A stretch of DNA of 33,062 nt from Chthoniobacterales bacterium (GTDB lineage Bacteria; Verrucomicrobiota; Verrucomicrobiia; Chthoniobacterales; Terrimicrobiaceae). The DNA lies in assembly GCA_014879575.1 (NCBI GenBank), contig JACSRU010000075.1:1-33062 (forward strand), read 5' to 3'. Below the pieces are notes generated by a model that worked only from the letters and a program-made list of their open reading frames with translations, was not told where the DNA came from and ran no database searches. Both the position numbers and the translations under genes were made by a program. Positions 1 through 33,062 of the stretch are shown here, one piece after another; the stretch's first letter is position 1; every line of letters begins with the position of its first letter.

Positions 1-900
1 CCGCTCAACAACCCCACCCCCACCCTGCACAGCAAGGGACAGGCCTTCCGCGTGGCCGCCAATTACGGGTTCGAGGTTTCCACGAAGTTTTCGCGGGCCT
101 TTGAAAAAATCCAGAGCCGGTGGCTGGGCATTGATGGCGTGCGGCACGTGCTGCAACCCTACCTCAACTATTCCGGCGTCTATAATTTTGGTCCAAGTCC
201 GAGCGACATTTACCAGTTTGATCGCGTTGTCGAGTCCACCCAGTTGCTTCCCTTGAACTTCCCGCAGTTTACCGCTGTTGACTCGATCGACACCTGGAAC
301 ATCATCCGGCTCGGTGCCCGCCAGAGAATTCAGACCCGGCGCGACCATCGGACGCTCGACTGGTTTTCCCTCGACACCTTCATGGATATCAACATGGAGA
401 ACCCGTATTCGGATGGACCGGTTTCCAACGTCTTTAACATCATTGCCTTTCGTCCGGTTCCCTGGGTTTCCCTGAGCATCGTCTCGCAGCTCCCGGTCAC
501 GAACGAGGGATTCACTGAGGTCAACACGGCCCTCACGTTCATGCCGACACGCGACCTCCTCTTCAGCATCGGCCATCGCTACATTGACGACAATCCCTAC
601 TTCGCAAATGACAGTCAGCTCAACTTCTCCACGTATTGGAGAATCAACGACCATTGGGCGTTCAGCTTCTACGAGCAATATGAATTTGTTTCCGAGGTGT
701 TCCAATACCAGCGCTACATGATCCACAGGGATCTCTCGAGCTGGGTGGCTTCGTTTGGCGCGGAAGTGCGTGACAATTTGGGTGGGGACCGGGAGCTGGG
801 AGTTCTATTGGTAATGACGCTGAAAGACGCGCCGGCCGTGACGCTTCCCCTCGCCTTCAGCCAATCCACCAACCCGCTTGGCCCCTCGAACGAGCAATAG
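1..900 (+). CDS. LptD-like outer-membrane beta-barrel protein, C-terminal part (5' end outside window)
   Basis: The frame is open from the first base, so the gene begins before the window; an internal GTG at 52 is not a credible start. The roughly 299 visible codons alternate short amphipathic strands with aromatic girdle residues (for example SIGHRYIDDNPYF and FSFYEQYEF), as in an outer-membrane barrel. The final stretch, ASFGAEVRDNLGGDRELGV followed by VMTLKDAPAVTLPLAF, resembles the last strands of LptD/OstA proteins, which insert lipopolysaccharide into the outer leaflet of the outer membrane. The last 10 residues are polar and not barrel-like. The gene ends 43 nt before ugd, so the two could be cotranscribed. 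LptD is inferred from the tail pattern only; another large barrel protein is possible. Confidence 0.6.
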   Translation, partial: PLNNPTPTLHSKGQAFRVAANYGFEVSTKFSRAFEKIQSRWLGIDGVRHVLQPYLNYSGVYNFGPSPSDIYQFDRVVESTQLLPLNFPQFTAVDSIDTWNIIRLGARQRIQTRRDHRTLDWFSLDTFMDINMENPYSDGPVSNVFNIIAFRPVPWVSLSIVSQLPVTNEGFTEVNTALTFMPTRDLLFSIGHRYIDDNPYFANDSQLNFSTYWRINDHWAFSFYEQYEFVSEVFQYQRYMIHRDLSSWVASFGAEVRDNLGGDRELGVLLVMTLKDAPAVTLPLAFSQSTNPLGPSNEQ

Positions 901-943
901 GGGTGGTCGGTTCACTTCAAACATCTTCTGCTTTTCCATCCAT

Positions 944-2248
944 ATGAATATCTGCATTATCGGTTCCGGCTATGTTGGTCTTGTTTCGGGCGCCTGCTTC
1001 GCGGAAGTCGGCCACCATGTCACTTGCGTGGACAACGATCAGCGCAAAATTGACGCACTCCTCGCGGGGAAAGTTCCCATCTACGAGCCCGGCCTCGAGG
1101 AACTCATCCACCAAAATGTCTCCGCAAAACGTCTGCAGTTTACAACCAGCACGGCCGAGGGCGTGAGCAACGCGGAGGTCGTGTTCATCGCCGTCCCCAC
1201 CCCCCCGCAGCCCGATGGCAGCGTGGACTTGTCGTATATCGAGAAAGTGGCCCGCGAAATTGCGGCGGTCCTCCAGCCCGGTCAATACCGCGTGATCGTG
1301 GACAAGAGCACCGTGCCTGTGAAGACCGGCGAGAAGGTTGCGGATACCATTCGGCGCTACAACAAGACGGGTGCCGAGTTCGACGTGGTCAGCAATCCCG
1401 AGTTTTTGCGCGAGGGCTGCGCGGTCTCCGATCTCATGAAACCGGATCGCATCGTGATCGGCGGCAACAGCGAGCGCGCCATTGCCCTCATGCAAAAAAT
1501 TTACGAACCCTTCCTGGCGCCTGTGTTGGTGACGGACATCAACTCCGCGGAATTGATCAAGCACGCCGCTAATTCGTTCCTGGCCCTGAAAATCTCCTAT
1601 ATCAACGCCGTGGCCCAGATTTGCGAGGCGAGTGGAGCAAATGTTGAAAAAGTTGCGGATGGGATCGGCATGGACCGGCGAATTGGCCGGAATTTTCTCA
1701 ATGCCGGCATCGGATACGGCGGCTCCTGTTTCCCAAAGGACATCGCCGCCTTTATCGCCATCAGCGAAAACCTCGGGGTGCCGTTCACCCTGCTCAAGGA
1801 AGTCCAGCGGATCAACCGGACACAACGGGACCGCTTCATCGCAAAAGTTCGCGAGGCACTCTGGGTGCTCAAGGACAAGAAGATCGCCGTTTGGGGACTC
1901 ACATTCAAGCCGGATACCGATGACGTGCGCTCCTCGGTGGCGGTGGAACTCGTCAATGACCTCGTCGCGGAAGGCGCCGATGTCACGGTTTACGATCCGA
2001 AAGGCACGGAAAAAGCATTGGAGTTCAAACTCATCGAGGGTGCCAAAACAGCCTCCTCACCGCTGGAAGCCGCCAGGGACGCAGAGGCACTGATCATCGC
2101 CACCGAGTGGAAACCCTTCGCGGCGGTGGATCTGGCGGCATTGAAGAGCATCATGCACACCCCGCTCCTCTTCGACGGACGCAACCTTCTCGACCCCGAA
2201 ACCGCCCGCAGCTTCGGCTTCACCTACACGAGCATCGGCCGGGAATAG
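944..2248 (+). CDS. ugd: UDP-glucose 6-dehydrogenase
   Basis: This 434-aa cytoplasmic enzyme oxidises UDP-glucose to UDP-glucuronate with two NAD+, supplying precursor for acidic surface polysaccharides or nucleotide-sugar interconversion. The N-terminal Rossmann motif is GSGYVGLVSGACFAEVG (residues 8-24). The middle holds the family signatures VPTPPQPDGS, DKSTVPVKTG and NPEFLREG. The catalytic cysteine is Cys262 in GYGGSCFPKD. The C-terminal UDP-binding domain contains WGLTFKPDTDDVR. The frame is open 22 codons further upstream, overlapping the previous gene, but ATG 944 places the Rossmann strand at the extreme N-terminus as the family requires. Length matches the family. No strong Shine-Dalgarno is visible, so translation may depend on the upstream gene. 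Confidence 0.96.
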   Translation: MNICIIGSGYVGLVSGACFAEVGHHVTCVDNDQRKIDALLAGKVPIYEPGLEELIHQNVSAKRLQFTTSTAEGVSNAEVVFIAVPTPPQPDGSVDLSYIEKVAREIAAVLQPGQYRVIVDKSTVPVKTGEKVADTIRRYNKTGAEFDVVSNPEFLREGCAVSDLMKPDRIVIGGNSERAIALMQKIYEPFLAPVLVTDINSAELIKHAANSFLALKISYINAVAQICEASGANVEKVADGIGMDRRIGRNFLNAGIGYGGSCFPKDIAAFIAISENLGVPFTLLKEVQRINRTQRDRFIAKVREALWVLKDKKIAVWGLTFKPDTDDVRSSVAVELVNDLVAEGADVTVYDPKGTEKALEFKLIEGAKTASSPLEAARDAEALIIATEWKPFAAVDLAALKSIMHTPLLFDGRNLLDPETARSFGFTYTSIGRE

Positions 2249-2389
2249 CCGTCTTGCCGGAACTCGGCAGGTGCGCTGATTCCGGTGGCCGGAAAAATCC
2301 TGCCTCACGGGAACGGCTGGCGAGAGGCCTGGATGAGTGGGCGTTCGTCGCCGTCCCTGGAAATTCCTGCGTTTGCGCATTGGTTTTCC

Positions 2390-2420
2390 TTGATGAACAC
2401 GGGGACGGTTCTGCTAGAGT
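2390..2420 (+). promoter_or_regulatory. Candidate promoter of ilvD
   Basis: TTGATG (2390-2395) precedes an extended -10-like TGCTAGAGT (2412-2420) in the 181-bp gap before ilvD. The spacer to TAGAGT is 19 nt, longer than ideal. If used, transcription would start about 3 nt before the ilvD ATG. Motif match only. Confidence 0.3.
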
Positions 2421-2429
2421 GCAGGGCTT

Positions 2430-4127
2430 ATGAATTCCAAACCTTCCGCCAAACTTCGTCCGTATTCTTCCTTGGTTTTGGACGGATTGAGCCGGGCACC
2501 CAGCCGGGCCATGCTTTATCCGGTGGGTTACAAGGAAAGCGACTTTTCAAAGCCGCAAATCGGAGTCGCCTCGACCTGGAGCATGGTCACTCCCTGCAAC
2601 ATGCACATCGACCAACTCGCCCGGGAATCGGCTCTGGGCATTGATTCGGCCGGGGGGAAGGCCACGATTTTTAACACCATCACCATCTCGGATGGAATCT
2701 CCATGGGCACTGAGGGCATGCGCTACTCGCTGGTGTCGCGCGAGGTGATCGCGGATTCCATCGAGACGGTTGTGGGCTGTCAGGGCTTTGACGGATTTGT
2801 CGCGATCGGAGGTTGCGACAAAAACATGCCCGGTTGCATGATCGCCATCGCACGCTTGAATCGTGCGGCCGTGTTCGTCTATGGGGGCACGATTCTCCCG
2901 GGATGCCTCGCGGGGAAAAATCTTGATATCGTTTCGGTTTTTGAGGCGGTCGGCCAGCGGGCGGCGGAAAAAATCTCTGGAAAGGAGCTTCACGATGTCG
3001 AGTCGTGCGCGATTCCGGGTGCCGGTTCGTGCGGCGGCATGTATACGGCGAACACGATGGCCTCCGCCATCGAGGCTCTGGGATTCAGCCTTCCGAACAG
3101 TTCCGCGCAGGCGGCCATCTCGGATCACAAAACAAAGGATTGCCGCGACGCGGGCGTCGCGGTCCTCAACCTTTTGAAAAAGGGCATCCGTCCGTCGGAC
3201 ATTTTCTCGAAGGAGGCTTTTGAAAATGCGGTCACGGTCTGCATCGCCCTTGGTGGCTCGACAAACGCCGTGCTGCACCTGTTGGCCATGGCGCACTCCG
3301 CAAACGTCAGGCTCACAATTGAAGACTTTACGCGCATTGGAAAGCGCGTCCCCGTGCTGGCGGATTTGAAACCCAGCGGACGCTACCTCATGTCCGAGTT
3401 GGTGGAGATCGGCGGGATCGTTCCGATGATGAAAACCCTGCTGGCGGAGGGCCTCCTCCACGGGGGATGCCTCACCGTGACCGGAAAAACGCTCAAGCAA
3501 AACCTTTCGGCCTTCAAGCATTACCCGAAGAACCAGAAAATCATCGCTCCGGTCAGCAAGCCGCTCAAAAAAGAAAGCCACCTGGTCATCCTGCGCGGAA
3601 ACCTCGCCCCGGATGGTGCCGTCGCGAAAATTTCCGGGAAGGAAGGCGAACGCTTCAGTGGGAAAGCCCGCGTCTTCGAGTCCGAGGAAAAGGCGCTCTC
3701 CGCCATTCTGGCTGGAAAAATCCGCAAGGGGGATGTGATTGTGATCCGCTACGAGGGGCCCCGCGGCGGTCCGGGAATGCGTGAAATGCTGTCGCCAACC
3801 AGCGCGGTGATGGGCCGGGGCCTTGGGAAGGATGTCGCACTCATTACCGACGGACGGTTCTCCGGTGGCACGCATGGATTCGTTGTCGGACACATTACGC
3901 CCGAGGCCTTTGAAGGTGGCCCGCTTGCCATCGTCCGCGATGGGGATGCGATTACTATTGATGCGACCACCCGGAAGCTGTCGCTTGGAATCTCCGCCAA
4001 GGAGATCGCCAAACGCCTCGCGGCTTGGAAAAAGCCGAAACCCCGTTACCGGCGCGGTGTTCTCGCCAAGTATGCCGCCCACGTCTCGACGGCTTCCCAG
4101 GGTGCCGTGACGGATTTTGGATTCTAA
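2430..4127 (+). CDS. ilvD: Dihydroxy-acid dehydratase
   Basis: This 565-aa iron-sulfur enzyme dehydrates 2,3-dihydroxy-isovalerate and its methylvalerate homologue to the 2-keto acids, the third step of valine, leucine and isoleucine synthesis. The three cysteines expected to hold the 2Fe-2S cluster are present: Cys56 in TPCNMH, Cys129 in [10 protein letters not shown] and Cys201 in [14 protein letters not shown]. Lys131 next to Cys129 is the usual carbamylated metal-binding lysine. The C-terminal half has [14 protein letters not shown] and [10 protein letters not shown], and the protein ends in the family-typical [12 protein letters not shown]. Length is normal. No other ilv gene is in the window. 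The gene lies 9 nt upstream of the NRPS-like gene, so the two are very likely cotranscribed. Confidence 0.97.
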
Positions 4128-4136
4128 TTTTCTCCG

Positions 4137-7100
4137 ATGAGCGAAGGCGCGGCAAATCCCATGCAGGCAGCAGCGTTTCTTCGGGAGCGCAATTCCCCGA
4201 AAAAACACCATACCCAGGTTTCCATCAGTTTCGGGGAGCGGATGGATGTCGGCGCCCTGCGGGCTGCATGGGAAGTGGTTTGCGGCGTCCATCCGGTCCT
4301 CAAATCCCAATTCACCCACACGGCGATCGGTGGCGTGACGTTTCAGGAAGCCTCCGCCGCAACCACCACCTGGCGCGAGGTGGACTGGCAGGCTCTCAAC
4401 CCGGAGGAAATCCCGGACAAGTGGACCGAACTGCAAAATTCGGATGAATCCGAGGCGTTTGATCCGCAATCCCAAGTGCGCATCACGGTCATCCTGCTGC
4501 CGGGGGGTGGCACCCACTACCTCTTGACGCTTCCCGGCTACCTTCTCGATGAGACCTCGATAGGCCGCGTTTTGCTTGATTGGCTCGTCGCCCTCGATCG
4601 CCCTCCGGCTCCGGTCACCCCGCTGGTTGTTCCCCTCGCGAACGCGACGGCTTGGACCGAAATTCTCAAGCCCGCCCAAGGCCCCATGAAATTGATCCCC
4701 CGTCCACCGGGACGGGATTCGATTACCGAATCGCTGGCCATCGGACGGGAGGAATCCCGTGCGTTTTTGGATTCCTGCAAAGCGCACGCACTCGATCCCC
4801 GTGCGGTGCTCCATTTTCTGTGGGGGCTTCTCCTGCGCCGACTGGGTGCCACCGGCAATGTGAGCCTGGGACTCTTTGAAGTGCCTCACAATTCGGGCGA
4901 AGCCGGATTTTTTGAAAATTGGCTCCCTGTCGTCCATCCCTGGAATTCAAAGGACTGGGTGAGGGACTCCCAGCAGGCTTACGATGCGGTGTCGAATAAC
5001 GCCTGGATCTCCCCCGCATCCGCCCTGACGGCCTCCCCGGTGCCGATTGCGCTCGAACATCTGGAAACCGGATTCGCCTGGCGAGGGCCCGAGGTCAGGG
5101 ATCAAATCCAAACCGCCATGCCTCGCTGGATCAACTTTGACGCAAAAATCCAGAGGCGGGCTCCGGATCTGATGTTGTTGGAAGTTCGTAGTGCCCTCCA
5201 GATCACCTTGCAAATTCACGCGCGGATCGAGAACCGGCTCTTGGTAAAGGATCTCCTCGAGAGACTCTCCGGATTGATGCAATCGCTGGATACCCTCATC
5301 ACAAAGCCGATCGGCCAGATCCCCTTGTTGATGCCCCAGGAAGTCCGCACCCTCAAACAATGGTCACGGGGTCCGGAAGGGTTGGAACGTCCGAAAGATA
5401 TCCTTGAGGCCTTTCGCCACCCGGTCGCCAAACACCCGGATCATGTCGCGGTCCGCGACGGCGACTATGCCCTCACGTTTCGCGAACTCGACACCCTCTC
5501 TGATCGCTTGGCCTCCTATCTCGCACATGCGGGGCTGGCGGAAGGATGGCATGTCGCGCTCTTTCTCTCTCCCTCTTCGTGGATTGCCATCGCGCTCATC
5601 GGAACTTGGAAGGCGGGAAATTCCTGCCTGGCACTGGACCCGGCGGCTCCGCCGGAGTGGATCGAGTCCATGCTTACCTCGCATGATGCCGGCGTGGTCA
5701 TCTGCGACGCGGCCAGTGCTCCGCTCCTTGACAGTTCTGCGCGCAGGCGCATCGTCCTGGATCAGGAATGGGACGACTTGGCAACCGGCGAACTTCCCAA
5801 GCCGACTCTTTCTCCGGAATCCCCGGCAGCCATCCTCCCCGGACACTCGGACACCCCCCCGCCTTTGATCCGGGCCCTTACTCACGAAATGCTTGTCACG
5901 GCAGCACTCGAGGGCGCGAGAGTTCTGAACTTCGGTGCCTCGGATTCTTTTCTTGCCCATTCCGCACCCGGCGGAGGGGCGTTTTTTGATGAGTGGTTGC
6001 TCCCGATCCTGGCAGGCGGTTCCGTGTGCGTGGCGGACGATGACGTGCTTGATCCTGCGGCAACCGATACCACCCACATCCGCCTCACCGCTCCGGAATG
6101 GAACAATCAGGCGGCCCGCTGGTCCCGGGAGGCGGAGAACCGCCCGGCAACGACTCCCGGCTTCGTCGCCGTGGAGTATGGCACCGCGTCCGAACAATCT
6201 CTCGCGATTTGGAATTCCTGCACGGGAAACGAGGGAAAAACCATCAGCTTTTTCAGTCCCGCCGGCCTGTGCGGTCTCGGACTGGCTGGAGCCGCCACTG
6301 CGGAAAATGGAATCCTCCTGGCCGGCGCCCCCACTCCCGATGTCGAAATGAACGTGTGCGATGAAGACGGGCAGGATGTCCCCCCCGGATTTTCCGGCAT
6401 GTTGCGGATGAAATTTCCCGGCTGGAAAAAGATCTTTCCGCAGGGCGGAAGAAGGGGCCTGGACACAGGCTTTCGCGCCTGGCGCAATGGGAAGGGTCTC
6501 TGCCATGTGGAAGGGGACAAAAGCCGATTCCCCGACCTCTCCCCCGCCGCGCTCCACCTGAGATCCCATCCCGGCGTCTTCGATGCCCTGATCGGCGAGC
6601 ATACCTGGACGCTCTCTGCCGCATCGGTTCAAGGTTCCCGACCGGTCTCCGAATGGCCGCTGACTCGCGCCGGATGGATTGACGAAGCCGCTCTGCCAAG
6701 ACCGGAAATCCCCGCCCCTCAGAAAGCTCCGCTCCCGGCTGCCCAGGAACCTTCCCACCCGATTGGTCCATGGAAACCGGTCGCCATTCTCCAAAAGAAC
6801 AAGGGCATTTCTCCCTCTCTCGTCCTTGTGCCCACGGCCTCGGGAATTCCCGACACCTACCAGGATTTTATCGCCGCCCTGGGAATGGGACGTCGGATTC
6901 TGGGCCTGACCGCGAGGGGCGTCAGCGACGCGGAGGCCTGCCATACGACGATCGAGAGTGCCGCCGCCGCCTGGATCCAGGCTCTCACGGAAGAAGATCC
7001 CTCCCTGGCCTTCGATCTGTGCGGATTTGGCTATGGAGGCCTGGCGGCTTTGGAAATGGCCCGCCAGCTTGCCACCGCCCAACGCCGCGTCCCGGAGCTC

Positions 7101-7442
7101 ATCCTCATCGGAACGCATCCGCCTCTCCTGGAAAAATCCACGGGTTGGCTCTCCTCGATGAAGAACGCCTTCAAGCGCCTGTCGGCGGAAGATCGCATCG
7201 AACCTTTCAGTGCCCTCGGGGAACCCGCGCGCACCCATCTGGCCGCCTGCTTTCGATATCGCTTCACCCCTCGCGACCTGCGGGCCCGCATCATCCTCCC
7301 ATCTGACTTTTCCTCGGATGCCGCCGACGCCTGGAGAGCGATTCTCCCTTCGGCCCGCGTGGAATTCGTCAAATGCGCGTGGGCCGAAATGCTCTCGTTT
7401 CCTTCGGTCAAGCGACTCGCCTCAATCCTCTCGGCAGACTGA
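4137..7442 (+). CDS. NRPS-like C-A-TE protein with degenerate active sites and no carrier domain
   Basis: The 1101-aa protein has the layout of a one-module nonribosomal peptide synthetase. Residues about 1-420 resemble a condensation domain: the LRAAWEVVCGVHPVLKSQF start and FENWLPVVHPW core match, but the HHxxxDG site reads P133-G-Y-L-L-D-E139, so the catalytic second His is Gly134. Residues about 425-856 resemble an adenylation domain with recognisable A1/A2 (LTFRELDTLSDRLASYL, GTWKAGNSCLALDP). Its A3 phosphate loop is absent around 564-580, A5 is YGTASE (681-686), A7 is TGF with Phe779 for Asp, and A10 is PLTRAGWID with Trp847 for Lys. A roughly 30-residue Pro-rich linker replaces the carrier protein. 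The thioesterase (about 890-1101) has GFGYG (Ser to Gly965), Gly992 for Asp and Trp1082 for His. Alignments are by eye. Start ATG 4137 lies 9 nt after ilvD. Function unknown. Confidence 0.85.
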   Translation: MSEGAANPMQAAAFLRERNSPKKHHTQVSISFGERMDVGALRAAWEVVCGVHPVLKSQFTHTAIGGVTFQEASAATTTWREVDWQALNPEEIPDKWTELQNSDESEAFDPQSQVRITVILLPGGGTHYLLTLPGYLLDETSIGRVLLDWLVALDRPPAPVTPLVVPLANATAWTEILKPAQGPMKLIPRPPGRDSITESLAIGREESRAFLDSCKAHALDPRAVLHFLWGLLLRRLGATGNVSLGLFEVPHNSGEAGFFENWLPVVHPWNSKDWVRDSQQAYDAVSNNAWISPASALTASPVPIALEHLETGFAWRGPEVRDQIQTAMPRWINFDAKIQRRAPDLMLLEVRSALQITLQIHARIENRLLVKDLLERLSGLMQSLDTLITKPIGQIPLLMPQEVRTLKQWSRGPEGLERPKDILEAFRHPVAKHPDHVAVRDGDYALTFRELDTLSDRLASYLAHAGLAEGWHVALFLSPSSWIAIALIGTWKAGNSCLALDPAAPPEWIESMLTSHDAGVVICDAASAPLLDSSARRRIVLDQEWDDLATGELPKPTLSPESPAAILPGHSDTPPPLIRALTHEMLVTAALEGARVLNFGASDSFLAHSAPGGGAFFDEWLLPILAGGSVCVADDDVLDPAATDTTHIRLTAPEWNNQAARWSREAENRPATTPGFVAVEYGTASEQSLAIWNSCTGNEGKTISFFSPAGLCGLGLAGAATAENGILLAGAPTPDVEMNVCDEDGQDVPPGFSGMLRMKFPGWKKIFPQGGRRGLDTGFRAWRNGKGLCHVEGDKSRFPDLSPAALHLRSHPGVFDALIGEHTWTLSAASVQGSRPVSEWPLTRAGWIDEAALPRPEIPAPQKAPLPAAQEPSHPIGPWKPVAILQKNKGISPSLVLVPTASGIPDTYQDFIAALGMGRRILGLTARGVSDAEACHTTIESAAAAWIQALTEEDPSLAFDLCGFGYGGLAALEMARQLATAQRRVPELILIGTHPPLLEKSTGWLSSMKNAFKRLSAEDRIEPFSALGEPARTHLAACFRYRFTPRDLRARIILPSDFSSDAADAWRAILPSARVEFVKCAWAEMLSFPSVKRLASILSAD

Positions 7443-7481
7443 CTGGCTTGATGAATTTTTCGTGAAAGCAGTTGTCTGGGC

Positions 7482-7997
7482 TCAGGGGTTTTTTTGACTT
7501 CGAAGCTGGCAGGGTTGGACAGCAGACGATTCGCCCAAATGTTTGAGGCATTCGCGGATTGCGGGAACGAGGGGCGGCAGGCATTCCGCGATGGAGCGGG
7601 GATTTCCCGGGAGATTGATGATCAGGGATTGTCCGCGGGTTCCGGCGGTGGCGCGCGAGAGGATGGCTGTCGGAACTTTTTGAAAGCTGAGGGCTCTCAT
7701 GGTTTCTCCGAAACCCGGGAGTTCCCGCGTCAGGATCGCGCGGGTGGCTTCCGGCGTCACATCCCGCAGGCCCGGTCCCGTGCCACCAGTGGTAATCACC
7801 AAATCGCAGCCTGCCTGGTCGCATAGCTCCAGAAGGGCCGCCTGGATTTGCGCCGGTTCGTCAGGCAGGATTCTTGAAAGAACCTCTGCGGTGGAGTCCA
7901 GATGATCACGAACGATCCGCTCGATTTCCGGGCCGCTCAGATCTTCATAAATTCCGGCGTGGGCCCGATCGCTGAGCGTGATGCGTCCGATTTTCAT
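7482..7997 (-). CDS. mog: Molybdopterin adenylyltransferase (Mog/MoaB family)
   Basis: This 171-aa protein of the MoCF_biosynth family adenylates molybdopterin before metal insertion by MoeA. The signature TTGGTGPGLRDVTPEAT lies in the middle, followed by RATAGTRGQSLIINLPGNP, where the N-L-P-G-N-P segment contacts the substrate. The N-terminus (KIGRITLSDRA) starts the core strand directly. Length is nearer to MoaB (about 170) than E. coli Mog (195), but RATAGTRG is more Mog-like, so the choice of symbol is an inference. The start overlaps the moaC stop by 4 nt (7994-7997), indicating translational coupling. It is the last gene of the molybdenum-cofactor operon and ends 39 nt from the convergent NRPS-like gene. 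No clear terminator is seen in that gap. Confidence 0.9.
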   Translation of the reverse strand: MKIGRITLSDRAHAGIYEDLSGPEIERIVRDHLDSTAEVLSRILPDEPAQIQAALLELCDQAGCDLVITTGGTGPGLRDVTPEATRAILTRELPGFGETMRALSFQKVPTAILSRATAGTRGQSLIINLPGNPRSIAECLPPLVPAIRECLKHLGESSAVQPCQLRSQKNP

Positions 7998-8446
7998 TCC
8001 TTGGTTTTTTCCACGACCTGGAGCCCTTCGATCCGCATCGTTTTATCCACCGCCTTCATCATGTCATAGAGTGTCAGCGCGGCGAGGCTGGCGGCTGTGA
8101 GAGCTTCCATCTCGACCCCGGTTTTTGCATGGGTCTTCGCCATTGTTGTGATCAAAATTTTGTCATTTTTCACGGCAAAATCCACCGTGACCTTGTCCAA
8201 CGGGAGACTGTGGCAGAGCGGGATTAGGGCGGCGGTCTGCTTGGCCGCCTGGATGCCGGCAATCCGGGCGACGGCCAGCACGTCGCCCTTTGGCAGAGCT
8301 TGGTCCGCAAGAAGCTTGATGGTTGTCGGCTGGCAGTGCAGCTCGGCTGTGGCGCGGGCCACGCGGGTTTGCAAGGGCTTTCCGCCCACATCCACCATGT
8401 GGGCTTCTCCGGCATCATCCAGGTGACTGAAGGATTTGGGGTTCAT
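7994..8446 (-). CDS. moaC: Cyclic pyranopterin monophosphate synthase
   Basis: This 150-aa enzyme acts with MoaA in the first step of molybdenum-cofactor synthesis, turning the 3',8-cyclo-GTP intermediate into cyclic pyranopterin monophosphate. Diagnostic motifs are MVDVGGKP near residue 17, LIPLCHSLPLDKV and KTGVEMEALTAASLAAL, followed by TLYDMMKAVDK, which carries the active-site Asp and Lys. Length matches the family. The ATG overlaps the moeA stop by 4 nt (8443-8446), and its own stop overlaps the mog start by 4 nt, so both neighbours are coupled. Confidence 0.96.
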   Translation of the reverse strand: MNPKSFSHLDDAGEAHMVDVGGKPLQTRVARATAELHCQPTTIKLLADQALPKGDVLAVARIAGIQAAKQTAALIPLCHSLPLDKVTVDFAVKNDKILITTMAKTHAKTGVEMEALTAASLAALTLYDMMKAVDKTMRIEGLQVVEKTKE

Positions 8447-9600
8447 AAGATCATGACGTTCGCGCGTCCGGACTTATCCGCATCGAGAATCAACACTTCC
8501 GCCCGGATGATTGGGGTGAGATCCCCCGAGTGTTTCCATGGAAGGGGACGGACCATTTCCTGTCCGTCCCGGCACTCCAGAATTCCCGGTGTCCAGGTTC
8601 GACGAGGATCCGTGCTCTCCTTCACGGCGGAAATCTGTTGAACGCTGCGCATCCCGGGAACCGGCAACCCCTGCAGGCGGCAGAGTGCCCGCTTGACAAA
8701 GGCGTGAAAGCAAACCCATTGGGAAAGAGGATTGCCCGGCAAGCCAAAGGCAATCCGGGAGCCTTTCGTCGCAAAAATCAAGGGCTTGCCAGGACGGCTG
8801 TTCAAGCGGGAGACATGGATCGAGAAGCCGGCGGATTCCAACACGCCCCTCGTGTGGTCCCGGTCGCCCGGACCGGAGCCTCCGGAAATCAGAAGCACAT
8901 CCGCCGAACTTGCCAGAACCTTTCGGAGCAAGACGTCGGGATCATCCGCGAGGCGATCCTGCGCGACTTCCCCCCCGAGATCGCAGAGCAAAGCCCGGAT
9001 CATGGGTCCGTTGCTATCGTAGGTTTTCCCCGGTGGCAGCGGAACTCCGGGACCAAGAATCTCGTCGCCCGTCACAAGATGCAGGACACTCGCATTTCCA
9101 ATGACCGGGAGATGTTCCCTGCCGACGGAGGCAAGCAACGCAATTCCTCCGGCCGTCATTTTCGTCCCGGCAGGAATCAGAAGATCCCCCGTTCGGACAA
9201 TCCCGCCGCGCCGCCGGATGTTCTCGCCGGGAGAAATCGAGAGGCCGGGCCTCAAAGTCACCAGATCTCCTTCAACCGAACAATCCTCCTGCCTCGCGAC
9301 AGCCACGGTGCCTTCGGGAATCATGCCGCCAGTGAGAATCCTAAGCGCCGTTCCCGAAGTGACAGATTGAGAGAGCGGAGTCCCTGCGGAGAGGGAGCCT
9401 TGGATCCGACAAATTCCCGGCGGGGTGCCAGCAAAGGCATAGCCATCCATGGAACTCTGGTCAAATGAGGGCACCTCGCAAGGGGACATCACCGCAGCAC
9501 CTGTCACGCGATGCAGGGAGTTCGCCAGGGAAACGGTGCGAACCGGAAGGCAGGCCACCCTCGCATCGATTTCCTTCCAAAGTTGTTCGATCTCCATCAT
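8443..9600 (-). CDS. moeA: Molybdopterin molybdenumtransferase
   Basis: This 385-aa enzyme inserts molybdate into adenylated molybdopterin to give active cofactor. It shows FDQSSMDGYAF (domain I), an RILTGGMIPEG segment and IRRRGGIVRTGD. The MoCF domain follows with ISGGSGPGDRDHT, equivalent to the Mog GGTG loop, and FGLPGNPLSQWV. The C-terminal domain is also present. Length is slightly short of the usual 400. Two consecutive ATG codons open the frame; the first (9598-9600) is 1 nt after the moaE stop, and either could be used. Confidence 0.95.
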   Translation of the reverse strand: MMEIEQLWKEIDARVACLPVRTVSLANSLHRVTGAAVMSPCEVPSFDQSSMDGYAFAGTPPGICRIQGSLSAGTPLSQSVTSGTALRILTGGMIPEGTVAVARQEDCSVEGDLVTLRPGLSISPGENIRRRGGIVRTGDLLIPAGTKMTAGGIALLASVGREHLPVIGNASVLHLVTGDEILGPGVPLPPGKTYDSNGPMIRALLCDLGGEVAQDRLADDPDVLLRKVLASSADVLLISGGSGPGDRDHTRGVLESAGFSIHVSRLNSRPGKPLIFATKGSRIAFGLPGNPLSQWVCFHAFVKRALCRLQGLPVPGMRSVQQISAVKESTDPRRTWTPGILECRDGQEMVRPLPWKHSGDLTPIIRAEVLILDADKSGRANVMIL

Positions 9601-9601
9601 G

Positions 9602-10021
9602 TCAATGCGCGGCCGACTCCTCTTGGCTATTTACGATTTCTGATGAAACCCCCGCAGCCCGCTTCCAGATCGGGACCTCTTGTTTGAGGCGGTCGAGAAA
9701 TTTGGTGAGAACGGAAAAGGCTTCGAACCGGTGCTTGGAAGACACATCCATCAGGATGGCTGCCTCCCCAACTGGCACAAACCCGATGCGGTGATGCACG
9801 CGGGCGATGTGGAAGGGATGCACCCGTCCCAGGTCCTCCAAAATTTCACGAATCATCCTGTCCGCCATCGGCTCATAAGCCTCATAATTCAGCCCGGTAA
9901 TCCGCCGCCCCCCTTCGAGATCCCGAACAATTCCCTCGAACCGCGCAATCGCGCCGACACCCGCCGCTGCAAGCGGCGGCAGGCTCAGGGCTTCCGGGCA
10001 AAGAAGAATTTCGATTTTCAT
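9602..10021 (-). CDS. moaE: Molybdopterin synthase large subunit
   Basis: This 139-aa subunit, with MoaD, transfers sulfur to cyclic pyranopterin monophosphate to make molybdopterin. It contains the family motifs FEGIVRD, LNYEAYEPMADRMIREI, HRIGFVPVGEAAILM and SSKHRFEAF, and KQEVPIWKRA with the active-site Lys near the end. The frame extends 48 codons upstream, but that extension is out-of-frame moaD sequence. ATG 10021 overlaps the moaD stop (ATGA at 10018-10021) and gives the normal MoaE length. Confidence 0.94.
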   Translation of the reverse strand: MKIEILLCPEALSLPPLAAAGVGAIARFEGIVRDLEGGRRITGLNYEAYEPMADRMIREILEDLGRVHPFHIARVHHRIGFVPVGEAAILMDVSSKHRFEAFSVLTKFLDRLKQEVPIWKRAAGVSSEIVNSQEESAAH

Positions 10022-10257
10022 CCTCCGGAAACAGGCGGGATGATGGCCGCCTCCTCCAGCCTGTCCAAGTATTGATTGTCGGTGACATAGCGCATTCCGG
10101 ATGCCACCCGGGATTGTCCCGCAAGTTCTGCAAGCGCAGGATGCCTCCGCAAGGCTTCCGCCCAAAATTCTTCGAGCGTAAGATCGCGGTCCACCTTCCA
10201 GTCTTCCTCACGGCATCCCGTCACATCGGAGGCTTGGGCGAAATAGAGAACTCTCAT
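10018..10257 (-). CDS. moaD: Molybdopterin synthase sulfur-carrier subunit
   Basis: This 79-aa ubiquitin-like protein ends in the obligatory Gly-Gly (IIPPVSGG), which is adenylated and thiocarboxylated before sulfur transfer in MoaE. It opens with MRVLYFAQASDVTG, typical of MoaD (RVLYFA), and has VTDNQYLDR before the last strand. It lies between moaA (14 nt upstream) and moaE (4-nt overlap). Size, C-terminus and context agree. Confidence 0.93.
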   Translation of the reverse strand: MRVLYFAQASDVTGCREEDWKVDRDLTLEEFWAEALRRHPALAELAGQSRVASGMRYVTDNQYLDRLEEAAIIPPVSGG

Positions 10258-10271
10258 GGTCGTTGGAGAAG

Positions 10272-11240
10272 TCAGCCACCGATCGCGGTCATCGGACGTT
10301 CCGGTTGGTAGGATTGCAGAAATTCATGGTCCTCGGGCTTGTTGGCGATCGCCATACGGATGGCGGCAGCGGGATCCTCTCCGGTGCGCAACCTCCCGAG
10401 AAGATCGATTTCTCCGTGCCGTCCGAGACAGGGACGCAATTTCCCATCCGCCGTCAGTCGCAATTTGTTGCAGCTCTCGCAGAAATGCGGCGCGGTGAGC
10501 GCCCCGATCAATCCAATCCGCGCTCCGGAGGGCTCGAAGGAAAAATATCGGGCGGGGCCGTTTCCCGGGCGGTAATCCGGCAGCTCCCGCATCTCGCCAT
10601 GAGAGGCAAGCCGCCGCCTCAATTCGCCGATGGAAAGAAAGTTTTGTTCGCTGAGCACGTCGGTGCGCGAGAGCGGCATGAGTTCGATAAAGCGCAAAGG
10701 GGCGCCAATTTCCGCCGCAAAGCGAATCAGCGGAAGATACTCGGTTTCGTTGACGTTTCGTATCAGCACGCAGTTCAGCTTGATCACTTCGAAGCCTGCG
10801 GAGAAGGCTGCGGAGATCCCCGCAAAGACGCTCTCGATCCCTCCCCCGGTGATGCGGCGATAAACAGCGGGATCCATGGCGTCGAGCGAAATATTCACGG
10901 ATCGGACCCCCGCCTGCTTGAGATCACGCGCCAAGGGCGCCAGAAACGTGGCGTTGGTGCTCAACCCCAGGGTGCGAACCCCGGGCACCTCCCAAATGCG
11001 CCGACATATTTCGACGATATCCTTGCGCAAGAGAGGCTCGCCACCGGTCACCCGGAATTTCTTAAACCCGAGATCCGCAGCGGCTCTGACTGTCCGAAGG
11101 ATTTCCTCCGCACTCATGTGGTCGCTTCGCTGCGCCCACCCCTTGTATCCTTCCGGCATGCAATAAAGGCATTTTTCATTGCAGCGATCCGTGACGGATA
11201 TCCGCAGGTAATCGATGCTCCGGTTAAAGGGATCCTTCAT
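10272..11240 (-). CDS. moaA: GTP 3',8-cyclase (radical SAM)
   Basis: This 322-aa radical SAM enzyme cyclises GTP to 3',8-cyclo-GTP, committing to molybdenum-cofactor synthesis. The SAM cluster motif CNEKCLYC is at residues 20-27, followed by the VTGGEPLLR SAM-binding motif. The C-terminal second 4Fe-4S site is seen in CESCNKLRLTADGKLRPC, and the protein ends in AIGG, the essential C-terminal Gly-Gly tail. The frame stays open 71 codons further upstream, but ATG 11240 gives the normal N-terminus (RSIDYLRISVTDRC) and has a GGAGA Shine-Dalgarno about 8 nt upstream (minus strand, 11249-11253). It is the first gene of the six-gene cofactor operon. Confidence 0.95.
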   Translation of the reverse strand: MKDPFNRSIDYLRISVTDRCNEKCLYCMPEGYKGWAQRSDHMSAEEILRTVRAAADLGFKKFRVTGGEPLLRKDIVEICRRIWEVPGVRTLGLSTNATFLAPLARDLKQAGVRSVNISLDAMDPAVYRRITGGGIESVFAGISAAFSAGFEVIKLNCVLIRNVNETEYLPLIRFAAEIGAPLRFIELMPLSRTDVLSEQNFLSIGELRRRLASHGEMRELPDYRPGNGPARYFSFEPSGARIGLIGALTAPHFCESCNKLRLTADGKLRPCLGRHGEIDLLGRLRTGEDPAAAIRMAIANKPEDHEFLQSYQPERPMTAIGG

Positions 11241-11286
11241 ATTCGGTTCTCCACAGCAGAAAGTGTGACAAGGACCGGATGGCAGC

Positions 11287-11306
11287 CGCCCCTGGGCCAG
11301 GGGGCG
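11287..11306. other. GC-rich hairpin between the MFS gene and moaA
   Basis: CGCCCC (11287-11292) and GGGGCG (11301-11306) form a 6-bp stem with an 8-nt loop in the 106-bp gap. It lacks a U-tract on the minus strand, so it is not a standard intrinsic terminator. It could separate the two transcription units or lie in the moaA leader. Confidence 0.3.
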
Positions 11307-11346
11307 TCCCGCCGAAAAATTTGATGGATGCGAAAAGCCATGCCGG

Positions 11347-12699
11347 TCAACGATGCCACAGCTTGCTCGCCCGCCGCAACCACGCATAGACCAGGCTGGA
11401 TGACTCGCTGCCCCGGGCTTCGTGAAGTCGCCGAATGAGTCGCAGTGCCACAATGTTCAAAAGAAAAAGCGCCAGAAAATAGATGCTGTGTCTCCGCCAG
11501 TGAAAGGCCCCCGTCACCACTTCATAGGTTCCGACAAAATCCAGCGAGATTCCCCAGACAACCGGAGCCGCGCCGAGGCCGAGGCTGGTAATCACTGTAA
11601 ACAGGGCAAAGAAATGATTCCGCCCCATCTCTGGCATCGTGACCATGACGATGCGCGCATTTGCCAGATTGAAATTCGATCCGGCAACTCCCGAAAAAAA
11701 GTTCAAGATTCCAATCATCAAATGCGAACATGGCAATACGTCGGCCGCCACCAGAAACCAGCCAAGAATCACCAAGCTGAATAAGAGAAGGGCGCCGGTC
11801 ATGATCGGCTTGCTCCCCGCCCGATCCACAAGCCGTCCAACGAAGGGCAAACTGACCAATGCCCCGATAAAGGAAAGGCCGGAAAGGTAGAGGACGGTGG
11901 AAACATCAAACTTCGGGAACTCCCGCAGGTATTCCACCGTGAAGACCCCGAGGCTGCCAATGACCGCCATGAAGAGCACATTGAAACGAAGAAGTTCCCG
12001 GAACGGGGGATACGCGATGATATGCCGCCACGGCACCGGCTCGGAGGACTTGCGGACACTCTCGACGGCTTTTACATCGGGAATTTTCTGAATGAAACTC
12101 AAGCTGAGCGTGGCTCCAACCGTGCTGATGAAAAAGACCAGCGCATACTCCCAGGAATCCACCTGGCCAGTCATCACGATCGCCGAGGCCACAAGCGCAA
12201 GAAGAGATCCCACATGCATGAAGATCTGGTCCAGGGAGAGAAACCGTCCGCGAATTTCCTCCGGGATCAGGACCGTGATCCACGGCATCCAGGCCACGGA
12301 CGAAATGCCCCGCAAAAAATTAAAGAGAAACAAGGCCGCCAGTATGGCTGCCAGTTTGGACGTATCGTCCAGAAAGTAGGCCAGCGGGACCAAGGTCACC
12401 ACAAAGATAAAAATGGTGCGCAGTCCCCACCCCATCAGCACAAAGCGCTTGTAGCCATATCGCCCCAGAAATTGTGCGGCAGGCAGCTGGAGGACGGTCA
12501 TGAGCGGAGTGAATGCAGCCAGAATGCCCAGCACGGTCGAAGAGGCGCCGATGCTTTGCGCATACAGGATAATCGGCGCCCCCAGAATAATCTGAAACGA
12601 AATCGCGTTACAGAGCCCAAACCAATGGGCGTTGAACAAGCCCTTGGGGTAATAGCGGGAAATAAAGCTCACTCCGCCAGTGGGGGGAGGAGAAGACAA
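11347..12699 (-). CDS. Major facilitator superfamily transporter
   Basis: This 450-aa inner-membrane protein has about 12 hydrophobic helices. The first helix region begins near residue 20 (FNAHWFGLCNAISFQIILG). A loop with GRYGYKRFVLMGWG after helix 2-3 corresponds to the MFS motif-A region, and a second related loop FVGRLVDRAGSKPIMTG opens the second half. A central cytoplasmic loop (around PDVKAVESVRKSSEPVPW) separates two six-helix bundles. Substrate cannot be told. Its stop is 106 nt upstream of moaA on the same strand, so readthrough into the cofactor operon is possible. Nothing ties it specifically to molybdate, whose import normally uses an ABC system. Confidence 0.88.
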   Translation of the reverse strand: MSSPPPTGGVSFISRYYPKGLFNAHWFGLCNAISFQIILGAPIILYAQSIGASSTVLGILAAFTPLMTVLQLPAAQFLGRYGYKRFVLMGWGLRTIFIFVVTLVPLAYFLDDTSKLAAILAALFLFNFLRGISSVAWMPWITVLIPEEIRGRFLSLDQIFMHVGSLLALVASAIVMTGQVDSWEYALVFFISTVGATLSLSFIQKIPDVKAVESVRKSSEPVPWRHIIAYPPFRELLRFNVLFMAVIGSLGVFTVEYLREFPKFDVSTVLYLSGLSFIGALVSLPFVGRLVDRAGSKPIMTGALLLFSLVILGWFLVAADVLPCSHLMIGILNFFSGVAGSNFNLANARIVMVTMPEMGRNHFFALFTVITSLGLGAAPVVWGISLDFVGTYEVVTGAFHWRRHSIYFLALFLLNIVALRLIRRLHEARGSESSSLVYAWLRRASKLWHR

Positions 12700-12769
12700 T
12701 GGAAGCCGCCGGGATCCGGAAAAGACACGCCCCCCGCAGGGAACACCGCGAAAAATCTGCCGCGAGCGG

Positions 12770-13081
12770 TCACGGAATTGTCACCGGAGCCGCATTCTCT
12801 GCAACCAGGGAAGCCGGACGAAAAACATACCGCTCACGCGAGCCGACAAGGGGCTTGGGTGGCTGGATCAGGCTTTGAGCGATAAACTCCGGATTGATCG
12901 GAGCAATCAGGCTATACCCACCCTTGCCATCTGGCAGCATCGGCGTTCCCCACCGATTCCGACACACAACTTCCTTCGCAGGAATCTGCTCTCCACGAAG
13001 CGTGTGATTCATCATAACGGGTTCCTGAGGGGCGGAGAAGGCCGTAAGAAACGAGCCTCCGGCAATGAGCAGCCAGTTCAT
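12770..13081 (-). CDS. Small exported protein of unknown function
   Basis: The 103-aa product starts MNWLLIAGGSFLTAFSAPQ, a short hydrophobic segment ending in a plausible signal-peptidase site (FSA). The mature part is Pro-rich (IAPINPEFIAQSLIQPPKP) and has two cysteine-free basic stretches; no family is recognised. It lies 70 nt upstream of the MFS gene on the same strand and may share its transcript. The open frame is short, so gene status rests on the signal-like N-terminus, the start next to a dyad-rich divergent control region, and the lack of any competing frame. Confidence 0.5.
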   Translation of the reverse strand: MNWLLIAGGSFLTAFSAPQEPVMMNHTLRGEQIPAKEVVCRNRWGTPMLPDGKGGYSLIAPINPEFIAQSLIQPPKPLVGSRERYVFRPASLVAENAAPVTIP

Positions 13082-13098
13082 ATCGGCAGCTTACTAAA

Positions 13099-13116
13099 TC
13101 ATTTCCCCGGAAATGA
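13099..13116. promoter_or_regulatory. 18-bp perfect dyad in the divergent control region
   Basis: TCATTTCC (13099-13106) and GGAAATGA (13109-13116) form perfect 8-bp arms around a 2-bp centre. The site lies between the divergently transcribed small exported protein gene and the ubiD-type gene, about 18 bp upstream of the former's start. The short centre favours a protein-binding operator over an RNA hairpin. No regulator gene lies nearby. Confidence 0.45.
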
Positions 13117-13190
13117 AAAGCGGATAATTTCAGATTTCTTCTGATCCATTTGCCTTGTCCGGGAATTTTCAGTAGGTGTCACGAGTCCTC

Positions 13191-13215
13191 ACCGGCAGTC
13201 CAACCACCTGCCGGT
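13191..13215 (+). promoter_or_regulatory. Hairpin overlapping the ribosome-binding region of the UbiD-family gene
   Basis: ACCGGCAG (13191-13198) and CTGCCGGT (13208-13215) are perfect 8-bp arms with a 9-nt loop, 12 nt before ATG 13228. The right arm runs into the purine-rich GGTGGGG (13212-13218) that would serve as Shine-Dalgarno, so pairing could lower translation initiation. Seen in sequence; the regulatory role is inference. Confidence 0.4.
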
Positions 13216-13227
13216 GGGGTCGCCTCG

Positions 13228-14688
13228 ATGTCCTATCCTTCCTTTCGATCTTTCTGCGACAAATTGGAATCCTGCGGGGAACTCCGCCGGATCCCGGAGC
13301 CGGTTGCGACCGAACTCCAGATCACCGAACTCGCCGACCGCGAAATGAAGTCCGCGAATGGGGGAACGGCCCTCCTCTTTGAAAAGCCCACCATCTCCGG
13401 ACGGGTATCGGCATTTCCCCTCGCCATCAATACCATGGGCTCCCGCCGCCGGATGGCGATGGCCCTCGGCCTGGAAAAAATCGACGAGTTGGCCGACCAG
13501 ATGCAGTTCCTCATGAAGGCGAAGCCGCCGCGCACCCTCAAGGAAGCCTTTGCCCTCCTGCGCAACGGCATTGATGTCCTTCACGCCAAACCCCGCCACG
13601 TCCGCTCCGCCCCCTGCCAGGAAGTCGTCCGGGAGCCCGGTGGAAATTTTTCCCTGGCCGATCTGCCCATCCTTCATTGCTGGCCGGACGATGGCGGGCG
13701 CTTTATCACCCTGCCGACGGTCTTTACAAAAGATCCGGACACCGGCGACCGAAATGTCGGCATGTATCGCATGCAGGTTTACGATGACTGGACCACCGGC
13801 ATGCACTGGCAAATCCACAAGGTGGGTGCCCGGCATGGAAAACGCTATTACGAACGCGGAGAAAAAATGCCCGTTGCGGTTGCGCTGGGTGGCGATCCCG
13901 CGCTCACCTTCTCCGCCACCGCCCCCCTCCCCGATGGGCTCGATGAAATCCTCTTCGCCGGATTCGCCCGGAAAAAATCCGTGAAACTCATCAAGGCAGT
14001 GACCGTGGACATCGACGTCCCTGCCAATGCGGATTTCGTTCTCGAGGGCTACGTGCAGCCCGGCGAACTCCGGGCGGAGGGTCCCTTCGGCGACCACACC
14101 GGCTTCTACACAAACGTGGACGACTACCCGGTCTTCCACCTCACAGCGATCACCCACCGACGCGATGCCGTCTATCCCGCCACGATTGTCGGGGTTCCGC
14201 CGATGGAGGACTTCTACATGGGGGCTGCCAGCGTCCGCATCTTTTTGCCGGTCTTCAAAATGAATTTCCCCGAGATCGTGGACATCGCCCTCCCGGCCGA
14301 GGGCGTCTTTCACAACCTCGTTTTCGTCTCCATCCGCAAACAATACCCTCTCCAGGCCTACAAAATCATGCACGGACTCTGGGGGATGGGTCAGATGATG
14401 TTTTCCAAATACATCGTTGTCGTGGACGAGGATTGCGATGTCCACAATACCAGCGAGGTCCTCTTCCGGCTGTGCGCAAACACCGACCCGCAACGCGACA
14501 CCACGATCATCAAAAATCCGACCGACGCACTCGACCACGCCCCGACGGTCGCAAATATCGGCACCCACATGGGCTTCGACGCCACCCGCAAACTGCCCTC
14601 CGAAGGCTACACCCGCGGCTGGCCATCCCTCGTCAAAATGTCGCCGGAAATCCAGGCCTGGGCGGACAAATTTTCAGCAGGCAAATGA
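13228..14688 (+). CDS. UbiD-family prenylated-FMN-dependent decarboxylase
   Basis: This 486-aa cytoplasmic protein belongs to the UbiD/Fdc family, which decarboxylates aromatic or unsaturated acids with prenylated FMN. Family motifs are NVGMYRMQVYDDWTTGMHWQ with HKVGARH (substrate and cofactor side) and GYVQPGELRAEGPFGDHTG, whose Glu280 and Glu284 fall in the conserved acidic network. Length is close to E. coli UbiD (497). ATG 13228 is preferred over an ATG 26 codons upstream because homology begins at YPSFRSFCDKLE and a GGTGGGG ribosome site precedes it. The likely physiological role is quinone biosynthesis (ubiquinone or menaquinone precursor decarboxylation), but the partner flavin prenyltransferase is not in the window and substrate cannot be assigned. 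Confidence 0.9.
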   Translation: MSYPSFRSFCDKLESCGELRRIPEPVATELQITELADREMKSANGGTALLFEKPTISGRVSAFPLAINTMGSRRRMAMALGLEKIDELADQMQFLMKAKPPRTLKEAFALLRNGIDVLHAKPRHVRSAPCQEVVREPGGNFSLADLPILHCWPDDGGRFITLPTVFTKDPDTGDRNVGMYRMQVYDDWTTGMHWQIHKVGARHGKRYYERGEKMPVAVALGGDPALTFSATAPLPDGLDEILFAGFARKKSVKLIKAVTVDIDVPANADFVLEGYVQPGELRAEGPFGDHTGFYTNVDDYPVFHLTAITHRRDAVYPATIVGVPPMEDFYMGAASVRIFLPVFKMNFPEIVDIALPAEGVFHNLVFVSIRKQYPLQAYKIMHGLWGMGQMMFSKYIVVVDEDCDVHNTSEVLFRLCANTDPQRDTTIIKNPTDALDHAPTVANIGTHMGFDATRKLPSEGYTRGWPSLVKMSPEIQAWADKFSAGK

Positions 14689-14868
14689 CCTGAAGATGCA
14701 CACCAGTCAATCCCGGTTGGCAAAGATCGCAGCCGGTGATCCGTCCGTCTCTCTGAATCTCATTTTCAAATCCCTTTTCGGTTTGAGGGGTTCCCGCAAG
14801 GAACTGGTGCAACCTCTGGACTGGGAACCCGAGGCACCAAAGCCCGGAGAACTCGAAACCATGCCCCT

Positions 14869-14914
14869 GTCGCAACCCCAGGTTTCGTGGATGGTGATCC
14901 GGAGGGCACGGGTG
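14869..14914. repeat. 46-bp direct repeat, copy 1 (relic of an FAD-oxidoreductase gene tail)
   Basis: These 46 bp match 16299-16344 with two mismatches (14899 and 14908). On the minus strand both encode TRALRITIHETWGCD, the C-terminal end of the intact FAD-dependent oxidoreductase at 16266. Here the peptide has no gene body attached. The rest of the 270-bp gap after the UbiD-family gene (14689-14868) contains nothing I can identify. Confidence 0.8.
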
Positions 14915-14921
14915 AAAAACA

Positions 14922-14958
14922 TTGACACCCGCCCTCGAATGGACATGATACCGTCCAT
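14922..14958 (+). promoter_or_regulatory. Promoter and operator dyad of the yefM-yoeB module
   Basis: A perfect -35 TTGACA (14922-14927) is followed after 16 nt by CATGAT (14944-14949). An inverted repeat ATGGAC (14939-14944) / GTCCAT (14953-14958) straddles the -10 and abuts the start codon at 14959. This fits autorepression by the YefM/YoeB complex, as known for the family. The predicted transcription start falls at or next to the ATG, suggesting a leaderless mRNA. Confidence 0.5.
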
Positions 14959-15216
14959 ATGACTGCAATCACCTATACTGCTGCCCGCGAAAACCTCGCT
15001 TCCACGATGGATCGTGTCTGCAAAGACCGTGATGCCGTAATTATCACACGAAATCGAGATCAGGCGGTCGTGATGCTTTCCTTGGACGATTATGAATCAC
15101 TCCAAGAAACCGCCTACCTTTTGCGAAGTCCTGCCAACGCCAAGCGACTTTTCGACGCCATTGATGCTGCGGAGAAGGGCAACCTTATCCAGAAGGATAT
15201 TGATCTGGACGCGTGA
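14959..15216 (+). CDS. yefM: Antitoxin, YefM (Phd/YefM) family
   Basis: This 85-aa antitoxin binds and neutralises YoeB and autorepresses the operon. The N-terminal DNA-binding fold is typical: TYTAARENLASTMDRVC followed by VIITRNRDQAVVMLSLDDY, the hallmark of YefM proteins, then an alpha-helical C-terminal toxin-binding tail with ETAYLLRSPANAKRL. Size matches E. coli YefM (83). The stop overlaps the GTG start of yoeB by 4 nt. G+C looks lower than in the genes to the left, in keeping with mobile toxin-antitoxin modules. Confidence 0.95.
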   Translation: MTAITYTAARENLASTMDRVCKDRDAVIITRNRDQAVVMLSLDDYESLQETAYLLRSPANAKRLFDAIDAAEKGNLIQKDIDLDA

Positions 15217-15473
15217 ATCTTTTGTTCACTCCTCATGCATGGGATGATTATCAGTTCTGGCTTCAGGGCGATAAGAAGATTCTCAAAAGAATCAACGAAC
15301 TGATTAAGGACGTTCTTCGTTCACCCCATGAGGGAATTGGCAAGCCTGAACCCCTTCGTCAAAGCTTATCAGGATATTGGTCACGGCGCATCACCGAGGA
15401 ACACAGATTAATCTATCGTCAAGTTAAATCAGGCATTCTTCTCATTCAGCTGCGCTACCACTACAAGAAATAG
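15213..15473 (+). CDS. yoeB: Toxin, YoeB mRNA interferase
   Basis: This 86-aa RelE-superfamily toxin cleaves mRNA in the ribosomal A site. It is close to the canonical sequence: AWDDYQFWLQGDKKILKRIN, GKPEPLRQSLSGYWSRRI and TEEHRLIY, ending RYHYKK. The catalytic residues fall at the same positions as in E. coli YoeB: Glu46, Arg65 and His83, so the toxin looks intact. It starts with GTG at 15213 inside GTGA overlapping the yefM stop. Coupled translation keeps antitoxin in excess. Confidence 0.95.
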   Translation: MNLLFTPHAWDDYQFWLQGDKKILKRINELIKDVLRSPHEGIGKPEPLRQSLSGYWSRRITEEHRLIYRQVKSGILLIQLRYHYKK

Positions 15474-15506
15474 GTTAACCCTAAAGGGTGCAGCGGAGGT
15501 AAGGAA

Positions 15507-15583
15507 TGGGCCACGCCCCAATCAAATTCCGCATCAAGTGTCAGAAACGCGAAGCTTTCTCTTCGAGCCACTTTTCCGTCTGA
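15507..15583 (+). pseudogene. Relic of the C-terminus of an AraC-type regulator
   Basis: About 77 bp match the end of the intact araC-type gene at 31085-32008 (its 3' end and stop), with roughly 10 mismatches. It reads GHAPIKFRIKCQKREAF and ends HFSV-stop, against GHTPTKFRIKSQKREAF and QFSV-stop in the intact gene. Similarity starts abruptly at GGGCCAC, 33 nt after yoeB, and stops at the termination codon. No start or upstream body remains. Differences include synonymous changes, suggesting descent from a paralog rather than a very recent copy. Confidence 0.8.
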
Positions 15584-15603
15584 ACGAAAGCCCGGAGGAA
15601 CCA

Positions 15604-15690
15604 TGCCCGCCACAAGAATGTCGCACGAGGCCCTTGTTTCGTTATCGCGTTGGACAAAAATATATTGCCCCTTGGTCAGGTCCGCGTAGC
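15604..15690 (-). pseudogene. Possible relic of a CBM9-like / FAD-oxidoreductase gene junction
   Basis: On the minus strand this region reads ADLTKGQYIFVQRDNE followed by CDILVAG. The first part resembles the C-terminus of the intact CBM9-like protein (SDLRGKYLVQKRFEN). The second matches the start of the intact FAD oxidoreductase (CDILVAGGG). A 22-bp core (15606-15627) matches 18061-18082 with one mismatch. The order is the same as at the intact junction, but the stop and start codons between the two genes are missing. Chance similarity cannot be excluded for the first part. Confidence 0.45.
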
Positions 15691-15698
15691 GTTGAGAT

Positions 15699-15914
15699 AT
15701 GAGTACGGTTCAAGAAATCGAGAAAGCGATTGAAAAGCTTCCTCGGGAAGAATTGTTTCAACTCACGGATTGGTTGTCTTCACGCTTCTCCGACCAATGG
15801 GATCGGCAGATTGAAGAAGACATTGCCGCTGGCCTTTTGGATGAGCTTGCCTCAGAGGCTATCGCAGAGCATCGAGCCGGGCAGAGTATGCCGATGCCCT
15901 CCGATGAGAAGTAG
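15699..15914 (+). CDS. Putative antitoxin of a RelE/ParE-like module
   Basis: The 71-aa acidic, mostly helical protein begins with VQEIEKAIEKLPREELFQL and DWLSSRF, a helix typical of small antitoxins that accompany RelE/ParE-like toxins, and ends in a flexible polar tail (AEHRAGQSMPMPSDEK). Its stop lies 11 nt inside the downstream toxin frame, so translation is coupled. No DNA-binding fold is recognised. Assignment rests on position, size and the helical pattern. The 225-bp gap upstream (15474-15698) is occupied by the two relics, so the promoter may lie within relic DNA. Confidence 0.65.
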   Translation: MSTVQEIEKAIEKLPREELFQLTDWLSSRFSDQWDRQIEEDIAAGLLDELASEAIAEHRAGQSMPMPSDEK

Positions 15915-16167
15915 GGCAAGCTCCAAGTTCTGGAAGGCCTACAGGGATTTGCCGACCGACGTTCAACTCATTGCCGTCAAGCAACACCGATTGTGGATTC
16001 GAGACAGCACGCATCCGTCGCTTCAATTCAAGAAGATTCATTCCTACTGGTCCTGTCGAGTTACAGATTCCTATCGCGCGTTAGCCATCATGGACGGTGA
16101 CACCGCAATCTGGTTTTGGATCGGGCCACATGCGGAGTACGATCAGATTCTCAGACGCAAAAGATGA
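15904..16167 (+). CDS. Putative RelE/ParE-superfamily toxin
   Basis: The 87-aa basic protein starts at ATG 15904 inside the antitoxin's 3' end. FWKAYRDLPTDVQLIAVKQH, the FKKIHSYWSCRVTDSYRALA strand pair and WFWIGPHAEYDQIL follow the RelE/ParE fold pattern (helical hairpin, then a beta-sheet with YRAL and WIGPHAEYD). The H-A-E-Y-D segment near the C-terminus is frequent in uncharacterised RelE-like toxins. Whether it is an mRNA interferase or a gyrase inhibitor cannot be decided. The frame extends upstream but overlaps the whole antitoxin. It ends 98 nt from the convergent FAD oxidoreductase gene. Confidence 0.65.
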   Translation: MRSRASSKFWKAYRDLPTDVQLIAVKQHRLWIRDSTHPSLQFKKIHSYWSCRVTDSYRALAIMDGDTAIWFWIGPHAEYDQILRRKR

Positions 16168-16265
16168 AGCGCAACCGAGTCCCCGTGACTGAACATTAGG
16201 CGGTGTCAATAAATCAAGGTGGCAAGATGTCGCAGGAGTTTTGACGGCTGACAAGGCGCGACGAA

Positions 16266-18113
16266 TCAAGCCATCCTGGCCGAGATGATCCTTGCATGGT
16301 CGCAACCCCAGGTTTCGTGGATGGTGATGCGGAGGGCGCGGGTGCGGAGAGGCTCGGGAAAGTCGCGCGCCCACCGACGTTGCCACCAAAGAGATTCCTG
16401 CCAGACGGCATGCCATTCTCCGGCTTCATCCTGTTGGGCCAGGGAAAAAGCCCGCACCATTTCCGGTTGGCCCGTTCCCCAGGTCATTTGGGAAGCGATG
16501 GCTTCGCAGTGGCTCATCGTCAAGCGCCGGTGCAGGCCGGAGTCGAAGACAAATTCGATGCGGTTGATTGTTTGTGGCGTCGTCCATGTGAACTCCAACC
16601 AGGCCGGCAGACACGGCTCACTCATCCAGCGATGGGTCCCCGGGGAAACACGGTGGGCGCGCACGCCCCGGGGATGGGCGACGCAGCGGTTCTGACCCGA
16701 GAGCACGTGGGCGGCGGGACCGTCCGGGCGTTCGCTGGACGCGCGGACCGCGGCGTGGGCGGCAAGGTTGTCCGATTGCAAATCGACAGCCCCGATCACA
16801 AAGGCGTCTTGCCGGGCCAGGCCGGCCCGGAGTTCTCCCACCCACGTCGTGTTTCCGGGTATTTCCGCCGGCGGGACGCTTTTCCGCACAGCCAGCGCGG
16901 CGGCCAGCCCCACGCCCTCCCCGGTAACCGCGCACGTCGCCATCACGCGCGTCGAGGAAAACGCGACATGCGAGGCCGACATATTCCGTCCGGCAAACAT
17001 GAGATTGGAAATGTTGCGAGAGAGGCAACTGCGCAGCGGAATATCGTAGAGATAGGGCATCTCTCGATGCCGCACCGGCTTGATTCCTTTGGCATCGAAG
17101 CCTTCCGGAGGTTGCAACTCCATCGACCAACCCCCGTAGGAAATCGCGTCCGGAAATTCCCGCGACTCCATCAAATCCTGTTCCGTCAAAACATACTGCC
17201 CGACAAAGCGGCGGCTTTCGCGCTTTCCGGGAACGGCACCGAACCATTCCAGTGCCCAGTGATCCGCTCCGTGATCGCCGCCATTTTTGATAAAATCCCA
17301 AATCCCGAGGAGGATTGCGAGCAGTTCATGCCGGATCGTTTCATTGTCGCGGATCGTGTCAAGATGCCCGCCCCATGACAGCCACCAGAACCCATATTCC
17401 CAGCCCGGACTGTCCGCGGGCCCCACGCATTCGCGATCGAAAAAATCTGCGGCGGTGAACTTTCTCGCCCAGGGCGGCGGGAGGAAGCGCATCGGCACGT
17501 TGTGTTTTTTCGCCATGAACAACAGCGAAGAACCGAGCGTTTTACCATCAGCCGTCTCGACTGCGGAAGGTTCGCCAAAATGGGATTGCTCTTCACGGCC
17601 ACGGACATACTCCGCACCAGCGGCCACACCGAGTCCGCCGTCGCCCGTGCAATCGACAAACACTTTCGCCGCAATCTCGAATTGATCCTCCGTACTCGTC
17701 CGGAGTGCGGTGACTTTGGAAATGCGCGCATTTTCCACATCTGCGGACAGGATTCGCGTATTCAGCAGCAATGTCAACGAAGGCTCCGCGAGGCACTTTT
17801 CATACAAGATCAGATCGAACATCGACGGCGAGCGCTGCGGATTACGAAACGCATTTTCCAGACGAATCTCCTCAATGATCCCGCTCTCGCGCGCCTCCAG
17901 TTCCAGTGAAACACCGGGACGATTCCAGTTCGCGCCGATGATATGCATCCGGATCTCGCTGGAGGCATTTCCACCCAGCACGGGACGATCCTGACACAAC
18001 ACCACTTTCGCACCGGCACGCGCTGCGGAAAGTGCGCAGCACACGCCGGACAACCCCCCACCCGCAACAAGAATGTCGCACGTGATCTTGTGCGTTTGAA
18101 ATCTATCGAGCAT
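16266..18113 (-). CDS. FAD-dependent oxidoreductase with discoidin-like C-terminal domain
   Basis: This 615-aa protein has an N-terminal FAD-binding Rossmann motif, CDILVAGGGLSG (residues 12-23), then VLGGNASSE (45-53), typical of the FAD_oxidored group often linked to polysaccharide-degradation loci. FVDCTGDGGLGVAAGAE and NLMFAGRNMSASHVAFSS complete the FAD site. Residues about 470-615 resemble an F5/8-type beta-sandwich (HRWMSEPCLPAWLEFTW, INRIEFVFDSG), ending TRALRITIHETWGCD. No signal peptide is evident. ATG 18113 was chosen because it puts the Rossmann strand at the N-terminus; it overlaps the previous stop by 11 nt. Last gene of the saccharide operon. Reaction and substrate are unknown; oxidation of a sugar or glycoside is an inference. 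Confidence 0.85.
   Translation of the reverse strand: MLDRFQTHKITCDILVAGGGLSGVCCALSAARAGAKVVLCQDRPVLGGNASSEIRMHIIGANWNRPGVSLELEARESGIIEEIRLENAFRNPQRSPSMFDLILYEKCLAEPSLTLLLNTRILSADVENARISKVTALRTSTEDQFEIAAKVFVDCTGDGGLGVAAGAEYVRGREEQSHFGEPSAVETADGKTLGSSLLFMAKKHNVPMRFLPPPWARKFTAADFFDRECVGPADSPGWEYGFWWLSWGGHLDTIRDNETIRHELLAILLGIWDFIKNGGDHGADHWALEWFGAVPGKRESRRFVGQYVLTEQDLMESREFPDAISYGGWSMELQPPEGFDAKGIKPVRHREMPYLYDIPLRSCLSRNISNLMFAGRNMSASHVAFSSTRVMATCAVTGEGVGLAAALAVRKSVPPAEIPGNTTWVGELRAGLARQDAFVIGAVDLQSDNLAAHAAVRASSERPDGPAAHVLSGQNRCVAHPRGVRAHRVSPGTHRWMSEPCLPAWLEFTWTTPQTINRIEFVFDSGLHRRLTMSHCEAIASQMTWGTGQPEMVRAFSLAQQDEAGEWHAVWQESLWWQRRWARDFPEPLRTRALRITIHETWGCDHARIISARMA
16299..16344. repeat. 46-bp direct repeat, copy 2 (inside the FAD oxidoreductase gene)
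   Basis: Matches 14869-14914 at 44 of 46 positions, 1430 bp apart in the same orientation. This copy is the coding sequence for the oxidoreductase C-terminus. The two copies bracket both toxin-antitoxin modules and the relics. Confidence 0.8.
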
Positions 18114-19143
18114 TCTCAAAACGTTTCTGAACCAGATATTTCCCGCGCAGATCGGAAACTTTGTAGTCAAATTCCAGCCAGTCTTTTTGCACGGGTTGAA
18201 TCTTCTTCAGGCTTTCCGCCGTCCAGTCGTCGGGATTACCAAGCGATTCACCGAGCGTTGTATTTCCCGCAATCAGCGACTTGAGAACGCTGTTATAGAA
18301 ATCCGGATCACCCACTTTTTCGTCGCTCCAAAAATGCGTTGCGGCTTTCGCCTTCGCCAGAAAATTGAACCATGCATAACGGGCGAGTCGCCGTTCAATA
18401 TTCAGTCGCTGTTCCTCCGTCGGTTTTGCAAAACGCAGCAACCCGAACTGTCCGGTCTCATGCACTTGTCCGCCCCACGTCACGCCGCCAGCCTTGCCGA
18501 ACGGCATCCAGCGAATGATCGAAAATCGCCAGTCGCCGCCTTTCAACGGAAGATTTTCGTAAATGGCTTCCCATGGAATGAAAATGGAAACGCCAAACCC
18601 CGTTTTGAGTGATCTTGTTTCCACTCGCGCGTATTCCCTGAGCGAGCGATAGTTTTGATGCGGACTTCCCCAGTCATAGAAGTCCGTCTTTCCGGAAAAT
18701 GTGTTGATGAATAATTGATAATACGCTTCGCCGGAAAGTGCCGGTGTGAAGAACACTTCAAAGGATTCATGTCGTCCCGGTGAAGTCGGATCCACTGTGG
18801 AATCCAGCAATTCGCGAATCAGCGGCTCCGCCGCCTCGATGAAAATCCCCACTCCACGCGAATCATACGCCATACGAAAGGCGGTTTCGCGTTCAGGCGC
18901 ACCTTCCTCTTTCGCGACACCGCGATCCGCCGTGGCATCCAGAATCAAGTGTTCGGCCGCTTTTTTATCATAAGGGCCAAACCGTGTTTCCCGCCTGTCC
19001 TTGAGCAGACCGGATTGCTGCCAGGCGATTACGCCATCGGGCAGTTCTTCCACGTAAGGAACTTCGTACGTGTTTTGAGCTTCTGCTCCGGCAATTGCCA
19101 CGGAAAGAAGTCCGACGGCTGTTACAAAAATGGAACGCTTCAT
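18103..19143 (-). CDS. Exported protein with a CBM9-like carbohydrate-binding domain
   Basis: The 346-aa product begins with a signal peptide, MKRSIFVTAVGLLSVAIAGAEAQ, cut after about residue 22. The middle (about 90-240) has the CBM9/DOMON-like pattern: DSRGVGIFIEAAE, RHESFEVFFTP, YYQLFINTFSGKTDFYDWG and GFGVSIFIPWEAIY, then WRFSIIRWMP. These domains bind sugars or haem in secreted enzymes. The C-terminal 100 residues are helical and unassigned. ATG 19143 overlaps the upstream stop by 4 nt and starts the signal peptide; the longer frame upstream has no such feature. The stop overlaps the oxidoreductase start by 11 nt. Confidence 0.78.
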   Translation of the reverse strand: MKRSIFVTAVGLLSVAIAGAEAQNTYEVPYVEELPDGVIAWQQSGLLKDRRETRFGPYDKKAAEHLILDATADRGVAKEEGAPERETAFRMAYDSRGVGIFIEAAEPLIRELLDSTVDPTSPGRHESFEVFFTPALSGEAYYQLFINTFSGKTDFYDWGSPHQNYRSLREYARVETRSLKTGFGVSIFIPWEAIYENLPLKGGDWRFSIIRWMPFGKAGGVTWGGQVHETGQFGLLRFAKPTEEQRLNIERRLARYAWFNFLAKAKAATHFWSDEKVGDPDFYNSVLKSLIAGNTTLGESLGNPDDWTAESLKKIQPVQKDWLEFDYKVSDLRGKYLVQKRFENAR

Positions 19144-20921
19144 GAATTTGCTTTTTGAATTTTGAGGATGTATTCGATGATTTCCTGACGGGTCGCCGCG
19201 AGGTCGGCGGTTTTTGCGTCCAGTAATTCCAGCCACATGAGTGCTTTTTTTGCTTCACGCCGTGCTGTGGCATTGCCGCTTTCGATGGCTTTTTGTGCTT
19301 CCTGTTTAAGCAGCGTGGCGTAGCGAACATCATCGATGCCTTCGCGGAAACCCTCCCATGCGATCGTATCGATCATGCCCTCCGCCGTGGGATACACCAT
19401 GCAGAAGCTGCGAAATTCCTTGCGCAGAAAATCATTCCAGACGTTTTGTTTGTTGCGTGCGGCATTGCTCGTATGCAACTGGTCGAAATATTTGTAATTA
19501 AACGAACCGTCGTAGTTTTCCTTGTAACGCGCCAGTCCCTCCCAACGCCTGAAAACATCGGGGTTTTCCGGCCCTGTGTGCGGCCCGGCATAGCTGGCAA
19601 TTTTTGAATCGATCGCGTGCCATCGCGCCGCTTTTTCCCGATCCGGCCAGCCGCCGTGATTGGCGAGATCAATGGCATACCCCGCAAGATCGAAATGCCG
19701 TCCCTCGTGCGTGGTCATCCAGACTTTCATGTCCTGCTCCTGCGTGTGTTCGGCCAGTTCACGGAAAACTTTTACACGCGCTTCACCGGCTTCATCCCAT
19801 GTGGAGAGATAGATGTCATCGTGTCCGACCTCCCCTTTCACCGTTTTGATGTAGTCGTCGATGCGTTCACGAAAACGTTCCGCCCTGTCTTCGCGTTTGT
19901 CATCTCCCGGCGAGGGAAAGACCCAGCCTGCCGCCAGCAACGGTTTCATCGGCGCTCCCGCCTCCTTCATCAACCGCAATTCCGTTCGCACATCCTCACG
20001 CGCCTGATCCCGATCCGGACGATTGTTGATGTCCATGACAGCCTTGATGTTTCGAACATTATGATCCAGCAAGTTGCGGTAGATTCGTTTTTGCAGGGCT
20101 TGCGTTTTCTCCGGTTCGAGATTGCGTCGCCTCCCGGCATCGAGAACATCCGTCGCATAAATGGTGACCAGATACTCGTTCTCCAGATTGTAATACGTCA
20201 TTGGTGTCGGAAGTTTGAACGGCAGCACCTTCACCTGAAGCTTCAGATTCCCCGCCGGTTTTCCATTTTCCGCAAACTCCAGATATCCGCTGTAAATCTC
20301 GGCTTTTGCATCGTCGGGGACTTTCACCGTCACCAAAAATTGGCGATTCTCCCCCTGAGGAATAGCGACCGGCAAGAGCTTCGGCGCATCAGCCACGGGT
20401 TCGGTGAGATAATTGAAATAGCCGTCCGGTGCTTTTTCTGCGGGATAGCTTATCCATTGATACGCGTCCCCCACGCGAAGGGAGTTTTCCTGTTTCTCGC
20501 GATCCACTTTCACCAGCGAATCATCGTGCAGAAGGAGTTCCGGCACGAGTTCGCGACGGGTCGGATCGCCGAAGTAGCTATGCCACGCCGTCCCCGCCTG
20601 ATACCACGCCTTGACCACGCGCACGTTGATCGCATCGGCGGGAATCGTCGCGCCGCTTTCCCCTTTCAACGCGGAGGTCTTGATCTCAAATTTTTCAATG
20701 TCCGCCTTCGCCTCGACAAGAAACGAAGCAGGCTCGAACTCGCCGGGTGTTGCAATGATTCGCAGAACGCCTGCGCGTTGCGCTTCCGGCGAGATCCTGT
20801 CTGGCAGATGCCTGATCGAGCTTATGGCCGGAATTTCATAAACTACAATACTACCGTATAGCATCGCAGGGAGTCCCGCTCCGATCAGGGCTGTGGAAAA
20901 AAACAGGGATTTTATTCTCAT
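19140..20921 (-). CDS. Exported GH123/DUF4091-like glycosidase
   Basis: This 593-aa protein has an N-terminal signal peptide (MRIKSLFFSTALIGAGLPAM). A beta-sandwich region follows with TPGEFEPASFLVEA, common in proteins ending with DUF4091. A central TIM-barrel-like part contains DDIYLSTWDEAGE, whose Asp-Glu pair resembles the acidic pair used for substrate-assisted hydrolysis of N-acetylhexosamines in GH123. The C-terminus has the DUF4091 pattern MIDTIAWEGFREGIDDVRY. ATG 20921 was chosen for the signal peptide; it starts 2 nt after the preceding stop. The activity on N-acetylgalactosaminides is inferred from fold resemblance, not demonstrated. Stop overlaps the CBM9-like gene by 4 nt. Confidence 0.75.
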   Translation of the reverse strand: MRIKSLFFSTALIGAGLPAMLYGSIVVYEIPAISSIRHLPDRISPEAQRAGVLRIIATPGEFEPASFLVEAKADIEKFEIKTSALKGESGATIPADAINVRVVKAWYQAGTAWHSYFGDPTRRELVPELLLHDDSLVKVDREKQENSLRVGDAYQWISYPAEKAPDGYFNYLTEPVADAPKLLPVAIPQGENRQFLVTVKVPDDAKAEIYSGYLEFAENGKPAGNLKLQVKVLPFKLPTPMTYYNLENEYLVTIYATDVLDAGRRRNLEPEKTQALQKRIYRNLLDHNVRNIKAVMDINNRPDRDQAREDVRTELRLMKEAGAPMKPLLAAGWVFPSPGDDKREDRAERFRERIDDYIKTVKGEVGHDDIYLSTWDEAGEARVKVFRELAEHTQEQDMKVWMTTHEGRHFDLAGYAIDLANHGGWPDREKAARWHAIDSKIASYAGPHTGPENPDVFRRWEGLARYKENYDGSFNYKYFDQLHTSNAARNKQNVWNDFLRKEFRSFCMVYPTAEGMIDTIAWEGFREGIDDVRYATLLKQEAQKAIESGNATARREAKKALMWLELLDAKTADLAATRQEIIEYILKIQKANS

Positions 20922-20923
20922 AT

Positions 20924-23900
20924 TTAGAACAGAACGATCTTCTTGATGCGCACTTTGAGATTTTCCACGGGCTGCATGTCGGTGCCGACGAGCGCTTTTC
21001 TTGGAAACGTCAGAATGAGCCCCTGCACGCTGTTGTTGATTTCGCGTATCCAGTCGTAATACGGGTAGCGCACGAAATTCCATCCCTCGAAGTTCATCGT
21101 CTGCTCTCCGGGCCAGCGTATGTGCAGGTTGCCATTGGTCGCCCACGGGCCCCATGACTGTGTTTTCCAGAGATCGACATCACCCCAGCTTCCGTTGCCC
21201 TTGATCCAGATTCCGGCATTTTTCGCCTTGGTCGTGACGGGCGACTTCAGCTTGAGCGCCACATATTCATGCTCCATGTCCCAGCGAAGTTCTTTTTCCG
21301 GGATCAGCTCGATCTCGAGGCAGGCTCCCATCTCCGGGTCTTCCACTTCCCGGATTTCAAATTTTCCCTGTCGTTTTTGAGGAATGTTTTCCGGGCGGAG
21401 TCTGCTTTGTTCCTCGATTGTCGGAAAATCAATGATCTCGACCTTCGCGAGGGAATCCAGCGGGATTTCCTGCAAGGATTCTTTTGGGGGAAGATCATCG
21501 GGGAAGCGCGTGCTTCCAAGCTCCACGGATTTCAGTTGTTCTTTGGAAACAAAATACCGCACGCCCGTTGACGCGACCGCCTTCACACTTTCTCCGGTTT
21601 TTGTTATTTCCCGCCCGTAGAGATCGATGATCCTGCGCTTCGAGTCCCCGTCAAATGTCAGCGTGACATCGCGCTCGCCGCGAGGCGTCCACACCGCATA
21701 GATCCACTCGTCCCCACGTTGAAATTCTTGGACATAAAGCACGGTGGAACCGGACGGGACAAAGCGGACGAACTTCGCGCTGTCCAGCACCTGTGTGAGA
21801 GTCGCAATCGCGGCGTAGGAAGGTTTGGGAGCCATGATGGGATACCGTCCCGTCAATCCGCCACCGCCCCAGATGGAGTAATAATAGGCGCTGCTGGCAT
21901 CATTGATTCCCGCAATGCTGATGGTATCGAACCCGTAGGCGAGCGCGATCAATCCGTCGCGTGCCTTCCATTCCGCCTGCTTTTGCGGCCCCAGCCGCTC
22001 CGTCATTCGGCCAATCCATTCCGTGCAGGCGGTGAGCGGAACGTCTCCGTAACCCATCTTGCGAGCCAGTTCCCGCAGAAACCATGCGGAATGGAAGGCG
22101 CCGATCAGGACCCGCTCCGGCGCAAAAGTTTGCCCGAGGTCTTCGGTGGCGACGGTGTCCATGTATTTCCGGGGAAATTTCTGCCGGAAAAGTTCTCCCA
22201 TGATCCCGAGGCTGTCGCCGTCGTTTCCCCATTGCATTTTGAGCTGGGGAAACTTCTCCCGCACCATTTTGGACATCGCCGTGAGATATTCGATGCGCTT
22301 GGGCCAATTCTTTTCCCAGGCTTCGCGCGATTTATCATCAGTCGCTGCGATCTGCGTTTCACTGCCGCCCTGCGCACGCAACAAGGCTTCCGGAGAAGTC
22401 GCGTCACCGCCGTTGCTCGCATAATTCACTGCCGGTGCGCCCCAGAGCTCGGATGGAGGATAGGGTGCCCCCGTCGAGCCACTCTCGTGGAAAACCAACA
22501 TCCGGTCGATGGACGGCCACAGATCCAGATGCTTTTGGATAAACTCCTCATGCATGGCCACAGCCTCTTTCAGAGTCAACTTTCCGTCCCGAAAGTCCCG
22601 CAACGCGCGTCCGCCGCCCACATAGGCAAACCCAATGGTGGAATTGGTAAACCCGTATTTCTGCGTCAGACTTTCCGGCATCTCTTCCGTCAGTTCCACA
22701 CGCCGGATTCCCAGCTTCTGCAACAGCGGGCCCACTTCCTCCAGCTTGGCATCGCTGCCTTGATTTTTCTGAAACCACCATCCATAGAAAGGCGATTCGT
22801 AACCCGCCTTTCGCGTGTCTGGAGGCAGCATCACAAACGAACTGCGATAATCAATCCGTTCGACGCTGTCGGAAAGACGCACCCGCAGCGCATACCAGCC
22901 ATTTCCCTGCTTCACCGGAATCCGCACGATTTGTTCCTCGCCCGCTTTCAAGGTCACGGTCGATTTTCCGCTTTCCACAATTTTCTCCGAAATATCGGCC
23001 ACGTCCCATTCCACTTGATACGTGCCTGCTTCGTGCGCCTTCACCCGTGCCAGAAATTCCGGATTCTCCGCGGCATAGAATGCCTGCACACCGGTATTGC
23101 TGAGCACTTCCATTTCCACCGGACTTTTTTCCAGTGCGATCCCAAACACATGTACGCCGCTGGTCTGCGGTTCGGGCCAGGCGGTGTAAATATCGTAGTC
23201 CTTCATCTCCGGATCAGTGGGCTTCCATGCCCGCTTGACCAATTTGGAAGGAGGCGGAAACACCTGCGACTCTTCCACGTTTTCCATGGGATCGAGCAAC
23301 TCCACATCGAGATACTCATGCGTCCCCATTCCCGTGGCCCGTTTCGTGTCGTTGTGCAGAACATCCTGAATCATTCCATTGCGCACGGGCACTCGGACCA
23401 GCCACAACGCCGCCTCTCGCGACTTGTCACCGTAACGCACGCTTCCCACTTTTTTAGCGGATTTTTCGGAGACCTCCACCAGCGTATCCGCGACCGCATT
23501 CCCACGGCTATTCCCATAGCGAGTCAGACGAAATGTGAATTCATTCAGTCCGTTCTCTTCCACCGCGCAAAGCACCCAGGCATGGGAATACGTCGCCTGC
23601 GGAACGGTAAACATGCGCTGCTCGGGCATATTATTGAGCGCGTTTCGCCTCCAGAAAAAGTTCTGCAAATCATCCGTGGCCCATTTGTTGAAGGACCCCA
23701 ACCCTCCCACGGCGATGCCTTTTATCGGCTTGTCGCCCCATTTCCGGAACGCCTCCGGCATCGGCGTCTTTCCGTCGAACTTCAACTGCGCATTGGCAAA
23801 TTTTCCCTCCCGCGCCTGCCACTCCACTGGCAAAGTGCGGTATTTTTCATCTACCGTTTGCGTGAGTTCAAGCGAATGCACCGTCGAGCCTGGAGCCAGA

Positions 23901-24475
23901 TACACCTTGTAGCTCACCGGCACTCCGCCCTCCTGCAAACGGATAAACTGTTTATCAATCCAGACTTCGACCTTCCCGCCATCCACCGGGCGCAATTCCA
24001 CCGTGAAAGGATGCTCCGAAGCCGGAGGCAGTTTCTTCCATGCTTCCACACGATTCGGCCATTCATTCCGGTGATAAAAATTCGGATTCGGACGCACATA
24101 ATAGCTGTTCCACCCACCCAGACCGCCTATCGACAAATAGGCATCTTCGTAAACATTCTCCCCGATCTTGTGATCCAATGCTCGTATGTGAAGAGACGAA
24201 CTTTTCCCTTCGGCATCCTGCAACTCAATCGTAAGCGGATGTTTTCCTTTTCCTGTTCTTCCCTTCAAGACAAACACAGGCATTTCGTCTGGGATACTTC
24301 CCTCAAGGCGGGCTGTGCTCCGTTCCGTCTCCGAAGCTGCCGCCACAAGCCCCGCTTCCGTTTGCGTCACCTTTCCCGTGACAACGCAGTCTGGCGGAAG
24401 GAAGGGCAGTTCGGCGTGAAGAACTTTCGAAAATAGCGCGCAAGCAAGAAGAGAAATTCGCAGGCTTTTGTTCAT
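20924..24475 (-). CDS. Large exported glycosidase-like protein of unknown family
   Basis: The 1183-aa product has a signal peptide (MNKSLRISLLACALFSKVLHAE). The N-terminal roughly 550 residues are beta-rich and include a GIAVGGLGSFNKWATDDLQ segment. About 560-900 looks like a (beta/alpha)8 barrel: FYGWWFQKNQGSD, MLVFHESGSTGAPYPPSELW, MQWGNDGDS, VATEDLGQ and CTEWIGRM supply several acidic residues at strand ends. The last 170 residues (from about 1010) look like a lectin-type beta-sandwich (NAGIWIKGNGSWGDVDLW). I do not recognise a numbered glycoside hydrolase family. Start overlaps the esterase stop by 4 nt. A role as a main secreted hydrolase of the locus is inferred from context. Confidence 0.7.
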   Translation of the reverse strand: MNKSLRISLLACALFSKVLHAELPFLPPDCVVTGKVTQTEAGLVAAASETERSTARLEGSIPDEMPVFVLKGRTGKGKHPLTIELQDAEGKSSSLHIRALDHKIGENVYEDAYLSIGGLGGWNSYYVRPNPNFYHRNEWPNRVEAWKKLPPASEHPFTVELRPVDGGKVEVWIDKQFIRLQEGGVPVSYKVYLAPGSTVHSLELTQTVDEKYRTLPVEWQAREGKFANAQLKFDGKTPMPEAFRKWGDKPIKGIAVGGLGSFNKWATDDLQNFFWRRNALNNMPEQRMFTVPQATYSHAWVLCAVEENGLNEFTFRLTRYGNSRGNAVADTLVEVSEKSAKKVGSVRYGDKSREAALWLVRVPVRNGMIQDVLHNDTKRATGMGTHEYLDVELLDPMENVEESQVFPPPSKLVKRAWKPTDPEMKDYDIYTAWPEPQTSGVHVFGIALEKSPVEMEVLSNTGVQAFYAAENPEFLARVKAHEAGTYQVEWDVADISEKIVESGKSTVTLKAGEEQIVRIPVKQGNGWYALRVRLSDSVERIDYRSSFVMLPPDTRKAGYESPFYGWWFQKNQGSDAKLEEVGPLLQKLGIRRVELTEEMPESLTQKYGFTNSTIGFAYVGGGRALRDFRDGKLTLKEAVAMHEEFIQKHLDLWPSIDRMLVFHESGSTGAPYPPSELWGAPAVNYASNGGDATSPEALLRAQGGSETQIAATDDKSREAWEKNWPKRIEYLTAMSKMVREKFPQLKMQWGNDGDSLGIMGELFRQKFPRKYMDTVATEDLGQTFAPERVLIGAFHSAWFLRELARKMGYGDVPLTACTEWIGRMTERLGPQKQAEWKARDGLIALAYGFDTISIAGINDASSAYYYSIWGGGGLTGRYPIMAPKPSYAAIATLTQVLDSAKFVRFVPSGSTVLYVQEFQRGDEWIYAVWTPRGERDVTLTFDGDSKRRIIDLYGREITKTGESVKAVASTGVRYFVSKEQLKSVELGSTRFPDDLPPKESLQEIPLDSLAKVEIIDFPTIEEQSRLRPENIPQKRQGKFEIREVEDPEMGACLEIELIPEKELRWDMEHEYVALKLKSPVTTKAKNAGIWIKGNGSWGDVDLWKTQSWGPWATNGNLHIRWPGEQTMNFEGWNFVRYPYYDWIREINNSVQGLILTFPRKALVGTDMQPVENLKVRIKKIVLF

Positions 24476-25251
24476 GATTTATGTTGGGAGAAAAGCCAAT
24501 CCAGCACGGCTCTGTTGGTATAGGTTTGCGTCCATGAAACATGCGCAACGCCGGGGTATTCCGTGTAAACAGGACGTCCGCCCGCTTGTCTGACCGCCCG
24601 AATCATATCGCGGGAACGTTCGGGTTTGATGACCTTGTCCACCGCTCCGTGAAACGCCCAGATGGGAAGATCCTTCAACGTCGCGGCCTGCGCGAGATCG
24701 CCTCCGCCACAGACGGGAAGAGCGGCCGCGAACAGATCAGGCGCGCGCTGGATGATGTCCCATGTGCCGAATCCCCCCATGGAGATCCCCGTCACATACA
24801 CACGATTCGGATCGACAGGGAACTCGTGTATGGTTTGATTCAGCAGTTTCATCAAAGCCCGCATGGGAACTGAGGGTTCCTCAGGCATCGTGTGGGCATC
24901 GTCCCCCCAATGCACTTCCACCCAGCGCCGGTCGGCGGGACACTGCGGTATCAGAAGAATGGCGCGCTGGTTGGTGTTTTTCAGATACTCCAGGAGCGCA
25001 GGAATGCCGTGAACCAACTGTCGGGCATTGTCTTCGCCCCGTTCCCCTGCGCCATGCAGGAAAAGCACCAGCGGAACTTTCTCCGATTTCGACAAGTTCG
25101 GCGGCAGGAAAATGCGGTAGTTCAGCGTGAAAGGCCCATCGGAATACGCTCGCGCCTGTGTTTCTTCTTCCGGAGTGCCTGCGTGCAAGGACGCAGCACA
25201 CCCCGTCAGAAGAACACAGAAGAGCAAGACACTCTTCCTTTTGACAGTCAT
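24472..25251 (-). CDS. Lipoprotein alpha/beta-hydrolase (esterase-like)
   Basis: The 259-aa protein opens MTVKRKSVLLFCVLLTGC, a lipoprotein signal with lipidated Cys18, so it should be membrane-anchored. The alpha/beta-hydrolase fold shows LVLFLHGAGERG (oxyanion region), nucleophile Ser157 in GISMGG, Asp205 in HGAVDKVI and His237 in GVAHVSW, a complete catalytic triad. It resembles the feruloyl-esterase/prolyl-oligopeptidase type of small esterases found in polysaccharide loci, which remove acyl decorations. The substrate is not known. Stop overlaps the following gene by 4 nt; it starts 21 nt after the PEP-CTERM gene. Confidence 0.88.
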   Translation of the reverse strand: MTVKRKSVLLFCVLLTGCAASLHAGTPEEETQARAYSDGPFTLNYRIFLPPNLSKSEKVPLVLFLHGAGERGEDNARQLVHGIPALLEYLKNTNQRAILLIPQCPADRRWVEVHWGDDAHTMPEEPSVPMRALMKLLNQTIHEFPVDPNRVYVTGISMGGFGTWDIIQRAPDLFAAALPVCGGGDLAQAATLKDLPIWAFHGAVDKVIKPERSRDMIRAVRQAGGRPVYTEYPGVAHVSWTQTYTNRAVLDWLFSQHKS

Positions 25252-25272
25252 AGAATCGAAGAGATTCGGCTT

Positions 25273-27213
25273 CTAACGGCGACGACGGACAATCGCCAAT
25301 GCACCGGCGAGCACAAGAAGCATCGCTGTTCCCGGTTCGGGAACGGCGGTCGTTTCCAGCCAAACACGATTCGGGCCGTAGTTGATGCCGAATTCATAAC
25401 TCCCCATCACGAAAGTGGGCGTCGCAGCGAAACCATTGATCGTGGCAAACGTTCCCGTGATGAGTCCGTCGGTGGAGGTCAGCAGATCGATTTCCTCGCC
25501 AAGGATTGGGGCATAGCCAAGCGTCAGTTTAAGATCGCCGTTGAGCGTCACGATGTTTGATGCGGGTGTGACATTCGTCACCGACAGCGCGGAGAACGAA
25601 CCGCCCACAAGATCCACCTGGAAGGTTGAACCGGCATCGAGCGCGAGGGAGCCTGTGATTTCCAGCGCGTCCGCCGAGGAATAGCTCGCATCCAGCGTAC
25701 CGCCGGACCAGACATTCACCGGGGTGTAGCGGGTGCCGCTGTTCACGTTGCTAGCGCTCCAAATCCACGCGGTCCCTCCGCCAATTTCCCCGCTGCCGGA
25801 AAGGGTTGCCCCGTCACGCACTTGCACCACCCCCACATCCTTCAGCGTGCCATCCAATTTCAATAAGCCGCCTTGGACGTCCGCCACGCCGGCGATATTT
25901 GTGGCATTGCCCGAGAAGACCAGCGCGCCCGGACCAGTTTTGGTGAAGGTGTAGCCTGAATAGTTTCCTCCCGCGTCCTTCAGGTTGGCGGAAATCATTA
26001 ACGTCCCGGTGGAATACTGGTGAACGGTCAGGAATCCGTTGCCAACACTCGCCGTCTTGATTGTGTAATTGCCCACGTTCTCCTCCATCAGGATGGCCGT
26101 TGTTCTCAATTGGAAATTGCCATCCAGTTCCGCCGTACCCGCTGCTCCGTTAATGGTCAAGGAATTTGCGGCCACATCGCCTGTCAGCGTTTGCCCGCCG
26201 GAGACGTAGCGGTTCGCCTGCGTATCCGGCACAGTGACACCTGCCGTCGGGAGGGCTGTCATCGCCGTGAAGCGGGTGACAAGGCCCGTTCCGACATCAC
26301 GAGTTGCAAAACCGGTTTTCGTGCTGTCTGTGACAGTGCTGAAGAGCGAGACTCCATTTGTCATAAAGCTTCCCACAGCATCCAACTGAAAGGCACTCCC
26401 CGGTGAAGTCAGATTCACATTCAGAGAGGGAAAACCATCGGTGGCGGCCGTAAGGCGGGCGAAATCCGAAAACCGGAGCGTCGTTCCGGCCCCGCCATTG
26501 GAATCTACAACAATGCGGTTGGCTCCGGTGGAGCGGCCAAGATACAACCTTCTGCCTGTATTGATAACAGTGCTTCCGGTACTTGCTCCGCTAGCCTTGA
26601 AAAGACCGCCCTGATTGACGTCCGTTACCGCGCCGTTCACGCCAAAGAACAGATCCCCCCCTGCCGCAAGCGACCCGCCCGCCCCGGCATCCAGCAGAAT
26701 CTTCCCTCGCAGAAAACCCAATTGGCCTGTAAAGGTGTTTGCTCCGGCGAGAGTGAGCGTTTCGGTTCCCGACTTTGTCAAAACCCTTGCTCCGCCAGTT
26801 TCGCCAATCACACCATTGATGCGAATATCCCCGTGCGCCGCATCAATATTACGCTGAGCATTCAGTGTCATCGCATTATCAATCGTCTGAAGAACACCGC
26901 TGTTGTTCGTGATATTCCCATTTAGAGTAAACGTGTTTCCACCCAGCACGAAGCTGCCCGCGCTGGCGGCAAAGGTGATGCCATTGAGACTTGTCACGAT
27001 GTCATTGTCCGGCCCCAGGCGTGTAGTGCCATCGAAGACCAGCGTGGCACCGGTGGCTCCTGGAGCTGTTCCGCCCCAGTTTGCGGCGGAACTCCAGAGA
27101 TCATCTGTGCCCCCGCCGTTCCACGTGCGGAGTTGAGCGTGAGCCGAAGATAGTGCCACGACAAGCCCTGCTGCGAGGGTGAGGCGGCGCATGATGTTTT
27201 GTTGGTTTTTCAT
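25273..27213 (-). CDS. PEP-CTERM protein with autotransporter-type beta-strand repeats
   Basis: This protein of up to 646 aa has a signal peptide (LTLAAGLVVALSSAHAQ), an opening WNGGGTDDLWSSAANWGG motif common in verrucomicrobial surface proteins, and repeats such as LTKSGTETLTLAGANTFTG and FTKTGPGALVFSGNATNIAG, the autotransporter-associated beta-strand repeat of a right-handed helix. The C-terminus is a PEP-CTERM signal: VPEPGTAMLLVLAGALAIV followed by RRRR, expected to be processed by an exosortase. No exosortase gene is in the window. Start may be ATG 27213 or an ATG 7 codons later; both keep the signal. Likely extracellular and adhesive or scaffold-like, by inference. Confidence 0.87.
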   Translation of the reverse strand: MKNQQNIMRRLTLAAGLVVALSSAHAQLRTWNGGGTDDLWSSAANWGGTAPGATGATLVFDGTTRLGPDNDIVTSLNGITFAASAGSFVLGGNTFTLNGNITNNSGVLQTIDNAMTLNAQRNIDAAHGDIRINGVIGETGGARVLTKSGTETLTLAGANTFTGQLGFLRGKILLDAGAGGSLAAGGDLFFGVNGAVTDVNQGGLFKASGASTGSTVINTGRRLYLGRSTGANRIVVDSNGGAGTTLRFSDFARLTAATDGFPSLNVNLTSPGSAFQLDAVGSFMTNGVSLFSTVTDSTKTGFATRDVGTGLVTRFTAMTALPTAGVTVPDTQANRYVSGGQTLTGDVAANSLTINGAAGTAELDGNFQLRTTAILMEENVGNYTIKTASVGNGFLTVHQYSTGTLMISANLKDAGGNYSGYTFTKTGPGALVFSGNATNIAGVADVQGGLLKLDGTLKDVGVVQVRDGATLSGSGEIGGGTAWIWSASNVNSGTRYTPVNVWSGGTLDASYSSADALEITGSLALDAGSTFQVDLVGGSFSALSVTNVTPASNIVTLNGDLKLTLGYAPILGEEIDLLTSTDGLITGTFATINGFAATPTFVMGSYEFGINYGPNRVWLETTAVPEPGTAMLLVLAGALAIVRRRR

Positions 27214-27257
27214 AGTTGTGGTATGGCTGTCTTTTGGGTTTACGGAGAAGAATGCCG

Positions 27258-29432
27258 CTAATCGGTGCTCGCAAGCAGGCGAAACTCACCGGGGGCAAGT
27301 TCCACGGGGATGATCTGTTCCTGACGGTGCAGGAAGAATCGGTGCGGACTGGAAAAATCGATGTTTTGGAGACAAATGGTGCCGTCCTGCGGGAAATGGG
27401 AATAGTTGATAAACCGACATTCCGCACCCGCATCCACCTGATCATCCGAAATCCAGGCCTCGGGGCGAACCTGACGCGCGATGTGTCGATACACATATCC
27501 CGCCAAACCGGGGGAATCCAACGTGGCACCGGGGCCGAAATCCGCATCCGTCGCGCCGGGGTAGGCCCAAGTGTTCAGGAAATAGACCGTGCCCTTGCCG
27601 CAGCGGTGCCGGAGCAGAACGGGTGCCATTTCCTCATCCTCGACAGCGAGGGTTTCGACCGAGGGGTCGGTGATCTCGATGTTCCCCCGGCACACGGTGA
27701 GAATGCCGAAGCGGCGCGGGTGTTTGAACCCGAGTTCGCCCTTCCGGTCGGGCGCGGTGGCCCAATAGAAGCGCTCTCCCTTCCCTTTCACCTTCACCCC
27801 GCAAAGTTCACTCCAGTCCCCGCCGCGCACGAGTTCGTCCACGCCGAAGGAGGCGTAATTGCGGGTGTTGTTTGTTGAAAGATGCGGGATGGAAACAAAC
27901 AGGATGCCGCCACTTTTTACATAACGAAGCAGTTGCACGTATTGTTTCTCCGAAGATGTATTCCAGCCGGTGAACAGCAATGCCTTGTAGTTCGCTGAGA
28001 GAAAATCCGCATCGACATTGTCATTGGCAAAGCTGGTCACATCCATCTGCCCGTACGGCGAGCCGGAGAGGAACAGATTATGCCACGGAGCCAGTATGGG
28101 CGGACGTGGGAAAAATACGTTGCAGGCAACATCCCAGCCGCGTTCCGGTTGCCCGCTGTACCAAAGCGGATTTTTCTCCGCGAGCGTGAACATGCCCGCG
28201 ATGGCATCGTTCGGATGAAAACTTTCCCCGCCAAGGTCGAGGTTGCCCTTGATGAGAGCAATCGTCGTTTCCGGTTGTCCCGCAGGCGTTCCGTTGGCTT
28301 TTACAAAATCATAGAAGTCGGAAATCTCCTTGCGATAGCGCACCGCGACAGGCGAGTGATAATTGATCTTGTGGTACGTTTTCCTCGCCTCCCCCACGAC
28401 ATCCGCAAAATCATAAGGATCACGATTACGATAACTCCCAAGTTCCACACGCGGCGTCTCGAACATGGGTGAATCCGTGACCAGTTGCGCTTCCAGATAC
28501 CAGCCGCCGCTCTCATTGATGATCGCCTTGGCTCCCGCCATATACTTGTGGTACATCGCTGCCCGCAACAGATCGAATTTGTGTTTACTGGAATAGGGAA
28601 TCCACGAATAGTGCTCGTGCGCAAGGTGGGTCCCCCACAACGGAAGATCGTATTGCCGCGCTAGCCCGCGCGAAAGCGCCGAGGCAAGATTCAGATGCTT
28701 GAAGGCGAAATCCTCGACCATCGGAATGTCCGCTCCGGCGGCGATTTCGTAGTCGAGATGAAAATTCGAACTCGTCGCGGCCACATTTCCCCATCCCGTG
28801 GCGTGACGTTCCCGCACATGCGCACTCACCTGTCGCATCAACCCGTCCGCCAGCGTCTGCAACGTCACCGTATTTCCCGCATCCGAATGCGTTTCCTCCA
28901 GCCGGAACGTGAAACGCTCCCCGAAGTCATAGCCAAGGTAGAACTCCCCGCCCGCCTCCTGAAACTGCCCCGACCATTCCGGCGCGGCCTCCGTATATAG
29001 CAGCGCGATATAGATCCCGCGTTCCCGCGCTTCTCGAATCAACTTGAGAACACCCGCACCATTGCGTTCGCGATAATCTTCGGGATGGATCCAGTCCGTA
29101 ACGAGCAGGTTTTTTTTGTTCTGCCAGTCCGGTTCCGGAGGAGTCATCCCCACATCTTCCAGCGCGTAATGACGGGCAAATGTAATCGGCGAACGCCCGC
29201 CGTTAAAGCCCCAGTATTGCACCAGATTCCCCTGATTATCATCGAGAATTCTCTCCAAGAGTTCGACTGGCGTGAACAACTGCGAAACCCATGTCGTGTG
29301 CGTACGTCCCGAGCAGACCAGATAATCCGGCACGGAGTTCATGATGCCGCTCCCCACAAACATGCCGCAGGACGGAAGCTGAATCGGGATTCTCACGTGC
29401 GAGGCCATGGTGATTTTGTGATGCGGATTCAT
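27258..29432 (-). CDS. Glycosidase-like protein without signal peptide
   Basis: The 724-aa product has no hydrophobic N-terminal segment, unlike most of its operon neighbours, so it may act in the cytoplasm. The N-terminal roughly 330 residues look barrel-like (LLVTDWIHPEDYRERNG, GVLKLIREARERGIYIALLY, PLWGTHLAHEHYSWIPYSS). About 390-600 suggests a GATase1/beta-galactosidase-trimerisation-type fold (YKALLFTGWNTSSEKQYVQL, LRYVKSGGILFVSIPHLS). The end is beta-rich (CGKGTVYFLNTWAYPGATD). A GH42-like architecture is possible, but I cannot assign a family. ATG 29432 overlaps the upstream stop by 4 nt. It ends 44 nt before the PEP-CTERM gene. Confidence 0.7.
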   Translation of the reverse strand: MNPHHKITMASHVRIPIQLPSCGMFVGSGIMNSVPDYLVCSGRTHTTWVSQLFTPVELLERILDDNQGNLVQYWGFNGGRSPITFARHYALEDVGMTPPEPDWQNKKNLLVTDWIHPEDYRERNGAGVLKLIREARERGIYIALLYTEAAPEWSGQFQEAGGEFYLGYDFGERFTFRLEETHSDAGNTVTLQTLADGLMRQVSAHVRERHATGWGNVAATSSNFHLDYEIAAGADIPMVEDFAFKHLNLASALSRGLARQYDLPLWGTHLAHEHYSWIPYSSKHKFDLLRAAMYHKYMAGAKAIINESGGWYLEAQLVTDSPMFETPRVELGSYRNRDPYDFADVVGEARKTYHKINYHSPVAVRYRKEISDFYDFVKANGTPAGQPETTIALIKGNLDLGGESFHPNDAIAGMFTLAEKNPLWYSGQPERGWDVACNVFFPRPPILAPWHNLFLSGSPYGQMDVTSFANDNVDADFLSANYKALLFTGWNTSSEKQYVQLLRYVKSGGILFVSIPHLSTNNTRNYASFGVDELVRGGDWSELCGVKVKGKGERFYWATAPDRKGELGFKHPRRFGILTVCRGNIEITDPSVETLAVEDEEMAPVLLRHRCGKGTVYFLNTWAYPGATDADFGPGATLDSPGLAGYVYRHIARQVRPEAWISDDQVDAGAECRFINYSHFPQDGTICLQNIDFSSPHRFFLHRQEQIIPVELAPGEFRLLASTD

Positions 29433-30169
29433 TGAGGGTGTTCCGACGCGACCACTTCCCCGTCTGCGCTGTGAACACTGGCGGAAGCCACATCCACAGG
29501 AGAAATCGCCAGGATCGCCACTCCTCCGGTACCGGGCAGAGTCTTGAATTCCACCTTTCGAGTTTCCCCGTCATCGGTGCTCACCAAGACTTGCAGGCTC
29601 TCCTGGCCCACGCGAACTTCGGCGATGGTCCACTCTGTTCCAACAAGCGTGTTTGCCCCGATATCTGCAAATTTGACCATGGACTTCACTCGCGGATCGT
29701 CGCGATCGATCGACACCTCCCCCACCGGAATTCCGTGGCATTGAAGAGTGATCCCGTCCTGGTGAATACCTACATAATACTGCATGTAAGGCACCTCGCC
29801 TCGTTGCCCGTCTTTTTTCACCACCAACCACAGGTCTCCTTTTTGCGGCCACCGATAACGGACCCGGAACACGATGTCCTTCCATTCTGCTTTTTCTTGA
29901 ACGGGGAGAATCGTTTTCGGAAAAAACTGCGTGCCCTGCACAGGTTTCGAGAGCATTCGCAGCCCGTCTTCCTCGCGGATTTCCAGATTTTCACCCAATT
30001 CCGGGGCCACTCCCGGCGCATGGTCGCCCAGGTTCAGTTCCCACAAGAGTTCTTCCGCGCTTGCCAGCGTGGGAAGCACGCAAAGAACTCCGGTCAGAAT
30101 CCACGCGGCGCGTTGAAGCGTTTTTCGGATGCCGGATGGGATAGTGGAACGCATGGGGACGATGGTCAT
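29429..30169 (-). CDS. Exported beta-sandwich-like protein of unknown function
   Basis: The 246-aa product has a basic N-terminus and a hydrophobic stretch, AAWILTGVLCVLPTLASAEE, cleaved near residue 38. The mature part looks like a concanavalin-like beta-sandwich (IVFRVRYRWPQKGDLWLVV, YMQYYVGIHQDGITLQCHG, EWTIAEVRVGQESLQVLV), resembling the DUF1080/LamG-type folds common in saccharide loci. No catalytic motif is recognised. Start and stop each overlap the neighbouring gene by 4 nt. A carbohydrate-binding role is inference. Confidence 0.7.
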   Translation of the reverse strand: MTIVPMRSTIPSGIRKTLQRAAWILTGVLCVLPTLASAEELLWELNLGDHAPGVAPELGENLEIREEDGLRMLSKPVQGTQFFPKTILPVQEKAEWKDIVFRVRYRWPQKGDLWLVVKKDGQRGEVPYMQYYVGIHQDGITLQCHGIPVGEVSIDRDDPRVKSMVKFADIGANTLVGTEWTIAEVRVGQESLQVLVSTDDGETRKVEFKTLPGTGGVAILAISPVDVASASVHSADGEVVASEHPQ

Positions 30170-30972
30170 TGCGGGTAAAACTTTTCAAAATCATCCTTAC
30201 TGATTTGATTGTGTTGGATGTATCGCCCACCAGTGCCCATGTAATGGAAACGCCCGTTGGGATTCGCGGAGTAGCTCCAGGCCTTCAGGCTGTCATCCCG
30301 ATCGCTCGGATCATTCCGTGAGATCATCTCGATATGCCCATCCACAAACATGAAGTTCAGACTGTCACCCTTGCCGCCATGAGAGCGGGGAGGAATCCCC
30401 CATGCGGCTTCATTTCCGCTGAGTACCATATTCTGATGCTCAAATGACCATGAGACGGAACCCTGCCGCATTTCCAGCAGGAGCGGCATTCGGGCATCAC
30501 TATACCAGCCCGTGACGGTGCCGAACGAGGGAGACGGCCATGGCATGGCTTCCAGCCTCCATTGGGTCAGCACGGCATTGATGCCATAGGTCCCGCCCTG
30601 CCTCTGATACCAGGCTTTGACCGAGCCGTTTGCCTTCTGCTCTTTCGGAGTCAGCTTCTTTCTTGCCCCGGGACAGATCGGCAACTCTGTGAGATAGTCG
30701 GGAACGAGAATGCCATTGAAATTCAACTCGACATTGGGATGTTTCGGCTTCCCCGGCGGGAACCAGCCATCGTGATCATTCCGGTAGGCCAGCAGCGCCA
30801 CTCCCACCTGCCGCATATTCGCCGCACAGGTTGCTCCCTGCGCCCGCTCCGTCATCGAGCGCATCTCTTTCAAAATCAAGACCGCGAGAATCGCGACCAC
30901 CATAAAGCCGGCCAACACTTCAACCAGCGTGAACGCTCGCGCCGGGTGTCTTGTTGCGTCTTTGGAGAACAT
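30166..30972 (-). CDS. Prepilin-type N-terminal domain protein (pseudopilin-like)
   Basis: The 268-aa protein has a type IV prepilin signal: basic leader, then ARA-FTLVEVLAGFMVVAILAV, with Glu18 at +5 of the predicted mature chain. The -1 residue is Ala13 rather than the usual Gly. The C-terminal region HGGKGDSLNFMFVDGHIE matches the H-X9-DG-type domain of secretion proteins greatly expanded in Verrucomicrobiota, Planctomycetes and Lentisphaerae. No secretion ATPase or prepilin peptidase is present. It is the first gene of the saccharide operon and is divergent from the AraC-type gene. A periplasmic or surface pilus-like role in handling substrate is inference. Confidence 0.85.
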   Translation of the reverse strand: MFSKDATRHPARAFTLVEVLAGFMVVAILAVLILKEMRSMTERAQGATCAANMRQVGVALLAYRNDHDGWFPPGKPKHPNVELNFNGILVPDYLTELPICPGARKKLTPKEQKANGSVKAWYQRQGGTYGINAVLTQWRLEAMPWPSPSFGTVTGWYSDARMPLLLEMRQGSVSWSFEHQNMVLSGNEAAWGIPPRSHGGKGDSLNFMFVDGHIEMISRNDPSDRDDSLKAWSYSANPNGRFHYMGTGGRYIQHNQISKDDFEKFYPQ

Positions 30973-30990
30973 GCTGCAATTAATAGAAGA

Positions 30991-31001
30991 GGGACCGTCC
31001 C
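30991..31001. promoter_or_regulatory. Palindrome GGGAC-C-GTCCC in the divergent control region
   Basis: Perfect 5-bp arms around a single C, 19 nt upstream of the pseudopilin start codon, next to a possible minus-strand promoter (TTTACC, then TATTAA at an 18-nt spacing). Too short a loop for RNA; a DNA-binding site is more likely. Confidence 0.35.
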
Positions 31002-31016
31002 GCGGTAAAGAGCTGG

Positions 31017-31030
31017 AATTTGCAATTTGC
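31017..31030. promoter_or_regulatory. Tandem direct repeat AATTTGC x2, candidate regulator site
   Basis: Two immediately adjacent copies of AATTTGC (31017-31023 and 31024-31030) overlap the -35 of the araC-type promoter. AraC-family proteins usually bind direct repeats, so this could be an autoregulatory half-site pair; the 7-bp spacing is shorter than one helical turn. Confidence 0.35.
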
Positions 31031-31055
31031 GTCTGATATTGATATTTGATACAAT
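31027..31055 (+). promoter_or_regulatory. Promoter of the araC-type gene
   Basis: TTGCGT (31027-31032) and TACAAT (31050-31055) are separated by exactly 17 nt, a good sigma-70-type match. Transcription would start near 31062, leaving about 23 nt before ATG 31085. No Shine-Dalgarno is visible in that leader. Confidence 0.6.
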
Positions 31056-31084
31056 TTCCTCACACATCACGCCTCTGAAACGCC

Positions 31085-32008
31085 ATGGGACGCAGCACCC
31101 TTGCCATCAGGAATCTCCTGAAACCCTTCCACTATATTGAGGAATGGTATCTCACGATCCCGCCGGGACAGTCCCTCAAGGTTCCCAGCGACGAGTTCAA
31201 GCTCGTCTTCTTTCTGGAAGGAGAAGTCGCGCTCAGCGTTCCCCATCATCCGGAACTTCATTTGAGCAAGGGCGATGCGTTTTCCCTGAGTTTCTCCACC
31301 ACGCAGACGTACCGTTCGCTACGGCCGGAACGCCACATGCGCCTGCATTTCCTGCGTCTGACCTTCCGCTGGCCGCTGTCGAAAACACCACCCGGAAAAA
31401 TGCCGAAGGGCCGTGACAGGGGGAAACGTTTTGAAATCGTCTTGCAGCAGAGACTCACGGGATTTCAGCATTTCCCACACAGCCTTTTTGGGGATCATTA
31501 CCAACTCTCGCGGCGCATCCTCGCGGAGATGGAACATGCGGATGAAATCGCTGCGTGGAAAATCAGCGGTCTCTGCCAGACGCTCACTGCCGGACTGCTT
31601 TCCCCGGCTCAGGAACGTCGGAATGGAAAGCCCTCGCTCCCGTGGCATCGCGGCGGGGCCGCCGTGGAACATGCACTGCAATATTTGCAGGAAAACTGCC
31701 ATGAAACCCTCACCCTCACCACCATCGCCTGGCAGGTGCAACTCAGCGGCGAACATCTCGCCCGCATTTTCAAGCAACACACCGGCAAGACGGTGTTTGA
31801 ATGGCTTGATCATTTCCGCACAGAAAGGGCACGCAACCTGCTGGTCACGACCGAATGGCCGCTGGATCAGATTGCCCGGGCAAGCGGCTATTCCTCGGCA
31901 AATTTGCTGAGCCGACATTTCAAAAATAACACGGGCCACACCCCGACGAAATTCCGCATCAAGAGTCAGAAGCGCGAAGCGTTCTCTCCAAGCCAATTTT
32001 CCGTCTGA
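31085..32008 (+). CDS. AraC-family transcriptional regulator
   Basis: The 307-aa protein has an N-terminal cupin-like sensor (about 10-110, FKLVFFLEGEVALSVPHHPE followed by LHLSKGDAFSLS) and a C-terminal AraC double helix-turn-helix (about 205-290: LTTIAWQVQLSGEHLARIFK, then LDQIARASGYSSANLLSRHF with GHTPTKFR). Such regulators sense a small ligand, often a sugar, and bind near promoters. Divergence from the nine-gene saccharide operon across 112 bp strongly suggests it controls that operon. Its 3' end is echoed as a relic at 15507-15583. The AbrB/Doc module follows after 66 nt. Confidence 0.92.
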   Translation: MGRSTLAIRNLLKPFHYIEEWYLTIPPGQSLKVPSDEFKLVFFLEGEVALSVPHHPELHLSKGDAFSLSFSTTQTYRSLRPERHMRLHFLRLTFRWPLSKTPPGKMPKGRDRGKRFEIVLQQRLTGFQHFPHSLFGDHYQLSRRILAEMEHADEIAAWKISGLCQTLTAGLLSPAQERRNGKPSLPWHRGGAAVEHALQYLQENCHETLTLTTIAWQVQLSGEHLARIFKQHTGKTVFEWLDHFRTERARNLLVTTEWPLDQIARASGYSSANLLSRHFKNNTGHTPTKFRIKSQKREAFSPSQFSV

Positions 32009-32039
32009 AACCTCGCTCGGAATATTCGCAAGGACGCCA

Positions 32040-32078
32040 TTGACAAAACAGCATGTGGGAACTACGGTTATCACATGC
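32040..32078 (+). promoter_or_regulatory. Promoter and dyad of the AbrB/Doc module
   Basis: TTGACA (32040-32045) is followed after 17 nt by TACGGT (32063-32068). A perfect 7-bp inverted repeat, GCATGTG (32051-32057) / CACATGC (32072-32078), spans the -10, and its right arm contains the start codon at 32075. Predicted transcription starts at or near the ATG. Confidence 0.45.
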
Positions 32079-32305
32079 ATGTCGAGACCAAAGTTCGCAA
32101 AATCGGAAATTCTCTCGGCATTGTTCTGCCCAAGGAAGCTCTCAACGCATTGAAAGTGGAGGAAGGAGCCACGCTGCATCTGACAGAGGCTCCTGAGAAT
32201 GCGTTGCGTGTGACGGCGGACAAACCGGGGTTCAAGGAAATGATGAAAATCGCTGAACGCGGGATGAGAGAATACCGTAACGCTTTGCGGGAACTGGCAA
32301 AATGA
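32075..32305 (+). CDS. AbrB/MazE-type antitoxin
   Basis: This 76-aa protein has the swapped-hairpin AbrB fold signature ETKVRKIGNSLGIVLPKEAL with VEEGATLHLTEAPENALRV, as in MazE-type antitoxins, then a helical C-terminal segment (FKEMMKIAERGMREYRNAL) likely to wrap the toxin. It would autorepress through the dyad at its start. The stop overlaps the doc start by 4 nt (ATGA, 32302-32305). Confidence 0.9.
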   Translation: MHVETKVRKIGNSLGIVLPKEALNALKVEEGATLHLTEAPENALRVTADKPGFKEMMKIAERGMREYRNALRELAK

Positions 32306-32703
32306 ACGAACCTGTGTGGGTGACACAGGAAGTCATCGTCGCCACGCAAGTCAAGTTGCTGGAACGTTTCGGTGGGCTTGAAGGAATACGGGACGAGGGA
32401 TTGCTGGAATCCGCCGTGAATCGGCCACGTCAAATTTTCACTTATGGCAAGCCTTCCATATTTGAAATGGCAGCCGCTTATGCAACGGGACTTGTAAAAA
32501 ACCATCCCTTTCTTGATGGCAACAAACGCATAGGATTCATGACGGCGTACATTTTTTTGGGAGCAAACGGTTTTTTGCTGAAAGCACCGGAAGAAGAAGC
32601 CGTGCTGCGCACGCTGGCACTGGCGGCGGGAGCAATCGGGGAGAAAGAATACGCGGAGTGGCTTGCCGTGTCCTGCAAGGAGACGCCCTGTTCTTCTTCA
32701 TGA
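32302..32703 (+). CDS. doc: Doc-type Fic toxin
   Basis: This 133-aa protein of the Doc/Fic family contains the core motif HPFLDGNKRIG (residues 68-78), with catalytic His68 and Asp72 in the position that suits kinase-type Doc activity; P1 Doc phosphorylates EF-Tu. LLESAVNRPRQIFTYG upstream is typical of Doc. Length is close to P1 Doc (126). The C-terminal CKETPCSSS tail is not part of the family core and reaches into the repeat region. The partner is AbrB-type rather than Phd-type. Confidence 0.92.
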   Translation: MNEPVWVTQEVIVATQVKLLERFGGLEGIRDEGLLESAVNRPRQIFTYGKPSIFEMAAAYATGLVKNHPFLDGNKRIGFMTAYIFLGANGFLLKAPEEEAVLRTLALAAGAIGEKEYAEWLAVSCKETPCSSS

Positions 32704-32713
32704 CCTGAAAACT

Positions 32714-32979
32714 CCCCACCAACCGCCCACGGACCAGACGGAGCTGGTCCCTCCAAGCGCGAAGCACCACCTCTGGAGGGATGACCTCCGTGTCGTCCGC
32801 CTCGCCCGGCGCCATCCCCGCCAACCGCCCGCGGACCAGACGGAGCTGGTCCCTCCAAGCGCAAAGCGTCACTTCTGGAGGGATGACCTCCGTGTCGTCC
32901 GCCTCGGGCTGTGCCATCCCGCGGACCAGACGGAGCTGGTCCCTCCAAGCGCGAAGCGTCACTTCTGGAGGGATGACCT
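32714..32979. repeat. Three tandem hairpin repeats of about 90-102 bp
   Basis: Each unit carries GGACCAG-ACGGAG-CTGGTCC (stems at 32731-32750, 32833-32852 and 32923-32942), then a CCCTCCA/TGGAGGG stem enclosing GGAGG-GATGA-CCTCC. Copies 1 and 2 are 102 bp apart. Copy 3 comes 90 bp after copy 2 because about 12 bp of the CCAACCGCCC spacer is missing. The minus strand stays open through the repeats, but the translation is simply repeated and not a credible protein. It follows doc directly and occupies most of the gene-free stretch 32704-33062. Confidence 0.85.
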
Positions 32980-33043
32980 TTGCTGGCCTGCGCCCACCCT
33001 TCGGGTTGTTCTTTCGAACAAGCTGTCTCGCTTCGCTCGGCTG

Positions 33044-33062
33044 TGTCGTCCGCCTCGGGCTG
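33044..33062. repeat. Start of a further repeat segment at the window edge
   Basis: The last 19 bases repeat the spacer found at 32893-32911 between copies 2 and 3, so the array probably resumes beyond the window. Between 32980 and 33043 I see only short palindromes (TTCGAA; GCTTCGCTCGGC) and no gene. Confidence 0.6.

Follow-up and report, generated by a model that had tools for sequence, protein, structure and literature searches.

The window analyzed here, a stretch of 33,062 nucleotides from a Chthoniobacterales bacterium, carries on its forward strand the gene for dihydroxy-acid dehydratase (ilvD, 2430..4127, 565 aa) and, starting 9 bp past its stop, an open reading frame at 4137..7442 (+). 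The ilvD product scored 752 bits against the TIGR00110 equivalog model (cutoff 618) and 828 bits against NF002068, and its Cys56, Cys129 and Cys201 were conserved in 39/39 aligned relatives. The frame behind it begins with ATG and encodes 1101 aa with no internal stops, confirming the intact frame described by an earlier model reading made from the letters alone (the sequence-only reading). Its product has the condensation, adenylation and thioesterase (C-A-TE) architecture of a peptide synthetase (NRPS) module without the carrier (T) domain, and we called it the pseudo-NRPS. Convergent with it, on the reverse strand at 7482-11453, is a molybdenum-cofactor gene cluster (MoaB-like, MoaC, MoeA, MoaE, MoaA). 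Rfam searches detected no RNA leader or riboswitch within the window.

Pfam searches recovered AMP-binding (PF00501, E=1.7e-25) and Thioesterase (PF00975, E=6.8e-13) domains in the window protein, while the Condensation match was weak and below cutoff (E=0.004). Homology to Condensation and AMP-binding was clear in the orthologs (e.g., Condensation at E=1.3e-43 in G047); the TE of the members in family f2 was not recognized by Pfam. An AlphaFold (AF2) model with 28 orthologs as input had a mean pLDDT of 85.5, and its best Foldseek match was SrfA-C (2vsq, E=3e-59). The top matches included SrfA-C, AB3403 and EntF, all of which are C-A-T-TE modules. As modeled, the fold is that of a C-A-TE termination module, in keeping with the alignment that the sequence-only reading had drawn by eye along the protein. 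Based on this fold and on the homology of its three domains, the pseudo-NRPS belongs by descent to the NRPS superfamily (C-A-T-TE).

The catalytic sites expected of such a module were lost in each domain. In the condensation-like domain (residues 1-395, 4137..5321, delimited by AF2/Foldseek and alignment), Gly134 (nt 4536-4538) occupies the position of the catalytic His of HHxxxDG. Family-wide conservation is highest in this domain too, in the block IQTAMPRWINFDAKI at residues 324-338 (5106..5150), where P329, W331 and D335 were invariant in 28 members. The adenylation-like core (residues 420-770, 5394..6446, from the PF00501 match and alignments) has lost the A3 phosphate loop (nt 5832-5888) and the A4 Asp position. 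The sequence-only reading had the loop as simply gone; the loss stands, although the loop has been replaced and not just deleted. Its place is taken, in the branch that includes the window, by a Pro-rich PGHxDGxPPxxRALTH-type stretch. The C-terminal subdomain of the A domain is shortened (residues 771-856, 6447..6704), and alignment placed Phe779 at the A7 Asp and Trp847 (nt 6675-6677) at the A10 Lys. Where the carrier domain was expected there is, as that reading had also described, a Pro-rich linker (Pro/Ala-rich, residues 857-879, 6705..6773); most of it had pLDDT <50. In the thioesterase-like domain (residues 880-1101, 6774..7439, PF00975 and alignment) the Ser/Asp/His triad is replaced by Gly965, Gly992 and Trp1082. 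Every degenerate residue that had been named from the letters, from Gly134 to Trp1082, was correct by alignment.

The same sites were lost throughout the 28 aligned members. The catalytic His of the C domain was found in only one of them (G026, HHSLFDE, with the second His kept), and the first His of the motif was kept in members of families f7 and f9. None of the 28 had an intact A3 loop, A4 Asp, A7 Asp or A10 Lys. The column of the TE Ser was Gly (Gly965) in all 28, the TE Asp was present only in two f7 members, and the TE His in none. In the f9 members a carrier-like domain persists, its phosphopantetheine Ser replaced by Lys; this domain, modeled at low confidence, aligned with genuine carrier domains encoded in the window's genome.

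Motif searches for HHxxxD, GxSxG, GxCxG, the A3 loop, GKID-type A10 and GGxS-type carrier motifs found none anywhere in the window protein. Shifted active sites were also considered and rejected: no motif was found at the right places in the window protein and 27 orthologs. Under the identical search, C, A and carrier motifs did show up in an ordinary NRPS that the same genome (G000) carries on contig C81. No NRPS active site has merely been displaced and, judged by its residues, the pseudo-NRPS lacks the C His, the A3, A7 and A10 sites, a carrier Ser and the TE triad of a functional NRPS. It is a pseudoenzyme of the NRPS superfamily. The ordinary NRPS on C81 (locus L146) belongs to a cluster in which these C, A and carrier motifs are intact. 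In one relative (G004, locus L037, 8367-11630) the A10 region was gone with the frame intact, while a 94% identical relative (G013) keeps this region, so that the A subdomain of G004 has eroded recently and in frame.

Searches of the order, made with a single sequence first and a profile second, identified orthologs in 33/36 genomes of families f1, f2, f7 and f9, with 23/26 in the window's own family f1, two in f2, 4/4 in f7 and four in f9; the gene was cut by contig ends in four of these 33 carriers. Identity to the window protein ranged from 69% down to 17%. Outside the four families the profile search found only ordinary NRPSs, both in the nine remaining families of the order and in 289 genomes spread over the phylum, so that no member of this lineage with intact catalytic sites was recovered there. 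A narrower alignment against genome contigs matched only Verrucomicrobia/Spartobacteria-type records, which were metagenome assemblies labeled Spartobacteria, Terrimicrobiaceae or Chthoniobacter. Family f7 includes the complete genome of Xiphinematobacter (G031, 915,884 bp), a nematode endosymbiont with a reduced genome of 0.9 Mb, in which the pseudo-NRPS is intact. Xiphinematobacter CP012665 has 817 proteins (PMC4607532), and the main text of two Xiphinematobacter genome papers does not mention an NRPS.

In the ilvD tree f12 was outermost, followed by f7 and then by f13, f2, f9 and f1. Presence and absence of the pseudo-NRPS on this tree required three changes, one gain and two losses, and the tree of the pseudo-NRPS itself, rooted on f7, matched the ilvD tree in its main order, with some long branches. 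The trees fit a single origin and vertical descent. Since f9 retains a degenerate carrier domain, the ancestor would have been a C-A-T-TE protein, and the loss of catalysis probably predates the split of the families. We envisage a single-module peptide synthetase whose catalytic sites disappeared, most likely in a single event, in the ancestor of several Verrucomicrobiota families.

Pairwise dN/dS of the pseudo-NRPS was 0.06-0.31 (NG86, thirteen pairs), alike in C, A and TE, with the weight resting on close pairs since several pairs farther apart had saturated dS. For close pairs the values were 0.13 (G004/G013), 0.10 (G016/G021) and 0.07 (G017/G025). In seven of the same pairs IlvD had dN/dS of 0.01-0.11 against 0.07-0.31 for the pseudo-NRPS, so that the gene is constrained, although less so than a central enzyme. 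Simulated neutral evolution at 0.1 substitutions per site left 0/200 frames open, with a mean of 7 stops, and at 1.0 substitutions per site produced about 27 stops, which agrees with the argument of the sequence-only reading that decay would have brought stops. Neither dN/dS near 1 nor disrupted frames were found in relatives, and the pseudo-NRPS is under long-term purifying selection. Together with the loss of the same sites in all families and retention in the endosymbiont, this upholds the earlier suggestion of selection for a non-catalytic role.

The ilvD gene, which had been proposed only as a marker for finding orthologs, is the main functional clue. In 29/29 carriers from f1, f2 and f9 (29/33 of all carriers) the pseudo-NRPS immediately followed ilvD on its strand, with one insertion (G002); the gaps, where measured, were 9-93 bp, G002 excepted. 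Other neighbors of the pseudo-NRPS were common to no more than a few genomes, and the neighbors of ilvD differed in sister families without the pseudo-NRPS. In f7 ilvD was far from the pseudo-NRPS, with both genes retained. In G002 (locus L033, 11307-12660 and 12664-13785) a 1.35-kb insert separates the two genes and contains a restriction-modification-like pair of frames, one resembling an MT-A70 methyltransferase (DPPW) and the other a restriction endonuclease. The ilvD of this genome is missing about 187 internal residues in frame, through either a real deletion or an assembly collapse.

The two genes also co-occurred, with ilvD present in 33/33 carriers. Two genomes of the window's own family (G014, 93% complete, and G024, 64% complete) were without ilvD, ilvC, ilvH and the pseudo-NRPS, and are probable branched-chain amino-acid auxotrophs. 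This looks like loss of a pathway and not of one locus because, in the window's genome, ilvC and ilvH are on a different contig (C68) from ilvD (C12); in part, adjacent ilvD and pseudo-NRPS may nevertheless have gone in one deletion. Many of the 22 genomes of f13, none of which had an ortholog, and G005 (71% complete) keep ilvD without the pseudo-NRPS, which is therefore accessory and not essential. No relic of it was found downstream of ilvD in f12, f13 or G005 at E<=0.01. We also considered whether loss of the AHAS regulatory subunit had called for a new partner. This was rejected, as ilvH, the canonical subunit, was present in most carriers tested and the pathway has its usual regulator.

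As the pseudo-NRPS was never found without ilvD, is arranged with it as in an operon and is retained in an endosymbiont, a role in branched-chain amino-acid synthesis is our best guess. We hypothesize, with confidence just short of even, that this former NRPS module was recruited as a non-catalytic partner for the pathway and binds IlvD or a pathway metabolite. It would most likely tune or scaffold the enzyme, as HisZ tunes HisG in histidine synthesis, and IlvD would be the first candidate partner. Weighing against this are the usual regulator ilvH in most carriers tested, the f13 genomes and G005 with ilvD alone, and the unlinked genes of f7. The conserved block at residues 324-338 in the C-like domain is a candidate interface. 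In the Xiphinematobacter endosymbiont essential amino-acid pathways are conserved (PMC7857533). The sequence-only reading had named an amino-acyl ligand among the things that might be bound or sensed. The A4 Asp, which holds the amino group of the substrate, was lost in every member, as were the P-loop and the A10 Lys, and such a ligand is therefore not supported.

There is a substantial, if minority, chance that the pseudo-NRPS is conserved for a non-catalytic job unrelated to branched-chain amino acids, such as scaffolding some other enzyme or serving as a structural protein, and that its site behind ilvD provides expression only. Adjacency to a well-expressed housekeeping gene can persist for expression alone, the genes are unlinked in f7, and G005 does without the pseudo-NRPS while keeping ilvD; it is mainly because f13 also does without it that a role outside the pathway has to be entertained. 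Such a job would not account for the presence of ilvD in every carrier, however, nor for the joint absence of both from genomes that lost their ilv genes. Genome-reduced endosymbionts, moreover, retain both genes despite their unlinking.

An improbable alternative is that the protein has become a new enzyme, with catalysis at different residues. Purifying selection on all three domains would suit such an enzyme, as would invariant residues such as P329, W331, D335, D524 and Gly965, but Gly, Trp, Pro and Leu make up most of the invariant positions, as is typical of a fold and not of an active site. The Gly at the nucleophile elbow may persist owing to a strained turn, and its invariance alone does not prove a ligand site. 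Furthermore, the window protein has neither a GxSxG nor a GxCxG motif that could supply another nucleophile, and Pfam does not recognize the TE of f2 members. We consider it very improbable that partial NRPS chemistry is retained, for example condensation in trans in the members that bear a His (the second His in HHSLFDE of G026, the first in f7 and f9 members), given that the carrier is absent or Ser-less and the adenylation site and TE Ser are absent in all aligned members. That the gene is decaying and by chance still free of stops is scarcely credible, even though it evolves faster than ilvD and high G+C lengthens even antisense frames, as the frames were open in 33 carriers from four families, dN/dS was far below 1 and neutral simulation left no frame open.

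Kinases, proteases and relatives of tRNA synthetases all have well-known pseudoenzymes. HisZ, the regulator of the short-form ATP phosphoribosyltransferase, descends from an amino-acid-activating enzyme, histidyl-tRNA synthetase. Itself non-catalytic, it tunes an enzyme of amino-acid biosynthesis (PMC9734150), and in this it resembles the role proposed here, although its fold is unrelated to that of the pseudo-NRPS and our case comes from linkage to and co-occurrence with ilvD. That a whole NRPS module has turned into a non-catalytic regulator or scaffold for branched-chain amino-acid synthesis, and so would be the NRPS counterpart of HisZ, is a rather unlikely form of our preferred hypothesis of a partner for the pathway.

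Among NRPSs, the pseudo-NRPS has the C, A, TE order and the fold in common with the termination modules SrfA-C (2vsq), AB3403 (4zxh) and EntF (5ja2), but it is without their HHxxxDG His, A3 loop, A4 Asp, A7 Asp, A10 Lys, carrier Ser and TE Ser/His, and a carrier occurs only as the Ser-less relic in f9. Inactive C-type domains are known from working NRPSs, where a dead C-fold is kept for recruitment or dimerization (X-domain of glycopeptide NRPSs, C1 of VibF; works cited in PMC8795117). The pseudo-NRPS likewise retains a catalytically dead C-fold, but in those examples a single dead domain is part of an active assembly line, whereas here every domain is dead, the protein stands alone and no biosynthetic cluster surrounds the gene. 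A literature search that covered few subscription journals found no paper that linked a pseudoenzyme with nonribosomal peptides or with dihydroxyacid dehydratase, and no stand-alone, wholly dead NRPS module conserved across families.

Dead modules of this kind probably go under the name of peptide synthetases in annotations and could lead natural-product mining astray. If our hypothesis is true, a dead assembly line would control an enzyme of central metabolism in several Verrucomicrobiota, among them a nutritional endosymbiont, and the link to ilvD raises the question of whether IlvD in these bacteria needs or obeys a pseudo-NRPS partner.

Elsewhere in the window, on the reverse strand, two large frames of 1183 and 724 aa (20924-24475 and 27258-29432), neither with any Pfam match, flank an esterase-like gene and a PEP-CTERM protein (25273-27213).
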